From assembly GCF_009931695.1 (NCBI RefSeq), contig NZ_CP048000.1, forward strand, positions 3,489,501 to 3,553,500: a DNA stretch of 64,000 nucleotides, in the 5' to 3' direction. The notes under the pieces are model-generated. The model was not told where the DNA came from. It searched no databases and saw nothing but the letters and a program-made list of their open reading frames with translations. The stretch is from Anaerocolumna sedimenticola. GTDB taxonomy: Bacteria > Bacillota > Clostridia > Lachnospirales > Lachnospiraceae. Below are positions 1-64,000 of this stretch, in pieces (the first letter of the stretch is position 1; each line of letters starts with the position of its first letter). The position numbers and the translations under genes are program-made.

Positions 1-1
1 T

Positions 2-393
2 AAAATGATGGCATGGTTGGCAGAGAAGCTTCCGGTACCCCAAGTTGTCTGTTATGAGAAAGACAGTGATATGAGTTATTTACTAATGAGTAGAATTGCC
101 GGTGAAAAAATAAACCTGTCGAAGAATTTGCTTTTTCACATGGGGATTATTGCCAAATATTTTTATTAAGGAATAACAAAATTAATGGTTTCATTGACTT
201 GGGAAGAAGCGGAGTTGCAGATAAGTACCAAGATATCGCTCTCTGCTATTGAAGTCTGAAACATAATTATGATGGTTCACACGGTGGAAAAGTCTATGAA
301 AGCTTTAATGCAGAGAGTCTTTTTATCGAATTGGGTATTGTGCCTGATTGGGAAAAAATTAAATATTATATCTTGATGGATGAGCTGTTTTAG
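2..393 (+). pseudogene. Aminoglycoside 3'-phosphotransferase (APH(3')-like) remnant, cut by window edge
   Basis: Decayed APH(3')-family kinase, an enzyme class that inactivates aminoglycosides with ATP. The first frame (from base 2) reads WLAEKLPVPQVVCYEKD and LLMSRIAGE, the N-lobe signature. A second frame (from about 136) reads HGDYCQIF, the catalytic loop, then GFIDLGRSGVADKYQDIA with the Mg-binding Asp, and ends PDWEKIKYYILMDELF at a natural stop. About 80 residues between the lobes are missing, the frame changes at the junction, and there is an in-frame TGA after DIALCY. An internal deletion plus frameshift plus nonsense codon makes it a true pseudogene. The 5' end lies outside the window. 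Confidence 0.8.
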
Positions 394-529
394 CGTATAG
401 AAGAGTTCAGTAATCATTGCCCAAGGATGAGAATTACCCTCCTTTTGACAAAAAACAAAAAGAAATATATAACCAGGTACTTAAGAGGCAATAGCTGAAA
501 ATGGTTTAAGAATACAGGAGAAAATGTAG

Positions 530-725
530 ATGATAAATATTATTAAAGCGACCGCTGCTGACTTAGACAAAGTAATAAGCAGTAGAATTGATGAAGATGC
601 TGATTGAAGAAGCAGAACAAAAGGGAGTCACGGAAATAAGTCTTGGTGCAACAGAATCAGGCAGGCCGTTATATGAAAAATGTGGATTTGTAAAAACAGA
701 AGAAGGAATGGTTCTTAATCTGTAA
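530..725 (+). pseudogene. GNAT N-acetyltransferase remnant
   Basis: The ATG at 530 opens a frame reading IIKATAADLDKV, like the start of a GNAT acetyltransferase, which stops after about 20 residues. A second frame from 591 reads LIEEAEQKGVTEISLGAT then GRPLYEKCGFVKTEEGMVL, the conserved C-terminal end of the GNAT fold (the LYEKxGF motif), and stops at 725. The acetyl-CoA binding motif A (Q/RxxGxG/A) and roughly 80 residues in the middle are absent. It is therefore non-functional. It follows the APH remnant, so the left edge looks like eroding accessory DNA. Confidence 0.7.
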
Positions 726-837
726 TAACAGAGTTTAGCAGTATATCATCGGGAATGAATATACGTGATTGAGCCTGGGAAGTGATAAATAGGAACTTGT
801 AGTTTGGATTATTTATATAATAGGGGAGGTAATTGCT

Positions 838-1761
838 TTGAAAAAAATATCGCTTGATGAGTTTTTGAGATTAAGAAAACTGATTCACCGTAACGCAAGA
901 CCGCTTGACTTTACAAAATGGAAATATTTATTTGAAAATGGGAGCTGCGAGGATTTCCTTTCGGTTCTGTCCAGTTACCAAAATGAGGATGGCGGTTTTG
1001 GATACAACATCGAGTGCAATAATTGGAACCCTAATTCTTCACCTTATACAATATGTATAGCGTTGGATTATCTGGACACGGCAGATGATTCTGTTAGCAG
1101 TATAAAAGACACAATTATTTTGGGTATCATCAAATACCTTGATTCCTGTACACATTTGTTGGAAAACGGCTGGGTGGGGATGCAAGGAATCCCCAGCAAC
1201 AATGATTTCGCACATTTGCCATGGTTTCATTTCGACCCAAAGAAAGCCACGGAAGCTGATATTGGAGTAACAAAGCGACTTTCAGACTTTATACTCAAAT
1301 ATGCAGACGAAAACAGTGATATCTACCACAAGGCATTGGCTTTAAAAGACAAGTATAAGCTGTGTGGTCAAATCCTACTCAATGGCGTCCCCGATTATGA
1401 CCCGGTATCGTTGGAAATGAAATCATTTGACCCTGCAACATGGCCGTTTTGGTTACCATTACCAGTGTACTTTATTGGTTCGCCAAAAAGCAAGCATTAT
1501 CCAGAACTTAAACATGTTGTGGATATAAATCTGGATACGATTATTGACACACTGCGCAATACAAATGAGATTCAAATAGCACCTGAGGAAGAATTAAACG
1601 CATTTGAACAGAATAACCCACATCCGGATGGCAAACGATGGTGTGTCGCTGAACAAGCAATCGGAAATTATTATTGGGGTACTCATAATATTACCTCCAA
1701 TTTGGATATATTGAGGAAATTTGATAGATTGGATTTTCATCTACCTATTCAAGCAAAATGA
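838..1761 (+). CDS. Prenyltransferase/terpene-cyclase-like alpha-toroid protein
   Basis: A 307-residue protein of unassigned function. Near residues 45-55 it carries YQNEDGGFGYN, the QxxDGGFG-type repeat of squalene-hopene cyclase and prenyltransferase alpha/alpha-toroid folds. A second aromatic-rich stretch (WPFWLPLPVYF) follows around residue 200. The start is a TTG preceded by a good AGGGGAGGT ribosome site at 822-830; no better ATG start is present. It has no signal peptide or membrane helix, so it is probably cytosolic. Similar single-domain proteins are common and uncharacterised in Clostridia; catalytic activity is not implied by the fold. Monocistronic. Confidence 0.7.
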   Translation: MKKISLDEFLRLRKLIHRNARPLDFTKWKYLFENGSCEDFLSVLSSYQNEDGGFGYNIECNNWNPNSSPYTICIALDYLDTADDSVSSIKDTIILGIIKYLDSCTHLLENGWVGMQGIPSNNDFAHLPWFHFDPKKATEADIGVTKRLSDFILKYADENSDIYHKALALKDKYKLCGQILLNGVPDYDPVSLEMKSFDPATWPFWLPLPVYFIGSPKSKHYPELKHVVDINLDTIIDTLRNTNEIQIAPEEELNAFEQNNPHPDGKRWCVAEQAIGNYYWGTHNITSNLDILRKFDRLDFHLPIQAK

Positions 1762-1963
1762 GCATAATGTGATGTTCAACAAATTGTAAGCTATAAGAGA
1801 AGTTTTTGAGTTCTTATTAGAGTATGATTATATTTATAAAGCTATAACAGTGGAAGGCTGTTGTAGGTTGTATTATCATGGGTGATTGTAAAGCAGGGCA
1901 TATCCTGCGGACGGACTTTCAAATACATAACTTAGATTTATAATAAAAACAAAAGGACGGAAA

Positions 1964-2581
1964 ATGGATATGGATAAGTCAAATAAGAGATTTTGGGAAA
2001 GGTTTGCATTTCTATATACAGGATTTATGAAAAAGAATGATACGGCCTACACTGAATTGTGCGGTTACATTCGAAAACATCTGACGCATGCTGATTCTGT
2101 ATTGGAATTAGCCTGCGGTACAGGCCAACTCACTTATCGTCTTGCTGGAGAAGTGAACGCATGGACAGCAACCGACTTTTCACCAAAGATGGTAGAAGAA
2201 GCTAAGAAACAGGGAAAAGAAGCTAACATTGAATTCGGTGTTGAAGATGCGACGGCTCTTACATATAATGATGATTCGTTTGATGTTGTAGTGATAGCAA
2301 ATGCTCTGCATATTATGCCAGAACCTGATAAAGCATTGTCAGAAATTTGCAGAGTATTAAAACAGGGAGGGCTTTTGATTGCACCAACTTTTGTATATGA
2401 TGGGAATTATAATAAACTATTAATTTGGATGATGGAAAAGGTAGGGTTTCGTACCTTCCATAATTGGAAGGCAAGAGAACTGAAAGATTTTGTTACATCA
2501 TATGGATTTACATTAGTAAGTGGTGAAATTGTCAAAGCAAAACCGCTTGATGAATGCATTTTAATTGCACATAAAAAGTGA
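1964..2581 (+). CDS. Class I SAM-dependent methyltransferase
   Basis: A 205-residue Rossmann-fold methyltransferase (Methyltransf_11/25 type). Motif I is VLELACGTGQLTYRLAG at about residues 46-62, which binds S-adenosylmethionine. An acidic motif II follows (ATDFSPKMVEEAKKQG), then VEDATALTYNDDSFDVVV (motifs III/IV) and ICRVLKQGGLLIAPTF (post-motif). The substrate cannot be told from sequence; small molecules or quinone-like compounds are typical of this subfamily. The start ATG lies 6 bases after AGGA in AAAAGGACGG. Intact and stand-alone. Confidence 0.85.
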   Translation: MDMDKSNKRFWERFAFLYTGFMKKNDTAYTELCGYIRKHLTHADSVLELACGTGQLTYRLAGEVNAWTATDFSPKMVEEAKKQGKEANIEFGVEDATALTYNDDSFDVVVIANALHIMPEPDKALSEICRVLKQGGLLIAPTFVYDGNYNKLLIWMMEKVGFRTFHNWKARELKDFVTSYGFTLVSGEIVKAKPLDECILIAHKK

Positions 2582-2602
2582 TAGATTTTATTTGTCAAAT
2601 GA

Positions 2603-2944
2603 TTGAGGAAAAAGTTTTATTGGTTCATAATATTCAATATTGATAGAAATACGAGCGAGGGCCTTTTTATGGAAGCATATCTTCAGATGGGAAACCAAGA
2701 AGAAGCGAAGAGAAGTGCCATAAAAATGATGAATGATATCGTTGGTACGCTTCAGAATCCAAACCCATTGTTATTCTATCCGATAATCAAGATACAGGAA
2801 GGACAAACAGCAGTAATAAAAGAAATGAAGGAAATGCCATTAGAGGGATTATTGAAAGAAGAATCCTTGGCCGACTTTCAGCAGGACGAAAAATTCCAGA
2901 TAGCTATCAAAAAATTACAGCAGGATATACAAAATTGTAAATAA
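2603..2944 (+). CDS. Hypothetical protein, probably the C-terminal fragment of a TPR-type regulator
   Basis: A 113-residue frame with no recognisable complete domain. From Met-23 (ATG at 2669) it reads MEAYLQMGNQEEAKRSA, which resembles one tetratricopeptide helix pair, followed by an amphipathic helical tail. The first 22 residues look like out-of-frame sequence, and no ribosome site precedes the start. I think it is the surviving 3' end of a longer HTH-TPR or similar protein whose 5' part is lost. It could also be a genuine small protein starting at 2669. Weak call. Confidence 0.3.
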   Translation: MRKKFYWFIIFNIDRNTSEGLFMEAYLQMGNQEEAKRSAIKMMNDIVGTLQNPNPLLFYPIIKIQEGQTAVIKEMKEMPLEGLLKEESLADFQQDEKFQIAIKKLQQDIQNCK

Positions 2945-3245
2945 AAACTTAACTTATCGATGACTTGAATATTAAATTATTCGATTTAATATATAACATA
3001 GGTTTTGCAAATATAATCTATGAAGTATGATAAAGAGGGCGTTCCAAAAGTATGGAAATGACTTGAGGGATACCCTGTTTTGTTTTTAAACTGTTCTGAG
3101 AAAAACGGGAGATATTCTGGGCAGCCTCGTTCTTTCGTCAGTTAATTAAGTGATACAGTGACTGCGATACCTTTTTATGATATGATTTTTGCAAATTCTA
3201 TACATGGAAATTATGGATGCACTGAAATAAAATGATATTTTAGTA
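2945..3245. other. Intergenic region without recognised gene
   Basis: About 300 AT-rich bases between a probable gene fragment and the MerR gene. Neither strand has a credible coding frame. A small AGGG-ATA-CCCT hairpin followed by a T-rich run (about 3067-3090) might act as a weak terminator. No RNA gene or repeat was recognised. Confidence 0.4.
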
Positions 3246-3276
3246 TTGACTCTTACATTATGGTATACTTTATCAT
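3246..3276 (+). promoter_or_regulatory. Candidate MerR-type promoter
   Basis: TTGACT at 3246-3251 and TATCAT at 3271-3276 are separated by 19 bp. This over-long spacer is typical of promoters that MerR-family proteins remodel. It lies just upstream of the MerR gene (start 3317), suggesting autoregulation. An alternative -10 (TATACT, 3264) has too short a spacer. No strong dyad is visible in the spacer, so the call is tentative. Confidence 0.4.
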
Positions 3277-3316
3277 AAAGATGAGCTCAAAAACACATAT
3301 ATGTGAGGAAAATAAA

Positions 3317-4135
3317 ATGTTAAGAATAGGTGATTTTTCAAAATTATCAAGGATAAGTATACGGATGCTGAGGCATTATGATGAAGTGGGACTTCTAATA
3401 CCAAAACACATAGATAATTTTACAAGCTATCGTTATTATAGCGAAGAGCAACTTGCAGTTGCCAGTAGAATTATTTCATTGAAGGACATGGGTTTTAGCT
3501 TATCGACTATTAAAGAAATATTAAAAAGCTATGATAACCCAAAAGCATTATCTGACTATTTAATGGTAAAACATACAGAAATGCAGGAAGAAGAAGCTGA
3601 AATTCAGCAACGTTTACTTCTCCTTGAAACAGCTATTAAAAGGCTGAGAGAGGATGATAATGCTATGAAGTATGATGTTATTTTAAAAACTGTTCCGCAG
3701 CGGTATGTAGCAAGTGTTAGAAAGATAATACCGGCATATAATCAGGAAGGAATGCTTTGGAATATCCTGATGACAGAAACAGCGGCGCTGCAAATGATAC
3801 CAGAAGATAATTGCTGCAGTTTAGCTATGTATCACGATGGAGATTACAAAGACAGCGATGTGGATGTTGAAATTCAGATATCTGTAAAGGGAAAATATGA
3901 AAATACGGAGCATGTAATTTTTAAAGTAGTTCCTGAAGTACAGATAGCTTCTGCAACTTATAAAGGAAGCTATGAACAAATCACTGAAGTGAATCACACA
4001 GTGGCAAACTGGGTTAGAGATAATGGTTATGAATTTAATGGTGCAATGTTTTGTATTTATCATGTAAGCCCTGCGCAAACTAAGAATCCAGATGACATGG
4101 TAACTGAAGTTTGCTATCCAATCAAAAAGAAATAG
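3317..4135 (+). CDS. MerR-family transcriptional regulator with GyrI-like effector domain
   Basis: A 272-residue one-component regulator. Residues 1-70 form the MerR winged helix (MLRIGDFSKLSRISIRMLRH, then YYSEEQL). A coiled coil (about 80-118) follows, then a C-terminal BmrR/GyrI-like ligand-binding domain from about residue 120. Such proteins usually activate efflux or detoxification genes when bound to lipophilic or cationic drugs. An upstream in-frame ATG at 3260 exists, but MLRIGDFSKLS is the canonical family start and has a GTGAGGA ribosome site, so 3317 is chosen. The Nudix gene downstream is separated by a terminator, so the regulator's target is unknown. Confidence 0.88.
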   Translation: MLRIGDFSKLSRISIRMLRHYDEVGLLIPKHIDNFTSYRYYSEEQLAVASRIISLKDMGFSLSTIKEILKSYDNPKALSDYLMVKHTEMQEEEAEIQQRLLLLETAIKRLREDDNAMKYDVILKTVPQRYVASVRKIIPAYNQEGMLWNILMTETAALQMIPEDNCCSLAMYHDGDYKDSDVDVEIQISVKGKYENTEHVIFKVVPEVQIASATYKGSYEQITEVNHTVANWVRDNGYEFNGAMFCIYHVSPAQTKNPDDMVTEVCYPIKKK

Positions 4136-4146
4136 CAGTTTAAACC

Positions 4147-4182
4147 AAAACCGTCTGTTATTATACAGGCGGTTTTGTATTT
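4147..4182 (+). terminator. Rho-independent terminator after the MerR gene
   Basis: A 12-bp stem (AAAACCGTCTGT with ACAGGCGGTTTT, one G-T pair) with a short loop, followed by GTATTTC. It begins 11 bases after the stop codon. Confidence 0.8.
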
Positions 4183-4348
4183 CAAAATGTAGAAAAAGTT
4201 AATAATCAAAAATGTTGTGATCTCTCATCCTCTATACTACACCAGAAAATAGTGGTAGTAAATACTGGAACGATGGTGTAAAATGGAAATAATTAAGAGG
4301 GATATTGCATGTGTGAGGATCAAAAACTGAAGTTTATTTGGGGTAAAT

Positions 4349-4870
4349 ATGGAACTCTGGGATGTATATGATATAAATAGAATCAAAGCAAACAAAACTA
4401 TGGTTCGTGGGGAATCTTTTGAAATAGGAAATTACCATTTAGTCATCCATGTATGTATTTTTAATTCGGAAGGTAATATGCTGATTCAACAAAGACAACC
4501 TTTTAAAGAAGGGTGGCCAAACATGTGGGATATCACTGCCGGCGGAAGTGCTACAAAGGGTGATACAAGTCAGTCTGCTGCAGAAAGAGAATTGTTTGAA
4601 GAAATTGGATTAAGGCTGGATTTAAAAGATATTAGGCCTCACATAACTATAAACTTTAGCAACGGATTTGATGATGTTTATCTGTTGGAAAAAGATGTTG
4701 ATATCTCTAAGCTATCCTTGCAGTATGATGAGGTTCAAAATGTTAAGTGGGCTTCAAAAGAAGAAATATTTTTGATGATAGAGCGCGGTGAATTCATACC
4801 ATATTACCCAAGTTTAATACAGCTGCTTTTTGATATTCGAAAACAATACGGATGCCATCAAACAAAATGA
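4349..4870 (+). CDS. Nudix hydrolase
   Basis: A 173-residue Nudix-fold enzyme, expected to hydrolyse a nucleoside diphosphate linked to another moiety. It begins MELWDVYDINR, typical of the YfcD/IPP-isomerase-like subgroup. The Nudix box GSATKGDTSQSAAERELFEE IGL (about residues 70-92) matches Gx5Ex7REUxEExGU except that the first Glu is Asp. The REUxEE metal-binding core is intact, so activity is plausible. The start ATG has a weak upstream site (GGGGT). Four-gene context (MerR, Nudix, phosphoesterase, GpsA-like) gives no clear pathway. Confidence 0.85.
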   Translation: MELWDVYDINRIKANKTMVRGESFEIGNYHLVIHVCIFNSEGNMLIQQRQPFKEGWPNMWDITAGGSATKGDTSQSAAERELFEEIGLRLDLKDIRPHITINFSNGFDDVYLLEKDVDISKLSLQYDEVQNVKWASKEEIFLMIERGEFIPYYPSLIQLLFDIRKQYGCHQTK

Positions 4871-4890
4871 GTATATGAGGTGGTTTATAT

Positions 4891-5795
4891 ATGAAATTTG
4901 CAGTCTTTGCGGATTTACACTACGACGTTATACATGACGGAGACAGGCGATTGCATGAGTTTATTAATTCGGTGAAAGAAGAAAACATAGATTTTATAAT
5001 TGAGATGGGAGATTTATGCCATCCGACTGATGCGAATAAATATCTGATTTCGGAATTGAAAGAAGTAGGAGTTCCATGCTTCTTTACTGTAGGCAATCAT
5101 AATTCGGATGCTTATTCAATTGATACCGTGCTTAAATTCTGTGAGATGGAAAATAATTATTATTCCTTTATATTTGGAAATATCAAGTTTATTGCTCTTG
5201 ACGCAAACTATATCAAAACTGCTGATGGATATGAACCATACTGTAAACGAAACTATGAAAGAACGAATGGAGAGTATCCGTATATCCCTCCAGAAGAAAT
5301 AGAGTGGATGAAAAATGAATTGCAAGAGGAACAGTATTATTATGTTGTATTAACTCACCAAAGTCTTTCAAATGATTTTATTAATCGTGGTATATCTAAT
5401 CGTAGAGAAATTAGAAGAATTCTTGAAGAAAGAAATCGTAACGGGAAGAAAGTATTGCTTTGTATGAATGGACATGACCACGGGATGATGTGAAAATTAT
5501 CAATGAAATTCATTATTATACCTTGAATTCAATGTCATATATATGGCAGGGAATAAAGGAGACCTTTAATTATAGTGGAGAAATACATAAACAATATCCC
5601 TCTTTAAAGAACTTAATTCTATATCAGGAGTCATTACATGTCATTGTAGCTATTGATGATAATATGAATATTCAGATAAATGGGATGAAAGGACATTATC
5701 AAAATATAACGCCATCTGATATTGGTATGGGAAATACATGGAATGGCGTTTCGATTGAACCAAGAACAACGTCCTTTTACATTGGATATAAGTAA
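4891..5795 (+). pseudogene. Calcineurin-like metallophosphoesterase, split by a one-base deletion
   Basis: The reading frame starts at 4891 (ribosome site GAGGTGG). Metal-binding motifs are DLHYD (about 8-12), GDLCHP (about 42), GNHNSD (about 69), LTHQS (about 155) and GHDHG (about 195). The frame stops at 5493, right after GHDHG. Restoring one G in the GGG at 5482-5484 gives GHDHGDDVKIINEIHYY and reads on to 5795, for 301 residues. The second half is fully conserved-looking (GMKGHYQNITPSDIG), so this is probably a sequence error and the gene is probably real. Substrate unknown; the family includes phosphodiesterases of nucleotides and phospholipids. Confidence 0.8.
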
Positions 5796-5914
5796 ATTCG
5801 ATATGTAAGAATATATTGATGCTATAAATATGGTAGTACTCATTTAGAGTTGCTGAAATAATTATAGTAAATCATAACTGATTGCATTAAGAAAAAGAGA
5901 TTAAAGGAGACAAA

Positions 5915-6871
5915 ATGAAGATAACAGTAATAGGATGTGGAAGATGGGGTTCCTTAATAGCTTGGTATTTAGATAATATTAAGCATGAGGTTACGTTATA
6001 TGGACGTGAATCATCAGGTAATATGCAACGTTTCATCAGGGAAAGAAAGAATGAATTGCTACAACTTCCTGATGCAATTAAGCTTACAACAAATCTGAAT
6101 TGCGTCAGAGATACAGAAATTATAGTAATATCTATCAATTCACAGGGATTGCAAGGGCTAATGGATGAACTGAAAGAATATAATTTGAAAAATAAAATAA
6201 TTGTCTTATGTATGAAGGGCATTGAGATATCAACTGGACGTAGACTATCACAAGTCGCGAATGATAGCTTGGATTATTCGAATGAAGTAGCAGTGTGGCT
6301 TGGTCCAGGTCATGTACAAGAGTTTTATAAAGGTATTCCAAATTGTATGGTAATAGACAGTAATAATGAATCAGTTAAAAAATTGTTGGTTGATAGCTTT
6401 TCAAGTAATTTAATACGTTTCTATTACGGACAGGACTTGATAGGAAATGAAATCGGTGGAGCATCAAAGAATGTAATAGGAATAGCATCAGGAATACTTG
6501 ATGGGTTAAAGCTATCAACCTTAAAAGGAGCACTGATGTCAAGAGGAACAAGGGAAGTGGCAAGACTGATAAAGGCTGTCGGTGGAAATGAATTATCAGC
6601 ATATGGTTTGTGTCATCTCGGCGATTATGAGGCAACGGTATTTTCGAAATATAGTCATAACAGGCAGTTTGGTGAAGCGTTTGTAAAACATGAAAAATAT
6701 TATGAATTGGCTGAAGGATATTATACAGTAAAAGCGTTGATGAAACTTGGAAAATATTATGGCGTTGAATTGCCAATATGTACTGCAGTATACGATATTC
6801 TTTATAATGGTGTAGATGCAAAAGAAGCATTGGACAGTTTATTTACACGAAGTATAAAAAATGAATTCTAA
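5915..6871 (+). CDS. NAD(P)-dependent glycerol-3-phosphate dehydrogenase-like protein
   Basis: A 318-residue GpsA-family dehydrogenase. The N-terminal nucleotide-binding motif is VIGCGRWGSLIAW (residues 4-16). GPGHVQEF (about 132) and EIGGASKNVIGIASGI (about 182, with the catalytic Lys) are followed by SRGTREVARL and the helical C-terminal domain. GpsA makes sn-glycerol-3-phosphate for phospholipids by reducing dihydroxyacetone phosphate. GGASKN replaces the usual GGALKN and the N-terminal motif is GCGRWG rather than GxGxWG, so it is likely a divergent paralogue, not the housekeeping copy. Strong ribosome site AAAGGAGA. Located in accessory DNA. Confidence 0.75.
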   Translation: MKITVIGCGRWGSLIAWYLDNIKHEVTLYGRESSGNMQRFIRERKNELLQLPDAIKLTTNLNCVRDTEIIVISINSQGLQGLMDELKEYNLKNKIIVLCMKGIEISTGRRLSQVANDSLDYSNEVAVWLGPGHVQEFYKGIPNCMVIDSNNESVKKLLVDSFSSNLIRFYYGQDLIGNEIGGASKNVIGIASGILDGLKLSTLKGALMSRGTREVARLIKAVGGNELSAYGLCHLGDYEATVFSKYSHNRQFGEAFVKHEKYYELAEGYYTVKALMKLGKYYGVELPICTAVYDILYNGVDAKEALDSLFTRSIKNEF

Positions 6872-7354
6872 AGCGAATTTTTTCATACCGCTGCCCCGTT
6901 TTAGGGCAGAAATATGATATTCCAAGTGATTATTGGGAGAAATATATAATTACACCTGTTATAGAAACGGAAAGAATGATTTTGAGACCATTTTACTTGC
7001 CGATGCAAGTGATGAATAGAATTTGAAATGAAGTTGTGGGATTTGCCTTAAACGATAGAACAATTGGGATGTAAGTCAGAAGAATGTTTATATGTGGATG
7101 ACAGAGGGGGGATTTGGAAGCAGCAAGCAAAGTTGGAATGAATACAGTTTTGTTCAATAGCAGAATTGTTCAATATGAAAGCAATACGGTTACTGATTTT
7201 AACCGACTTACTAATATGTTGTCATAATAACGTCAAATTCCAAGTTGTGTAAAGTATTAATTCGAATTTATCTGGAATTTTGAATAAGTTAACTTGCATT
7301 TTGAATGATGAATACATATAGTTTCTATTCAAAAATATTGAGAGGAATGGAACA
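6872..7354 (+). pseudogene. Remnants of a GNAT and a HAD-type gene
   Basis: Two fragments with no intact frame. At about 6958-7017 one frame reads VIETERMILRPF, the classic N-terminus of RimJ-type GNAT acetyltransferases, which breaks after DASD. At 7111-7227 another reads GDLEAASKVGMNTVLFN and continues to a stop; this matches the C-terminal motif IV end of HAD-family phosphatases (D..AAxxxGMxTVxxN). Both genes have lost most of their length. The remaining sequence up to 7354 is AT-rich and shows nothing else. Confidence 0.6.
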
Positions 7355-7643
7355 ATGAAAGATATTCCGATATATGACACGTTTGCTAAGATTGAGCCAA
7401 TTACAAAAGGCATGTCAGGAGATCAAAAATATTATATTGAAACAATAGATGGTAAACATCTGTTACTTAGGATTGCTGATTCCTCGCATGGAAGCACTTC
7501 ACTCCGAAGCTGTTCGTTTTCCCGGAGATACTATCATTTTGAATTATCTTGAAAGGAATGGAGAAATATTAGACAACCGTCCACATTGACGTCATCTCGG
7601 CGATTACCATATGGGTAATATGATACAAAATAAACATATGTAA
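7355..7643 (+). pseudogene. Second aminoglycoside phosphotransferase-family (APH) remnant
   Basis: From ATG 7355 the frame reads KIEPITKGMSGDQKYYIE and KHLLLRIADSS, the nucleotide-binding N-lobe of APH-fold kinases. It then leaves frame. Another frame reads LNYLERNGEILDNRPH and, after a stop, HLGDYHMGNM (about 7590-7620), the catalytic HGDxHxGN loop with an altered first half. The gene stops at 7643, and both the central part of the C-lobe and the C-terminus are missing. It is clearly dead. It differs in subfamily from the remnant at the left edge. Confidence 0.7.
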
Positions 7644-7661
7644 TGAAGAGGGAAGAGGACC

Positions 7662-8093
7662 ATGGAGCAGATAGTTGAAGCAAAATCAATACTCAAAAAA
7701 AAGGATTTACTAGCTGTACTAGCAGAAAGCGTATATAACCCAACTGAAGAAAGATTAATGAATCGGGCAAATAATTACATAATTAACCCGAATACAGCAG
7801 TTTATGCGAATAAGGAAAATGATACATATAAAGGGATCATTGTTATAGACTTTAGTAATATTAATGCAATTGAAATACTTGATATTGCTGTTTCTGCCAG
7901 CTTTCAAAAGTCAGGGATAGGAAGCTCTTTGATTAATCATTGCATTAATATGTTTCATCCAGATGAAATAATTGCCGAAACGGATGATGATGCTGTTGAG
8001 TTTTATGAAAAATTCGGTTTTCATATATTATCTTTGGGTGATAAGTACGGGGCCGGAATAATGAGATACCAATGTACTTTTAAATGTAAATAG
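7662..8093 (+). CDS. GNAT-family N-acetyltransferase
   Basis: A 143-residue acetyltransferase with acetyl-CoA pyrophosphate loop QKSGIGSSLI (about residues 84-93, RxxGxG type) and C-terminal motif B, AVEFYEKFGFHI (about 112-124). This is the complete minimal GNAT fold. The acceptor substrate is not predictable. A GAAGAGG ribosome site sits 8 bases before the ATG. It is one intact GNAT among several decayed ones in the first 8 kb. Confidence 0.85.
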   Translation: MEQIVEAKSILKKKDLLAVLAESVYNPTEERLMNRANNYIINPNTAVYANKENDTYKGIIVIDFSNINAIEILDIAVSASFQKSGIGSSLINHCINMFHPDEIIAETDDDAVEFYEKFGFHILSLGDKYGAGIMRYQCTFKCK

Positions 8094-8123
8094 TCTTTAG
8101 CGTTATGTAATTCCACACGATAA

Positions 8124-8234
8124 TCCCTTGTTAAAATAGATATTTTTTGAACAAGGGAGATGATTTGGATGATAATAAATAATACTGTATGTCTGAATAA
8201 TAAGAGGGTGGCTACATCATAGTTCCCCTCTAAT
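8124..8234 (+). other. Two hairpins between the GNAT and kinase-like genes
   Basis: CCCTTGTT (8125-8132) pairs with AACAAGGG (8150-8157), enclosing a T-rich loop. AGAGGG (about 8202) can pair with CCCTCT (about 8226). The first may end GNAT transcription; the second abuts the next gene's ribosome site. Confidence 0.45.
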
Positions 8235-8246
8235 ATGGAGGGAAAA

Positions 8247-9142
8247 ATGGTTACACAAATTATTGATAATATTTCTTTTACACTGAAAGAATCCTGTGAT
8301 TTTTCTTTTTTATCAGAATACGGGAAGCTGTTCAACGTTTTTGACCAAAATGACTCAGGAAATATTAGTTTTGGCATGAAAAATGGGAACATAAAGTATT
8401 TTATAAAAGTTGCTGGAGCTAAAACGGCAGAATCCTGCATAGATACTCAGGAAACAGTGGGAGTTCTCAAAAAAGCAATGCCTATATATGAAATATTGAA
8501 ACATCCTGTTTTAATAGAATTAGTTGAACATTATAAGCATAAGGAGTTGTATATAGCAGTATTCAAATGGGCAGAAGGCGATTGTTTATTTGACCATTGG
8601 AATTTTGAAAAATATGCAATGAATCCGCTATTACAATCACCGAAAAGCAAATTCAAACAATTACCGATTGATAAAAGACTTAAATCCGTAAGAACCATGT
8701 TTGAGTTCCTGGTATATGTAGAAAGTAAGGGATATGTTGCAGTTGATTTTTATGACGGAAGCATCATGTATGATTTCGATAATGATACTACCACGATTTG
8801 CGATATAGATTTATTTCGCAAGACACCAACATTTAATGATATGGGCGAAGAGTACTGGGGACGAAGAGGCTGAAAGCGCCAGAAGAATATACATATGGAG
8901 CGGTTATTGATGGAGCTACGAATGTCTTTACGTTAGGAGCTCTGATATTTCACTTTTTTGGTAGTTATTCAGAAGCTGATATTGGACAAATGTATAAAAA
9001 CAATACATTTTTCCCATGTGCTTTGGAAAAATGGGAATTAAACAGGAAAGCATATGAGGTTACACTAAAAGCAGTGAATAAAGATAGAAGTGGAAGATAT
9101 CAGACAATGTCAGATTTTTTTAGGGCATGGGAAAAGGTATAA
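8247..9142 (+). pseudogene. Protein-kinase-like protein, split by a one-base deletion
   Basis: A protein-kinase-fold protein of 298 residues once one base is restored. VDFYDGSIMYD (about residue 170) occupies the catalytic-loop position and ICDIDLF (about 185) the DFG position, so both key Asp residues are kept. The frame stops at 8873; adding one G to GGGG at 8857-8860 gives EEYWGTKRLKAPEEY, and the frame continues through FTLGALIFHFFG to a stop at 9142. An ATG at 8235 is in frame, but ATG 8247 has ribosome site GGAGGG 4 bases away and is preferred. Substrate unknown. The break is probably an error in the sequence. Confidence 0.7.
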
Positions 9143-9246
9143 TTTTATACTTCTTGGGGAGAAATAGATGCAGGAAAGTTTTATCGTTATTATAGCCCAA
9201 ATTGGGTATATTAAAGTTTAAGCTTAAATTAAAGGAGGAGTTATCT

Positions 9247-9594
9247 ATGAACAAGTTTATTATCAATGATTATTTTTATGAGCCACAGGGAAAAATCGCC
9301 AAGCGAATGCTTTTCAAAAGCGATAATGTAATTGCTTTTGTTCTAAACATTGCAAAAGGAGAAATGCTGCCGGGACACACACATCTAGAATCGACCCTTT
9401 TCTTGCAGGTCATGGAGGGTAATGCCAAGGTTGTCACAGATGGCAAGGAAACCTCGTTGCAGGTGGGCGAGTTAATGCAGGTTGATGGTCAGGAAAGCTT
9501 GCAGGTTATAAACACCGGTGAAGATGTCTTACGCCTTTACGTCACAATTTCACCAATGGGTTCTGAAGCCTTTGCAACAGATGCAAATGTTTAA
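9247..9594 (+). CDS. Cupin-domain protein
   Basis: A 115-residue single-domain cupin. Metal-ligand motif 1 is GHTHLESTLFLQVMEG (about residues 43-58) and motif 2 is GELMQVDGQESLQVIN (about 74-90); the usual His of motif 2 is not obvious. An in-frame ATG at 9202 exists, but ATG 9247 has a near-perfect AAAGGAGGAG ribosome site 6 bases upstream, so it is used. Small cupins of this kind bind metals or sugars and act as enzymes or sensors; the specific role is unknown. Confidence 0.82.
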   Translation: MNKFIINDYFYEPQGKIAKRMLFKSDNVIAFVLNIAKGEMLPGHTHLESTLFLQVMEGNAKVVTDGKETSLQVGELMQVDGQESLQVINTGEDVLRLYVTISPMGSEAFATDANV

Positions 9595-9803
9595 TGACTT
9601 ATCTTTATTCTTGCCAAGTTAATAACTTTTTTCTCCATTTATATCGCTTATTTAAATTGATAGATATAAGGCAAGATAAGCATACAGCGACGCTGATTGG
9701 TGGTTGGATGAGAAAAACTTTGAAGCTAGGAAAACCTGTGTCAGCGCTGCAAAGGGCTTGTATCAAATCGTAGCGGACAATGGAGGTATCGCATAGAAAA
9801 GGT

Positions 9804-9986
9804 TCATCTAACAATGCAACAAAGAAGAATCCCAGGAAAATCAAGCGTTTCAGTTCTTTTCGCTTTTTGAAAGAAAGAAATGGAATAAGAGGAAGTAAAG
9901 TCAGGATCATAATCGTCATAACATAAATCGCAGTAATGCATTAATATATCCTTAACCGAAGCGCTGGCTTCAACCTGGTATACCAT
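9804..9986 (-). pseudogene. ParE/RelE-type toxin remnant
   Basis: On the minus strand, MVYQVEASASVKDILMHYC then YDDYDPDFTSS and FFQKAKRTETLDFPGI follow the pattern of ParE/RelE toxins (V-Y-x-V-S/A-x-x-A/S-x-x-D-I, then a helix ending in a FP turn). The C-terminal beta strands with catalytic residues are out of frame or lost. It directly follows the antitoxin remnant. Dead module. Confidence 0.5.
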
Positions 9987-10015
9987 TTTTTTCTCCTGAA
10001 TTCTCTCTCATAATT

Positions 10016-10196
10016 TCAACTAATTTCTTTGGCAGGGAGGCCTTGTATTCCATGGCTCCTTTGTTCTGCAATTTCAAGAAGCTTTTCTCTGAGTTCCAGT
10101 CGTTTTGTTCTCTGGTCAAATGAATCAATATCCATTACAACTAAATCACCCTCTCCATTTTTGGTAAGGTAGACAGGTTCACCGGTCGTTTTACAG
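10016..10196 (-). pseudogene. Phd/YefM-type antitoxin remnant
   Basis: The minus strand reads TTGEPVYLTKNGEGDLVVMD then IDSFDQRTKRLELREKLLEI and ends EQRSHGIQGLPAKEIS at a TGA. TGEPVYLTKNGxGDLVVMD is the hallmark central strand of Phd/YefM antitoxins. The N-terminal DNA-binding strands are missing (upstream is low-complexity Phe/Leu). The stop lies 29 bases before the toxin remnant's ATG, the usual antitoxin-toxin order. Confidence 0.6.
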
Positions 10197-10442
10197 AGAA
10201 GAAAGAATAAGAAAAAATATGCACAATAAAGTTAGCGTATATGCAAATAAGAAACAACTTGATTTATAGTTGGATATGCAGCGCGGAAAATAATTAATGG
10301 AGTATATTGTTATGGCATATTAGACTCTGTTATGATAAAATATATTAAATGATGACATAGGAAAAAAAGTTCGGAAAATCCAATGATTTACTATATCAAG
10401 AAAGAACTTGTACCTTTCGGACAAGTTTGAGAGGTGAATGAA
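10197..10442 (+). promoter_or_regulatory. Intergenic region with candidate promoter
   Basis: AT-rich spacer between the dead toxin-antitoxin pair and the DUF1905 gene. TTGTTA (10307-10312) and TATGAT (10331-10336), 18 bp apart, form a plausible promoter about 105 bases before the start codon. Nothing else was recognised. Confidence 0.45.
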
Positions 10443-11144
10443 ATGAATAAAATATATGAGTTTGAAGCAGAAATCAAGAAAGTGCCCGACATGGACGGTG
10501 CGTATGTTGAATTCCCTTATGATGTGAAAGCGGAGTTTGGCAAGGGCAGAGTAAAAGTCCGGGCAACTTTTGATGGGGAGCCTTATAATGGGAGTATTGT
10601 TAATATGGGTGTGAAGAATCCGGATGACTCGATTTGCTATATCATCGGTTTGCGTAAGGACATTCGTGCAAAAATCGGTAAACAATCAGGTGATCGTGTG
10701 AAAGTTACCATAATAGAGGATGAGGTGAACACTTTGTGGCAATGCCCTAAATGCGGACGAGAATTCAAAAACACTTCTCAAGACCATTACTGTGGTGAGC
10801 CGCCGAAAACGATTGACGCATATATAGCAGCACAACCTGAGGGTGTTCAACCATATTTGAATCAGGTCCGAGCTACAATCCGTGCTGTACTCCCGGACGC
10901 ACAGGAACGTATCTCGTGGAGTATGCCGACTTACTGGAGCAAGCATAACATTATCCATTTTGCGGCGTTTAAAAAGCACATTGGGTTATACCCCGGCGAA
11001 AAAGCGGTTGAGTATTTTACAGACCGTTTGACGGAATACAAGACAAGCAAAGGTGCAATACAGTTACCATACAGTAAGCCGCTTCCGTTGGAGTTGATCG
11101 CAGAAATTGCGAAATGGTGCTATGAAACAGGGAAACATCATTGA
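10443..11144 (+). CDS. DUF1905 / zinc-ribbon / DUF1801 fusion protein
   Basis: A 233-residue three-part protein. Residues 1-95 are a DUF1905 beta-barrel ([20 protein letters not shown], then [12 protein letters not shown]). A short Cys-rich linker follows ([10 protein letters not shown] and HYCGEPPKT, about 99-122). Residues 123-233 are DUF1801 (YdhG-like; [32 protein letters not shown]). No biochemical role is established for this combination; the zinc ribbon suggests nucleic acid or protein contact. A GTG at 10434 is in frame, but ATG 10443 lies 8 bases after GAGAGG and is chosen. Confidence 0.85.
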
Positions 11145-11267
11145 TAAGTCGGTGAAACGATATGGTTTAAATGCAGGCATTCTATACTTCATTATAATCC
11201 GAAACAATAGCTGAAGAAATAAAAAAGTTTACGATTGAATTTTGACCTTTCAACTTATAATTATAGT

Positions 11268-11310
11268 GGCCATCCATTTTCATGATAAATGAAGAGGGAT
11301 GGCTTTTATT
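11268..11310 (+). terminator. Terminator after the DUF1905/DUF1801 gene
   Basis: GCCATCC (11269-11275) pairs with GGATGGC (11297-11303) and is followed directly by TTTTATT. Confidence 0.7.
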
Positions 11311-11333
11311 CGTTTTAGTCAGTTAAGATTGAT

Positions 11334-11362
11334 TCGTCAAGAAATAAAATTTCTGTTATACT
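11334..11362 (+). promoter_or_regulatory. Promoter of the AraC/UvrA-like operon with internal palindrome
   Basis: TCGTCA (11334-11339) and TATACT (11357-11362) are spaced 17 bp. The spacer is almost filled by the inverted repeat AGAAAT-AAA-ATTTCT (11340-11354), a likely operator for the regulator encoded 29 bases downstream. The -35 is weak, as expected for an activated promoter. Confidence 0.55.
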
Positions 11363-11390
11363 GGGATTAACAGGAGCAGGAGGGAATCAT

Positions 11391-12320
11391 ATGTCAGAAC
11401 AGAAGTGTAAGGAAGAGTACATACGAAGAATTCATAAAGTGCAGGATTACATCGAGCATCATATAGGACAGTCCCTGTCCACCACGGAGCTTGCCGGTGC
11501 CGCAGGGTTTTCCAAATATCATTTCAGCCGGATCTTTCAGGGTATGTTACATGAACCGTTAGCCCATTATGTGAACCGGATTCGAATGGAGAGGGCAGTA
11601 TTTTTGCTGGCACACCGGACAGATAAAAATATAACGGACATTGCCTATGAACTTGGGCTCTCGGATTCAGCCGTATTTTCCCGGGCATTTAAGAATTACT
11701 ATGGCGTCAGTCCAAGAGAATACCGGAGGGAATATAGCAAGAATTGCAAAGATTCTTACCTTTTATCTGAGTACAATAAGAACACAGCAAAGAAAGAATG
11801 GGCAGGAGATCCGTTTCCTGTTACCGGGCAGATTACCATTGAAAACCTGGATGAGAAACAGGTTGCTTATGTGAGACATACAGGCACTTATGAGACATTA
11901 GCGAAAGAGTATGGGGGCCTGATGCAGACGTTATTTGCTCATGCAAAGAAGCAGAACTTTCTTAAGGATGGTCAGAACTGGGTGCTTGCTATGTATCATG
12001 ACAATCCTGAATTCGGAGAAGAGAGCCAATTCCGTACCAGTTTATGCCTGACGGTGCCAGAGAACATTCGGATTCAGGAGGACGGAATCCTTGGAAGGAT
12101 GAAGCTAGAAGGCGGTCTGTATGCGGTCGGACATTTTCAGATTCAGCAGGAACAGTACGGCGATGCCTGGAATTACATGTATCAGGAGTGGATCATGGGC
12201 AGTGGTTATGTTCCGAGAGACTACAATCCATTTGAAGTGTATCGTAACGATGCGTCTGCCAATGAGAGTCATATCCATGAAGTAGACATCTACGTTCCCA
12301 TTGAACCCATTCGTTTCTAA
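11391..12320 (+). CDS. AraC-family regulator with GyrI-like ligand-binding domain
   Basis: A 309-residue regulator. The N-terminal double HTH spans about residues 10-118 (VQDYIEHHIGQSLSTTELA, FSKYHFSRIFQ, DIAYELGLSDSAVFSRAFK, then YYGVSPREYR). Residues 145-309 are the GyrI-like/AraC_E_bind effector domain (KQVAYVRHTGTYE, GGLYAVGHF, EVDIYVPIEP). Rob- and SbmC-type proteins of this architecture sense small, often toxic compounds. The ribosome site is GCAGGAGG. It lies 30 bases before a UvrA-like ATPase on the same strand, so the two are probably co-transcribed. GC content is higher than in the genes to the left. Confidence 0.9.
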   Translation: MSEQKCKEEYIRRIHKVQDYIEHHIGQSLSTTELAGAAGFSKYHFSRIFQGMLHEPLAHYVNRIRMERAVFLLAHRTDKNITDIAYELGLSDSAVFSRAFKNYYGVSPREYRREYSKNCKDSYLLSEYNKNTAKKEWAGDPFPVTGQITIENLDEKQVAYVRHTGTYETLAKEYGGLMQTLFAHAKKQNFLKDGQNWVLAMYHDNPEFGEESQFRTSLCLTVPENIRIQEDGILGRMKLEGGLYAVGHFQIQQEQYGDAWNYMYQEWIMGSGYVPRDYNPFEVYRNDASANESHIHEVDIYVPIEPIRF

Positions 12321-12350
12321 CATGCTGCAAATCGATTCCGAGGTGAGCAT

Positions 12351-14647
12351 ATGGAAGAAATCAAAATTTGGGGAGCACGAATCCATAATTTGAAAAATAT
12401 CAATCTAACAATTCCCAAACGGGGGCTTGTAGCTATTACCGGTATCAGTGGCTCCGGTAAATCCAGTCTTGCATTTGATATCCTGTTTGAAGAAGGCAAG
12501 AACCAGTATCTAAGGTCGATTGGCATTCTGGCCGGACTTGATAACGAGGACCGGTTCAATACGATGGAAGGCATCGGTCCAACGGTGGCGGTACGCCAGA
12601 ATACAATAAGACTGAGCAATCCCCGTTCTACAGTTGGCACAAAGACCGGAATTCTAAACCAGCTGGCCCTCATTTATGCCAGTGACGGAAAAGCTTTGGA
12701 TGAGAATAGTGAACATCTCTCCCCAGGCTTCTTTCTCTATACAACGGCTGATGGCATGTGTCTTAGCTGCCAGGGCAGAGGTTTTTATTATGATATCAAT
12801 CTAAAGCAGTTGATTCCAGATAAAACAACATCCCTTTTGGAGGTCTATAAGAGTCTGCAGGTAACCGATGGTTTCTTACGGATATTAAAGAAGAAATACG
12901 GCATGTATTTTGAGACCCCATTCTGGGAACTTCCAGAAGATATTAAAGGTCAAGTTGTTTATGGAACATATGACAATGGTAAACAAAGTTACTGTCTGGA
13001 GAGAATACTAAGAAATGCTTATGAAAAGGGCGAGGATGTGGAGGAGGTCTATGAGGAGAAGATCTGTACAGCCTGTCAGGGGAGAGGATCGGCGAAGAAG
13101 CGAAAAAAGTATTCCTTGGCGGAAAGCTGATTGGCGAGCTGGGACAGATGACACTGTCCGGTCTTCTCCATTTCTTAAGCCAAATACCGGAGGAAGAGCT
13201 ATCCCAGTTTGGCAGAAACGTGGTAAAAAATGTGAAAGAGAAATTAAAGCATCTGATCCGGTTTCGCTTAGGACATCTGACTCTTTACCGGGAGATGGCG
13301 TCCTTAAGCGGCGGCGAAGTCCAGCGCATTTTTCTCCATCTCCATCTGGAGTCTGGACTGGATTCCCTGATCTATGTCTTTGATGAACCCATGGCAGGAT
13401 TGCATCCATCGGAGAAGCAAAGTATGATTAAAGCGGTAAAGGAATTAAGAGACCTTGGTAATACAGTGATTGTAGTGGAGCATGATAAAGAGATGATTCG
13501 TCATGCCGATTATATTATCGAGATTGGTCCTAAGGCAGGTGTAGAAGGAGGAACAGTGGTCTACCAGGGTGATTATGAAGAATACGAGAAAGCAGATACA
13601 CTGCTTAGTCAGTTCTTTTATGGCAAACGTTTGATGCCGGAACGGACGGTCAGAAAGCATAACATTGATAAGGAAGACTGTCTTACCTTGGACCATGCCA
13701 ATACCCATTATTTAAAAGATTTAACCGTAACATTCCCGCTTCATGTTATGATTGGTATTGCCGGATTATCCGGAAGTGGTAAGAGTTCTCTGATTGAGAC
13801 ACTTTTGAAACGTCTTGCAAGTGCATGCAAATTTGGTAAAGCAGTTGGGCATGCAACTGGTATAGCAGGAGTAGAACGAATTAATGGTTTTGTAAAGATA
13901 TCCCAGGAACCTATTGGAAGAAATGCCAATTCTACACCTGCCTCTTATATTGGTATCTGGGATAAGATTCGGGAACTTTATGCAAAACAGCCGGAAGCAA
14001 AAATAAGAAACAAAAGTGCCGGACATTTTTCGTTTCATTCGAAAGGAGCATGTAGGGATTGTGGCGGCAGCGGTTTTGAAAGGATTTTTCTGACCTCTGA
14101 TTTTTCCGTAGATAAACTCTGCAAGACATGTCAGGGCAAGCGGTTTAACGAAGAAAGTCTTTCCGTAGATTATAAAGGAAAAACGATTGCCGATGTGTTA
14201 GAAATGAGTATAACAGAAGCTGTTTTCTTCTTTGCAGATCAAAATAACATTGTAAAACCTCTGTGTATCTTAGAACAGATAGGCATGGGTTATTTAAGAC
14301 TTGGCCAGCCATCAGCTACTTTAAGCGGTGGTGAGGCACAGAGGGTGAAGCTTGCCAAAGAGCTGGGACGGCAGTTAAAGGGTAATATGCTATATGTATT
14401 AGATGAACCAACGACCGGACTTAGCCTGTATGATACGGCATTGCTGTTAAAGCTGTTAGATCAACTGGTAGCCGGGGGCAATTCGGTGATTGTCATTGAA
14501 CATAATATAGAGGTCTTAAAGAGTTGTGATTATATCATTGAACTTGGTCCGGAAGGCGGGGATAAGGGCGGTGAGATTATTGCCCAAGGAACTCCGGGGA
14601 GTCTGAGAGATAATCCAAATTCCAAGACAGGGAGGTATCTAGTGTAA
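12351..14647 (+). pseudogene. UvrA-like double ABC ATPase (UvrA2/DrrC class), split by a one-base deletion
   Basis: A UvrA-family protein of 765 residues after correction, shorter than housekeeping UvrA (about 940). ABC domain I has Walker A GISGSGKSSLAFD (about 30) and zinc motifs CLSCQGRG and CTACQGRG; its signature is LSGGEVQRI. ABC domain II has GLSGSGKSSLIET (about 467), CRDCGGSG, CKTCQGKRF and LSGGEAQRVKLAKELG. The frame breaks at GG 13086-13087; one more G gives CQGRGIGEEAKKVFLGGKL and continues to 14647. Such UvrA2/DrrC-like proteins protect against DNA-binding drugs in some bacteria. Operon with the AraC/GyrI gene supports a drug-response role (inference). Confidence 0.85.
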
Positions 14648-14697
14648 ATAGTCTCGTAAAGTACATGCGGGCCAAAAGCCTCGGATACGATACCTCC

Positions 14698-14724
14698 GAA
14701 GAACAGCTGCCTTTGCTGTTCTTT
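14698..14724 (+). terminator. Terminator after the UvrA-like gene
   Basis: GAACAGC (14701-14707) pairs with GCTGTTC (14715-14721), followed by TTTGGGATTT. The T tract is short. Confidence 0.55.
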
Positions 14725-14812
14725 GGGATTTATGGAGCCGCTGCAGCGGAAGGGATTTAATATTACCTAGGTGGAATTGGAACTATATGAGATTTGGTGG
14801 AAAGGAAACTAT

Positions 14813-15793
14813 ATGGATCAAAGAAAAAAGGTATTGTTAGAAAAGATAATAAACAGCAGCTATAATAACACAGCAGGTTTAATAGTACTAAAAAACGGTA
14901 AGACATTATATGAAAACTACTTTAATGAATATACTGGTGCCAACGCCGTTCATGTAGCATCGGTAACAAAAAGTATTTTTTCTGCTTTGATTGGTATCGC
15001 CATAGGGAATGGGCAAATCAAAAGTATGGATCAGAAAGTATTGGAGTTTTTCCCGGATTACACCATAAATAGAGGCGAAAAAACGATACAGCGAGTTACG
15101 ATTAAGAATATGCTCACTATGACTGCCCCTTATAAATATAAATCGGAACCATACGAACAGTTTTTTGCAAGTGATAACTGGATAAAATTTGCTCTGGATT
15201 TATTAGGAGGTAGGGGACAGATAGGAGAATTTACGTATTCAGCTATCATAGGTACACATATTTTATCGGGTATTCTCATTAAAGCAACAGGACAATCAGT
15301 GTTTGATTTTGCAACAGAAAAATTATTCTCCCCATTGGAAATTCAGGTAGGAAACAATGTGGTATTACAAAATAAAGAAGAACAGCTTGCTTTTTTTAAG
15401 GATAAAAATGTTAGGGGTTGGGTGGCCGACCAGCAAGGGGTAAATACAGCAGGCTGGGGCCTCACCCTGACCCCTATGGATATGGCCAAAATAGGTCAAT
15501 TGTACTTAGATGGCGGGTTATGGAAGGATAAACAAATAATACCGGCATGGTGGATAGATGAGAGTACAAAGGAACATAGCCGATGGGGTAAATTATCGTA
15601 TGGCTATCTCTGGTGGATTCTTGATGATAAAGAACATATCTATGCAGCTTTGGGAGATGGAGGAAATGTGATTTATGTTAACACTAAGAAAAAAATGGTA
15701 GTTTCAATTGCTTCTCTTTTTGTGCCCCATGCTAAGGATAGAATAAAACTAATTAAAGAGTATATTGAGCCAATGTTTGAAAATTGTGTATAG
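14813..15793 (+). CDS. Beta-lactamase-family serine hydrolase
   Basis: A 326-residue class C beta-lactamase/PBP-like esterase fold. The catalytic SxxK is S50-V-T-K53 in VASVTKSIFSALIG. TYSAIIG (about 143) supplies the Tyr of the YxN/YxA element, and LGDGGNVIYVN (about 285) is the third active-site strand. WGLTLTPMDMAKIGQLYL is the usual family block. No signal peptide is visible, so it is probably cytosolic and an esterase/amidase rather than an exported beta-lactamase. A GTG at 14771 is in frame, but ATG 14813 follows GGAAAGGA and is preferred. Monocistronic. Confidence 0.85.
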   Translation: MDQRKKVLLEKIINSSYNNTAGLIVLKNGKTLYENYFNEYTGANAVHVASVTKSIFSALIGIAIGNGQIKSMDQKVLEFFPDYTINRGEKTIQRVTIKNMLTMTAPYKYKSEPYEQFFASDNWIKFALDLLGGRGQIGEFTYSAIIGTHILSGILIKATGQSVFDFATEKLFSPLEIQVGNNVVLQNKEEQLAFFKDKNVRGWVADQQGVNTAGWGLTLTPMDMAKIGQLYLDGGLWKDKQIIPAWWIDESTKEHSRWGKLSYGYLWWILDDKEHIYAALGDGGNVIYVNTKKKMVVSIASLFVPHAKDRIKLIKEYIEPMFENCV

Positions 15794-16155
15794 TGAAATC
15801 TGCTTTCGGGGAGATTTATACGAGAGAGTACAACAACTTCCAAGTTGCATGGTAAACGAAAAAATATTACGATTTATATGAAATAAGTGTTATAAACGGC
15901 ATAGTGAATAAAGATATAGCCGAGGAGTAATCCCCGGCTTTTACTTTGTTTAAAGGAAATGGTATATTAAAGTTTGTTTTTTTGACACTCGAAAGAGTAT
16001 CCCTAAGTATGTCAGGAAAAGTTGATATTTATAAATTCGGATGTCTGAAATATTGTGGACGAATTTAAGGACATGTGGTATCCTTGAAATAGCGAGATCC
16101 GACTATATATTTATATTGAAGATTTGAATAACAATAAAAACCAGGAGGCTGTTTT
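15794..16155 (+). other. Intergenic region with a terminator-like hairpin
   Basis: AGCCGAGG (15918-15925) pairs with CCCCGGCT (15932-15939) apart from one mismatch, followed by a T-rich tail to 15950: a probable terminator of the serine hydrolase. TTGACA at 15982-15987 has no good -10 at 17 bp (AAGTAT), so no promoter is called. The rest holds nothing recognised apart from the next gene's CCAGGAGG ribosome site. Confidence 0.5.
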
Positions 16156-17040
16156 ATGCAACATGGAATATACTATGCGTATTGGGAAAAGGAATGGGCA
16201 GGAGATTATCTTTATTATATAAAGAAAGTTGCGAAGTTAGGCTTTGATATTCTCGAAATCGCTGCAGGTCCTCTTCCGGACTACACTGACTTACAATTAA
16301 AAGAATTAAAAGAATGTGCAGAGGCAAATCATATACGTTTGACAGTAGGATATGGCCCCTCTCCGGCTAATAATATAGCTTCAAGTGAGGAAGCGGTACA
16401 TAAAAATGCTATGACTTTTTATACCGATCTTTTTAAACGTATGAGAAAAATAAATGCGACCTTAATTGGCGGGGCGATTTATTCTTGTTGGCCTATTGAT
16501 TATTCCAAAACGGTTGATAAAAAAGGTGACTGGGGCAGAGGTGTAGAAGGAATAGCAAAATTGAGTAAAATTGCCCGTGAATGCGGCGTTGAAACATTAG
16601 GGTTAGAGGTATTAAACCGATTTGAAAATCATGTTTTAAATACCGCTGAAGAAGGGGTACAGTTTGTAAAGGAAGTTAGAGAGTTAGACCCGGATGCAGT
16701 TAATGTAAAAGTAATGCTCGATACATTCCATATGAATATAGAAGAGCAGAGTATCGGTCAGGCAATTCGAACAGCAGGTGCGTATTTGGGTCATTTTCAT
16801 ACCGGGGAATGTAATCGTATGGTTCCCGGAAAGGGACGCACACCTTGGCGTGAAATCGGTGAAGCACTAAGAGATATTAATTATAATAAAACTGTTGTAA
16901 TGGAACCTTTTGTAAGATCTGGAGGTCAGGTAGGCCAGGATATTAAAATATGGCGTGAAATCATAGAAGATACTACAGAAAGCTCTCTTGATAAAGATGC
17001 CAAGGCTGCTTTGGAATTCCAAAGATATATGCTTGGTTAA
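16156..17040 (+). CDS. dpe: D-allulose (D-psicose) 3-epimerase
   Basis: A 294-residue TIM-barrel sugar 3-epimerase that interconverts D-fructose and D-allulose (D-psicose), with a divalent metal such as Mn or Co. Metal ligands are E151 (GLEVLNRFENH), D189 (VMLDTFHMNIEE), H215 (LGHFHTGECNR) and E250 (VVMEPFVRSGG). The start MQHGIYYAYWEKEW and IGGAIYSCWPIDYSKT match characterised clostridial allulose epimerases closely, so I prefer this over D-tagatose 3-epimerase, though ranges overlap. Ribosome site CCAGGAGG. No kinase or transporter for the sugar is adjacent; it appears to be a single-gene unit. Confidence 0.9.
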   Translation: MQHGIYYAYWEKEWAGDYLYYIKKVAKLGFDILEIAAGPLPDYTDLQLKELKECAEANHIRLTVGYGPSPANNIASSEEAVHKNAMTFYTDLFKRMRKINATLIGGAIYSCWPIDYSKTVDKKGDWGRGVEGIAKLSKIARECGVETLGLEVLNRFENHVLNTAEEGVQFVKEVRELDPDAVNVKVMLDTFHMNIEEQSIGQAIRTAGAYLGHFHTGECNRMVPGKGRTPWREIGEALRDINYNKTVVMEPFVRSGGQVGQDIKIWREIIEDTTESSLDKDAKAALEFQRYMLG

Positions 17041-17233
17041 AGGCATGGTCAGCCTGTTTTCTTTTACGGGTCTGGCGGGCCTGGCTATTGAGTATTCCCA
17101 AATGGTATAAATCGAATTGTAAAAACTGCCAAATAATGTTAATATATATAATATAATTAAAATAAATCTTGATTTAATTTTATGTTTTGAAATCAATGTA
17201 GTAAATAATTTTGTATTAAATTTATAAAAAGTA

Positions 17234-17262
17234 TTGCATAAGATGGGAATATGTAGTACAAT
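17234..17262 (+). promoter_or_regulatory. Promoter of the riboswitch-diguanylate cyclase transcript
   Basis: TTGCAT (17234-17239) and TACAAT (17257-17262) have a 17-bp spacer. The predicted transcript start (about 17269) falls just before the riboswitch aptamer. Confidence 0.7.
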
Positions 17263-17271
17263 ATTCCTATA

Positions 17272-17360
17272 TTTGGTAAGGGCAAACTTATCGAAAGATA
17301 AGGACGCAAAGCTTAGGGTCTAAATCTGATTACAGATACGACAGCCGGTTGCACAAAGGT
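17272..17360 (+). promoter_or_regulatory. Cyclic di-GMP-I (GEMM) riboswitch
   Basis: The aptamer has the GEMM-I core in order: AGGGCAAAC, a hairpin CTTATC-GAAA-GATAAG with a GNRA tetraloop, GGACGCAAAGC, a second hairpin (ATCTG-ATTA-CAGAT flanked by GTC/GAC) carrying the tetraloop receptor side, and AGCCGGTTGC. The base I align to G20 of Vc2 (17281, middle of GGG) is G, which favours c-di-GMP over cGAMP. A terminator hairpin follows 30 bases later, and the downstream gene is a diguanylate cyclase. On/off sense cannot be decided by eye. Confidence 0.92.
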
Positions 17361-17388
17361 AATTTAGATTACTGTTTCTATGCAATTT

Positions 17389-17417
17389 AAGCTCTGTGTT
17401 TTTCACAGAGCTTTTTT
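17389..17417 (+). terminator. Riboswitch expression-platform terminator
   Basis: AAGCTCTGTG pairs with CACAGAGCTT around a T5 loop, followed by TTTT: a textbook intrinsic terminator just after the GEMM aptamer. A second strong hairpin, AACATCTGTT-CTA-AACAGATGTT, follows at about 17423-17445. Confidence 0.88.
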
Positions 17418-17573
17418 ACATTTAACATCTGTTCTAAACAGATGTTATTATTTGCATAAGACGTTCGCTTGAGCGGGTAGCGTTAAATTTTAAGGCGTTC
17501 AACAAGTGGGCGTCATTATTTACGCGTTGATAAAACAAGCATATGCAGGATTACCTGCATTAATGTGAGTGTA

Positions 17574-17613
17574 CACGCGAACCGGAGAAACCATACAATA
17601 TTTCTTACGGTTT
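17574..17613 (+). repeat. Partial copy of the dispersed intergenic repeat
   Basis: CGCGAACCGGAGAAACC followed by a short loop and TTTCTTACGGTTT matches the distal hairpin of the repeat copies at 24292, 30622 and 36983 (minus). The proximal half is not recognisable here. Confidence 0.45.
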
Positions 17614-17696
17614 ATGCTAATGAATGTTGCAGAGTTTATTTACAAAAGAGAACAGTAATGATAAATATTAATGTGAATTAAAGAAGGTGGAATCAG

Positions 17697-19222
17697 GTGA
17701 AAAAAGGAACGCTCTGTTATATTTTTCACAAAGCTTTGCGTAGCAGATTTGTCTCAATTTTATTCGTAAATATTATACTAGTCTTATTATTTTCTTTAAA
17801 AATAGTACAAGCACAGGAAAATCTGCCGGAAGATACATATCTGTATTCGAATACTGTTTATTTTGCAGTATTTTGCTTATGTTTAGTGATATTGTGTATA
17901 CTGGCTATTATTTTTATTTTAAGGTTAAAGCATACCAGTGAAAAAAAGGTAAAGGAAGCTTCCCTGGAGTTGAGGCATATAACAAACAGCATTCATGCAG
18001 GGTTTGTTAATTTTAATTTAGAACATAATTATGAGATAATTTATGCCAGTAACGGTTACTATGATATTGTAGGTTATAGCAAAGAAGAAATGCAACAGGA
18101 ATTAGAGAACAGTGTTACAACATTAATCTTTCCGGATGATTTGGATAAGTTTGCGGCGCTTAAAGATGACTTTGAGAATGGGGAATACATTCAAAAAGAA
18201 ATCAGGATGAAAACCAAAAGCGGTAATATCATTTGGATTTTATTAAACGGTAATTATATTGAAGATAAAAACGGAAGCCATACGGTATCCGCAGTACTGA
18301 TAGATATCACGGAATCGAAATTAATGCAGGAAAGGCTTTTATTAGAAGAGGAACGGTATCGGGTAGCAGCTGAAATATCCAACGATATTTTATTTGAATA
18401 TGAGATTGATGAAGACTTAATGACCTTTGCAGACAAATATAAAGAACTGTATGGCAGGGTTCCGGTAATACCTCATTTTTCAGATTTAAAAACAAATGCG
18501 GAAATCATGATTCATCCGGAAGATATGGGGTATTTTCCGAGTATTGCAGGGCACTGCGAAGCGGTAAAGAGATGATCGAATCGGAATTTCGTATAAAAGA
18601 TATAAAAAACGATTATGTATGGTGTCATACCAGGGGTAAAACAATTTATGATGATAATAAACGTGCCATCCGGGTGATCGGTAAGATAGTTAATATTGAT
18701 TTACACAAAAAAGAACTGCAAACTTTAGAATACAAAGCAAAAAGGGATCCCTTAACCGGTGTCTATAACAAAAGTGCAACTAAGGATCTAATTGACCATT
18801 ACATACAAAAACACAGTGATACAAAACACATCTTTATGATTGTGGATATTGATGATTTTAAAAGCATTAACGATAAATTTGGACATTTGCAGGGAGATAA
18901 GATATTATCTTTTGTAATTAATCAGGTAAAGATGATTTTTTCGTCAGGTGAAATCATAGGAAGAATCGGCGGAGATGAATTTGCCGTATTTATAGGAGAT
19001 ATCTCTAATAAAGAGACAGTTTTTATTAAGGCAGATTTGCTTCAGCGTGCATTAAGATCTGTTTATCGGGAAGAAGAGTATGAAATATCCGTTTCCGGCA
19101 GCATTGGAGTTTCCTTATATCCAAGGGACGGAAAGAATTATAACCAATTATTAAATTGTGCGGATAAAGCTTTATATGATGTGAAAGACCAAGGCAAGGA
19201 TGGATTTAAGCTGTTTACTTAA
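17697..19222 (+). pseudogene. Membrane PAS-GGDEF diguanylate cyclase, split by a one-base deletion
   Basis: Makes cyclic di-GMP from two GTP. After correction it has 508 residues: two membrane helices (about 15-38 and 51-75), PAS domains (about 95-200 and a second, 205-330), then GGDEF (about 350-508) with an intact active site GRIGGDEFAVF. The inhibitory I-site RxxD is absent (SSGE at that position). The frame breaks at GG 18563-18564; one more G gives GKEMIESEFRIKDI. Start is GTG 17697 after AAGGTGG. Its leader carries a c-di-GMP riboswitch, so the product probably feeds back on its own synthesis. The break is probably a sequence error. Confidence 0.85.
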
Positions 19223-20756
19223 AATCTTTTAAGGAAACAGCTTTTGTTATGCCAAGTAATAATATAAAGGATATGCAGATTAAAAAACAGCATCCTAATA
19301 CAATGGAAAGACTTCCTGCCGCCGGTGCTATGTATTCATATAACCTGAACAACAGATAGCCGCTTAAGGCCACAATAATTCCAGGTTTTAATATGAAATC
19401 TGCAGCATCAAAAGGCGGTTTAATTCTTTTAATTACAATAAAACCATCAAAAGCCGTAATTACCAATTGACTGATTAAAAGACTGATTAAATAGCCATTC
19501 ATACCCTGCTTCGGTACCAGATAAAGTATCAGTAATATACGGAAGGACATACCGACTACGGAATTAGCAAAGGTTAAATGAGCCAAACCTAAACCGTTGA
19601 TAATACTGCTTAATGTTGTGGTAATATACAGGAATGGACATAACCAGGCTAAGGTAGTAAGCAGACTTCCTGCAAGTTCATTATGAAATATGATATTGCC
19701 TAATTCCTGGCCGAAGCTGACAAAAATTCCTGCACTTAAGATACCGATTAACATACTATATTTAATAGAAATAGCAGTTGTTTTTTTAATCATGGTATCA
19801 TTACTTGATGACTGGGCTTCTGAAATGGTTGGAAGTAATAATACGGATAAGGAATTTGTTATTGCGGAAGGAAACATAATAAAAGGCATGGACATTCCGT
19901 TTAATATACCGTAGATACTTAATGCTTCCGAATTGCTTAAGCCATATTTCTTCAGCATATTTGGTATAAGAATAGCTTCCACACTATGTAATATACTAAT
20001 TAGTAACCGGTTTGCCGTTAGCGGAACAGTCATACGAAACAGACGGCCGGTTATTTTTTCGTTTTTATAATGAGGCGAAGTTTGGGTAGATTTAGCAAGG
20101 TGTGATAATTCCCTTGGAGTGCTGGTACAATATAAAGATGCTAAATTATAAACCTGAGATGCGATTTCTCCGATTACAACACCTAAGACTGCTAATTCAC
20201 TGGTGATTTTTATATCTCCTTTTCCAACATAAGATGCTACGATATAAACAAAAAAAACACGTATTATTTGTTCTAATAATTGAGTTGTTGCAGGAACACC
20301 TGCTTTTTTTAAACCATAATAATAACCATTAATACAGGCCGTTATACCGCAGAATGGGAAAGCATAGGCAAGTATCCGTAAAGAAGAGGCGCAGCCTGGT
20401 TCTCTTAGAATATTGGTTGCAATCATATTCGAATAGCGGGATACAAGAAAGGTTAATACTATAGCTGTACTTAATGACATAATAATACCGATTTTTAGTA
20501 CATTCTGTAAATTTTTATAATGTTTTTTACCTAGTTCGTTGGCCACCAAAGTTGATATGGCTGTCTGAATACCGGAAGCAAATATGGTAAAACAGATCAT
20601 ATAAATTGGAAATACCAACTGATAAATTCCCATGATTTCAGCGCCCATCGCGTTGGATAGAAAAATACGATAAAAAAAACCGATAAAACGGGTGGCCAGG
20701 CCCGCTAAGGTAAGTACTACGGTACCCTTAATTAAATTACTTTTATTTTTTGTCAT
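19215..20756 (-). CDS. spoVB: SpoVB-type polysaccharide/lipid flippase (MVF/MOP family)
   Basis: A 513-residue polytopic protein with about 14 hydrophobic segments, of the multidrug/oligosaccharidyl-lipid/polysaccharide exporter superfamily. It begins KGTVVLTLAGLATRFIGFFYRIFLS, and the blocks GAEIMGIYQLVFPIY and INGYYYGLKKAGVPA are typical of SpoVB/YtgP. It probably flips lipid-linked cell-wall or cortex precursors in the membrane, SpoVB being needed for spore cortex. It converges with the diguanylate cyclase, the two 3' ends overlapping by 8 bases. Start ATG follows GTAGGAA. Confidence 0.85.
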   Translation of the reverse strand: MTKNKSNLIKGTVVLTLAGLATRFIGFFYRIFLSNAMGAEIMGIYQLVFPIYMICFTIFASGIQTAISTLVANELGKKHYKNLQNVLKIGIIMSLSTAIVLTFLVSRYSNMIATNILREPGCASSLRILAYAFPFCGITACINGYYYGLKKAGVPATTQLLEQIIRVFFVYIVASYVGKGDIKITSELAVLGVVIGEIASQVYNLASLYCTSTPRELSHLAKSTQTSPHYKNEKITGRLFRMTVPLTANRLLISILHSVEAILIPNMLKKYGLSNSEALSIYGILNGMSMPFIMFPSAITNSLSVLLLPTISEAQSSSNDTMIKKTTAISIKYSMLIGILSAGIFVSFGQELGNIIFHNELAGSLLTTLAWLCPFLYITTTLSSIINGLGLAHLTFANSVVGMSFRILLILYLVPKQGMNGYLISLLISQLVITAFDGFIVIKRIKPPFDAADFILKPGIIVALSGYLLFRLYEYIAPAAGSLSIVLGCCFLICISFILLLGITKAVSLKDFK

Positions 20757-20827
20757 GAATAATTCCTACCGATGATAATAGAACTTATTTAAATATATTC
20801 GGAGAGTATAAAACAATTCCAAATCTA

Positions 20828-20856
20828 TTGACAAATTGGAAATGGAATGATAATAT
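20828..20856 (+). promoter_or_regulatory. Promoter of the isc operon
   Basis: TTGACA (20828-20833), 17-bp spacer, TAATAT (20851-20856): a near-consensus vegetative promoter about 100 bases before iscR. Confidence 0.8.
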
Positions 20857-20878
20857 GTAACAATAAAGTGCACTGTTT

Positions 20879-20923
20879 TAGTAGGAAATAAATTACTAGG
20901 AAATGAAATAGTAGGAATTAAAC
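20879..20923 (+). promoter_or_regulatory. Three 15-bp direct repeats in the iscR leader, probable IscR operator
   Basis: TAGTAGGAA at 20879, TACTAGGAA at 20894 and TAGTAGGAA at 20909 form three repeats with an exact 15-bp period, between the promoter and the iscR start. They lie in the transcribed leader, so a repressor bound here would block elongation or initiation. Assignment to IscR is by position. Confidence 0.6.
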
Positions 20924-20953
20924 TCCCGAAATGGATAAAAGTGAGGTGGTATG

Positions 20954-21433
20954 ATGAAACTATCTACAAAGGGTAGATATGGATTACGTGCAGTTTTAGA
21001 TTTAGCTATAAACGGGAAAAATGAAGCAGTTGCTTTAAGTGGAATTGCGGAACGTCAGGATATTTCCATTAGTTATTTGGAACAGTTAATTGCGAAATTG
21101 AAAAAAGCAGGAATCGTAAACAGTATCAGAGGTGCACAAGGCGGCTATATCTTAGCTAAAAAGCCGGAAGAGATATCCGTTGGTGATATACTGAGAGCTT
21201 TGGAGGGAGATTTAAATCCTGTCGATTGTGCTGAAATCATTGGCAGCGGATCATCTTGTACCGGTGCGGATTTGTGTGTAACAAAATATGTCTGGATGCG
21301 TATTAGTGATAGTATAAATAATACCGTTGATACCATGATGCTATCTGAATTAATGGAAGAAAGCGAAAAGATTCGTTCCGAACATGGAATTTCGGAAAGT
21401 GACAACCGTAAAAGACCGACTTGCGGGCAATAG
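20954..21433 (+). CDS. iscR: Rrf2-family Fe-S regulator IscR
   Basis: A 159-residue Rrf2 winged-helix regulator. It begins MKLSTKGRYGLRAVLDLA; the recognition helix region is SISYLEQLIAKLKKAGIV and the wing is RGAQGGY. Cys-92, Cys-102 and Cys-108 are the expected [2Fe-2S] ligands, so it should sense cluster supply and repress its own operon. It is followed by iscS, iscU and mnmA in one transcription unit, the usual clostridial arrangement. ATG 20951 also exists, but ATG 20954 has better spacing from GAGGTGG. Confidence 0.92.
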   Translation: MKLSTKGRYGLRAVLDLAINGKNEAVALSGIAERQDISISYLEQLIAKLKKAGIVNSIRGAQGGYILAKKPEEISVGDILRALEGDLNPVDCAEIIGSGSSCTGADLCVTKYVWMRISDSINNTVDTMMLSELMEESEKIRSEHGISESDNRKRPTCGQ

Positions 21434-21460
21434 GAAATTTTAAAATAGGAGATGACACAG

Positions 21461-22645
21461 ATGGAAAAAAAGATTTATTTAGATAATGCAGCTACAACAA
21501 AAACACGTCCGGCAGTTGTGGAAGCTATGCTCCCATATTTTACGGAGAGCTTCGGTAATCCATCCAGCGTGTATGAACTTGCAACACAGAATAAAAAGGC
21601 AGTTGACGAGGCCAGAGGTATTATTGCAAAAGCCCTGAATACAGAAATTTCTGATATTTATTTTACTGCCGGCGGTACGGAATCAGACAACTGGGCATTA
21701 AAAGCTACCGCAGAAGCTTACGCATCAAAAGGTAATCATATCATTACTTCAAGAATTGAACATCATGCCATTTTGCATACCTGTGAGTACTTGGAAAAAC
21801 ATGGTATGGAGGTATCTTATATTGATGTGGACGAGAATGGCCTTATTAAGTTAGACGAGTTAAAGAAAGCAATCCGCCCGACTACCATCTTAATCTCTGT
21901 TATGTTTGCTAATAATGAAATTGGTACCATTCAGCCAATTAAGGAGATCGGTGAAATAGCAAAGGCAAACAATATATTATTCCACACAGATGCTGTCCAG
22001 GCATTCGGTCAGCTTGCTATCGATGTGAACGAATTAAATATAGATATGTTAAGTGCCAGCGGACATAAATTAAACGGTCCGAAAGGCATCGGATTTCTTT
22101 ATATCCGCAAAGGTTTAAAATTAAAATCTTTTGTACACGGCGGAGCACAGGAAAGACACAGAAGAGCCGGAACTGAAAATGTTCCAGCCATTGTCGGACT
22201 TGGCAAAGCAGTTGAAATTGCTATGGAAACCCTGGAAGAACGTCAGCAAAAAGAAATTGAATTAAGGGATAAACTGATTAAGAGAATTTTATCAGAAGTA
22301 ACTTATGTACGTTTAAACGGACACAGGACAAAACGCCTTCCTAATAATGCAAATTTCAGTTTTCAGTTTATTGAGGGTGAATCTCTTCTGATTATGCTTG
22401 ATATGCAGAATATTTGTGCTTCCAGCGGTTCAGCCTGTACTTCCGGTTCTCTGGATCCATCCCATGTTTTATTAGCAATAGGACTGCCTCATGAAATTGC
22501 ACATGGTTCCTTACGTTTGACTTTATGCGAGGATAATACGGAAGAAGAAATGGATTATGTAGTAGAAAAAATTAAAGAAATCGTGGAAAAATTGCGTTCC
22601 ATGTCACCTCTTTATGAGGATTTTGTTAAAGGCAGTCATAAGTAA
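21461..22645 (+). CDS. iscS: Cysteine desulfurase IscS/NifS
   Basis: A 394-residue PLP enzyme that takes sulfur from L-cysteine as an enzyme persulfide for Fe-S clusters and, here, tRNA thiolation. It begins MEKKIYLDNAATTKTRP. ITSRIEHHAI (about 100) stacks on PLP, SASGHKLNGPKGIG holds the Schiff-base Lys (about 203), and CASSGSACTSGSLDPSH holds the persulfide Cys (about 325). A start at 21452 is in frame, but AGGAG at 21447 favours ATG 21461. It lies between iscR and the scaffold gene and supplies sulfur to both IscU and MnmA. Confidence 0.95.
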   Translation: MEKKIYLDNAATTKTRPAVVEAMLPYFTESFGNPSSVYELATQNKKAVDEARGIIAKALNTEISDIYFTAGGTESDNWALKATAEAYASKGNHIITSRIEHHAILHTCEYLEKHGMEVSYIDVDENGLIKLDELKKAIRPTTILISVMFANNEIGTIQPIKEIGEIAKANNILFHTDAVQAFGQLAIDVNELNIDMLSASGHKLNGPKGIGFLYIRKGLKLKSFVHGGAQERHRRAGTENVPAIVGLGKAVEIAMETLEERQQKEIELRDKLIKRILSEVTYVRLNGHRTKRLPNNANFSFQFIEGESLLIMLDMQNICASSGSACTSGSLDPSHVLLAIGLPHEIAHGSLRLTLCEDNTEEEMDYVVEKIKEIVEKLRSMSPLYEDFVKGSHK

Positions 22646-22701
22646 TATAAATAAATTTTAGCATCATTTGGTGATGGTCTTGTGATAAAGGAGGAATTAA
22701 G

Positions 22702-23139
22702 ATGTATAGTGAGAAAGTAATGGATCATTTTACTAACCCAAGAAATGTAGGGGAAATAGAGAATGCCAGCGGTGTGGGTACTGTCGGTAACGCAAAATGC
22801 GGTGATATTATGAGAATTTACCTGGATATTAATAAAGATGGAATAATCCAGGATGTTAAGTTTAAAACATTTGGTTGCGGTGCTGCCGTAGCTACCAGTA
22901 GTATGGCTACCGAATTGGTAAAAGGTAAAAATGTTCAGGAAGCATTACAGATTACCAATAAAGCTGTTATGGATGCATTAGATGGTCTGCCTGCAGTTAA
23001 AGTTCATTGTTCTTTATTAGCAGAAGAAGCAATTCATGCAGCTTTATGGGATTATGCTACTAAGAATAATATTGAAATCGAAGGATTGGAAAAACCCAAA
23101 TCAGATATCAGTGAAGGGGAAGAAGAAGAAGTCTACTAG
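22702..23139 (+). CDS. iscU: Fe-S cluster assembly scaffold IscU/NifU-N
   Basis: A 145-residue scaffold on which IscS-derived sulfur and iron form a [2Fe-2S] cluster. The three ligand Cys are C33 (GNAKCGDIM), C59 ([13 protein letters not shown]) and C103 ([12 protein letters not shown]). It starts [19 protein letters not shown], the family signature, and ends in an acidic tail (SEGEEEEVY). Ribosome site AAAGGAGG. It lies 8 bases before mnmA, in line with a shared sulfur-transfer operon. Confidence 0.95.
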
Positions 23140-23147
23140 GAGGTTTA

Positions 23148-24229
23148 ATGGAAAAAAAGAAAGTAGTAGTAGGCATGTCCGGTGGAGTTGATTCTTCTGT
23201 TGCTGCCTATCTACTGAAAGACGCCGGTTATGATGTAATTGGTGTTACCATGCAGATATGGCAGGATGAAGAGGTAGCGGCGCAGGAAGAGAGCGGAGGC
23301 TGCTGTGGATTAAGTGCAGTGGATGATGCGAGAAGAGTAGCCTTTGCACTGGACATACCTTATTATGTAATGAATTTTAAAAATGAATTTAAAAAAGCTG
23401 TTATTAATTATTTTGCAGAAGAATATGTAAAAGGTAACACACCCAATCCGTGTATCGCATGTAACCGTTATGTAAAGTGGGAATCTCTTTTAAAACGTTC
23501 TTTGGATATTGGCGCCGATTATATTGCCACCGGTCATTATGCTAGAGTAGTACAATTGGATAATGGAAGATATACTTTAAAAAAATCAGCAACGTCAGAA
23601 AAGGATCAGACTTATGCGCTGTATAATCTGACTCAGTATCAGCTGGCACATACCCTTATGCCGGTAGGGAGTATACAAAGGATGAGATTCGTAATATAGC
23701 TAAAAATATTAATCTAAGGGTTGCGAATAAACCGGACAGCCAGGAAATCTGTTTTATTCCGGATAATGATTATGCAAAATTCATCACGGAATATTCCGGA
23801 AAAGAACCGGAGGAGGGTAATTTTGTTACCCCGGATGGAAAGATTATCGGCAAACATAAAGGTATCATTCATTATACCGTCGGACAAAGAAAAGGTTTAA
23901 ATCTTGCAATGGGACACCCCGTATTTGTCCTGGCTATACGTCCTGAGACAAATGAAGTTGTTATCGGTAACAGTGATGAAGTATATAGTAATAAGTTGTA
24001 TGCTGATAACCTGAATTTTATGTCCATAGAAGATTTAGCGGATGAAATGGAAGTGATTGCCAAGATTCGTTACAGCCATAAAGGGTCAAACTGTACGATC
24101 CGCAAAATAGATGAGAATAAAGTAGAATGTATTTTTGAAGAACCACAAAGGGCAGTAACTCCCGGACAGGCTGTTGTATTTTACGACGGTGATTATGTCG
24201 TTGGCGGAGGAACGATTGTTCGAACGTGA
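23148..24229 (+). pseudogene. mnmA: tRNA 2-thiouridylase MnmA, split by a one-base deletion
   Basis: MnmA puts the 2-thio group on U34 of Lys, Glu and Gln tRNAs using sulfur from IscS. The PP-loop [13 protein letters not shown] is at about residues 9-21, and [12 protein letters not shown] holds the catalytic Cys. After the break come NKPDSQEICFIPD, with the persulfide Cys, and the C-terminal beta-barrel ending DYVVGGGTIVRT. The frame stops at 23699; adding one G to GGG 23667-23669 gives [14 protein letters not shown] and a protein of 360 residues, the normal MnmA length. Probable sequence error in a working gene. Ribosome site AGGAGG. Confidence 0.9.
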
Positions 24230-24242
24230 TTCGTCTATGATT

Positions 24243-24286
24243 AAAAAACGTGAGAAACTTACATTAGGTAGTTCCTCACGTTTTTT
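24243..24286 (+). terminator. Terminator of the isc-mnmA operon
   Basis: AAAAAACGTGAG pairs with CTCACGTTTTTT, 14 bases after mnmA. The dispersed repeat begins 5 bases later. Confidence 0.92.
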
Positions 24287-24291
24287 ATTAT

Positions 24292-24381
24292 CCGCGAAAG
24301 CAAAGTGAGAATTAGCATGCTTGCTTGCAATATTTCGAACGCACGAACGGAAGAAATTCGGGGAGCATGTTCTTCCGTTTC
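24292..24381 (+). repeat. Dispersed structured intergenic repeat, copy 1
   Basis: Starts CCGCGAAAGCAAAGTGAGAA, then a short palindrome (AGCATGCTTGCTTGC), then ACGGAAGAA, a 14-base loop, and TTCTTCCGT. It follows directly after the mnmA terminator. Copies with the same order lie at 30622-30716 and, on the minus strand, 36983-37080. The distal stem keeps pairing although the bases differ between copies. Confidence 0.75.
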
Positions 24382-24406
24382 TCTTAGGTAAACCTTAATG
24401 GTAAAT

Positions 24407-24467
24407 TTAAGCTAACCATATGTTATTATTTAAGCTAACTTTATGTTGTTATATATGTTAAGCTGAC
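24407..24467 (+). repeat. Short imperfect direct repeats TTAAGCTAAC
   Basis: TTAAGCTAAC at 24407 and 24430 and TTAAGCTGAC at 24458, each followed by an ATGTT-like stretch. They lie in the gap before the convergent phosphatase gene. Function unknown. Confidence 0.5.
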
Positions 24468-24483
24468 ATGTCTATTTTATACT

Positions 24484-25299
24484 TTATTTAAGTTTCTCAA
24501 ATATAGGTTTTCTGTTTTCATAAGTTACATAATAGTCAAAACCCAGAGTGCGTAATAATTCTTCCGCCTTTGGAAAGTCATATCCCAAATGTTCGGGAGC
24601 GTGGCCGTCGGAACCTATGGTAATTACTTCACCGCCTAATTCCTTATACCGCTTTAGAATATCACTATGGGGATGTGCGAAACCGAGTCCGTATTTATAA
24701 CCGGCAGTATTCACTTCGATACCTTTACCATGTTGAATAATGGTTCTTAATACCTCATCAATAATATCCCCATATTTTTTATAAGAATAAGTCTGTATCA
24801 GGGTCTTATCCGGTACATAACGGATGACATAGTCCAAATGTCCATAAACCTGAAAACCGGCAAAAGCCTTAACATTATCTATAATGCTTTGAAAGTATAT
24901 TTCAACACCTTTTTCCGGTGACTGATTCATCCAATATTCAGGGTAATAGGGATCCAGGCCGTTAACCAGATGAGAAGAACCAATTGCAAAATCAAAATCA
25001 TACTTTTCAATCAAAGCTTCGTACCTGGGAGCAAGGTAGGGTTGTAATCCAAGTTCAATTCCTTTTAAAACTTTAATTTTTGACTTATAATGCCCGGTCA
25101 TGTCGGCTAATTTTGTAAAATATTCCTCCGGATTAAAAATAAAGGGCAAGCCATTGGTATTTGGAAAGTCATAATCCATATGGTCAGTAAAGCATATTTT
25201 ACTCATTCCAAGAGATATTGCCTTTTCAATCATATCCTCCATGGGAGCAGTAGAATCACTGGAAAAAGAGGAATGTACATGGTAATCTGCTATAATCAT
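24484..25299 (-). CDS. PHP-domain phosphatase, histidinol-phosphatase family
   Basis: A 271-residue PHP (polymerase and histidinol phosphatase) enzyme with a trinuclear metal site. Motifs are DYHVHSSFSSDS (residues 5-16), CFTDHMDYDFP (about 40), KGIELGLQP (about 83), GSSHLVNGLD (about 107), VYGHLDYVIRY (about 155), and GSDGHAPEHLG (about 233). HisJ-like members release phosphate from L-histidinol phosphate. No other his gene is near, so the physiological substrate is uncertain. An upstream in-frame ATG (25323) exists, but ATG 25299 follows GGGAGGT and starts the conserved fold. Confidence 0.85.
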   Translation of the reverse strand: MIIADYHVHSSFSSDSTAPMEDMIEKAISLGMSKICFTDHMDYDFPNTNGLPFIFNPEEYFTKLADMTGHYKSKIKVLKGIELGLQPYLAPRYEALIEKYDFDFAIGSSHLVNGLDPYYPEYWMNQSPEKGVEIYFQSIIDNVKAFAGFQVYGHLDYVIRYVPDKTLIQTYSYKKYGDIIDEVLRTIIQHGKGIEVNTAGYKYGLGFAHPHSDILKRYKELGGEVITIGSDGHAPEHLGYDFPKAEELLRTLGFDYYVTYENRKPIFEKLK

Positions 25300-25374
25300 T
25301 TTAACCTCCCTTGTATAACACATCTGCGTACCGATGCGCTACTGCCGCATAATAAAATGTGAAACTAGGTTCAC

Positions 25375-25432
25375 AGGTTGAAAGAATCTGCATGCGGCAC
25401 CTTTCTATTCTTTTATTTTCTTTCAACCTATC
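25375..25432 (-). terminator. Inverted repeat downstream of rqcH, possible terminator
   Basis: AGGTTGAAAGAA (from 25375 on the plus strand) can pair with TTCTTTCAACCT-like sequence at about 25420-25431, with an A/T-rich loop. It sits 7 bases after the rqcH stop, but no clear U tract follows on the minus strand. Confidence 0.4.
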
Positions 25433-25438
25433 TCCGCT

Positions 25439-27196
25439 TTATGAAATCTGAACAATACCCGATATATCAGGAGATACTAACATGGAGTAGTTGGTATAAT
25501 ATACTACAAAACCAGGTTTTCCTCCACTTGGTTTTTTAACATTTTTCTTTTCCGTATAATCAATTTCTACCTTGTCTGCATCTCTTCCTTTAGAGTAATA
25601 AGCAGCAAGTTTTGCGGCTTCTTCAAAGGTCCTGTCCGGTATTTCATTACCCCCGGTCTGTACGATAACATGAGAACCGGCAATTTTTTTCGCATGAAAC
25701 CACCAGTCGGCTCCCACAGCGAACTTGAAAGTCAGTTCATCGTTCTGATAATTATTTTTGCCTACATATATGTGATACCCATCGGATGAAATATAATGAA
25801 ACGGTTTACTGGTTATTTTTTGTTTTTTAATTTTAGCACCCGGTTTACCTGCTGTGTATTTACGTTTCATATACCCATATTCCATGAGTTCTTCTTTTAA
25901 CTGGGCTAAATCTTCTTCCGCCAGTGCGATATCCAGAGAAGTTCGTATGGAATCCAAATGCACCAGATCCATCTTGGTTTCTTCTATAAAATTAGATAAT
26001 GCTTCGTAGGTACGTTTTAATTTGTTGTATTTTTCAAAATAATGTTTGGCGTTTTCAGCCGGAGTTATTGTTGAATCTAAAGGGATAGTAATCTCTTCAT
26101 TGGTATAATAGTTCAGGGCTGTCAATGACTTGGCACCTGGTTCTAAACTGTAACCGTAGGTATTAATCAATTCCCCGTATACTTTATATTTATCCCTTTT
26201 TTCCGTATCTTTTAATTGTTTTAACTGAAGTTCGTATTTCTTCGTATTCCTTTCTATGGCATTGGCAACTATCTTACGCAAATCCACAGATTTTTGGCGG
26301 ATACGGGTAACCGTATTTTTAGCAGCATAAAAAGATTCTAGAACTTCTGAAATAGATTCAAATTCTTTCTTATCAAGGCCATCATAACAAGATAGAGGAA
26401 AACAGGAGAATTCAATAGGAACCCCTTCCTCTAATACGATATTGGGGATATAATTATGTTCCTTTATATCAGAAATTAAACGTTCCAGATTCTTGTATAA
26501 ATGCAGCCCCTCCGATTCCGAAAGAGAACTGGTTGAAGCCTCGGAATCAATAGAAGACCGGTAACAGACTTCATTAGCCATTAACGGACTGAATCCGGTA
26601 AGTGAAGTATAAATTGCTTTTCCAATAGGTAACGGTTTAACCAAAACAGCTTCCATAAATTCTTCATAATTTATGGTTAAAGGATCTTTTTTCTCTCCGA
26701 CTAAGGGAAGAAAATATTCCCTGCCCGGAAGTACTTCGCGTACGGAGCTAACTAAATGGGAAATATGTTTTATACTGTCTATAATCATATCTTTATCATC
26801 CAGAAAGATAATATTACTGTGTTTTCCCATTACCTCCAGAACGAGATACTTGATACATAAATCACCCATTTCATTAAGATGCTCAATCTTAAACCTTAAA
26901 ATTCGCTCAAGCCCCGGCTGCGTAATGTCTAAAATTCTTGCACTGTTTAAATGCTTTCTAAGCAGCATACAGAATCCGGGAGCAGTCATTGGATTTTGTT
27001 TGTTTTCTTCCGTTAAATATACTAACGGTAAACTTGCGTTAGCAGAAAGAAATAGTTTGTAGTTATCCCGGTTATTTTTTATAGTCAGAACTAACTCATC
27101 TTTTTCAGGCTGGGAAATCTTACTGATTCTGCCGTCTATGAGTTTTGTTTTTAATTCATAAACCAGATTAGATATGACAAGTCCGTCTAAAGCCAT
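25439..27196 (-). CDS. rqcH: Ribosome-associated quality control protein RqcH (NFACT family)
   Basis: A 585-residue NFACT protein that binds stalled 50S-peptidyl-tRNA complexes and directs addition of C-terminal Ala tails for degradation. The N-terminal NFACT-N domain begins MALDGLVISNLVYELKTKL. A long coiled coil occupies about residues 285-430. The C-terminal NFACT-R (DUF814) domain includes DWWFHAKKIAGSHVIVQTGG (about 498-517). The order and length match RqcH/FbpA-like proteins, once called fibronectin-binding proteins. Ribosome site AAAGGAGA. It is transcribed away from yicC. Confidence 0.93.
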   Translation of the reverse strand: MALDGLVISNLVYELKTKLIDGRISKISQPEKDELVLTIKNNRDNYKLFLSANASLPLVYLTEENKQNPMTAPGFCMLLRKHLNSARILDITQPGLERILRFKIEHLNEMGDLCIKYLVLEVMGKHSNIIFLDDKDMIIDSIKHISHLVSSVREVLPGREYFLPLVGEKKDPLTINYEEFMEAVLVKPLPIGKAIYTSLTGFSPLMANEVCYRSSIDSEASTSSLSESEGLHLYKNLERLISDIKEHNYIPNIVLEEGVPIEFSCFPLSCYDGLDKKEFESISEVLESFYAAKNTVTRIRQKSVDLRKIVANAIERNTKKYELQLKQLKDTEKRDKYKVYGELINTYGYSLEPGAKSLTALNYYTNEEITIPLDSTITPAENAKHYFEKYNKLKRTYEALSNFIEETKMDLVHLDSIRTSLDIALAEEDLAQLKEELMEYGYMKRKYTAGKPGAKIKKQKITSKPFHYISSDGYHIYVGKNNYQNDELTFKFAVGADWWFHAKKIAGSHVIVQTGGNEIPDRTFEEAAKLAAYYSKGRDADKVEIDYTEKKNVKKPSGGKPGFVVYYTNYSMLVSPDISGIVQIS

Positions 27197-27402
27197 GTTA
27201 TTTCTCCTTTATATTAAAGTGGATACAACTTATTATATAAAAATTGTTCCGTGTTTATTTATGCGAAAGCATAGAAAGGCTGTTACTGATTTCTTCTCAT
27301 ATTATAAGGGTACTATCAAGAATCAGTATATTAATACCAAATAGTATAACATTAGACAGTAGGAGAAGCAATAATTTTTCTGACATATTTTATGAACCAG
27401 TC

Positions 27403-27431
27403 TTGACTTGTCGTAGTATATCTACTATAAT
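27403..27431 (+). promoter_or_regulatory. Promoter of the yicC-remA-rpoZ operon
   Basis: TTGACT (27403-27408), 17-bp spacer, TATAAT (27426-27431). It lies in the 324-bp gap between rqcH and yicC, in which nothing else was recognised. Confidence 0.85.
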
Positions 27432-27520
27432 AAATTCAAATGCCTGTAAAGATTCCGAGGTGAGTCGAATATATATCATTTCTGGCATTATAAAACTTTA
27501 TATTGAAAGAACGTGTGAAT

Positions 27521-28399
27521 ATGTTAAAAAGTATGACTGGCTTCGGTAGATGTGAAGAAGTAGGAGAAGAACGAAAGATAATTGTTGAAATGAAGGCAGT
27601 AAACCACCGGTATTGTGACATTTCCATTAAGATGCCCAAGAAACTTAGCTTTTTTGAAGCAGGTATACGAAATGTTTTAAAACAATATATTGGACGTGGT
27701 AAGGTGGATGTATTTATCACGTATGAAGATTTTACTGAAAATAATGTTTGTGTAAAATATAATGAAGACATTGCAAAAGAATATTTAAAATATCTGACTC
27801 ATATGAGTGAAACTTTTCAAATCGAAAATGATATCAGGGTATCAAATTTATCCAGATTTCCGGATATATTTACCTTGGAAGAGCAGACTATAGATGAACA
27901 GGAACTTTGGAAAATAGTTGAGAAAGCGGTTAGAACTGCTGCAGAACAATTGGTAGAGGCGAGAATTGCAGAAGGTTTGAATCTAAAAAAGGATTTATAT
28001 GGGAAACTGGATGGCATGGTGGACTACATTAATTTTATTGAAGAAAGATCACCCCAGATTGTTACTGAGTATAGACAAAAGCTTACTGCTAAAGTATATG
28101 AATTATTAGGCGATACCAAATTAGATGAAAGTATCCTTGCAACTGAAGTTACTGTATTTGCGGATAAAATCTGTGTAGATGAAGAAACCGTAAGGTTAAG
28201 AAGTCACATAATGAATATGAAAAATACGTTGGAAGCCGGAGAGGAAATCGGACGAAAACTGGATTTCATCGCCCAGGAGATGAATCGCGAGGCCAATACC
28301 ATATTGTCAAAAGCAAATGACATTCATATAACCAACAAAGCGATTGATTTAAAAACGGAAATAGAGAAAATCAGAGAACAGATTCAGAACATAGAATAA
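27521..28399 (+). CDS. YicC-family endoribonuclease
   Basis: A 292-residue YicC/YloC family protein, members of which are endoribonucleases. It begins [12 protein letters not shown], the invariant family N-terminus, with [11 protein letters not shown] near residue 30 and a C-terminal DUF1732 block [18 protein letters not shown] (about 244-261), then [24 protein letters not shown] at 27503 is in frame, but MLKSMTGFG is the family start; the ribosome site is weak (AAAGAAC). It heads an operon with remA and rpoZ, as usual in Firmicutes, but gmk is missing from the set. Confidence 0.93.
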
Positions 28400-28422
28400 C
28401 ACATCGAAATGAGGTACAGAAA

Positions 28423-28695
28423 TTGAATCGATTAATTAATATAGGATTTGGTAATGTAGTCAATTCGAATAAGATAGTTGGAATCATTAGCCCTGAAGCT
28501 GCACCGATAAAAAGAATGGTACAAAGTGCCAAGGATGCCGGAACAGCGATAGATGCAACCTGCGGAAGGAAAACAAAAGCCGTTATTGTAACAGACAGCG
28601 GACATTTGGTATTATCCGCTTTATTACCTGAAACCATTGCAAATCGGGTAAATATAAAAGAAGAAACTGATACCGTGGTATCTTACAATGAATAA
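28423..28695 (+). CDS. remA: RemA/DUF370 DNA-binding regulator
   Basis: A 90-residue protein of the RemA (YlzA) family. It reads [19 protein letters not shown], then APIKRM and [13 protein letters not shown], all diagnostic. In Bacillus subtilis RemA oligomerises on DNA to activate biofilm-matrix and osmoprotection genes. Start is TTG after GAGGT; no in-frame ATG precedes the conserved region. It sits between yicC and rpoZ. The gmk gene that normally follows is absent. Confidence 0.93.
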
Positions 28696-28812
28696 AGATA
28701 AAAATATATCCGATATATCAATTATAACTTACAAAAAAAGAAATATATAAAATAAAAATATATAAATAAAAATATATATTTTGAAAGCTTATGCATACGG
28801 AAGGAGATTAAT

Positions 28813-29058
28813 ATGTTACATCCATCATATACAGACCTAATGAAAGTAGTAAACAGCGAGGTAGAACCAGGAGAACAGCCTGTAGTAAATAGCAGATATT
28901 CCATCGTTTTAGCAACTGCTAAAAGAGCCAGACAACTAATTAACGGAGTTGACCCTATGGTTCGTGCAACTTCCGCAAAACCTTTATCCATAGCGGTAGA
29001 AGAATTATATCAGTCAAAAGTAAAAATTGTGAATGACGATGAAACAAAAGAAGCATAA
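28813..29058 (+). CDS. rpoZ: RNA polymerase omega subunit
   Basis: An 81-residue omega subunit, which binds the beta-prime C-terminus and stabilises RNA polymerase. MLHPSYTDLMKVV is the clostridial start; NSRYSIVLATAKRARQLI is the conserved helix pair and AKPLSIAVEELYQSKVKI the tail. Ribosome site GGAAGGAG. The 117 bp between remA and rpoZ is AT-rich and non-coding, too short for gmk. Confidence 0.95.
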   Translation: MLHPSYTDLMKVVNSEVEPGEQPVVNSRYSIVLATAKRARQLINGVDPMVRATSAKPLSIAVEELYQSKVKIVNDDETKEA

Positions 29059-29095
29059 TATTAGCTCATGCGTATGATTTAGATGAGCTCTGGTG

Positions 29096-29187
29096 AGCAC
29101 TTTCGTGTGATTCCTTATTTAATATTGAGATTCTATAGCAGAATTATAGAATCATCATAAAATAATAAGGTATCCTGCGAGAGTGCT
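29096..29187 (+). other. 92-nt long hairpin between rpoZ and the signal peptidases
   Basis: A 24-base arm at 29096-29119 pairs with 29164-29187 with only two true mismatches and three G-U pairs. An inner hairpin, GATTCTATA (29129-29137) with TATAGAATC (29145-29153), caps it. A smaller hairpin (about 29063-29090, AGCTCAT with ATGAGCT) precedes it. No U tract follows, so it is not a standard terminator. Confidence 0.6.
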
Positions 29188-29242
29188 TTATCATATATTA
29201 TGCTACGGCTTAATAAGCCTAAGCCTAAGATGGGAGATCTAT

Positions 29243-29869
29243 ATGGAAGACAATAAGGATAGGTCCTGGTTAAGGGTATCGGAAGAGTTAAATACAACAG
29301 ATGATCAGGAATTGGAACAGAAGGTAAAACAGGCAAATTACGGAAAAGAAATTAGTGAAATGATTATTTACTTTGTTGTGGTCATTGTATCTGTGCTATT
29401 AATACATCAATTTGTGGGGCAGCAGATAGAAGTTAGCGGCAGTTCCATGGAGAGTACGCTACATAACGAAGATCATTTAATATTGGAAAAAGTATCTTAT
29501 GAAATAAATAAACCAAAGCGCTTTGATATTGTTGTCTTCAGACCTTATGAGGAGGATAAAGACACTTACTATATAAAAAGGGTAATTGGACTTCCAGGAG
29601 AAACGATTCAGATAATCGGAAGTGATATCTATATTAATGATCAACTCCTTAATGAAGATTATGGAAATAATCCCATAGCAGACGGCGGGATAGCGAAAGA
29701 ACCGATTGTTTTAGGAAAAGATGAATATTTTCTATTGGGAGATAATAGAAATAACAGCAAGGACAGCCGAGATTCCAGTATTGGTGCTGTAGAAAGAAAA
29801 GCTATCATCGGACGCGCATGGGTAAGAATCTGGCCATTTGAGAAGTTTGGTGTATTGGAGCATCAATAA
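29243..29869 (+). CDS. lepB: Signal peptidase I (first of two)
   Basis: A 208-residue type I signal peptidase that cuts signal peptides from exported proteins. There is one N-terminal membrane helix (MIIYFVVVIVSVLLIHQF, about 37-54). The catalytic Ser is in SGSSMESTL (about 66) and the Lys in YYIKRVIGLPGE (about 110); GDNRNNSKDSRD is box E. A TTG/ATG-like extension from 29183 is possible, but ATG 29243 has GGGAG 6 bases upstream. It forms a tandem with the next gene. Confidence 0.92.
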   Translation: MEDNKDRSWLRVSEELNTTDDQELEQKVKQANYGKEISEMIIYFVVVIVSVLLIHQFVGQQIEVSGSSMESTLHNEDHLILEKVSYEINKPKRFDIVVFRPYEEDKDTYYIKRVIGLPGETIQIIGSDIYINDQLLNEDYGNNPIADGGIAKEPIVLGKDEYFLLGDNRNNSKDSRDSSIGAVERKAIIGRAWVRIWPFEKFGVLEHQ

Positions 29870-29899
29870 ATTACTGAAAGCTGATTGGAGATTATAATA

Positions 29900-30547
29900 A
29901 TGAGCGGAGAGAAAAAAACAGAAGAATTCGAAGAAGAAAACGGTAAAGAGAATATAGAAGAATACGAGCCATATTATTCAGTTGATAATACAAAGGTAAA
30001 GAAAGAAGAGAAAAAGCGGAAACATTTATCTATCCTGATGGATATTATTATATATGCAATTATTATATATACTTGTGTTTACTTAATACCGACTTATGTA
30101 ATACAAAGAACTATAGTGGATGGTCCATCAATGGAAAATACCCTGCATAACGGGGAGCATCTTATGGTAGAAAAAATAAGTTATCATTTAGATAAATTAA
30201 AACGCTTTGATATTATAGTATTCTATCCTCATGGAAGAAAGAATGAAGAGTATTATGTAAAGCGGATTATCGGTTTACCGGGAGAGACGATACAGATAAA
30301 AGGCAGCGATATCTATATCAATGGTGAAAGACTGAAAGAAAATTACGGAAAAGAACCGATTACCTTCGCCGGGACAGCAGAAGAACCGTTGACTTTAGGA
30401 GATGGTGAATATTTTGTTATGGGAGATAATCGGGAAGTAAGCTTAGATAGCCGCTATGAGGAAGTCGGAGTTGTTCCGAGAGAAAATATCGGTGGACGTG
30501 CAATTCTTCGAATATGGCCGCTTAAAAAATTTGGTTTATTAAATTAA
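29900..30547 (+). CDS. Signal peptidase I (second of two)
   Basis: A 215-residue paralogue of the preceding gene. An acidic/basic N-terminal cytosolic region of about 45 residues (EEFEEENGKENIEEYE) precedes one membrane helix (LMDIIIYAIIIYTCVYLI). Catalytic Ser is in DGPSMENTL and Lys in YYVKRIIGLPGE; box E is GDNREVSLDSR. It lies 30 bases after the first copy, and ATG 29900 follows TTGGAG. Two peptidases in tandem may differ in substrate preference. A terminator follows. Confidence 0.92.
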   Translation: MSGEKKTEEFEEENGKENIEEYEPYYSVDNTKVKKEEKKRKHLSILMDIIIYAIIIYTCVYLIPTYVIQRTIVDGPSMENTLHNGEHLMVEKISYHLDKLKRFDIIVFYPHGRKNEEYYVKRIIGLPGETIQIKGSDIYINGERLKENYGKEPITFAGTAEEPLTLGDGEYFVMGDNREVSLDSRYEEVGVVPRENIGGRAILRIWPLKKFGLLN

Positions 30548-30567
30548 ATACTAAATATAAAAATCAG

Positions 30568-30619
30568 AAAAAAGCAGTTACAAATAAGTGAAAAACTATT
30601 TGCAACTGCTTTTTTTTAT
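30568..30619 (+). terminator. Terminator of the signal-peptidase operon
   Basis: GCAGTT-CAAATA pairs with TATTTG-AACTGC (one bulged base per arm) and is followed by T8. The dispersed repeat begins three bases later. Confidence 0.9.
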
Positions 30620-30621
30620 TT

Positions 30622-30716
30622 CCGCGAAAGCAAAGTGAAAATTAGCAAGCTTGCTTGCAATAATTCCAATGCGCCCGTAAACCGGAAGAAACTCGCAAAC
30701 GTGTTCTTCCGGTTTT
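30622..30716 (+). repeat. Dispersed structured intergenic repeat, copy 2
   Basis: Starts CCGCGAAAGCAAAGTGAAAA, has AGCAAGCTTGCTTGC, then ACCGGAAGAA, a 13-base loop, and TTCTTCCGGT. It is the best-preserved copy and again begins immediately after a terminator T tract. Confidence 0.8.
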
Positions 30717-30818
30717 AGTTACGCAAAGGGCATAAGTATATTACTAATATAAACAGGAATGGGAACGGAAGATAAGAGCTAATGGAATAACCCGTATAAA
30801 TGATTTTAATTAATTTAT

Positions 30819-30866
30819 ATAGTAAATAATAAAATAATTGACATTTATATAAAACAGATTTACTAT
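30819..30866 (+). promoter_or_regulatory. Promoter and inverted repeat of the arabinanase gene
   Basis: TTGACA (30838-30843), 17-bp spacer, TACTAT (30861-30866). ATAGTAAAT (30819-30827) and its exact complement ATTTACTAT (30858-30866) flank the -35 and cover the -10. A further TTTACTA lies near 30901. These are candidate operator half-sites, perhaps for the ArsR-type regulator encoded convergently downstream. Confidence 0.65.
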
Positions 30867-30973
30867 AAAGAGGTAATAAGTATAGTTAATAATAAATTAG
30901 TTTACTACAATGTAAATAATAACTACAACATTAATGGGCAATTACCTAATAACATTAATAATAGGGGGTTAAT

Positions 30974-32517
30974 ATGAAAAAAAATATGTTTATAGGTTTT
31001 ATTACTATGTCTATGGTACTGTTAACAGGTTGTTCAGGGAATATTCATGAAACAGTGGCAAATACAGGACGAAATATAAAAAATAATCCGGACAAATTGG
31101 TTTCATCAGTTATTACTGTTCCGAAGGATATGAAACTGAAAGCGGATAATCCGGTTACTTATACTTTTAAAGATGTGTCGGTACATGATCCCTCCATTAT
31201 AGAAACAGGAGGAGAATATTACATATTTGGTTCTCATTTGGCAGGAGCAAAGTCAAAAGATCTTATGAATTGGGATTTAATCGGATCCGGTGTTACAAAA
31301 AATAATCCCATTATACCGGATGCCAGGAATGAAATGAAAGAAGCTTTCCAATGGGCTAAAACAAATACTTTTTGGGCGCCGGATGTAATACAGCTTAAGG
31401 ATGGCCGTTATTATATGTATTACTGTACCTGTGAGGGAAGTTCGCCCTTAGCCAGTCTGGGAGTAGCCGTTTCGGATAAGGTGGAAGGACCGTATAAAGA
31501 TCTTGGAATTATACTAAAATCGGGAATGGGTCCGGGGATACCCAGTGAGGATGGTAATACCTATGACGCTACCATTCAGCCTAATGTAGTGGATCCGTGC
31601 TTATATTACGACACCAGCGGCAGGTTATGGATGTCTTATGGTTCCTATTCGGGTGGTATTTTTATATTGGAAATGAATCCGGAAACGGGGTTTCCGTTAG
31701 AAAAAGGGTATGGTAAGAAAATACTGGGAGGCAATCATGTCAGGATAGAAGGCTCTTTTGTTATATATAGTCCTGAAACAAAATATTATTATATGTTCTT
31801 ATCCTTTGGTGGGTTAGCAAAAGACGGAGGTTATAATATAAGGGTGATCCGGTCTAAAACACCGGACGGACCTTTTTACGATTCCAATGGAAATGATATG
31901 ATTCATTGCAAAGGTAAGGACGGAACTTTTTTTAACGATGAATCCATTTACCAATATGGTACTAAGCTAATGGGAAGCTATCGATTCGATTGGGTGAAAG
32001 GAGAAGAAGGGGAGAAACGGTATGGATATGTATCCCCCGGTCATAATTCTGTATTATACAATGATAAGACCGGACAATATTTTTAATTTTCCATACACGT
32101 TTTGAAACAAAGGGTGAATTTCATGAAGTACGGGTACACCAGATGTATTTAAATGAAGATGGCTGGCCGGTGGTATCACCTTACCGTTATACCGGTGAAA
32201 AAATTGAAAGATATTCAGATAAACAAATAACAGGAATTTATAAATACATTAATCATAGCAATACCATATCTCCGGAAGTGGTCGTGTCAAAATTAATAGA
32301 GTTGAACGAAGATTATACCATAACCGGAGCGGTAATCGGTTCCTGGAAATTGGATAAAGACGGTACCGGCATTATTATAACGATAGGAGAAAATTCATAC
32401 AAGGGTGTTGTGAATAAAGAGTGGGATGAATCCGGTAAAAAGAATGTAATGACCTTTACGGCACTTTCTGATAAAGGTATAGCCATATGGGGAAGCGGCC
32501 TTGCGCCAATGGAATAA
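30974..32517 (+). pseudogene. GH43 endo-arabinanase lipoprotein, split by a one-base deletion
   Basis: An exported lipoprotein (signal peptide with LLTGC lipobox, Cys-20) that should cleave alpha-1,5-arabinan outside the cell. It is a five-bladed GH43 propeller with catalytic Asp in SVHDPSIIE (about 72), Asp in VVDPCLYYD (about 210) and Glu in RIEGSFVIYS (about 258). A C-terminal beta domain follows (about 400-514, ending AIWGSGLAPME). The frame stops after TGQYF at 32086; one more T in T5 at 32080-32084 gives FLIFHTRFETKGEFHEVRV and 514 residues in total. Probable sequence error. Confidence 0.85.
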
Positions 32518-32624
32518 TTAAGAAAGAGGGAAGCTGGTTTTTCAGGAGGTCCTAGTACTCACTTGCTCTGTCTCTTTAGTAAAGATTTCATAATCATGTC
32601 ATGTGCAGGCCATGGTAGTATAGC

Positions 32625-32695
32625 TCATAGGGAGTAACTTCCTATGAACTAAAAATGGGTATATAATTCAAAGAAGCTTCGAACTATATACCCAT
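32625..32695. terminator. Two hairpins between convergent GH43 and ArsR genes
   Basis: TCATAGGGA/TTCCTATGA (about 32625-32647), then ATGGGTATATA (32655-32665) pairing exactly with TATATACCCAT (32685-32695). Placed between two converging 3' ends, they likely end transcription from both sides, though T tracts are weak. Confidence 0.6.
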
Positions 32696-32703
32696 ATTGT
32701 ATT

Positions 32704-33653
32704 TTATAAAGTATCCGTATTGGATTGGTTAGAATTATCCTCAATAGGACTATAATGGATACGAACTTTAATATCCTGATTATAATTGCCGAAATTACGT
32801 CCGAATATAGTTAATCCGCCTACATGTTCCGCATCATCCGGAACTGCAAATTTAAACTTAATAGTACTTCTATAATCCAGATTCAAATCCTTTAAGGAGA
32901 CGCCTGAAATTTGAAGGCCGTCAATAAATGTTCCGGTATTATTAATTACGATTAATTTAAGTAATCCATATTGATTCCAGTTAGGGTACCACCAGTCAGG
33001 GGTAAAAATCCCTTTTACATCACCAAAATCTCCGGGGCTGGTCCACATTCCAAGGCATTTTTCATTTAAATAAAAGTAAATATCGGAGGCCATACATCAT
33101 TGACTCCCGGTGCTTCCGAACTAAGCTCAGCGGATATAGTTATTTGATCTATTTTTTGCTGTACCGGTAAAAAGTTAGGAATGATATATTCCACATATCC
33201 TTTTGTAAACCATAAAATGTCACTATCTATTCGGCTGGGATGAGCAAAATATCTGGCATCGTCTACTTCACCGATTAACTGATTTGCAGTTGCCAGTCCA
33301 CAAGTAGGAAATATCTTGTAATCGGAATAATGACCGATTTTAAGTTCGGTTTCATAGATATTTTTCTTTTGCTCTTCACTATCAAATTCAACAAGTATTT
33401 TGTCCAGGTGTACCATACATTTTTTTTGATTACCGTGGCCTGCGGATTCACTGACAATTGTAACGATTCCACAATCCTCTAATTTTTTTATATGACTGGT
33501 CAGAGCGCCGTTTGTAATGTTTAAACTGCTGGCTAGTTCGTTCATATTCATTCCTTTATTTTTTAATAATAACTTAATGATAGATATCCTGATCTCCGAA
33601 CCAAGAGCTTTAAATACATCCAGGCCTTCATCCAATGTTTTAATATGCAGCAT
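32704..33653 (-). pseudogene. ArsR-family regulator with large C-terminal domain, split by a one-base deletion
   Basis: A winged-helix regulator of 316 residues after correction. Residues 1-85 carry ArsR HTH (ALGSEIRISIIKLLLKN, MNELASSLNITNGALTSHIK). The rest is a beta-rich domain ending in DIYFYLNEKCLGMWTSPGDF and IFGRNFGNYNQDIKVRI, as in regulators beside sugar-hydrolase genes. The first frame stops after NDVWPP; one more base at plus-strand GG 33088-33089 gives VWPSDIYFYLN and continues to 32704. It faces the arabinanase gene and probably controls it. No ligand is known from the sequence. Confidence 0.82.
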
Positions 33654-33953
33654 GTATGATACCTCCCTTTTCTCTTTGTATATTTTTTCATATTAGCTTA
33701 TTATAAAGCAAAATCTAAAATAAATCAAGAGTATGCAATGTTAGAAATAAGATTTTATATATAGATTAATTTAAAATACATATAAGATTTTTTTATAAAA
33801 TCAGTTACTTTTGTATCAGTTTTCCTGTTTTATAAATAGAAATTTAATAAAATAAGGAATATAATCTGTACAAATAAAAATAATTTAGCATTAAAATATT
33901 AATCTAAAAATGCTAAATTATTTTATGATTATTTTAAGTTAATAATTTTTATC
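33654..33953 (-). terminator. Intergenic region with terminator of the osmolyte transporter operon
   Basis: On the minus strand, a 16-bp stem (plus-strand AAAATAATTTAGCATT at 33877-33892 with AATGCTAAATTATTTT at 33909-33924) follows the permease stop by about 30 bases. The remaining AT-rich part up to 33953 and toward the ArsR gene should hold the ArsR promoter, but I could not pick one confidently. Confidence 0.7.
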
Positions 33954-35528
33954 TTATCCAGTAATCAACCCTTTTTCCAGTAAAAATTCTTTTGCAACAA
34001 CCGCAGGTTCCATCTGGAGTTCATCAACCTTATAATTTAATTCAATCATTACTTCATCGGTCAGTATATCACCAAGTTCTTCTATGACAGGTACCAATTC
34101 AGGATAGGTTTTAATGATTTCAGCTCTTGCTAAAGGTATTGCATAATAGGGTGGAAAGAAGTGTTTATCATCTTCTAAGGTAACCAGATCAAATTTCTTT
34201 AATAAACCGTCTGTAGAAAAGGCATCAACAACATCTGTTTCCTGATTCATTAAAGCAACATATCTTGGTGAACCATCCAGACCGGTTGTATCTTTAAAAT
34301 TAAAATTATAAAATTTTGTCAACCCGGGTACACCATCAATCCGGTTCAAAAATTCCAATGTAGTACCGGCACGCAGATCGGATGCAACTTTTGCAAGATC
34401 ACTAATGGTTTTAAGGTTATATTTATCAGCGGTTTCTTTTGTTACGGCCAGAACATAAGTATTATTAAAAGCCATTTGTTTTAAAACATCAATGTCAAAT
34501 TTGTTATTAAAATCTGTCTTAACCGTGTTATATACTTTCTCCATATCAGAAATAGGAGGATAATTTAATGTATCACCATAAGCGGTTCCGCTGTAATCAA
34601 AATAAAGATCAATATCACCGGATTTCAGTGCTGAAAAGCATACCTGGGTTCCGCCAAGATTTATTTTACGTTCTACTGTGATATCTGTTTTTTCTTCTAT
34701 TAAATCAGAAAACATATTAGCTAAGATATGCTGTTCGGTAAAATCTTTACTTCCTATTCGAATTACTTTTTCGGACCGGTTTATTCCGGTTACTGCTGTA
34801 ATAACCAATATTACTGCTAAACATACCGCAGTTGTTAATAAAATAAATTTATGAATTCTATTTTGATTTGCTTTTTTTCTATTTAGTAATCCATCCTTTT
34901 GCAGGCTGATGGGTGTCACTGATTTCTCAATTAATCCAATCAGAAAATCTACAAGCAATGCAAGGATACATGCAGGGATTGCACCTGCTAATATTTGATT
35001 GTTATTTACCGTTCTGATACCGGAGAAGACTAGAAAGCCAAGACCGCCTGCACCGATAAAAGCTGCCATTGTCATAAGTCCCACGGCCGTAACAGCAGAT
35101 ATCCTTACACCTGCCATTATAACAGGCAGAGCTAAAGGAATCTGTACTTTATATAAAATCTGTAGTTTAGTCAGTCCAATTCCGCGTGCGGCTTCTAAGG
35201 TCTGGGTATTTATATTCTGGATTCCTGTATAGGTATTTTTTATGATCGGCAGTAATGAGTATAATATTACCATTACCACTGCCGGTAAAGTACCTATACC
35301 TAAAAACGGTATTGCAAATCCAAGCAAAGCCATACTTGGGATTGCCTGAACAAGATTGGCAATTCCTAATATAGGTTTATTCAATTTTTTTACATAACTT
35401 ATCAGGATACCTAACGGAACTCCGATTAAAATAGCAAAACCAACCGATATGGCTGTAAGCCGGATATGTTCCATAGTTAATGTTAGTATTTGATTACTGT
35501 TTTGAATGATATAATTAATAAAATTCAT
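33954..35528 (-). CDS. Osmolyte (betaine/carnitine/choline-type) ABC transporter, permease fused to substrate-binding domain
   Basis: A 524-residue fusion of the OpuC/ProWX type. Residues 1-210 are a BPD-type permease with about five or six helices and the EAA-like loop EAARGIGLTKLQILYKVQIPL. A linker helix (about 227-250) follows, then an extracellular OpuAC-like binding domain (about 258-524; VIRIGSKDFTEQHILANM, GGTQVCFSALKSGDIDLY). It imports compatible solutes under osmotic stress. A TTG extension exists, but ATG 35528 follows GAGGGGG and lies 4 bases after the ATPase stop. Same operon as the ATPase. Confidence 0.92.
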   Translation of the reverse strand: MNFINYIIQNSNQILTLTMEHIRLTAISVGFAILIGVPLGILISYVKKLNKPILGIANLVQAIPSMALLGFAIPFLGIGTLPAVVMVILYSLLPIIKNTYTGIQNINTQTLEAARGIGLTKLQILYKVQIPLALPVIMAGVRISAVTAVGLMTMAAFIGAGGLGFLVFSGIRTVNNNQILAGAIPACILALLVDFLIGLIEKSVTPISLQKDGLLNRKKANQNRIHKFILLTTAVCLAVILVITAVTGINRSEKVIRIGSKDFTEQHILANMFSDLIEEKTDITVERKINLGGTQVCFSALKSGDIDLYFDYSGTAYGDTLNYPPISDMEKVYNTVKTDFNNKFDIDVLKQMAFNNTYVLAVTKETADKYNLKTISDLAKVASDLRAGTTLEFLNRIDGVPGLTKFYNFNFKDTTGLDGSPRYVALMNQETDVVDAFSTDGLLKKFDLVTLEDDKHFFPPYYAIPLARAEIIKTYPELVPVIEELGDILTDEVMIELNYKVDELQMEPAVVAKEFLLEKGLITG

Positions 35529-35532
35529 AATA

Positions 35533-36660
35533 CTATACCCCCTCAACTTCTAAATATTGCTGACTTAATGTAGTTACCAGGCTGCTTTTGGTTATTAAGC
35601 CGAGCAGAGTATTATCTTCATCTATTACAGGAATATTGGAAACTTGATTTTCTTCAACAAGTTTTAATATGTCTATAATATTATCCTGGGGAGATACGCT
35701 AAGAAAATCAGTCGACATGATAGAATTTACTTCCCTGGCCCGGTCAGATTGCTGCTGTATTTGTTGTGCGCTTATAGTGCCTATTAAATGATTTGTAGTA
35801 TTCTCAATTATCATAAGGCTGTCAACTTTATTGGAGCGCATTTTATCCATACAACGAAGTAATGTCATATTTTGCATACAGGTAACAGGGGAAGTAATCA
35901 TGATATCTTCCGCTTTAATAAATTCGGGAGAAGTCCATATGCGGTTTTTTCCTACGAATTTAGAAACAAAATCATTGCATGGATTTTTTAAAATATTTTC
36001 CGGAGTATCATATTGAAGAATTTCCCCGTTTCTCATAATGCAGATCATGTCGGCAATTTTAATTGCCTCATCCATATCATGAGTTACAAATACGATTGTT
36101 TTTCTTAGATGTGACTGTAAATTGATTAACTCATCCTGCAGGCCAATTCGGGTTATGGGGTCCAATGCAGAAAAAGGCTCATCCATTAAGATGATTTCCG
36201 GATCTGTTGCAAATGCTCTGGCAACACCGACTCTTTGCTGCTGGCCGCCGCTAAGTTCGACAGGATATCGGTGTAAATATTCTTCCGGTTTTAGACCGAC
36301 CATTTCCATCAGTTCATAGGTTCTTTTTTCAATCACGGATTTATCCCTTTTTTCTGCTTTTGGGATTATTTCAATATTATCTTTGACGGTCATATGGGGA
36401 AACAGTCCGGTCTGTTGGATTACATAACCCATTTGTCGGCGTAGTTCTATGATATCTCTTGATTCGATATTTTCTCCATTGATATATATATTACCGGAAG
36501 ATGGTCTGATCAGCCGGTTTATCATTTTTAGCGTGGTAGTTTTACCACAGCCGCTTTCTCCGATAAAAGCAACCAGATTCCCTTTGTTTATATCTAAGGT
36601 AATGTTTCTTAATACTTTTTTATCCTTAAAGTTTTTTGTTACATTTTCAAATTTTATCAT
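35533..36660 (-). CDS. opuCA: Osmolyte ABC transporter ATPase with CBS pair (OpuCA/ProV type)
   Basis: A 375-residue ATPase that powers the adjacent permease. Walker A is GESGCGKTTTLKMINRL (about 35), signature LSGGQQQRVGVARA (about 136), Walker B IILMDEPFSALD (about 156), then the switch His in VFVTHDMDE. Residues 250-370 are two CBS domains (DIMITSPVTCMQN; SIMSTDFLSVSPQ, then IPVIDEDNTLLGLIT). In OpuC systems the CBS pair is a regulatory site, and c-di-AMP binds it in some species. Ribosome site AGGGAGGT. First gene of the operon, behind repeated operators. Confidence 0.93.
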   Translation of the reverse strand: MIKFENVTKNFKDKKVLRNITLDINKGNLVAFIGESGCGKTTTLKMINRLIRPSSGNIYINGENIESRDIIELRRQMGYVIQQTGLFPHMTVKDNIEIIPKAEKRDKSVIEKRTYELMEMVGLKPEEYLHRYPVELSGGQQQRVGVARAFATDPEIILMDEPFSALDPITRIGLQDELINLQSHLRKTIVFVTHDMDEAIKIADMICIMRNGEILQYDTPENILKNPCNDFVSKFVGKNRIWTSPEFIKAEDIMITSPVTCMQNMTLLRCMDKMRSNKVDSLMIIENTTNHLIGTISAQQIQQQSDRAREVNSIMSTDFLSVSPQDNIIDILKLVEENQVSNIPVIDEDNTLLGLITKSSLVTTLSQQYLEVEGV

Positions 36661-36705
36661 TATTTTACCTCCCTTTTTACAAAGTAATAACTTGTGTAAA
36701 GTAAT

Positions 36706-36792
36706 AAGTTGTTACTAGTGACAATCCAATTATAAATAAAAGTTGTTACTAGTGACAATCCAATTATAAATAAAAGTTGTTACTTTGTCAAA
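36706..36792 (-). promoter_or_regulatory. Osmolyte operon promoter inside 34-bp operator repeats
   Basis: Minus strand: TTGACA (36791-36786), exactly 17 bp, TATAAT (36768-36763), a full-consensus promoter. The near-palindrome TTGTTACTAGTGACAA occurs at 36709-36724 and 36743-36758 (plus-strand reading) within an exact 34-bp duplication (36708-36741, 36742-36775). A third half-site, GTTGTTACT, at 36776 falls in the -35/-10 spacer. The predicted start (about 36756) is inside the second palindrome. A repressor bound here should shut the operon tightly; the neighbouring GntR-RCK_C protein is the obvious candidate. Confidence 0.85.
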
Positions 36793-36849
36793 TCTAAAGG
36801 TATTACTTATATAGCAGCTGTTTTTAATATGTTCAAGTGTATTTCATAC

Positions 36850-36982
36850 TGGTTGGGCTATGATTCACTACATTAGCCATTCCCGTTCGTTTTTATAAAA
36901 AACCGGAAGAAAAACTTCGCTAAGTTTCTCCGCTGCTTGGACGTTCACAATTATTCAGCTTACTCTGAGGATCATTCACCTC
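36850..36982 (-). other. Intergenic hairpin related to the dispersed repeat
   Basis: On the minus strand, GCAGCGGAGAAACTT is followed by TTTTTCTTCCGGTTTTTT (about 36895-36940), resembling a second, diverged copy of the repeat's distal hairpin, here ending in a T tract that could terminate transcription. It lies directly downstream of repeat copy 3. Confidence 0.4.
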
Positions 36983-37080
36983 GCGGAAACCGGAGGAAAC
37001 ACGCTTTGCGAGTTTCTCCGGTTCGCGTGCGCGTTCGAATTATTGCAAGCAAGCTTGCTAATTCTCACTTTGCTTTCGCG
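36983..37080 (-). repeat. Dispersed structured intergenic repeat, copy 3
   Basis: Minus-strand copy: CGCGAAAGCAAAGTGAGAA, AGCAAGCTTGCTTGC, then ACCGGAGAAAC, a loop, and GTTTCCTCCGGTTT. It begins seven bases after the terminator of the GntR-RCK_C gene, in the same orientation relative to that gene as copies 1 and 2 have to theirs. Confidence 0.78.
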
Positions 37081-37087
37081 TAAATAA

Positions 37088-37125
37088 AAAACCTTATACA
37101 AAACTACTTGATTTGTATAAGGTTT
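37088..37125 (-). terminator. Terminator of the BusR-like gene
   Basis: AAACCTTATAC pairs with GTATAAGGTTT; on the minus strand a TTTTTTATTT tract follows. The repeat element starts right after. Confidence 0.88.
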
Positions 37126-37159
37126 AACTCTGTTCGATATGAAAAACTGGATGGTAAGA

Positions 37160-37819
37160 TTAATGCTGTTTTTTAGTGAGTTTTTTATTTTTACGTGGAT
37201 ACATAAATAATCTGACTCTGTCATAGCTGTTTTCATCACCGATAAAATATAATATATCATGTTCTAAAAATACCGCATAGGGACCCGGTGATAAAATTAA
37301 TGAATCATTTCTTTTTATTGCAATGATTGTTGCGCTGGTATTATGCCAGAAATTAACTTCTTCAATCGTTTTATTAAGATAGACAGATTTTGAGGTAATC
37401 TCCAGTTCAGATGGAATAAATGGGTTTATTGACCGAAAACGATCGGTATAATCGATAAGTTTGGCCAGGCATTGGTTAAAATAATCAATTTCTTTGGATT
37501 GACGGTTAACACTATCCATTATTTCTTTTTTCAGATTGGTGATGGTTTGAATATCATTATATTGCCGTACAAATTTTAATGCATTTTCATAAGACTTTAT
37601 GATTACTCCGCTACCCTTGGTTGTATCCACAATATTAAGATCAGATAGGATACACATGGCTCTTCTGGCTGTTTCGGAGGATACACCGTATTGGCTTGCT
37701 ACGGAGGACCTGGCATATATTTTATCACCGATGTTGTAGTGTTTATCTACGATTTTTGAAGCGATATCCATAGCTATCTGCTGATATCTTGGATTAGTAA
37801 TTTGGTTTTTTCTTTCCAT
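37160..37819 (-). CDS. busR: BusR-like GntR-family regulator with RCK_C (TrkA-C) domain
   Basis: A 219-residue regulator. Residues 1-75 are a GntR winged helix (YQQIAMDIASKIVDKHYNIG, SSVASQYGVSSETARRAM). A coiled region spans about 80-125. Residues 130-208 form an RCK_C domain (EVNFWHNTSATIIAIKRND, SLILSPGPYAVFLEHDILYF IG). This is the architecture of BusR, which in Lactococcus and Streptococcus binds c-di-AMP and represses a betaine transporter. Here it lies 500 bp upstream of such a transporter, with palindromic repeats over the promoter. Ribosome site AGGAGAT. Function inferred; ligand not proven. Confidence 0.85.
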   Translation of the reverse strand: MERKNQITNPRYQQIAMDIASKIVDKHYNIGDKIYARSSVASQYGVSSETARRAMCILSDLNIVDTTKGSGVIIKSYENALKFVRQYNDIQTITNLKKEIMDSVNRQSKEIDYFNQCLAKLIDYTDRFRSINPFIPSELEITSKSVYLNKTIEEVNFWHNTSATIIAIKRNDSLILSPGPYAVFLEHDILYFIGDENSYDRVRLFMYPRKNKKLTKKQH

Positions 37820-37921
37820 TATATCTCCTGTCTTGTCGGTCGGTAATCCGCTTTATTATTTATGATAAATAGTGTATTTTCTGTTAAAAAGTATTTTCTT
37901 CTATATAAAATATAATTTAAT

Positions 37922-38305
37922 TTAGAGCTTAAAACCGCATTTTGGGCAATATAAATAATCAGGAGCCATTAAATATCCACAATTTGGACACGCATTATTT
38001 TTTGTATAAGAGTCTCCATTATATACTTCGTGTAAATCCTGTTCCGATAATGTTAAGGCTTCTCCTTTTACAATTCTCTTGCCCAGGGTTTCATCTATCA
38101 TATAGAGTGTTCCACAGCAGGAGACTTTAGCATAAAATTTTTTGTTCCATTTAAAAATCGGAATAAAAAACAAACTAAAGTAAGTATAAGTCATAAAAAG
38201 TTCTAACCTGCCGAAATGATTGCATTTTTTACACAGAATAGTCTGTATAAATTCTAGCTTTTTTTGGGCGGAGGATATTCCCATTATAAAAAACATAATA
38301 TTCAC
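37922..38305 (-). CDS. Zinc-ribbon protein
   Basis: A 127-residue protein with two Cys clusters. CKKCNHFGRLELF (about 24-36) followed by TYTYFSLFFIPIFKWNKKFY is the zinc_ribbon_15 signature, and C-terminal CPNCGYLMAPDYLYCPKCG (about 105-123) is a rubredoxin-like ribbon. The hydrophobic FSLFFIPIF segment may touch the membrane. It has an AGAGGTGA ribosome site. It lies upstream of the BusR-like gene on the same strand (about 100 bp gap). Function unknown. Confidence 0.8.
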   Translation of the reverse strand: MNIMFFIMGISSAQKKLEFIQTILCKKCNHFGRLELFMTYTYFSLFFIPIFKWNKKFYAKVSCCGTLYMIDETLGKRIVKGEALTLSEQDLHEVYNGDSYTKNNACPNCGYLMAPDYLYCPKCGFKL

Positions 38306-38685
38306 CTCTGATTACTTTATTAATATACATATACCAATAAAGTATAGCATAGGATGATAATATTTTCTACCTGTTTAGTTAGGGAAGTTAGGGAAAAGAA
38401 ATTTGACAAGCCATATATCCTGTTATATAATAAACGGAGAAATATACCAAGTGAAAGCAAACTGTGGAAACGATATATTCTATTTGGCATATTGTATTAT
38501 TGTCATGATTCATTCCCATCCGGAGTAATATTTTGGATGGGATTTTGTAATATAATATGGTAAAAAGCATCGCCATTGATAAAATATTTTGAAAGTAATT
38601 TCTTATAAGTTGTTCGGCGGAAATAGCACTTTTTACCGGCAGTTAAATATAAAATTAATATGAAATAAATATTGGGAGGGTTCCT
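38306..38685 (+). other. Intergenic region upstream of murE
   Basis: A 380-bp divergent gap. ATTCCCATCC (38512-38521) pairs with GGATGGGAT (38535-38543), then TTTTG: a hairpin of unclear role. No long coding frame on either strand looks real. The murE promoter is expected here, but no strong -35/-10 pair was seen. The ribosome site GGGAGGG is at about 38674. Confidence 0.5.
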
Positions 38686-40166
38686 ATGAATTTAAAGTAT
38701 ATGCTTGAAAAAGCAGAGTATTCTTGTCTTAAAGGAGATTTGGAGAGGGAGGTTACTGCCTTAGTTTATGATTCCAGAAAAGTAATTCCAGGTTCTGTTT
38801 TCATCTGTATTACAGGAGCAGTAAGAGATGGCCATGACTTTATTCCGGAAGTAATAAAAAAAGGCGCAGCAGCAGTTGTAGTAGAAAAGAAGTTTCTGTA
38901 CCGGAAGAAGTTACAGTAATTCGTGTCGCAGATACCAGGCTTGCTTTAGCCCAGATGTCGGCAGCTTATTTTGGTTATCCGGCAAAACAGCTTAAAACAA
39001 TCGGCATAACCGGAACAAAGGGTAAAACAACAACAACCTATATGGTACGTTCCATATTGGAGGGAGCAGGAATTAAAACCGGTTTAATCGGAACCATTGA
39101 AGCGATTATTGGTGATGAGGTGATACCGGCTAATAATACAACTCCGGAATCCTATGTAGTTCAGGAATATTTTCGTAAAATGGCAGATGCCGGTTGTACC
39201 TGCGTCGTTATGGAAGTTTCTTCACAGGGATTAATGCTGCATCGTGTTGCAGGTTTTTCATTTGACTTCGGTATCTTTACCAATATCGAACCGGATCATA
39301 TCGGACCAAATGAGCATAAAGATTTTGAAGAATACATGGCGTGTAAAGGTATATTATTTAAGAACTGTAAAGTCGGCATAGTTAATATGGATGACAGTCA
39401 TGTATGGAAAGTACTTGAGGACCACACCTGTGAGTTGGAGACTTACGGTTTGTCAGATAATGCGGACTTACGTGCGGTAGATATAGATTTACACAGTATG
39501 GGCGGAAGTCTTGGGGTTAAGTACAGGGCAGAGGGGCTTATGAATTTTGATGTTAAGATTAATGTGCCCGGAAGATTCAGCGTATATAATTCCTTAACAG
39601 CCATCGCTATCTGCAGGCATTTTGAGATTCCGGTGGAAAATATACAAAAAGCGTTAAGTGCTGTAAAAGTAAAAGGCAGGGTTGAACCGGTAAATATTTC
39701 CGATCATTTTACTTTAATGATTGATTACGCCCATAATGCCATGAGTCTGGAAAGTCTTCTTACAACATTAAAAGAATATAATCCAAAAAGACTTGTCTGT
39801 CTGTTTGGCTGCGGAGGCAACCGCTCTAAATTAAGAAGATATGAAATGGGAGAAATCTCTTCTAAACTGGCAGACCTTACCGTAGTTACATCAGATAATC
39901 CAAGGAATGAAGAACCACAGGATATTATCAATGACATTATAAGCGGAGTAAAAAAAGGTCCCGGTAAATATATATCAATTATTGACCGGAAAGAAGCAAT
40001 CCGTTACTGTATCCAAAATGCTAAGACCGGTGATGTAATCATTCTGGCAGGTAAGGGACATGAAGATTATCAGGAAATAAAAGGTGTCAAATATAAAATG
40101 GATGAAAGAGATTTAATAAAAGAAGTATTAGCTGACTTAAAAGAGGAAGGAATACAGATTATCTAA
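38686..40166 (+). pseudogene. murE: UDP-MurNAc-tripeptide ligase MurE, split by a one-base deletion
   Basis: Adds the third amino acid to UDP-MurNAc-L-Ala-D-Glu in the cytosol, 493 residues after correction. The N-terminal domain has VYDSRKVIPGSVFICI (about 26-41). ATP loop GITGTKGKTTTTYMV follows (about 107), then TTPESY, EVSSQGL, and TSDNPRNEEP (about 404), the DNPR motif of meso-diaminopimelate-adding enzymes. The first frame stops at 38919; one more A in AAAA 38885-38888 gives VVVEKEVSVPEEVTVIRVAD and continues in frame. MurE is essential, so a sequence error is far likelier than a pseudogene. murF follows. Confidence 0.92.
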
Positions 40167-40203
40167 ATATAAAAAGTGTAGAAATTAAGAAGGCAGGAGT
40201 AAA

Positions 40204-41661
40204 ATGGAAGCTTTAAGCGTAAAAGAAATTGCAGAGGCAGTCGGCGGAAAAATTTTGAATGGTGATGAAAATACCAAAATTACTTCAGTAGGTACCAATT
40301 CCAAGAATGCGGAATTGGGATCCCTTTTCGTTCCTATCGTAGGGGAAAGAGTGGATGCACATGATTTTATTCAAGATGCATTTGCAAATGGTGCCACAGC
40401 CTGTTTTACCAGCAGACATACGAATGTGGATCGGGAGGATAAGGTATATATTAAAGTAGAGGATACCCTTAGGGCATTACAGGCTTTGGGAACATTCTAC
40501 AGAAGTAGATTTAATATACCCGTTATTGGTATAACCGGCAGTGTTGGAAAAACTACTACGAAAGAAATGGTTGCGGCGGCATTAGCTACAAAATATAATG
40601 TTCTAAAGACGGAAGGTAATATGAATAGTCAGGTAGGACTGCCTCTTATGATGCTTCGTATTAACTCGCAGCATGACATAGCAGTAATTGAAATGGGTAT
40701 GAGTGAAGCGGGAGAAATGGAAAAGCTGGCCGCCATAGCAAAACCGGAAGCAGCTATTATGACCAACATCGGAGTTTCCCATATAGCACAACTTAAAACC
40801 AGGGAAAATATCCGTAAGGAGAAATTAAATATCATTAACTGTTTTCAGAAAAGCTCAGTTTTATTTATTAACGGTAATGATGATTTGTTAAGTGAATTAT
40901 ATAAAGATAATAATAATCATTTATCAGATTTGGATATCTGTGAAAAAACAAGGGAAAAGTACTTGGCTGCCAAAGTAACAGCCTTTGGAACAGAGGAGTT
41001 CTGCGATTACAGGGCAGAGAAGATACAGACGGTAAATGGGGAAACCCACTTTATATTAAGGAAGAAACAAAGTACCAACCTGGGTATGGATGGTGACGGG
41101 GAAGAAATCGTACTGCGTGTTTTAGGGCTGCATAATGTATTTAATGCCCTGGCTGCAATTGCGGTTGCTGAGCAATATAATATCCCTGTAACTACCGCAA
41201 AGGCAGGTCTCTATGATTACCAGCCTATCGCTATGAGGGGCCAGATTAAAGAAGTGAATCAGGTTAAAATAATAGACGATTCTTATAATGCAAGTCCGGA
41301 TTCCATGAAAAGCGGTGTTCATGTTTTATTGGAATTAGACGGTGTCAAAAGAAGAATAGCCGTGTTAGCTGATGTCTGGGAATTAGGTGAGCTTTCCAGG
41401 CAGCTGCATTATGATGTAGGGGTTTATATAGCGGATCAGAAAATTGATGAGGTAATTACGATTGGTAAAGATGCTTATCATATTGCCCAAGCAATTCGGG
41501 ATAAAAAGGCGGATATCATAACTCAAACATTTTTTAATAATCAAGAGGTTATAACATATCTTGCAGAACATTTAAAAGCCGGAGACGGAATTCTTATTAA
41601 AGGTTCCAGAGGAATGAAAACAGATGAGATTGTAAAAGCAATCAGTGAAGAGACGAAATAA
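40204..41661 (+). CDS. murF: UDP-MurNAc-tripeptide D-Ala-D-Ala ligase MurF
   Basis: A 485-residue Mur ligase that attaches D-Ala-D-Ala, finishing the cytosolic muropeptide. The N-terminal domain reads SVGTNSKNAELGSLFVPI. The ATP loop is GITGSVGKTTTKEMVAAAL (about 107), then KTEGNMNSQVGLPL, EMGMSEAGEM and DDSYNASPDSMKSG (about 358), all MurF hallmarks. It lies 37 bases after murE and the two should be co-transcribed. Both are placed apart from the dcw cluster at 57-64 kb. Confidence 0.96.
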   Translation: MEALSVKEIAEAVGGKILNGDENTKITSVGTNSKNAELGSLFVPIVGERVDAHDFIQDAFANGATACFTSRHTNVDREDKVYIKVEDTLRALQALGTFYRSRFNIPVIGITGSVGKTTTKEMVAAALATKYNVLKTEGNMNSQVGLPLMMLRINSQHDIAVIEMGMSEAGEMEKLAAIAKPEAAIMTNIGVSHIAQLKTRENIRKEKLNIINCFQKSSVLFINGNDDLLSELYKDNNNHLSDLDICEKTREKYLAAKVTAFGTEEFCDYRAEKIQTVNGETHFILRKKQSTNLGMDGDGEEIVLRVLGLHNVFNALAAIAVAEQYNIPVTTAKAGLYDYQPIAMRGQIKEVNQVKIIDDSYNASPDSMKSGVHVLLELDGVKRRIAVLADVWELGELSRQLHYDVGVYIADQKIDEVITIGKDAYHIAQAIRDKKADIITQTFFNNQEVITYLAEHLKAGDGILIKGSRGMKTDEIVKAISEETK

Positions 41662-41712
41662 ACTGGTTACAGAGCTTCTAATATCGGGATGAAACAAAGG
41701 CGGTGATTTGGT

Positions 41713-43980
41713 ATGCATTATGCAGATATTATAGTAGATATTTCCCACGAAAACTTAGATAAATCATACCAATATTCCATACCGGAGGAATTCAGGGAGG
41801 AAGCAATAATAGGAGCCTTAGTAATTGTTCCCTTTGGAAAGGGCAACCGATTTATAAAAGGTTATATTGTAGATATATCCGAGACCGCTAAATGGAAAGT
41901 AGAATTAATTAAGCCGATTCATCAAATCGTGCCAAATGGTTTGGTGATTGAAAGTCAGTTAATCAGCCTGGCTTATTGGATTAAGGAAACTTTTGGGGCT
42001 ACTATGAATGATGCCCTAAAAACTGTAATTCCGGTGAAAAAATCCGTGAAATCCATAGAAAAGAAAACTATCAGGCTTGCAATATCAGCCGAAGAAGCAG
42101 GGAACTATCTGGAAGTATTTAAAAAGAAAAATAATAAAGGCAGGGTCCGTTTGTTAGAAGCGTTCTTCAGTGATTCGGATGAACAGCCGCAGGCAATCGA
42201 AGAGCTTGATTATGAGCTGGCAGTGAATAAATTAAACATTGCAAGAACAACCATTCAGGATCTGGAAAAGATAGGGATTATTACTACAAAAGTAGAAAGA
42301 TTATACCGGAATCCTTTAAGCAATAGAGAAACTGAATATGAATCCATCCTATTATCAAAGGAACAGAAGTTTATTGCAGATGAGATAATCAGGGATTATA
42401 AAGCCGGTTTCCGTAAAACCTATCTGATACACGGCGTTACAGGAAGCGGTAAAACCGAAGTTTATTTAGAAATAATTTCTTCAGTAATTAAACAGGGTAA
42501 GAAAGTAATTATGCTGATTCCTGAAATAGCTTTAACATACCAGACCGTAATGCGTTTTTATAAACGGTTTGGCAGTAGAATTTCCATTATGAATTCCAGG
42601 CTATCCCAGGGCGAGCGTTATGATCAGTTTATGAGAGCTAAGAATGGTGATATTGATATTATGATTGGCCCCAGATCTGCACTGTTTACGCCCTTTAAAG
42701 ATTTAGGATTAATTATTATGGATGAAGAGCATGAGAGCAGCTATAAAAGTGAAAATCCGCCCAAATATCATGCGAGAGAAGTGGCCATAAAACGAGGGGA
42801 GTTATCCGGAGCAAGTATTATATTAGGATCAGCAACACCATCCCTGGAATCTTATAAGAAAGCGTTACAAGGCGAATATAAGTTATTTACGTTGCCCTCC
42901 CGAAACGGGGAAGGCAGAATGCCTAAAATTTGGATTGAAGATTTAAGGGAAGAATTAAAGAAAAAAAATAAATCAATCTTTAGTTTGCATTTAAAAGAAC
43001 TGATACAAGATAGGCTTAATAAAAAGGAACAGATTATATTATTTATAAACCGAAGAGGTTACGCAGGTTTTGTTTCCTGTAGAAGCTGCGGTTTTGTTAT
43101 GAAATGTCCTCACTGCGATGTTTCTCTAACTGCTCATAATAATGGGACACTTATCTGTCATTATTGCGGTCACGAAGAATCTATGCCTTCCAAATGTCCA
43201 AGCTGTGGATCCAAATATATTGCTGCTTTCGGAACCGGAACCCAGAAAGTGGAGGAAATGGTGAAAAAGGAATTCCCGGAAGCCAGGGTATTACGTATGG
43301 ATACGGATACGACAAAAACAAAAGATGGGCATGAGAAAATATTATCTGCCTTTGCTAATCAGGAAGCAGATATTTTAGTAGGTACACAGATGATTGTAAA
43401 GGGCCATGATTTTCCCATGGTTACATTGGTTGGTATTCTTGCCGCCGATTTATCTTTATATGCTTCCGATTACCGCGCGGCGGAGAGAACCTATCAGCTT
43501 TTAGTTCAGGCAGCGGGCAGGGCAGGGCGCGGAAGGCTTCCCGGAGAGGTTGTGATACAGACCTACCAGCCGGAACACTATAGTATATCTGCAGCTAGTA
43601 ATAATGACTACGACGGTTTTTACAAACAGGAAATGAACTACAGGGATTTACTGAAATATCCGCCGGCAGCTCATATTTTAGCAATACTTATTGCATCCAA
43701 AGATGAAAATAAAGCAATATTTGCCGCGAAACTACTTGGCGGCGCTGCCAAAGAATGGGCTGAAACAGAGCAAATAACCGAGGATACCATTATAATCGGA
43801 CCAGCTGCAGCAGTTTTATCCAAAGCAAATGACATTTATCGTTATATGATTTATGTGAAGCAATCAGATTATAAATATCTAATTCTTTTAAAAAATTACC
43901 TGGAAGGTTATATTAATTTTTCCGAACATTTTGAAATGTGTAATGTTCAATTTGATTTTAACCCTATGAACAGTTACTGA
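41713..43980 (+). CDS. priA: Primosomal replication-restart helicase PriA
   Basis: A 755-residue DNA helicase that reloads the replisome at stalled forks. The N-terminal 3' DNA-binding domain starts YADIIVDISHENLDKSYQYS. Walker A is HGVTGSGKTEVYLE (about 240), the DEEH box is IMDEEHESSYK (about 336), and eight Cys in CRSCGFVMKCPHC and CHYCGHEESMPSKCPSCGSK (about 455-500) bind zinc. VGTQMIVKGHDFP and VQAAGRAGR are helicase motifs V and VI. It leads a long cluster running to lgt. Confidence 0.96.
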   Translation: MHYADIIVDISHENLDKSYQYSIPEEFREEAIIGALVIVPFGKGNRFIKGYIVDISETAKWKVELIKPIHQIVPNGLVIESQLISLAYWIKETFGATMNDALKTVIPVKKSVKSIEKKTIRLAISAEEAGNYLEVFKKKNNKGRVRLLEAFFSDSDEQPQAIEELDYELAVNKLNIARTTIQDLEKIGIITTKVERLYRNPLSNRETEYESILLSKEQKFIADEIIRDYKAGFRKTYLIHGVTGSGKTEVYLEIISSVIKQGKKVIMLIPEIALTYQTVMRFYKRFGSRISIMNSRLSQGERYDQFMRAKNGDIDIMIGPRSALFTPFKDLGLIIMDEEHESSYKSENPPKYHAREVAIKRGELSGASIILGSATPSLESYKKALQGEYKLFTLPSRNGEGRMPKIWIEDLREELKKKNKSIFSLHLKELIQDRLNKKEQIILFINRRGYAGFVSCRSCGFVMKCPHCDVSLTAHNNGTLICHYCGHEESMPSKCPSCGSKYIAAFGTGTQKVEEMVKKEFPEARVLRMDTDTTKTKDGHEKILSAFANQEADILVGTQMIVKGHDFPMVTLVGILAADLSLYASDYRAAERTYQLLVQAAGRAGRGRLPGEVVIQTYQPEHYSISAASNNDYDGFYKQEMNYRDLLKYPPAAHILAILIASKDENKAIFAAKLLGGAAKEWAETEQITEDTIIIGPAAAVLSKANDIYRYMIYVKQSDYKYLILLKNYLEGYINFSEHFEMCNVQFDFNPMNSY

Positions 43981-44112
43981 TATATTTTTATCCACTGATT
44001 GACATAATGTGAATTTAAGGATATTATTTATTCGGCAGAATTTTTTGATATATTCAGTAAATCAGCCGGTTATGAAATAAATGAATTAATTTTAATGGGA
44101 AGGACAGATAAC

Positions 44113-44595
44113 ATGGCGATTAGAAATATTCGATTGATAGGAGATAATATATTAACCAAGAAATCCAAAGAAATAACGGAGATGACATCTAAACTGAAAG
44201 TACTGATTGGCGATATGATTGATACGATGCATAAAGCAGAGGGGGTTGGACTTGCAGCTCCTCAAATTGGTATTTTAAAGAGACTGGTAGTAATTGATGT
44301 ATCACCGGAGGGTGACAGCCCTATTATTTTAATAAACCCGGAGATTCTTGAAACAAGCGGCGAACAAACAGGAGAAGAAGGCTGCTTAAGTGTTCCGGGT
44401 AAATCGGGACTGGTAACAAGGCCTAATTATGCTAAGGTTAAGGCATTAAATGAAAATATGGAAGAGATTATAGTGGAGGGGACGGAACTGTTGGCTAGAG
44501 CACTATGTCATGAGATTGATCATTTAAATGGTATTTTGTATGTAGATAAAGTAATCGGCGGGTTACACTCTGTATCAGATGATGAAGAACAATAA
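44113..44595 (+). CDS. def: Peptide deformylase
   Basis: A 160-residue metalloenzyme that removes the formyl group from nascent N-terminal Met. Motif 1 [10 protein letters not shown] (about 44), motif 2 EGCLSVPG (about 93) and motif 3 CHEIDHLNG (about 134) hold the metal-binding Cys and two His. ATG 44095 is in frame, but GAAGGA at 44099 and the family start ([11 protein letters not shown]) favour 44113. It is followed by fmt, whose product makes the formyl-Met that Def later trims. Confidence 0.96.
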
Positions 44596-44813
44596 TTGGT
44601 TTATTTAGAACAACCGGAGTGACTGAATAGTCACAATAAAGATTAAAAAACTCTTAAATAATCTAAAGTCTTTCTTAATCCGTAGATTTTACCTTTCTAT
44701 TCTTATATAATGAATACAAGGGGCTGTGAAAAAATCAAAAAGTTAAGTTAGTAAAAAATATTTTATAACTGTCCCTAACGACAGATTATATGTGTAACAG
44801 GAGGCATTCATAA

Positions 44814-45755
44814 ATGAATATTGTATTTATGGGAACACCGGATTTAGCAGCAGTCGTATTAGATAAATTAATTCATTCGGAACACAAAATTCTTGCAGTA
44901 GTAACTCAACCGGATAAACCCAAAGGCAGAGGAAATCAGGTACAATTTACGCCTGTTAAAGAACTGGCACTCCAATATAATATACCGGTATTACAACCTC
45001 GCAGGGTAAAAGAGGAAGGGTGTCTCCCGATATTAAAAGAAATTAACCCGGAAGTAATCGTCGTTGCTGCTTTCGGACAGATTTTACCAAAATCGATATT
45101 GGAATTTCCAAAGTATGGATGTATCAATGTACATGCGTCTTTACTGCCCAAATATCGTGGTTCCGCACCGATTCAATGGTCGATTATAGACGGCGAAGAT
45201 AAAACCGGAGTTACCATTATGCATATGGATGCAGGTATTGATACCGGCGATATGATTATGAAAGCAGAAGTTCCCATTGATTCAAAAGAAACAGGTGGAA
45301 GCTTGCACAATAAGTTGGCAGAATGCGGCGGTGCATTACTCTTAAAGGCACTAAAAGCCATTGAAGATGGTACCGCACCCAGAGAAAAACAAAAGGATGA
45401 AGAATCCTGTTATGCTAAAATGCTGGACAAATCCATTGGACTGATTGATTTTAACCGTCCGGCTATAGAGATAGAACGTTTCATCAGAGGGTTAAATCCA
45501 TGGCCAAGTGCTTATACATTTTTAGACGGGAAAACTATTAAAATCTGGGATGCAGATGTGATTGAAGAGGAATCTGCTGGGATTCCTGGTGAAATTGTAT
45601 CAGTAACAAAGAATACCATTGTAGTTAAAACTTCTAAAGACAGTCTTGCAATTAAAGAGCTTCAGTTAGAAGGAAAGAAACGTATGACGGTGGATGCTTT
45701 CTTAAGAGGTTATTTGCTTGAAACGGGAAAAATACTAAATAATAAAAACGGGTAA
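44814..45755 (+). CDS. fmt: Methionyl-tRNA formyltransferase
   Basis: A 313-residue enzyme that formylates initiator Met-tRNA using 10-formyl-tetrahydrofolate. MNIVFMGTPDLAAVVLDKL opens the Rossmann domain. HASLLPKYRGSAPIQW (about 108-123) contains the catalytic Asn-His-Asp set with VNVH-type INVH and MHMDAGIDTGDM (about 137). The C-terminal OB-like domain binds tRNA. Ribosome site AGGAGGC. The 218-bp gap from def contains a modest GATTAAA...TTTCTTAATC inverted repeat (44642 onward) and no gene. Confidence 0.96.
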   Translation: MNIVFMGTPDLAAVVLDKLIHSEHKILAVVTQPDKPKGRGNQVQFTPVKELALQYNIPVLQPRRVKEEGCLPILKEINPEVIVVAAFGQILPKSILEFPKYGCINVHASLLPKYRGSAPIQWSIIDGEDKTGVTIMHMDAGIDTGDMIMKAEVPIDSKETGGSLHNKLAECGGALLLKALKAIEDGTAPREKQKDEESCYAKMLDKSIGLIDFNRPAIEIERFIRGLNPWPSAYTFLDGKTIKIWDADVIEEESAGIPGEIVSVTKNTIVVKTSKDSLAIKELQLEGKKRMTVDAFLRGYLLETGKILNNKNG

Positions 45756-45837
45756 GGAATATAATACTATTAAATATAAAATAACTGCTAATAAACTTCG
45801 AATTAATAGCAAATATTTTGCAGATAGGAGGAAACTT

Positions 45838-46533
45838 ATGTTTTATCCATTTTTTGATCCAACCTATATTCTGGTTATCATTGGTGTCATTCTATCTTTG
45901 GGAGCTTCAGCAATGGTAAAGTCCACTTTTGCTAAATATAACCGGGTTAGAAGTTTGTCTGGAATGACCGGCGCACAAGCTGCTGAGAGAATTCTTCATT
46001 CGGCAGGTATTTATGACGTATCCGTACAGCACGTAAGCGGTAACTTAACGGACCATTATGACCCCAGAGATAAAACCTTAAAATTATCAGATAATGTATA
46101 CGGGCAGACTTCTGTTGCAGCCATCGGGGTGGCGGCTCATGAATGCGGGCATGCTATCCAGCATGATAAAGGTTATGTGCCTTTACGTCTAAGAACCGCA
46201 TTTGTCCCGGTTGCCAATATTGGTGCAACCGTATCCTGGCCGTTGATTATTATTGGTATATTTTTAGGATATTCCCAGACTTTAATTAATTTAGGAATTA
46301 TCCTATTTTCCTGTGCCGTATTATTCCAGCTTATTACCCTGCCGGTGGAACTGAATGCTTCTGCAAGAGCAGTGAAGATTTTGGATGAGACTGGTATATT
46401 ATATGGAGAAGAAGTAACCCATACCAAGAAGGTATTAAGTGCAGCTGCGTTAACCTATGTTGCAGCGGCAGCGGCTTCCATCCTGCAGCTTCTAAGATTG
46501 TTTATTTTGTTTGGAGGAAGGGATCGTGATTAA
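45838..46533 (+). CDS. YugP-type membrane zinc metallopeptidase
   Basis: A 231-residue membrane protein of the neutral zinc metallopeptidase family PF04298 (YugP). One helix lies at the N-terminus (FDPTYILVIIGVILSLGA) and two or three near the C-terminus. The zinc motif HECGH is in AAHECGHAIQHDKGY (about 100). The substrate is unknown, but the gene is consistently found between fmt and rsmB in Clostridia. Its 3' end overlaps the rsmB start by 8 bases. Confidence 0.9.
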   Translation: MFYPFFDPTYILVIIGVILSLGASAMVKSTFAKYNRVRSLSGMTGAQAAERILHSAGIYDVSVQHVSGNLTDHYDPRDKTLKLSDNVYGQTSVAAIGVAAHECGHAIQHDKGYVPLRLRTAFVPVANIGATVSWPLIIIGIFLGYSQTLINLGIILFSCAVLFQLITLPVELNASARAVKILDETGILYGEEVTHTKKVLSAAALTYVAAAAASILQLLRLFILFGGRDRD

Positions 46534-47889
46534 TAAAAATGAGTATTTAAGCGCCAGGGAAATTGCACTGGGAATAATAATGGATATCGTCCAAAACAGT
46601 AATTTCAGTCATACGGTTATGAGTCGTACCCTGAATCAGTACCAATACCTGGAAAAACAGGACAGAGCTTTTATTACCAGACTGTGTGAGGGAACCATAG
46701 AACGGATGCTGACCTTGGACTATATTCTAAACCAGTATTCCAGTGTTAAGGTAAATAAAATGAAACCTTTGATCCGTGGTCTACTTCGAATGAGTGTTTA
46801 TCAGATAAAATATATGGATCAGATTCCTGATTCCGCAGCCTGTAATGAAGCAGTCAAATTAGCCAAAAAAAGAGGATTCGGGAATCTGTCCGGTTTTGTA
46901 AACGGTATTTTAAGAAATATAATCAGGGATACGAAAAAGGTTAGTTTTCCAAGGGAAGAGAAAGAAAAGAGTCTTTTTTAAGTGTGGCTTATTCCGTACC
47001 GGAATGGTTGGTGAAACATTTCCTATCCCAATATGATTACGCTTTGGTTAAAAGTATGTTAGAGGCTTCTTTTCAGGATAAAAAAACAATTATTCGTTGT
47101 AATACGAATAAAATAGCAGTTGAGGATTTAAAGGAATTGCTGAAACAAAATAATATTTCCGTAGAACACGGAGCTTATTTATCCTATGCACTTAAGATAT
47201 GGGATTACAACTTTCTGGGGCAGCTGGATGCTTTTAAAAAAGGGTATTTTCAAGTACAGGATGAAAGTTCTATGTTAGTGGGAGCCGTTTCCGGTGCAAA
47301 AAAGGGTGATTATGTTATTGACGTTTGTGCGGCACCCGGTGGAAAATCTCTTCATCTGGCGGAATTATTAAAATCTACCGGCCAGGTGGATTCCAGAGAT
47401 GTATCGGAGGCTAAGGTTAACTTAATAACTGAGAATATCCTACGTACCGGCTACACCAATATAAAAGCAAAAATTGCGGATGCCCTTATTCCTGATAAAG
47501 AAAGTGTTGAAAAAGCGGATATAGTTATAGCAGATTTACCTTGCTCCGGATTGGGAGTTATCAATAAAAAGCCGGATATTAAATACAATATGACCAGGGA
47601 AAAACAAAAGGCTCTGGTAAAACTACAGCGGGACATTCTTTCAGTTGTACAACAATATGTAAAAAAAGGAGGTACTTTGTTATACAGTACCTGTACGGTA
47701 AATAAAGAAGAAAACATTAATAATGTTCGATGGTTTACAGAACATTATGATTATAAAATGGAAAGTATAGATGAATTTCTTCCGTCATCCCTATTATGTG
47801 ACACCTCTAAGGAAGGGTATATTCAGTTACTGCCTGGAATTCATAATATGGATGGTTTTTTTATTGCTAAATTACGAAGAAATATGTGA
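46526..47889 (+). pseudogene. rsmB: 16S rRNA m5C967 methyltransferase RsmB, split by a one-base deletion
   Basis: Methylates C967 of 16S rRNA with SAM; 454 residues after correction. The N-terminal NusB-like domain runs to about 135 (AREIALGIIMDIVQ, RGLLRMSVYQIKYMD). The catalytic domain has CAAPGGKSLHLAELL (about 270), DLPCSGLGVINKKPDI with Cys (about 340) and STCTVNKEEN with the second Cys (about 392). The frame stops at 46981; one more T in T6 46974-46979 gives SLFLSVAYSVPEWLV. Start is GTG 46526 after GGAGGAAGG, overlapping the peptidase gene. Probable sequence error. Confidence 0.92.
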
Positions 47890-47971
47890 GTTTTAAATTA
47901 CCTGGAACACATAGTTTTAAAAATTTAAATTACTGTAATATTTTTGAAATATTTCAGATAAAGGAAGTTAT

Positions 47972-49015
47972 ATGTCAAAAATTGATATTAAATCATTAAA
48001 CTTAGATGAACTAAAGGATTTGTTGCAGCAAATTGGGGACAAACCTTTTCGTGCAAAGCAGATCTATGAATGGCTTCATGTAAAACTGGTTTCTGATTTT
48101 AACGAGATGACCAACATTTCGAAACAATTAAGAGAACAGTTAAAGGAAATCAGCGAAATTACCAACCTTGCGGTTGTTAATAAACTGGAATCGGAAGACG
48201 GTGAAACCACAAAGTTTTTATTCCGCTTATGGGACGGGCGGGTTTTAGAAAGCGTTCTTATGAAATACCATCATGGTAATTCCGTCTGCATATCCTCACA
48301 GGTGGGGTGTAAGATGGGATGTAAATTCTGTGCTTCTACCATTGGAGGATTTGAGAGAAATTTAACCGCTTCCGAGATGCTGGATCAAATATACTGTATT
48401 CAACGGATATCCGGAGAGAGAGTATCTAATGTTGTGGTAATGGGAACCGGAGAACCTCTGGATAATTACGACAACCTCGTTCGGTTTATACACATGTTAT
48501 CAGATGAAAATGGCCTAAATATCAGCCAGAGAAACATTACGGTATCAACCTGCGGCCTGGTTGATAAAATAAAAGCCCTGGCAGATGAGAATCTTCAGAT
48601 CACCCTGGCACTGTCCTTACATGCACCTAATGATACGGTAAGAAAACAGCTAATGCCCATAGCGGAAAGATTTGATATCGATTCTGCAATAAATGCATGT
48701 ATTTACTATTACGAAAAGACCGGGCGAAGAATAACGTTTGAATATAGTATGGTAGAAGGGATAAATGATTTACCGGAGCATGCACTTGAACTGTATAAGC
48801 GTATCAAAGGTCTTAACTGCCATGTAAATTTAATTCCGGTTAACCCAATAAAAGAAAGAAATTATAAGCAATCACAAATGAAAAGTATACAAAATTTCAA
48901 AAATATACTTGAAAAATATAGAATTAATGTTACTATTAGAAGAGAAATGGGTACAGATATTGATGCTGCCTGTGGTCAATTAAGAAAAAGCTATATGGAT
49001 AAAACTTCTGATTAG
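47972..49015 (+). CDS. rlmN: Dual-specificity RNA methyltransferase RlmN
   Basis: A 347-residue radical-SAM enzyme that makes m2A2503 in 23S rRNA and m2A37 in some tRNAs. The [4Fe-4S] motif CKMGCKFC is at about residue 113-120. GTGEPLDNYDN and SLHAPNDTVRKQLMP are family blocks, and the second catalytic Cys is in DAACGQLRKSY near the C-terminus. GDKPFRAKQIYEWLH near the N-terminus is the accessory domain. Ribosome site AAAGGAAG. Part of the priA-to-lgt cluster. Confidence 0.96.
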   Translation: MSKIDIKSLNLDELKDLLQQIGDKPFRAKQIYEWLHVKLVSDFNEMTNISKQLREQLKEISEITNLAVVNKLESEDGETTKFLFRLWDGRVLESVLMKYHHGNSVCISSQVGCKMGCKFCASTIGGFERNLTASEMLDQIYCIQRISGERVSNVVVMGTGEPLDNYDNLVRFIHMLSDENGLNISQRNITVSTCGLVDKIKALADENLQITLALSLHAPNDTVRKQLMPIAERFDIDSAINACIYYYEKTGRRITFEYSMVEGINDLPEHALELYKRIKGLNCHVNLIPVNPIKERNYKQSQMKSIQNFKNILEKYRINVTIRREMGTDIDAACGQLRKSYMDKTSD

Positions 49016-49091
49016 TTATAATTCTGTATTTCAAATGGGAACCAGCAAATCTTTAAGTTTGTCTGGTATTGAAATTCAAGGAGGTGTAAGC

Positions 49092-49814
49092 ATGAGATCA
49101 TTTTCAATAACGGATATTGGGGAGAAAAGGCAAATTAACCAAGATTACGTTTTTTGTGAAGAAAAAAGTATTGGCGGTCTTCCGAATCTGTTTATTGTTG
49201 CAGATGGAATGGGTGGTCATAATGCCGGTGATTATGCGTCTAGATTCTGTGTTGAAGTCTTTACGGAGAAAATCAGAACGAATCAGCAAAAAACTCCAAT
49301 TGGAATGATATCAGAAGCGTTACAATATACCAATGACTTATTATTGGAAGAAGCCAATACTAATTATGACCTGCAGGGGATGGGTACCACTTTCGTAGTT
49401 GCAACAATCATTGAAAACATAATGTATGTGGCGAATGTTGGTGACAGCAGACTTTATGTCATCCGTGACAATATAAAGCAAATTACAGAGGATCATTCCT
49501 TGGTGGAAGAAATGGTAAAAACCGGTGAAATTGAAAGGAAAGATGTACGATTTCATCCGAATAAAAACATTATTACAAGAGCCTTGGGAGCTAATGCGAG
49601 TGTAACGCCGGATTATTTTGAGGTAGAATTAAATAAAGATGATATTGTATTAATGTGTTCAGATGGGCTAACGAATATGATGGAAGATAAAGATATCATG
49701 GAAATTGTCAGAGAATATCCCGAAGATTTAGAGACGGCTGCAAAAACTTTAGTAGACAAAGCCAATAAAAACGGCGGGAATGACAATATATCCATCGTAG
49801 TTGTAAAACTGTAG
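49092..49814 (+). CDS. prpC: PP2C-family serine/threonine phosphatase (PrpC/Stp)
   Basis: A 240-residue Mn-dependent phosphatase that reverses phosphorylation by the PASTA kinase encoded next. Motifs are RQINQDYVF (about 14), ADGMGGHNAGDYAS (about 36), ANVGDSRLYVI (about 114) and GNDNISIVVVKL at the C-terminus. ATG 49035 is in frame, but AAGGAGGTG at 49078-49086 sets the start at 49092. The gap to prkC is 16 bases, the standard prpC-prkC pair. Confidence 0.95.
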   Translation: MRSFSITDIGEKRQINQDYVFCEEKSIGGLPNLFIVADGMGGHNAGDYASRFCVEVFTEKIRTNQQKTPIGMISEALQYTNDLLLEEANTNYDLQGMGTTFVVATIIENIMYVANVGDSRLYVIRDNIKQITEDHSLVEEMVKTGEIERKDVRFHPNKNIITRALGANASVTPDYFEVELNKDDIVLMCSDGLTNMMEDKDIMEIVREYPEDLETAAKTLVDKANKNGGNDNISIVVVKL

Positions 49815-49830
49815 AAAGAGGTGAGGTAGA

Positions 49831-52020
49831 ATGTTAAAACCGGGTATGTTTATTAGTGACCGATACGAAATAATTGATAAAGTAGGCTCCGGAGGAATGG
49901 CGGATGTCTATAAAGCCAGATGTCACAGGTTAAATCGTTTCGTTGCCATTAAGGTGCTGAAACCTGAATATAGTGATGATAAAAACTTTGTTAAGAAGTT
50001 CAGAGGAGAAGCACAATCGGCGGCAGGTTTATCCCACCCGAATATAGTAAATGTTTATGATGTTGGTGATGACAACGGTCTTCATTATATCGTAATGGAG
50101 CTGGTTGAGGGTATAACGTTAAAGAATTTTATTGAAAGAAAAGGTAAATTAGAGGTTAAGGAAGCTGTCGGTATTGCAATCCAAATTGCCATGGGTATGG
50201 AAGCCGCACATATGAATCATATTATCCACAGGGATATAAAACCTCAGAACATAATCATTTCTAAAGAAGGAAAAGTAAAGGTAACTGACTTTGGTATAGC
50301 AAAAGCAACCACATCCAATACCATTACTTCTAATGCTATGGGTTCCGTACATTATTTGTCTCCGGAACAGGCAAGGGGCGGTTATAGTGATGAAAAGAGT
50401 GATATTTATTCCCTTGGTGTTACTTTATATGAGATGCTTTCAGGACAAGTACCTTTTGCCGGGGATAATACGGTTTCCGTAGCTCTTCTTCATATTCAGG
50501 GTGAAGCAGCTCCCCTTAGAGAACTGGACCCCAATATACCTCTAAGTGTAGACCGGATTGTCCAGAAATGTATGCAGAAAAAACCGGAGCGCAGATATCT
50601 GTCCGCATCAGAATTAATTGCAGATTTAAAACGTTCTATTTCTAATCCTAATGGTGATTTTGTAGTAATCCCTAATGCATCGGTAAATGATTCACCTACC
50701 ATTAACATATCGGATGACGAAGTAAATCACATAAAAAGTGCAACCAAAATGACGGGGGCCGGTTATGATACCTCCAAAGATATCTATCAGAATACGGACG
50801 GACGCAGGATGGGGGATACCAATTATAACCAGAATGATTCCGATGAAGAGGAAGAACTTGACAGTGTGGACCCCAGAGTTGAGAAAATAATTTTAGTAGG
50901 CTCCATTGCAGCCGGTGTAATTTTAACAATACTGATTATTTTCTTTGTGGTGCGTTTCTTTAAGTTATTTCCAGGTTCGGATAATAAACCCGGAATCAGT
51001 ACTACGGAAACAACAACAGAGGAATCTATTGATTCTACAACAACGGAAGAGACCAGTGAAACCATCGTTATTCCTCCGGTTGTCGGATTAAAATTAAAAG
51101 ATGCGGAAGATACGTTATATGCTAAATCGGAATTCTTAAAAGTCACTTCAACGGAAGAATATTCCGACGAATATGAAAAAGGAATGGTTATGAAACAGTA
51201 TCCTGCTCAGGATACTGAAGTAGAGTCCGATGCTGAGGTCAGTTTAGTAGTAAGTCTTGGTTCGAAACCTTTCCAGGTTCCTAATGTATATAACTTAACG
51301 GACAATCAGGCGGTAACCATACTGCAGGAAGCAGGTCTGGTAGTACAGCATGATTATGCTTACAGCGATGAGATAGAAGAAGGAAGAGTAATTGAAACAA
51401 ACCCTGCAAGAGATACCGATGCGGTTAAAGGTGATACGATAACAGTTATAATCAGTAACGGTCCGGAAGTTAAAACGGTAAAGGTACCGGCTATCCTTGG
51501 CCTTACCGAGAAAAAAGCAGCTGAAAAGTTAGTAGCTGCAGGTCTGAAAAAAGGAGAGGTTGCTACGGATTATTCAGACACCTATCCGAAGGGTCAGGTT
51601 ATGTCTCAAAGTAAGGGAGAAGGAACAGAAGTAGACAGCGGTACGGCAATTGATTTCGTAGTCAGCTTAGGATCCGGTGTAACCGATCCGCCGGAAGACA
51701 ATACCCAGACTTTCATCGGGCATATTGAAATTGATGAAAATCCTTTTGATTACCAGGGTGACAGTGGAATTGTTAAAATACAGCTTATTCAGGATGGCAA
51801 TACCACAACACTCTTAAAAGAAAATCTGGATTACGACAGTTTCCCGTTAAATGTAGGTGATTACACCAGTGAAAGTGGTTCTACCGGAACTGTTAAGATG
51901 TATATCGGAAGGGAAGCCGCGGACGGTGAAGACGGAGCTGTCAGTGAGAATGGAAAACTGATAAAATACGAACAATACCCTACAACATGGCGAGTTGAAT
52001 TTACACCGGTGGAAGAATAA
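49831..52020 (+). CDS. prkC: PASTA-domain serine/threonine kinase PrkC
   Basis: A 729-residue transmembrane kinase that senses peptidoglycan fragments. The cytosolic kinase domain (1-270) has GSGGMADVYKA, IKVLKP, HRDIKPQN (about 133) and DFGIAKA. One membrane helix lies at about 352-374. Outside are three PASTA repeats (about 410-475, 479-543, 547-612), then a Gly/Asp-rich C-terminal domain (about 620-729) of unknown fold. A Thr-rich linker (TTETTTEESIDSTTTEE) follows the membrane. The stop overlaps the rsgA start (TAATG). Confidence 0.95.
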   Translation: MLKPGMFISDRYEIIDKVGSGGMADVYKARCHRLNRFVAIKVLKPEYSDDKNFVKKFRGEAQSAAGLSHPNIVNVYDVGDDNGLHYIVMELVEGITLKNFIERKGKLEVKEAVGIAIQIAMGMEAAHMNHIIHRDIKPQNIIISKEGKVKVTDFGIAKATTSNTITSNAMGSVHYLSPEQARGGYSDEKSDIYSLGVTLYEMLSGQVPFAGDNTVSVALLHIQGEAAPLRELDPNIPLSVDRIVQKCMQKKPERRYLSASELIADLKRSISNPNGDFVVIPNASVNDSPTINISDDEVNHIKSATKMTGAGYDTSKDIYQNTDGRRMGDTNYNQNDSDEEEELDSVDPRVEKIILVGSIAAGVILTILIIFFVVRFFKLFPGSDNKPGISTTETTTEESIDSTTTEETSETIVIPPVVGLKLKDAEDTLYAKSEFLKVTSTEEYSDEYEKGMVMKQYPAQDTEVESDAEVSLVVSLGSKPFQVPNVYNLTDNQAVTILQEAGLVVQHDYAYSDEIEEGRVIETNPARDTDAVKGDTITVIISNGPEVKTVKVPAILGLTEKKAAEKLVAAGLKKGEVATDYSDTYPKGQVMSQSKGEGTEVDSGTAIDFVVSLGSGVTDPPEDNTQTFIGHIEIDENPFDYQGDSGIVKIQLIQDGNTTTLLKENLDYDSFPLNVGDYTSESGSTGTVKMYIGREAADGEDGAVSENGKLIKYEQYPTTWRVEFTPVEE

Positions 52021-52898
52021 TGGAAGGCAAGATTATTAAAGGTATCGCAGGTTTTTACTATGTTTATGTAAAAACATTCGGTTTGTATGAATGCAAGGCG
52101 AAAGGAATCTTTCGTAATCAAAAGATAAAACCATTAGTTGGTGATAACGTAATTATTGATGTAATTGATGAAAATGAAAAGAAGGGAAATATCAGTGATA
52201 TTCTGGAACGTAAAAATGAATTAATACGTCCGGCTGTTGCTAATGTGGATCAGGCGCTGGTTATTTTTGCGGCAGCCGATCCAGCCCCGAATTTGAACTT
52301 ATTGGACCGTTTTTTAATTTTAATGTTAAAACAACAGGTGGATACCGTTATCTGTTTTAATAAAAAAGATATCGTAACGGAAAAAGAAATCAGACTATTA
52401 GAGGAAGCATATATTAAATGCGGTTATAAGGTTATTTTTACTAGTACGTATACAGAGGATGGAATAGAGACCCTGCGTGAATTGTTAAAAGATAAAACAA
52501 CAGTTCTGGCAGGGCCGTCCGGTGTGGGCAAGTCTTCTATTATAAATAATATCCATCCGGATGCTAATATGCAAACAGGTATGATCAGTGAAAAAATAAA
52601 AAGAGGTAAGCATACCACAAGACATTCCGAATTATTTTATATACAGGGTAATACTTTTATTATGGACACCCCTGGATTTAGTTCCTTGTATATTCAGGAT
52701 ATGGAGAAAGAAGAATTAAAAAATTATTTTGCTGAGTTTCATGAATATGATGGTTTTTGCAGGTTCAATGGCTGTGCTCATTTAAATGAACCCGGCTGTG
52801 CAGTGAAAGAAGCATTAAAGGAAGGGAAAATCAGCAAAATCCGTTATAACAACTATACAGAAATTTATGAAGAAATTAAGAATCAAAAGAGATATTAA
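52020..52898 (+). CDS. rsgA: Ribosome small-subunit GTPase RsgA
   Basis: A 292-residue circularly permuted GTPase that checks late 30S assembly. An N-terminal OB fold (MEGKIIKGIAGFYYVYVK) comes first. G motifs then run in permuted order: NKKD (about 118), GPSGVGKSSI (about 164) and DTPGFSS (about 214). The C-terminal zinc knuckle is CRFNGCAHLNEPGC (about 246-259). It is translationally coupled to prkC and precedes rpe, the conserved Firmicutes order. Confidence 0.96.
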   Translation: MEGKIIKGIAGFYYVYVKTFGLYECKAKGIFRNQKIKPLVGDNVIIDVIDENEKKGNISDILERKNELIRPAVANVDQALVIFAAADPAPNLNLLDRFLILMLKQQVDTVICFNKKDIVTEKEIRLLEEAYIKCGYKVIFTSTYTEDGIETLRELLKDKTTVLAGPSGVGKSSIINNIHPDANMQTGMISEKIKRGKHTTRHSELFYIQGNTFIMDTPGFSSLYIQDMEKEELKNYFAEFHEYDGFCRFNGCAHLNEPGCAVKEALKEGKISKIRYNNYTEIYEEIKNQKRY

Positions 52899-52980
52899 GA
52901 ATAGTTGAAAATAATTTCACATGGTACTTTGTGCCTGGGGCTTAAAGCTTGCAGGTTGTGAGAAAGGTTTGGTTATTATT

Positions 52981-53643
52981 ATGGTTAAATTAGCACCATC
53001 TATACTGGCAGCAGACTTTGCTAATCTGGGTAATGATATTCTACAGGCAGAAATGGCAGGAGCAGATTATCTTCACATCGATGTAATGGATGGAGCTTTT
53101 GTTCCAAGTATATCTTTTGGTGTTCCCATCATACAGGCAATACGTCCTGTTTCGAAACTTTTTTTTGATGTACATTTGATGGTAGAGGAACCGATTCGCT
53201 ATATTGATGATTTTGTAAAGGCCGGTGCGGATTTGATTACTGTTCATGCGGAAGCATGCAGACATTTGAACCGTACGCTTGCTAAAATTAAAGAAAATGG
53301 TATAAAGGCCTGTGTATCGCTGAATCCGACAACTCCTTTATCTGCACTTGAATATGTTCTTAACGATGTGGACATGATTCTTTTAATGAGTGTAAATCCG
53401 GGTTTTGGAGGACAGTCTTTTTTACCGTTTATGTTTGAGAAGATAAGTGATTTGAAAAATATGGCGCTTCGTCGAAATTGTAACATAGATATTGAGGTTG
53501 ATGGTGGCATTTCCGCTTCCAATGTTGAACAGGTAATAAAAGCCGGTGCGAATGTTATTGTAGCCGGAACCGCTGTTTTTAAAGGTGATATTAATAAGAA
53601 TATTGCAGATTTTAGAAAGATATTTGCAACATATCCAGATTAA
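52981..53643 (+). CDS. rpe: Ribulose-phosphate 3-epimerase
   Basis: A 220-residue TIM barrel that interconverts ribulose-5-phosphate and xylulose-5-phosphate. MVKLAPSILAADFANLG holds the first active-site Ser, ADYLHIDVMDGAFVP the metal His and Asp, DVHLMVEEP the next His, LMSVNPGFGGQ the phosphate-side loop and EVDGGIS the catalytic Asp. An in-frame ATG at 52921 would add 20 residues unlike the family, so 52981 is preferred; the ribosome site AAAGG is weak and a little far. Confidence 0.94.
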   Translation: MVKLAPSILAADFANLGNDILQAEMAGADYLHIDVMDGAFVPSISFGVPIIQAIRPVSKLFFDVHLMVEEPIRYIDDFVKAGADLITVHAEACRHLNRTLAKIKENGIKACVSLNPTTPLSALEYVLNDVDMILLMSVNPGFGGQSFLPFMFEKISDLKNMALRRNCNIDIEVDGGISASNVEQVIKAGANVIVAGTAVFKGDINKNIADFRKIFATYPD

Positions 53644-53660
53644 AAGGTACGGGTATTTAT

Positions 53661-54317
53661 ATGAAAGAAAATCGTATTCTGATTATTACAGGCGGAGCGG
53701 CATCCATAGATTTCGTAAGGGAATTTCTTATAAAGAACAGGTTTGATACTATAATAGCGGTTGACAGCGGACTGGTAACAGCCAGTAAACTGGGAATTCC
53801 CCTCCAATATATAGTAGGTGATTTTGATTCCGTACCACGTGAATTAATTGAAAGTTACCGGAATGATAAATCTGTTATTATTAATGAATTTAATCCTGAG
53901 AAAGACGCTACGGATACTCATATTGCCTTAAGTTTAGGGCTTGAATTAAATGGCAGTGAAATTGTAATATTAGGAGCAACCGGCACTCGTATTGACCATA
54001 TGCTCGCTAATATTCATTTATTATATTTACCTCTGAATAAAAATATAAAAGCTTCTATTATTGATGAGCATAATAAAATATATATGATTAATAAAAGTAC
54101 TGCCATATATAAAAATAAGCTCTTTGGTCCTTTTGTTTCGCTTCAGCCTTTTACGGAGGTTGTAAAGGGAATAACATTAAAAGGATTTAAATATCCGTTA
54201 AACAACTATACAATGTTAAAAGGCGATAGTATAGGAACCAGTAACGAAGTTGTAGAGGAACAAGCAGATATTTCATTGGAGGATGGAATACTTATTGTAA
54301 TAGAAGCAAGAGATTGA
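53661..54317 (+). CDS. thiN: Thiamine pyrophosphokinase
   Basis: A 218-residue enzyme that transfers pyrophosphate from ATP to thiamine, giving thiamine diphosphate. Motifs are GDFDSVP (about 53), [11 protein letters not shown] (about 78), [14 protein letters not shown] (about 105) and a C-terminal [13 protein letters not shown] that closes the thiamine pocket. It follows rpe by 17 bases; ThiDP feeds transketolase in the same pathway as Rpe. Ribosome site is poor (AAAGG at 53643). Confidence 0.92.
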
Positions 54318-54330
54318 AAGGAAGACACAT

Positions 54331-55426
54331 ATGAAACTAGGTATAGTAGGTTTACCCAATGTAGGAAAGAGCACATTATTTAATTCACTGACGAAAGCCG
54401 GCGCAGAATCCGCCAATTATCCTTTTTGTACAATAGATCCTAATATCGGAATTGTTGCGGTACCGGATGAAAGACTTAAAGTTTTAGGTGATTTATATCA
54501 TTCGGAAAAAGTGGTTCCGGCAGCAATTGAATTTGTGGATATTGCAGGTTTAGTGAAAGGTGCTTCCAAGGGAGAGGGATTAGGAAATCAGTTTCTGTCC
54601 AATATCAGAGAGGTAGATGCCATTGTTCATGTCGTAAGGTGTTTTGAAGATACAAATATTATCCATGTTGACGGATCAATAGATCCCTTAGAGATATAGA
54701 GACAATTAACCTTGAATTAATCTTCTCTGATATGGAAATGCTTGAGAGAAGAATTGCCCGTACCTCTAAAGGTTCCAAGAATGATAAAGCCTGGCGAAGG
54801 AATTGGAATTATTGGAGCGTCTGAAAGCGCATCTGGAATCTGGTAACATGGCAAAGAGTTTTGCAACGGATGATGAAGAAGAACTTGTCTTATTGAACGG
54901 ATATAATTTATTAACTTATAAACCGGTTATCTATGCAGCCAATGTAAAAGAAGAGGATTTGGCAGATGATGGTGCCGGTAATGCTTTTGTTAAAAAAGTT
55001 AAGGAATTTGCCTCCCAAGAAAACTCTGAAGTTTTTGTAATATGTGCCCAGATTGAACAGGAAATTGCCGAACTTGATGACGATGAGAAGAAGTTATTCT
55101 TAGAAGATATGGGACTAAAAGAATCAGGTTTGGAAAAATTAATCCGCGCAAGTTATCATATCTTAGGTTTAATCAGTTATTTAACAGCCGGACCCAAAGA
55201 AACGAAAGCATGGACGATTGTGAAAGGTACAAAAGCTCCGGGGGCAGCCGGCAAAATCCATACGGATTTTGAGAGAGGTTTTATCCGCGCAGAAATTGTT
55301 AACTATGAAAATCTCGTTGAATGCGGCAGCTACAATGCGGCAAAAGATAAAGGTTTGGTACGTTCAGAAGGTAAAGAATATGTAGTTCAGGACGGCGATG
55401 TGGTATTATTCCGTTTTAATGTATAA
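54331..55426 (+). pseudogene. ychF: Ribosome-binding ATPase YchF, broken by two one-base deletions
   Basis: An Obg-family ATPase that binds 70S ribosomes; 365 residues once two bases are restored, the normal length. P-loop [18 protein letters not shown] is at 6-23, G3 is [16 protein letters not shown] (about 70) and VYAANVKEED replaces the GTPase G4 motif, giving ATP preference. The first break is after GSIDPL near 54685-54690 (one C or A missing; then [16 protein letters not shown]). The second is at CC 54790-54791 (then ALAKELELLERLKAHLE). The C-terminal TGS domain (AWTIVKGTKAPGAAG, then GDVVLFRFNV) is intact. Confidence 0.92.
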
Positions 55427-55443
55427 GAAAGTGGTGAACTAAT

Positions 55444-56382
55444 ATGTTAATAAGTGCTGCAACTAGTATTTGGTTTCCTAATTTAGGTATTGAACTGAAA
55501 AATGTAGGTTCACACATTAATGTTTTTGGGTTTGAAATAGCTTATTATGGTATTGTAATTGCTTGTGGAATGGCACTAGGTTATCTGATAGCGGAATGGC
55601 AGGCAAAACGGACCGGACAGGATAAAGATTTGTATCTGGATTTTGCACTTTATGCTATTCTATTATCTGTAATCGGAGCCAGAATATATTATGTCATTTT
55701 TGCCTGGGATGAATTTAAAGCGGATCCCATTCAGATATTTAACATAAGAAATGGCGGACTTGCTATATATGGCGGTGTCATCACAGCTATTATTACGGCC
55801 TTTGTTTACACAAGAATAAAAAAGTACTCCTTTGCCCTTTTAGCCGATACCGGATGTCTTGGATTAATAACGGGACAGATTATTGGCAGATGGGGTAACT
55901 TCTTTAATCGTGAAGCATTTGGTAAGTATACCAATAATCCTTTTGCAATGCTTTTGGATATTAAAGATGTAAGCAGTGATTATACTGCTCCTGTGTCTTA
56001 TCTGACAGAAAAATATGCAGGCAGGCCCGATGCACTGAAACGGATCATGGAGATCAGGGAGAATCCGGTAGTTATTAATGGGATTACGTATATTCAGGTT
56101 CATCCCACTTTTCTTTATGAGTCGTTTTGGAATTTATGTGTTTTAATATTATTAATAATATATTCGAAACATAAAAAATTTAATGGTGAAATATTTTTAT
56201 TATACCTGGCTGGATATGGTTTGGGAAGAGTCTGGATAGAAGGCTTAAGAACGGATCAATTATTTTTGTGGAATACGCCATTTGCCGTATCCCAGTTACT
56301 ATCCGGTTTATTGGTTATATCGGCTGTAGCAATTATTATCTTCAAACGTACTTCCTTAAAAAAGAAAAAAACAATAAATTAA
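55444..56382 (+). CDS. lgt: Prolipoprotein diacylglyceryl transferase
   Basis: A 312-residue membrane enzyme that puts diacylglycerol on the lipobox Cys of prolipoproteins, such as the arabinanase encoded in this window. It has about seven helices. The Lgt signature GRWGNFFNREAFG is at about 156-168, NGGLAIYGG at about 100 and HPTFLYES at about 220. It is longer than many Lgt proteins because of an insert of about 45 residues after the signature (YLTEKYAGRPDALKRIMEI). It follows ychF and is closed by a terminator. Confidence 0.94.
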   Translation: MLISAATSIWFPNLGIELKNVGSHINVFGFEIAYYGIVIACGMALGYLIAEWQAKRTGQDKDLYLDFALYAILLSVIGARIYYVIFAWDEFKADPIQIFNIRNGGLAIYGGVITAIITAFVYTRIKKYSFALLADTGCLGLITGQIIGRWGNFFNREAFGKYTNNPFAMLLDIKDVSSDYTAPVSYLTEKYAGRPDALKRIMEIRENPVVINGITYIQVHPTFLYESFWNLCVLILLIIYSKHKKFNGEIFLLYLAGYGLGRVWIEGLRTDQLFLWNTPFAVSQLLSGLLVISAVAIIIFKRTSLKKKKTIN

Positions 56383-56435
56383 AAAATCAACGTTAACCAA
56401 AGTATTGAGATTGGATTTTAACAGAACTAGATTTG

Positions 56436-56469
56436 GAGGAGTAGGACCAAAAGACTATTCCTCTTTTTT
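56436..56469 (+). terminator. Terminator after lgt
   Basis: GAGGAGTAG (56436-56444) pairs with CTATTCCTC (56455-56463), followed by T6. Confidence 0.9.
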
Positions 56470-56543
56470 GTGCCCAGATATAGTTGAATTATAGTACATT
56501 TACTCATTTTATACAATATATTGTGCATATTATGTATAAAGTT

Positions 56544-56584
56544 GCAGGCTGCCAAATATAACCATGGCTGCTTGCCTTTTTTTT
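56544..56584 (+). terminator. Second terminator before mraZ
   Basis: An 11-bp GC-rich stem (GCAGGCTGCCA with TGGCTGCTTGC, one mismatch, one G-U) followed by T8. It stands 75 bases beyond the lgt terminator and just before the mraZ promoter, so it may insulate the dcw cluster or end a short unseen transcript. Confidence 0.8.
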
Positions 56585-56596
56585 ATGCAGAAATAC

Positions 56597-56625
56597 TTGA
56601 TAATTTCCCATAAGTGGTATAAAAT
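56597..56625 (+). promoter_or_regulatory. Promoter of the mraZ/dcw operon
   Basis: TTGATA (56597-56602), 17-bp spacer, TAAAAT (56620-56625). The spacer contains AAGTGG, resembling the boxes downstream. Confidence 0.65.
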
Positions 56626-56633
56626 ATCAATAG

Positions 56634-56681
56634 AAGTGGAGGAAAGTGGTGCGAAGTGGTAGTAAGTGGTAGATAGGTGGT
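56634..56681 (+). promoter_or_regulatory. MraZ operator: 10-bp-spaced GTGG boxes
   Basis: GTGG occurs at 56636, 56646, 56656 and 56666, a strict 10-bp period, within AAGTGGT-like units, and once more at 56677. MraZ proteins bind direct repeats spaced about one helical turn (TGGG-type in E. coli, AAAGTG-type in Mycoplasma). The last box merges with the mraZ ribosome site AGGTGGT. Confidence 0.8.
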
Positions 56682-56688
56682 GAGATCC

Positions 56689-57117
56689 ATGTTCATGGGA
56701 GAATACAATCATACGATTGATATCAAGGGTAGAATAATTATACCATCCAAGTTCAGAGAAGCGTTAGGTGATGAATTTGTTGTTACCCTGGGTTTAGATG
56801 GCTGCTTATTTGTATATCCTAATGAGGAATGGATGAACTTCGTCACTCAGCTTAAAAATCTCCCCGGAAGTAAAGAAGCCAGACAATTACAGCGTTATTT
56901 TATGGCAGGAGCTGCCACGTGTGAGGTGGACAAGCAGGGAAGAATTCTGATTCCAAACAAATTAAGAGAGCAGGCAGGGTTGGAAAAAGATATCGTGTTT
57001 GTCGGAGTCTTAAGTAAAATTGAGATCTGGAGCAAAGATAAATGGGAAAGTAATAATGATTATGATGATATGGATCAGATTGCAGAACATATGTCGGAGT
57101 TCGGACTAAGCTTTTAG
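56689..57117 (+). CDS. mraZ: Transcriptional regulator MraZ
   Basis: A 142-residue AbrB-type double-swapped-hairpin protein that forms rings and represses the dcw operon. It begins [20 protein letters not shown]; the second half repeats the motif as [20 protein letters not shown]. Two in-frame GTG codons upstream (56677, 56680) are inside the operator and ribosome site, so ATG 56689 is used. First gene of the operon; the 10-bp GTGG boxes immediately upstream are the likely binding site for autoregulation. Confidence 0.95.
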
Positions 57118-57128
57118 GGGGTTTTAGA

Positions 57129-58085
57129 TTGGACACTTTAACAGAAAATTTTAATTTTAAACACAAATCCGTACTATTAGAGGAAACAATTGAAGCACTT
57201 AATATAAAAACGGATGGGATATATGTAGACGGAACTTTAGGCGGAGGCGGACATTCCTATGAAATATGCAGACGATTATCGGGAAATGGCAGATTAATCG
57301 GTATTGATCAGGATGAAGCAGCCATAAGAGCCGGAAGCGAACGATTGAAAGAATTTAAAGATAAGGTAACCATAGTCAGAAGTAATTATTCGGATATGAA
57401 GAGAGTACTAGCGGATCTTGGTATTCAAAAGGTTGATGGGATACTATTGGATTTGGGTGTTTCTTCCTACCAGCTGGATACTCCGGAAAGGGGATTTTCT
57501 TATAAAGAAAATGCGCCGTTAGATATGCGGATGGATACCAGGTTTGACAAAACAGCAAAAGATATTGTAAATGGGTATAGTGAATTTGATTTATACCGAA
57601 TCATAAGAGATTACGGAGAGGACAAGTTCGCAAAGAACATTGCCAAGCATATTGTGCGGGTGAGAGAAGAAAAATCCATAGAGACGACGGACGAACTGAC
57701 AGAAGCAATTAAAGCGGCTATTCCAATGAAGATCAGGATGAATACAGGTCATCCTGCAAAAAAAACTTTTCAGGCAATACGAATTGAATTAAACAGGGAA
57801 TTAGAAGTTTTAAATAAATCGCTTGACGATATGATTGGGATGTTGGCAGATAATGGCAGGCTGTGTATCATTACTTTTCATTCTCTGGAGGATAGAATCG
57901 TAAAAAGCAGTTTTAGAAATAATGAAAATCCCTGTACCTGCCCGCCAAACTTTCCTGTTTGTGTTTGCGGGAATATATCAAAAGGAAAGGTAATTACCAA
58001 AAAACCAATCCTGCCAACGGATCAGGAAATTGTTGATAACAAGAGATCGAAAAGTTCAAAACTTAGAGTTTTTGAGCGACATTAG
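57129..58085 (+). CDS. rsmH: 16S rRNA m4C1402 methyltransferase RsmH
   Basis: A 318-residue SAM enzyme (MraW) that N4-methylates C1402 of 16S r[17 protein letters not shown] is the N-terminal signature, [14 protein letters not shown] (about 33) the SAM motif, [20 protein letters not shown] (about 100-119) the family block, and [10 protein letters not shown] (about 255) the C-terminal one. Start is TTG after GGGGGTTTT; no suitable ATG precedes the conserved KHKSVL. Second gene of the mraZ operon. Confidence 0.95.
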
Positions 58086-58115
58086 ACATTAATAGAAAAT
58101 TGGGGGGAGAAAAGC

Positions 58116-58628
58116 ATGGAGGCAAAAAGACAACGTTATCAATATAATAATTATTCCATAGATGGAAGCAATGCTAGAAAATTACAGGTTATTCCGGGAT
58201 ACGGCGAACCAGAAGAGATAGAACCGATACGACAACCGGCAAGAGAGAAAAGAAGAAAACCAAAAGCCGACATAGGTATCGATCTATTTTCTGTGCTTTT
58301 TTTAACCATTGCTATAGCCGTAACATTATATACCTGTATTAATTATCTTCAGGTTCAATCCGATCTTACGGAACAAAACAAGGAAATAGCCCAATTGGAA
58401 CACAATTTGGTAAAATTACAGAATCAAAATAAAGATGCCTTATCTCAACTGAATACTTCACTGGATTTAAATTATATCTATAAAATTGCAACAAAAGAAC
58501 TTGGTATGGTTTATCCTAAAGATAATCAGATCATAACATATAAAAGTAATTTAAGTGATTATGTAAGACAATACGAAGATATACCGGAAGAAAATGGTTC
58601 TGACTTACTAGATAAGATTTTGAATTAA
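58116..58628 (+). CDS. ftsL: FtsL-like cell-division protein
   Basis: A 170-residue bitopic protein at the ftsL position. The cytosolic N-terminus is basic (REKRRKPKADIG), followed by one membrane helix (LFSVLFLTIAIAVTLYTCI, about 58-76), then an extracellular leucine-zipper-like coiled coil (LTEQNKEIAQLEHNLVKLQ, about 85-104). LNYIYKIATKELGMVYP is the usual FtsL/FtsB-type end of the coil. Sequence identity with FtsL is low, so the call rests on topology and position. A small hairpin (58658-58677) lies after the gene. Confidence 0.85.
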   Translation: MEAKRQRYQYNNYSIDGSNARKLQVIPGYGEPEEIEPIRQPAREKRRKPKADIGIDLFSVLFLTIAIAVTLYTCINYLQVQSDLTEQNKEIAQLEHNLVKLQNQNKDALSQLNTSLDLNYIYKIATKELGMVYPKDNQIITYKSNLSDYVRQYEDIPEENGSDLLDKILN

Positions 58629-58726
58629 TTATCCGATATATAAGAAAAGAAAAATTAATACCTTGATTAGAAGGTATGATTTTTAATCAATCAATATTGC
58701 TAAATTACTTTGTTTGAGGGGAATCT

Positions 58727-60871
58727 ATGAGAAACGTAGCAAGAGAGAAAAAAATGAAAAAATTTACAAACAAAATGCAAGCAAAGTTATTGCTTGTTTT
58801 TTGTATTATTATCCTCACAATGATAGGACTGATTGTGAGGCTGGTACATATAAACCGTACCGATGGGGAACGTTATGCGAAAAAGGTTTTATCCCAGCAA
58901 ACTTATACAAGTACAGTTATACCCTTTCAAAGGGGAAGCATTCTTGACAGAAAAGGTACGGTTTTAGCAACCAGTGAAAAAGTATATAACATTATTCTGG
59001 ATGTTAAATTTATGCTGGAGGATAAAAAGTATTTAACCCCAACAATCAAGGCATTAACGGATTGTTATGACAGTATCAAGGAAGATACTATCATGGATTT
59101 GGTAAATAAAAGACCGGAAAGCCGGTATGTCGTTCTGGAAAAAGGTATCAGTTATAAGAAGATGATGCAATTTAAGGACAAAGAAAAAAAGGATAATAAC
59201 ATACAGGGCGTTTGGTTTGAAGAAGATTACGTAAGAAAATATCCATATAAAACATTGGCAAGTGATGTAATTGGTTTTACCTCAAGCGGTAATGTAGGTA
59301 ACTGGGGTATCGAACAATTTTACAACGATCAGTTAAACGGGGTAAACGGTATTGAATACGGTTACATAGACTCCGAATTAAAACTGGAACAAACAACGAA
59401 ACCGGCAATAAACGGGAATACGATTATATCAACTATTGATGCAAATGTTCAGGGTATCGTTCAGGAACATATTAAAAAATTTAATAAGGATATGGATTGT
59501 AAAAATATCGGTGTTATAGTAATGAATCCAAACAACGGCGAGATATTAGCCATGGCATCCAATGAAGAATATGATTTAAATAATCCAACGGATCTGACTC
59601 CTTTTTATACAAAAAAAGAAATCGGTAAAATGACCGATAAGGAAAAATTAGATGCTTTAAATGCAATCTGGAGAAATTATACCATCAGTGATATGTATGA
59701 ACCAGGGTCTACTTTTAAGCCATTTACTGTTTCTGCGGGCCTGGAAGAAAATATTATTCATCCAAATGATACTTATCTTTGTGATGGAGGGCAAAATATT
59801 AACGGAGTTGAAATTGGGTGTTCCCATATACATGGTACGGTTGATCTGACTCAAGTTCTTATGAAGTCCTGTAATGATGCACTGATGCAGATTGGAGCCA
59901 AAGAAGGGAAGCAACTGTTTTATGACTATCAGAACTTCTTTGGGATGGGACGTAAGACAGGAATAGACCTCCCCGGTGAAGCGTTAGGTATATTAGTTCC
60001 GGAAAACAAAATGAGTCCTGTAGATTTAGCTATCAGTAGTTTTGGGCAAACCTTTACTGTTACTATGATTCAGATGGCAAGTGGATTCTCCTCCTTGGTA
60101 AATGGCGGTTATTATTATGAGCCTCATATTGTTAAGCAAATAGTAAATCCGGGAGGTGCAACTTTACAAAATTTTGACAAGGTACTGGTAAAGGAATCTG
60201 TTTCCAGTGAAACCTCTGAATTTATCAATAATGCTATGTATCTAACCGTAGAAGGGGAAGGGGGAACTGCATCTGGAGCAAAGGTTCCGGGTTATAAAGT
60301 AGGCGGTAAGACCGGAACTGCGCAAAAATTTCCTAGAAAAGATAAAAGGCATCTGTTATCCTTTATTGGTGCCGTACCGGCAGACAAACCTGAAATGATT
60401 ATATATGTTGTTCTTGATGATCCGCAGAAGGTTGAGCCTTCAGCACAATCAAGCGGTATCGCTACAGAATTTGCAGGAGAAATTTTAAAAGACATCCTGC
60501 CGTTTTTAGAGATATATCCTACCGAATCTTCGAAAGGGCTTAATATTTCGAAGACAACTCCTGTACTGCCCAGTACTGGTACACAGACAAATTCAGATAA
60601 GAATACAACGGAGGATACCAATATGTCTAACGGGAATTCTAATGAAGATAATGCTGATGGGAATACTACAGAAGCAGACGATAAGGATGCGAATGCTAAA
60701 GATAATAAAGATTCAGACAATACCTCGGATTCATCAGAGGGTGACGGTTTAGAAACCGACAATGACAATACTTTCACGGAATCTGACGAAGATGGTGAAA
60801 TTCTTGATTTTATACCGGATACCTTAGAAAGCGACAATGGGTTGGGTATACAATCTGAAAATAACAATTAG
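58727..60871 (+). CDS. ftsI: Class B penicillin-binding protein (FtsI/PBP2B type) with long acidic tail
   Basis: A 714-residue septal transpeptidase. There is one N-terminal membrane helix (LLLVFCIIILTMIGLIVRLV, about 21-40), then the PBP dimer domain (ERGSILDRKG-like QRGSILDRKGTVLA). The transpeptidase has S-x-x-K in EPGSTFKPF (about 328), SxN in KSCNDALMQIG and KTG in VGGKTGTAQKF. There is no PASTA domain. Instead residues 600-714 are almost only Asp, Asn, Ser, Thr, Glu and Gly, an extended, highly acidic extracellular tail. Ribosome site GAGGGGA. Confidence 0.93.
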   Translation: MRNVAREKKMKKFTNKMQAKLLLVFCIIILTMIGLIVRLVHINRTDGERYAKKVLSQQTYTSTVIPFQRGSILDRKGTVLATSEKVYNIILDVKFMLEDKKYLTPTIKALTDCYDSIKEDTIMDLVNKRPESRYVVLEKGISYKKMMQFKDKEKKDNNIQGVWFEEDYVRKYPYKTLASDVIGFTSSGNVGNWGIEQFYNDQLNGVNGIEYGYIDSELKLEQTTKPAINGNTIISTIDANVQGIVQEHIKKFNKDMDCKNIGVIVMNPNNGEILAMASNEEYDLNNPTDLTPFYTKKEIGKMTDKEKLDALNAIWRNYTISDMYEPGSTFKPFTVSAGLEENIIHPNDTYLCDGGQNINGVEIGCSHIHGTVDLTQVLMKSCNDALMQIGAKEGKQLFYDYQNFFGMGRKTGIDLPGEALGILVPENKMSPVDLAISSFGQTFTVTMIQMASGFSSLVNGGYYYEPHIVKQIVNPGGATLQNFDKVLVKESVSSETSEFINNAMYLTVEGEGGTASGAKVPGYKVGGKTGTAQKFPRKDKRHLLSFIGAVPADKPEMIIYVVLDDPQKVEPSAQSSGIATEFAGEILKDILPFLEIYPTESSKGLNISKTTPVLPSTGTQTNSDKNTTEDTNMSNGNSNEDNADGNTTEADDKDANAKDNKDSDNTSDSSEGDGLETDNDNTFTESDEDGEILDFIPDTLESDNGLGIQSENNN

Positions 60872-60888
60872 TTTATAAATATATTATC

Positions 60889-60940
60889 ATAACCTCATAT
60901 AGTTTGTAATAAAATAAAACGATAAGATATGTGAGGTTAT
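60889..60940 (+). promoter_or_regulatory. Inverted repeat that can hide the spoVD ribosome site
   Basis: ATAACCTCATAT (60889-60900) is complementary to ATAT-GAGGTTAT (60927-60940, with a two-base GT bulge). The right arm contains GTGAGG, the ribosome site for the gene starting at 60944. Folding of the transcript would mask it. Confidence 0.55.
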
Positions 60941-60943
60941 CCT

Positions 60944-62893
60944 ATGGCACGTAATAAAACCTTTAACCGCCGTAATGTCCTCGTCATCGTTACTGTAATT
61001 CTGATAGCGGCAGTGGGCTTAACGGTTAGATTGGGTTATCTGATGATCCTCAAATCGGCCGAATATGCGGAACGCGCAGAAGATCTGCATGAAAGAGAAA
61101 GGGCAATCAAGGCGGAGAGAGGAACCATATATGATAAAAATGGAATAGCTATTGCGACAAATAAACCTGTCAGTACTATTTCTGTTATACATAGCCAGAT
61201 TAAAGATCCGGAGCGGGTAATTCAAGTGTTATCTGAATTACTTTCGTTAAGCGAGGAGAAAGTAAGGAAGAGAGTTGAGAAAGTTTCTTCCATAGAAAGG
61301 ATAAAATCCAATGTAGATAAAGAAATTGCAGATAAAATCCGTGAGTATGATTTGGACGGAGTTATGGTGGATGAGGATTACAAAAGGTATTATCCTTATG
61401 GCAGTTTAGCTTCCAAAGTAATTGGTTTTACAGGAAGTGATAACCAGGGTATTATCGGTCTGGAAGTTGCTTATGATAAATATTTAAAAGGAACAGATGG
61501 CACTATTTTGACTTTAACTACTGCTTATGGTGTCGAGATTGACAATGCTGCGGAAGACAGGATAGAACCCAGGGCCGGAAATGATTTATATATCAGTCTT
61601 GACGTAAATATCCAAAAATACGCAGAACAGGCCGCTCTAAAAATCATGGAAGCCAAAAACGCGAATAATGTAAAACTGATTCTGATGAATCCTCAGAATG
61701 GTGAATTATATGCAATGGTTAATGTCCCTGAATTTGATTTAAATGATCCGTATACCTTAACGGACAATATGTTAAAAGGTGCCACCCCTTCCTCATTAAC
61801 CAGTAAACAAACCAACGATTTACTGAATAATATGTGGAGAAATGCCTGTATCAGTGATACGTATGAGCCGGGTTCCTGTTTTAAAATTGTAACGGCTACT
61901 GCGGCGTTGGAAGAAAAAGTCGTTAAGCTGGATGATAAATTTTTCTGTCCGGGTTATAAAATAGTAGAAGACCGAAGAATACGGTGTCATAAAGTCGGAG
62001 GCCACGGCAGTGAGACTTTCGTAGAGGGAATAAAGAATTCCTGTAATCCAGTTTTTATGGAAATTGGAGCTCGGGTTGGAATCACCAATATGTATAAATA
62101 CTTTGGTAAATTGGGACTTTTCAATAAAACAGGTATCGATCTTCCAGGGGAAGCAAAATCAATTATGCATAAACCTGAAAATGTAGGAGCTGTTGAATTA
62201 GCAACTATTTCTTTCGGCCAGTCTTTCCAGATAACGCCGCTTCAGCTGTTAGTTGCAGCGAGTGCAGTTGTCAACGGAGGCAATATCGTTACACCGCATT
62301 TTGGTGTTCAGGTAAAAAGTCCCGAAGGTACTACTGTAAAAACTTTTCATTATGAAGGTGCACAAGGCGCAGTATCAAAAGAAACTTCGGATACCATGAA
62401 GAAATTATTGGAGGCAGTTGTTTCTGAGGGTACCGGTAAAAGAGCTTATTTACCCGGATTTAAAATTGGCGGAAAAACTGCTACTTCAGAAAAATTACCG
62501 CGTAGCAGCAACAAATACATATCATCCTTTCTTGGATTTGCACCAGCAGATAATCCCCAGGTTATTGCAATCGTTTTAATCGATGAGCCAACCGGAATCT
62601 ATTATGGCGGTACCATAGCAGCACCGGTAATCGCTGAGGTACTTGACAATGTACTTCCTTATTTAGGTGTTGAACCCCATTATACAGAAGCCGAAACGAA
62701 AGAATTTAACGTTGGAACCATAAACATGCCGAATCTGGTGGGTAAGAAAAAAGATGAGTTAAAAGAAATCTTAAAAGACACCGATTATGGTGACATTTAT
62801 TATTTAGGTGAGGGTGAAACGATCAAGGAGCAATTCCCGTTACCGGGTGAGAAGATAAATCTAAATAGTGACTTGATTCTATATCTGGAATAG
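60944..62893 (+). CDS. spoVD: SpoVD-type penicillin-binding protein with PASTA domain
   Basis: A 649-residue class B PBP. The membrane helix is at about 11-31 (VLVIVTVILIAAVGLTVRLG), and AERGTIYDKNGIAIATN opens the dimer domain. The transpeptidase has EPGSCFKIVTATAALEE (about 306), SCNPVFMEIG, and GGKTATSEKLPR where KTGT is expected: the Gly is Ala. A single PASTA domain closes the protein (about 585-649; MPNLVGKKKDELKEIL). SpoVD builds spore cortex in Bacillus; in Clostridia the second dcw PBP may have the same role. Follows the septal PBP by 72 bases. Confidence 0.9.
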   Translation: MARNKTFNRRNVLVIVTVILIAAVGLTVRLGYLMILKSAEYAERAEDLHERERAIKAERGTIYDKNGIAIATNKPVSTISVIHSQIKDPERVIQVLSELLSLSEEKVRKRVEKVSSIERIKSNVDKEIADKIREYDLDGVMVDEDYKRYYPYGSLASKVIGFTGSDNQGIIGLEVAYDKYLKGTDGTILTLTTAYGVEIDNAAEDRIEPRAGNDLYISLDVNIQKYAEQAALKIMEAKNANNVKLILMNPQNGELYAMVNVPEFDLNDPYTLTDNMLKGATPSSLTSKQTNDLLNNMWRNACISDTYEPGSCFKIVTATAALEEKVVKLDDKFFCPGYKIVEDRRIRCHKVGGHGSETFVEGIKNSCNPVFMEIGARVGITNMYKYFGKLGLFNKTGIDLPGEAKSIMHKPENVGAVELATISFGQSFQITPLQLLVAASAVVNGGNIVTPHFGVQVKSPEGTTVKTFHYEGAQGAVSKETSDTMKKLLEAVVSEGTGKRAYLPGFKIGGKTATSEKLPRSSNKYISSFLGFAPADNPQVIAIVLIDEPTGIYYGGTIAAPVIAEVLDNVLPYLGVEPHYTEAETKEFNVGTINMPNLVGKKKDELKEILKDTDYGDIYYLGEGETIKEQFPLPGEKINLNSDLILYLE

Positions 62894-62958
62894 AATATAA
62901 TAAAAAAGTTGGTTTTACGAAAGAAATAACAAGAGGATTCACTTGGGAGGAAAAAAAG

Positions 62959-63927
62959 ATGGATTTTAAAATATTAATGCCGGTTATCATATCATTTGTT
63001 ATCAGTGTAATTTTGTGCCCGATTTTAATACCTTTTTTAAAGAGGCTAAAATTTGGCCAGTTTGTACGTGACGATGGACCGGAGAGCCATTTAAAGAAAT
63101 CGGGTACGCCAACCATGGGCGGAATCATTATTTTACTCAGTGTTACCCTTACTTCTTTAGCTTATATTGGTAAATATCCGGATATGATACCGGTCTTATT
63201 CTCAACAGTTGGATTTGGTATTATTGGATTACTGGACGATTATATCAAGGTTGTTATGAAAAGATCGATGGGATTAAGGGCCTGGCAGAAACTGGTAGGC
63301 CAGATATTAGTTACTGCAATTTTTGGTTATTATTTAGTAAATTATACCGATGTTGGTTCAACTATGCTTATCCCTTTTACCGGTGGTTTTAAAGGCGGTA
63401 TGTATTTAGATACATCATATTTATTTATTCCATTATTATTTTTGGTTGTATTAGGTACCGTAAACGGTGCCAATTTCACAGATGGCCTGGATGGTTTAGC
63501 AAGCAGTGTAACGCTTTTAATTGCTACGTTTTTTTCTGTTGTTGCAATCGGAATGGGGAGCGGTATTTCTCCTATCACCTGTGCCGTAGCAGGTAGTTTA
63601 TTAGGATTTCTGGTATTTAATATTTACCCGGCAAGGGTATTTATGGGGGATACCGGTTCACTGGCCTTAGGAGGATTTGTGGCTGCTTCGGCATATATGC
63701 TTCGAATGCCGTTATTTATACTCATTGTAGGATTAATCTATCTGATTGAGGTTCTGTCAGTTATGCTCCAGGTCGGATATTTTAAATTAACCGGTGGTAA
63801 AAGAATTTTTAAAATGGCGCCGATTCATCATCATTTTGAGTTATGCGGCTGGGCGGAGACAAGAGTAGTAGCAGTTTTCGGGGTCATAACAGCAATTCTT
63901 TGTTTAATAGCACTAATGGGAATATAA
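62959..63927 (+). CDS. mraY: Phospho-MurNAc-pentapeptide transferase MraY
   Basis: A 322-residue membrane enzyme with about ten helices that moves phospho-MurNAc-pentapeptide to undecaprenyl phosphate, making lipid I. GTPTMGGIIILLSV (about 49) and LLDDYIKVVMKRS (about 93, catalytic Asp pair) are followed by GANFTDGLDGLASS (about 173) and APIHHHFELCGWAE (about 290, His motif), all conserved. Ribosome site GGGAGG. It uses the product of MurE/MurF encoded 22 kb upstream; murD follows. Confidence 0.96.
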   Translation: MDFKILMPVIISFVISVILCPILIPFLKRLKFGQFVRDDGPESHLKKSGTPTMGGIIILLSVTLTSLAYIGKYPDMIPVLFSTVGFGIIGLLDDYIKVVMKRSMGLRAWQKLVGQILVTAIFGYYLVNYTDVGSTMLIPFTGGFKGGMYLDTSYLFIPLLFLVVLGTVNGANFTDGLDGLASSVTLLIATFFSVVAIGMGSGISPITCAVAGSLLGFLVFNIYPARVFMGDTGSLALGGFVAASAYMLRMPLFILIVGLIYLIEVLSVMLQVGYFKLTGGKRIFKMAPIHHHFELCGWAETRVVAVFGVITAILCLIALMGI

Positions 63928-63948
63928 CATCAGGGAGGATTTAATACG

Positions 63949-64000
63949 ATGAAACTGAATGATAAACGGATTTTTGTATTTGGAACCGGTATAAGCGGTA
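63949..64000 (+). CDS. murD: UDP-MurNAc-alanine D-glutamate ligase MurD, 5' end only
   Basis: The first 17 codons, beginning MKLNDKRIFVFGTGISG, match the MurD start with its nucleotide-binding Gly-rich turn. Ribosome site CAGGGAGG is 10 bases upstream. The gene continues beyond the window. Position after mraY is the usual one. Confidence 0.85.
   Translation, partial: MKLNDKRIFVFGTGISG

Follow-up and report, generated by a model that had tools for sequence, protein, structure and literature searches.

A repeat unit of about 94 bp, which runs from TCCGCG to CCGGTT in Anaerocolumna sedimenticola and consists of two adjacent hairpins, is mobile and targets transcription terminators. It probably is a non-autonomous element that imitates a terminator and depends for its movement on a hairpin-recognising enzyme supplied in trans. 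The family of tiny mobile elements that it represents is sizeable, its target rule is clean and testable and its empty sites are likewise clean, and a literature search, made mostly without subscription journals, returned no description of the 94-bp element.

The window, a stretch of 64,000 nucleotides of the A. sedimenticola chromosome, holds four complete copies, compared with the three and part of another that had been counted in a preliminary description of this DNA. The copies placed there near 24292-24381, 30622-30716 and 36983-37080 (minus strand) are real and have the reported motifs in common. The segment 17574-17613 is repeat sequence as claimed, but it is the 3′ end of a complete, diverged copy at 17521-17612 rather than a partial one. 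Each full copy had also been placed behind a hairpin in sense orientation, which is the case for four of four, three by direct reading and the fourth by its 12-bp stem. Copies were located by covariance model (CM) matches, folding and direct reading as follows.

17460..17520, plus strand: 12-bp hairpin GACGTTCGCTTG/CAAGTGGGCGTC with an ATTATT tail, upstream of copy 4 (fold, z −2.73)
17521..17612, plus strand: copy 4, complete, strongly diverged (CM match 17519-17612; fold)
24246..24290, plus strand: terminator upstream of copy 1, hairpin and T-rich tail, AACGTGAGAAACT...AGTTCCTCACGTTTTTTATTA (direct reading), 3′ of an ORF resembling the end of mnmA (by eye)
24291..24380, plus strand: copy 1, complete (51.6-bit CM match 24289-24379; sequence read directly)
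30568..30620, plus strand: terminator upstream of copy 2, hairpin and T tract (20-pair stem 30568-30615), 3′ of a signal-peptidase-like ORF (by eye)
30621..30714, plus strand: copy 2, complete (69.6-bit CM match 30619-30714)
about 36899..36987, minus strand: degenerate second unit in tandem with copy 3 (direct reading)
36988..37082, minus strand: copy 3, complete (102.8-bit CM match 36988-37084)
37083..37125, minus strand: terminator upstream of copy 3, hairpin and T tract, AACCTTATACAAA...TTTGTATAAGGTTTTTTATT (direct reading)

The hairpins of copy 4 are rebuilt with different letters. This copy scores 55.1 bits (E 1.1e-9) with model R2, which was built without it, and 71.3 bits with model R1, in which it is one of 27 rows. 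The second unit behind copy 3 reads CCGGTT|TCCGCGAGGTGA... through to a terminal TTCTTCCGGTT hairpin, and yields no CM match on the minus strand at E up to 1. A terminator scan missed the hairpin upstream of copy 1 and entered the palindromic stem upstream of copy 2 on the minus strand, its T tract lying on the plus strand. For the 12-bp stem upstream of copy 4, which ends at 17514, the scan has a shorter stem with the same end base.

A 30-nt head pattern with up to 3 mismatches matched the host chromosome 143 times (reversed control, 0) and a 29-nt tail pattern 120 times (control, 0), which excludes a chance origin of the repeat. The repeat occupies about a hundred places directly 3′ of terminators, and the outcome named in the preliminary description as counting against it, few or no further copies genome-wide, did not occur. 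One exact sequence is common to 9 of 107 near-complete host copies, identical copies are present at unlinked places of the chromosome, and 7 of the 10 equal top-scoring places lie outside a shared host repeat described below; movement therefore looks recent. Among fetched stretches with at least 70 nt of flank, copies with shorter flanks being dropped, 16 copies lack the full 3′ part (one of these, L228, is an internal deletion and three are tandem second units) and about 8 lack the 5′ part. Truncated copies are predicted by no simple cut-and-paste model, and the asymmetry between the two ends is not decisive as a clue to mechanism.

When 9 tandem second units and matches without the first 6 positions are set aside, 94 of 122 single-site host copies have a hairpin directly upstream. 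The corresponding figures are 32 of 600 for random points, 11 of 109 for the flanks on the downstream side and 49 of 600 for TTTNATT sites elsewhere, bearing out the terminator enrichment and orientation bias suspected earlier. The junction is TTTNATT|element, with T at −1 in 118 of the 122 copies, T at −2 in 115 and A at −3 in 111. Copies in other genomes behave alike (47 of 65 versus 46 of 600 control points). This set comprises 65 of 66 listed copies, one having been discarded because its flank was short or repeated. It leaves out 9 nested copies in genome G717, a short match in G541, copies in ‘phage’ records and the second units of arrays in L342 and L321, and one flank is common to four of its rows, all from G139. 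No upstream hairpin was detected for 28 of the 122 host copies and 18 of the 65 elsewhere; by eye, several of these have a long-loop terminator and others have none. Only 4 of 131 copies lie inside an ORF, versus 923 of 1,500 control points.

Mobility is evident from one host repeat, which is found filled in 9 instances and empty at the same position in 8, the difference being the element. Nothing is lost at filled sites, and the check for target-site duplications proposed in the preliminary description revealed none beyond an ambiguous TT, for which a 2-bp target duplication is an equally possible reading. The remaining host-repeat matches (26 in all) comprise two that were excluded (L187, with a deletion, and L193, whose left part is missing), two second arms of counted copies and five left unclassified where the junction motif was not found. 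Both subtypes of the host repeat occur filled and empty, and two filled members (L185 and L186) have one base different at the junction. A host-repeat tree without supported branches gave no signal of repeated insertion or excision (6 changes, versus 5.9 in shuffles), and part of the empty sites could stem from recombination between host-repeat copies.

Tandem units join as GTT|TCCGCG, and arrays grow at the element’s own hairpin-GTT end. Insertion occurs immediately 3′ of a terminator hairpin and its T tract, after ATT, and hairpin B followed by TT resembles the hairpin, T tail and TT of such a terminator. This resemblance would make the right end itself a target, at which tandem arrays grow. 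We infer an enzyme and a single-strand step of transposition: acting in trans, the enzyme would recognise, on one DNA strand, a hairpin followed by TT, a signal that would serve both as the element’s right end and as its target, and would cut after TT, the element moving as a folded single strand. By analogy, this would be an IS200/IS605- or REP-like process working without the enzyme of those elements. Insertion just beyond terminators presumably does no harm, and copy numbers above 100 could be tolerated for that reason. Should the inference prove right, an enzyme awaits discovery that is guided by hairpins and places DNA behind genes without harm. A broader and more tentative proposal is that the repeat exemplifies an undescribed class of clostridial mobile elements that locates its insertion sites by structure, with a right-end hairpin that imitates a terminator and an enzyme that is neither Y1 transposase nor reverse transcriptase (RT). 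That one enzyme in this class reads ‘hairpin then TT’ on single-stranded DNA as both end and target is possible to the same limited degree.

The sense strand is predicted to form an interrupted long hairpin A followed directly by hairpin B, which ends in GTT. Pairing had been claimed to persist despite changes in the stems, and compensatory changes agree: two-sided changes occur in 18 of 34 pairs among 27 sequences (6.6 in shuffles) and in 32 of 34 pairs among 34 sequences mostly from other genera (20.1 in shuffles). Covariation across genera is strong. The larger alignment, which was fitted to the structure and hence leans towards it, has 208 cells versus 61, and sliding its pair partners lowers pairing from 89% to 31-46%. 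Hairpin B starts with AAC and ends with GTT, the commonest pair at the three positions of its foot being present in 33, 29 and 29 of the 34 sequences. Sense-strand G.T mispairs outnumber A.C mispairs across genera (49 versus 19) and in the host (121 versus 76), which points to the sense strand as the one that folds, although the model and common descent may account for part of this excess.

Related copies were found by CM search in 34 of 299 Lachnospiraceae genomes, the host included, and in a few other Clostridia. DNA similarity search alone matched 3 of 61 genomes, all Anaerocolumna. The head pattern matched 20 of 397 genomes of the family, many by single matches in coding sequence; G371 has 9 matches, of which those inspected are real relatives of the element. 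A 20-nt head has no match in 12 of 14 other Anaerocolumna genomes, yet one Anaerocolumna genome without it (G002) gives one CM match. Exact scans of viral contigs and searches of plasmids for the element gave 0 matches. Ten ‘phage’ records match a relative’s copy and two match the window’s copy; ORFs in four such records (L269-L272) look by eye like bacterial chromosome, and phage carriage was rejected.

A REP-transposase gene, put forward in the preliminary description as something to look for, did not emerge. Y1_Tnp (PF01797) has 0 matches in the 5.5-Mb contig of the host’s own chromosome at E up to 1e-3, whereas the same search matched 5 of 14 control genomes. Across 49 chosen genomes Y1 is not associated with the element, being present in 13 of 26 that carry it and 14 of 23 that do not (9 of the latter by 0 CM matches, the other 14 by 0 head-pattern matches and absence from the CM positives). 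Y1 is also missing from single-contig G302, which has at least 10 element copies, and from G269 and G007. The reverse transcriptase family RVT_1 (PF00078), which matched 3 of 14 control genomes, likewise has 0 matches in the chromosome contig. A gene lying between hairpins A and B, which would mark an autonomous relative, was sought and rejected: judged by eye, the ORFs between or beside clustered copies are ordinary, as is the ORF upstream of a hairpin-B-only copy (L169).

IS200/IS605 elements have no inverted repeats, make no duplication, insert 3′ of a short motif and carry end hairpins. The repeat shares these traits, inserting precisely on the 3′ side of such a motif, with the TT ambiguity remaining, and a right end like the target, a folded sense strand and high copy number would likewise suit a derivative of such elements (PATE) or a REP-like repeat whose Y1 (HUH) transposase was lost or sits on an unassembled plasmid. 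Nevertheless, this origin is unlikely, as the chromosome contig has no Y1 although copies look recent, the 49 genomes reveal no association, the target is apparently recognised by structure, and the hairpins stand at the extreme ends, neither of which (TCCGCG, GGTT) bears the GTAG tetranucleotide. Integron integrase uses attC as a folded single-strand site, and it is doubtful, if somewhat conceivable, that hairpin B is used in this manner by a tyrosine or serine recombinase which a resident mobile element supplies. Its AAC start and GTT end and the growth of arrays at the GTT end fit such a recombinase, and the element has CGCGAAC and, in tandem units, GTTTCCG, but these depart from the attC box consensus, RYYYAAC/GTTRRRY.

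It is highly improbable that the repeat is a retroelement fragment, placed behind terminators when a group IIC intron-type RT reverse-splices or reverse-transcribes its RNA. The ends TCCGCG and GTT do not fit group II ends, and Rfam gave no group II match to a catalytic domain V in the window at gathering threshold and no group II intron in the relatives scanned at relaxed thresholds. This origin draws on the account of group IIC introns as recognising a terminator-type DNA hairpin plus a short downstream motif (PMC3898094, which lists Robart 2007 among its references). Both kinds of element insert immediately 3′ of terminator hairpins, whereas the repeat is 94 bp long and has no ORF, ribozyme match or chromosomal RT. 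A host-selected functional RNA or DNA element (3′-end RNA, back-up terminator or protein site) spread by ordinary duplication would explain the covarying structure and the existence of a distantly similar Rfam RNA family. It is very unlikely in view of the precise empty sites, the tandem arrays, the identical unlinked copies and the Anaerocolumna genomes that lack the head. A role in stabilising mRNA 3′ ends, as the preliminary description had entertained, would be unlikely because the element sits beyond the terminator, and the distribution can be explained without the ‘unreported RNA’ reading, possible though that reading is.

Terminator targeting and mobility thus stand from the earlier proposal, but its MITE/REP-like label does not hold strictly. 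The element is not strictly MITE-like because it has no terminal inverted repeats (TCCGCGAAAGC versus AACCGGAAGAA read inwards) and no duplication beyond the ambiguous TT, and not strictly REP-like because the chromosome has no Y1/RAYT transposase. It resembles REP/REPIN (RAYT) elements in being short, folded, extragenic and of high copy number; it differs in its TCCGCG and GGTT ends, two dissimilar hairpins, terminator target and lack of a Y1 gene. CGTC-tagged REPs are also described as having no dedicated transposase (PMC3733652). Pneumococcal BOX, RUP and SPRITE, the last a terminator-like repeat, are small non-coding mobile repeats as well (PMC10969869, in part); they are likened by description only, and insertion behind terminators is absent from that partial account.

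Covarying ‘orphan RNAs’ from comparative genomics can turn out to be mobile DNA, and, if the class reading is true, elements of this kind may account for some of the orphan structured ‘RNAs’ known in Clostridia. The nearest Rfam family is an orphan RNA, Clostridiales-1 (RF01699). The window copies score below its gathering cut-off, and the single true member inspected (L341; 70.7 bits) is not behind a terminator. One relative, L144, reaches 51.7 bits to this family over its element (cut-off 48); its alignment lacks large parts of the second and third hairpins, whereas its first hairpin is similar and has a GCUUGC loop.

Covariance models reveal four complete copies of the element in the window, each found with both R1 (built from 27 sequences) and R2 (34 sequences, mostly from other genera). 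Sequence inspection and model matches bear out the three ~95-bp copies of the preliminary description as well as the partial copy it placed at 17574-17613, which is real but incomplete, since the model extends it to a full fourth copy at 17519-17612 on the plus strand. Only the last hairpin of this copy had been recognized because it is so diverged, with the other hairpin remade in different letters as judged from its fold.

Element copies and an associated riboswitch in the window (R2 spans take in two flanking T's)
17271-17356, c-di-GMP-I riboswitch upstream of copy 4 (Rfam, 80.5 bits)
17519-17612, plus strand, copy 4 (R2, 55.1 bits)
24289-24379, plus strand, copy 1 (R2, 51.6 bits)
30619-30714, plus strand, copy 2 (R2, 69.6 bits)
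36988-37084, minus strand, copy 3 (R2, 102.8 bits)

A 12-bp hairpin ending at 17514 precedes copy 4 (folding, z -2.73), and a decayed second unit, read directly in the sequence, comes after copy 3. At locus L314 of genome G651, three c-di-GMP-I riboswitches stand in tandem, and an element separates the second from the third. By eye, two ORF pairs in the window are split, one mnmA-like (23148-23699 and 23909-24229) and one PAS/GGDEF-like (17697-19222, split near 18572); the splits are either genuine breaks or frameshifts from sequencing.

On folding, the sense strand forms hairpin A and, immediately after it, hairpin B. Hairpin A carries CGCG, GC and GT/AC pairs parted by small conserved internal loops in which GA faces GA, and its upper part is a variable stem with mostly a CTTG loop; hairpin B starts with AAC and ends with GTT. 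Two-sided changes occur in 18 of 34 pairs among 27 sequences, versus 6.6 in shuffles. The corresponding values for a set of 34 sequences that come almost entirely from other genera are 32 of 34 versus 20.1, with 208 cells versus 61 in shuffles and pairing that falls from 89% to 31-46% when partners are slid, although this alignment, having been fitted to the structure, is biased in its favour. Mispairs of the G.T type outnumber those of the A.C type both across genera (49 versus 19) and in the host (121 versus 76), an excess that hints at the sense strand as the folding strand, whether as RNA or as single-stranded DNA.

In the host chromosome (5.50 Mb, a single contig), a 30-nt head pattern matches at 143 places with three or fewer mismatches, 65 forward and 78 reverse, and a 29-nt tail matches at 120, versus none for either control (reversed, for the head). 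Within the genus, a 20-nt head is present in three of 15 genomes, 143 times in the host, twice in G006 and once in G007. By our own sorting, the host stretches retrieved hold 131 copies with their 5′ end in place, of which 115 are complete and 16 are missing 3′ sequence, and about eight further copies without the 5′ part; the other hits lacking a 5′ end arise because the hairpin is palindromic and is hit in mirror image. The 107 near-complete copies match the consensus at a median identity of 94.7%, and nine of them have exactly the commonest sequence. With the chromosome divided into halves at 1.25 and 4.05 Mb, points picked after inspecting the data, 84 of 100 listed heads share one orientation; this skew probably follows the leading-strand bias of the genes. 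Two host copies consisting only of hairpin B (L210 and L169) have palindromes extended by their flanks, and the L210 copy with its flanks forms a hairpin that resembles a terminator and has a T tract after it.

Full-length matches to R1 (E ≤1e-3, with scoring limited to 13 candidates in each genome) occur in 34 of 299 genomes and 33 of 298 genera of the family (Lachnospiraceae), host included. Among 391 genomes drawn from the class, six match R2 (E ≤1e-4, at most 10 candidates scored per genome). Four of these lie outside the family: G651 with at least 10 matches, G717 with nine, and G725 and G541 with one each, the G541 match being doubtful at only 58 nt. The unit in G717 is nested within a larger folded repeat, seen as ~220 bp at about 1300-1800 of loci L322, L325 and L334. 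Similar terminator-like hairpins flank the element on both sides there, resembling a duplicated target.

ORFs of 100 amino acids or more contain 4 of 131 copies, versus 923 of 1500 control points. An ORF ends within 300 nt upstream of 103 copies and is on the same strand in 89 of them, versus 203 of 359 controls. Among 122 single-site copies, 94 have a detected hairpin whose end lies 3-14 nt upstream. The corresponding counts are 32 of 600 for points picked at random, 49 of 600 for further TTTNATT sites and 11 of 109 for flanks on the downstream side; several of the 28 copies without a detected hairpin have a longer-loop terminator visible by eye. The junction is TTTNATT/TCCGCG, with T at -1 in 118, T at -2 in 115 and A at -3 in 111 of the 122. 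In other genomes, with G717 left out, an upstream hairpin is detected for 47 of 65 copies, versus 10 of 65 on the downstream side and 46 of 600 for random points, and A occupies -3 in 43; four of the 18 copies without a detected hairpin are from G139 and have one common flank. In MT836568 (L271), a record labelled phage that looks chromosomal, a truncated element at ~5001-5044 directly follows the apparent terminator of a T-box leader, which by eye lies upstream of a tyrosyl-tRNA synthetase-like ORF.

Both filled and empty sites occur in a separate short host repeat, of which nine copies have the element and eight do not. TCCGCG...CCGGTT is present or absent exactly at the slash in ...GCGGCGCCCTTTTTCATT/AGAGATG..., and there is no duplication at this site except that the right-end TT of the element equals the TT preceding it; in two filled repeats (L185 and L186) the left joint shows a one-base difference. 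Both states occur in each of two subtypes of the repeat, which suggests more than one insertion or excision event. Multiple events are not proven, because the tree of the 17 copies, on which six changes are needed, has no supported branch. The host repeat (L183-L204) begins GGGCTGTCGCACTAAATGCGGCGCCCTTTTT with a terminator-like hairpin first, and 3′ ends differ in some of the 17 copies compared. Among the tandem arrays are one of five units near 3.161 Mb, whose final unit is truncated, and one of three near 38 kb; the units join as GTT/TCCGCG. From these joints, the right-end hairpin and TT evidently act as a target in the manner of a terminator and its tail. Taken jointly, mobility and terminator targeting seem to us very nearly certain.

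Movement in the host looks recent, and profile searches of the host chromosome contig found neither a Y1 transposase nor a reverse transcriptase. In a chosen set of 49 genomes, Y1 is present in 13 of 26 that bear the element versus 14 of 23 taken as lacking it. From these absences and the lack of Y1 association we infer that the mover may be an enzyme of another kind, reading the hairpin and TT. Such reading would most economically take place on a single strand, which is favoured by the fixed orientation, by ends that lack inverted repeats and by a target that consists of a structure. A plasmid-borne Y1 enzyme is a possible source of movement that the contig search would leave untouched, and a tyrosine or serine recombinase, or some other enzyme, is possible as well. 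We rate a hairpin-mimic, single-strand mechanism at even odds or slightly better.

This ordinary-looking repeat is well supported as a family of terminator-targeting miniature mobile elements, apparently undescribed in the literature searched, where we found no description of it. The target rule is common to group IIC introns; unlike them, the element has no reverse transcriptase and no domain V. The window copies have no Rfam match at gathering thresholds, and no related family was found for host locus L024 or five other loci at E ≤5, or for host copy L123 at E ≤2. Clostridiales-1 (RF01699), a family that Weinberg 2010 lists (PMC2864571), comes nearest; it may have a hairpin design in common with the element but does not include the window copies. 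One relative (L144) scores 51.7 bits against this model, whose cut-off is 48, with large parts of two hairpins absent, and the G717 locus L325 scores 26.8 bits. The one true RF01699 member examined (L341, 70.7 bits) has no terminator in front.
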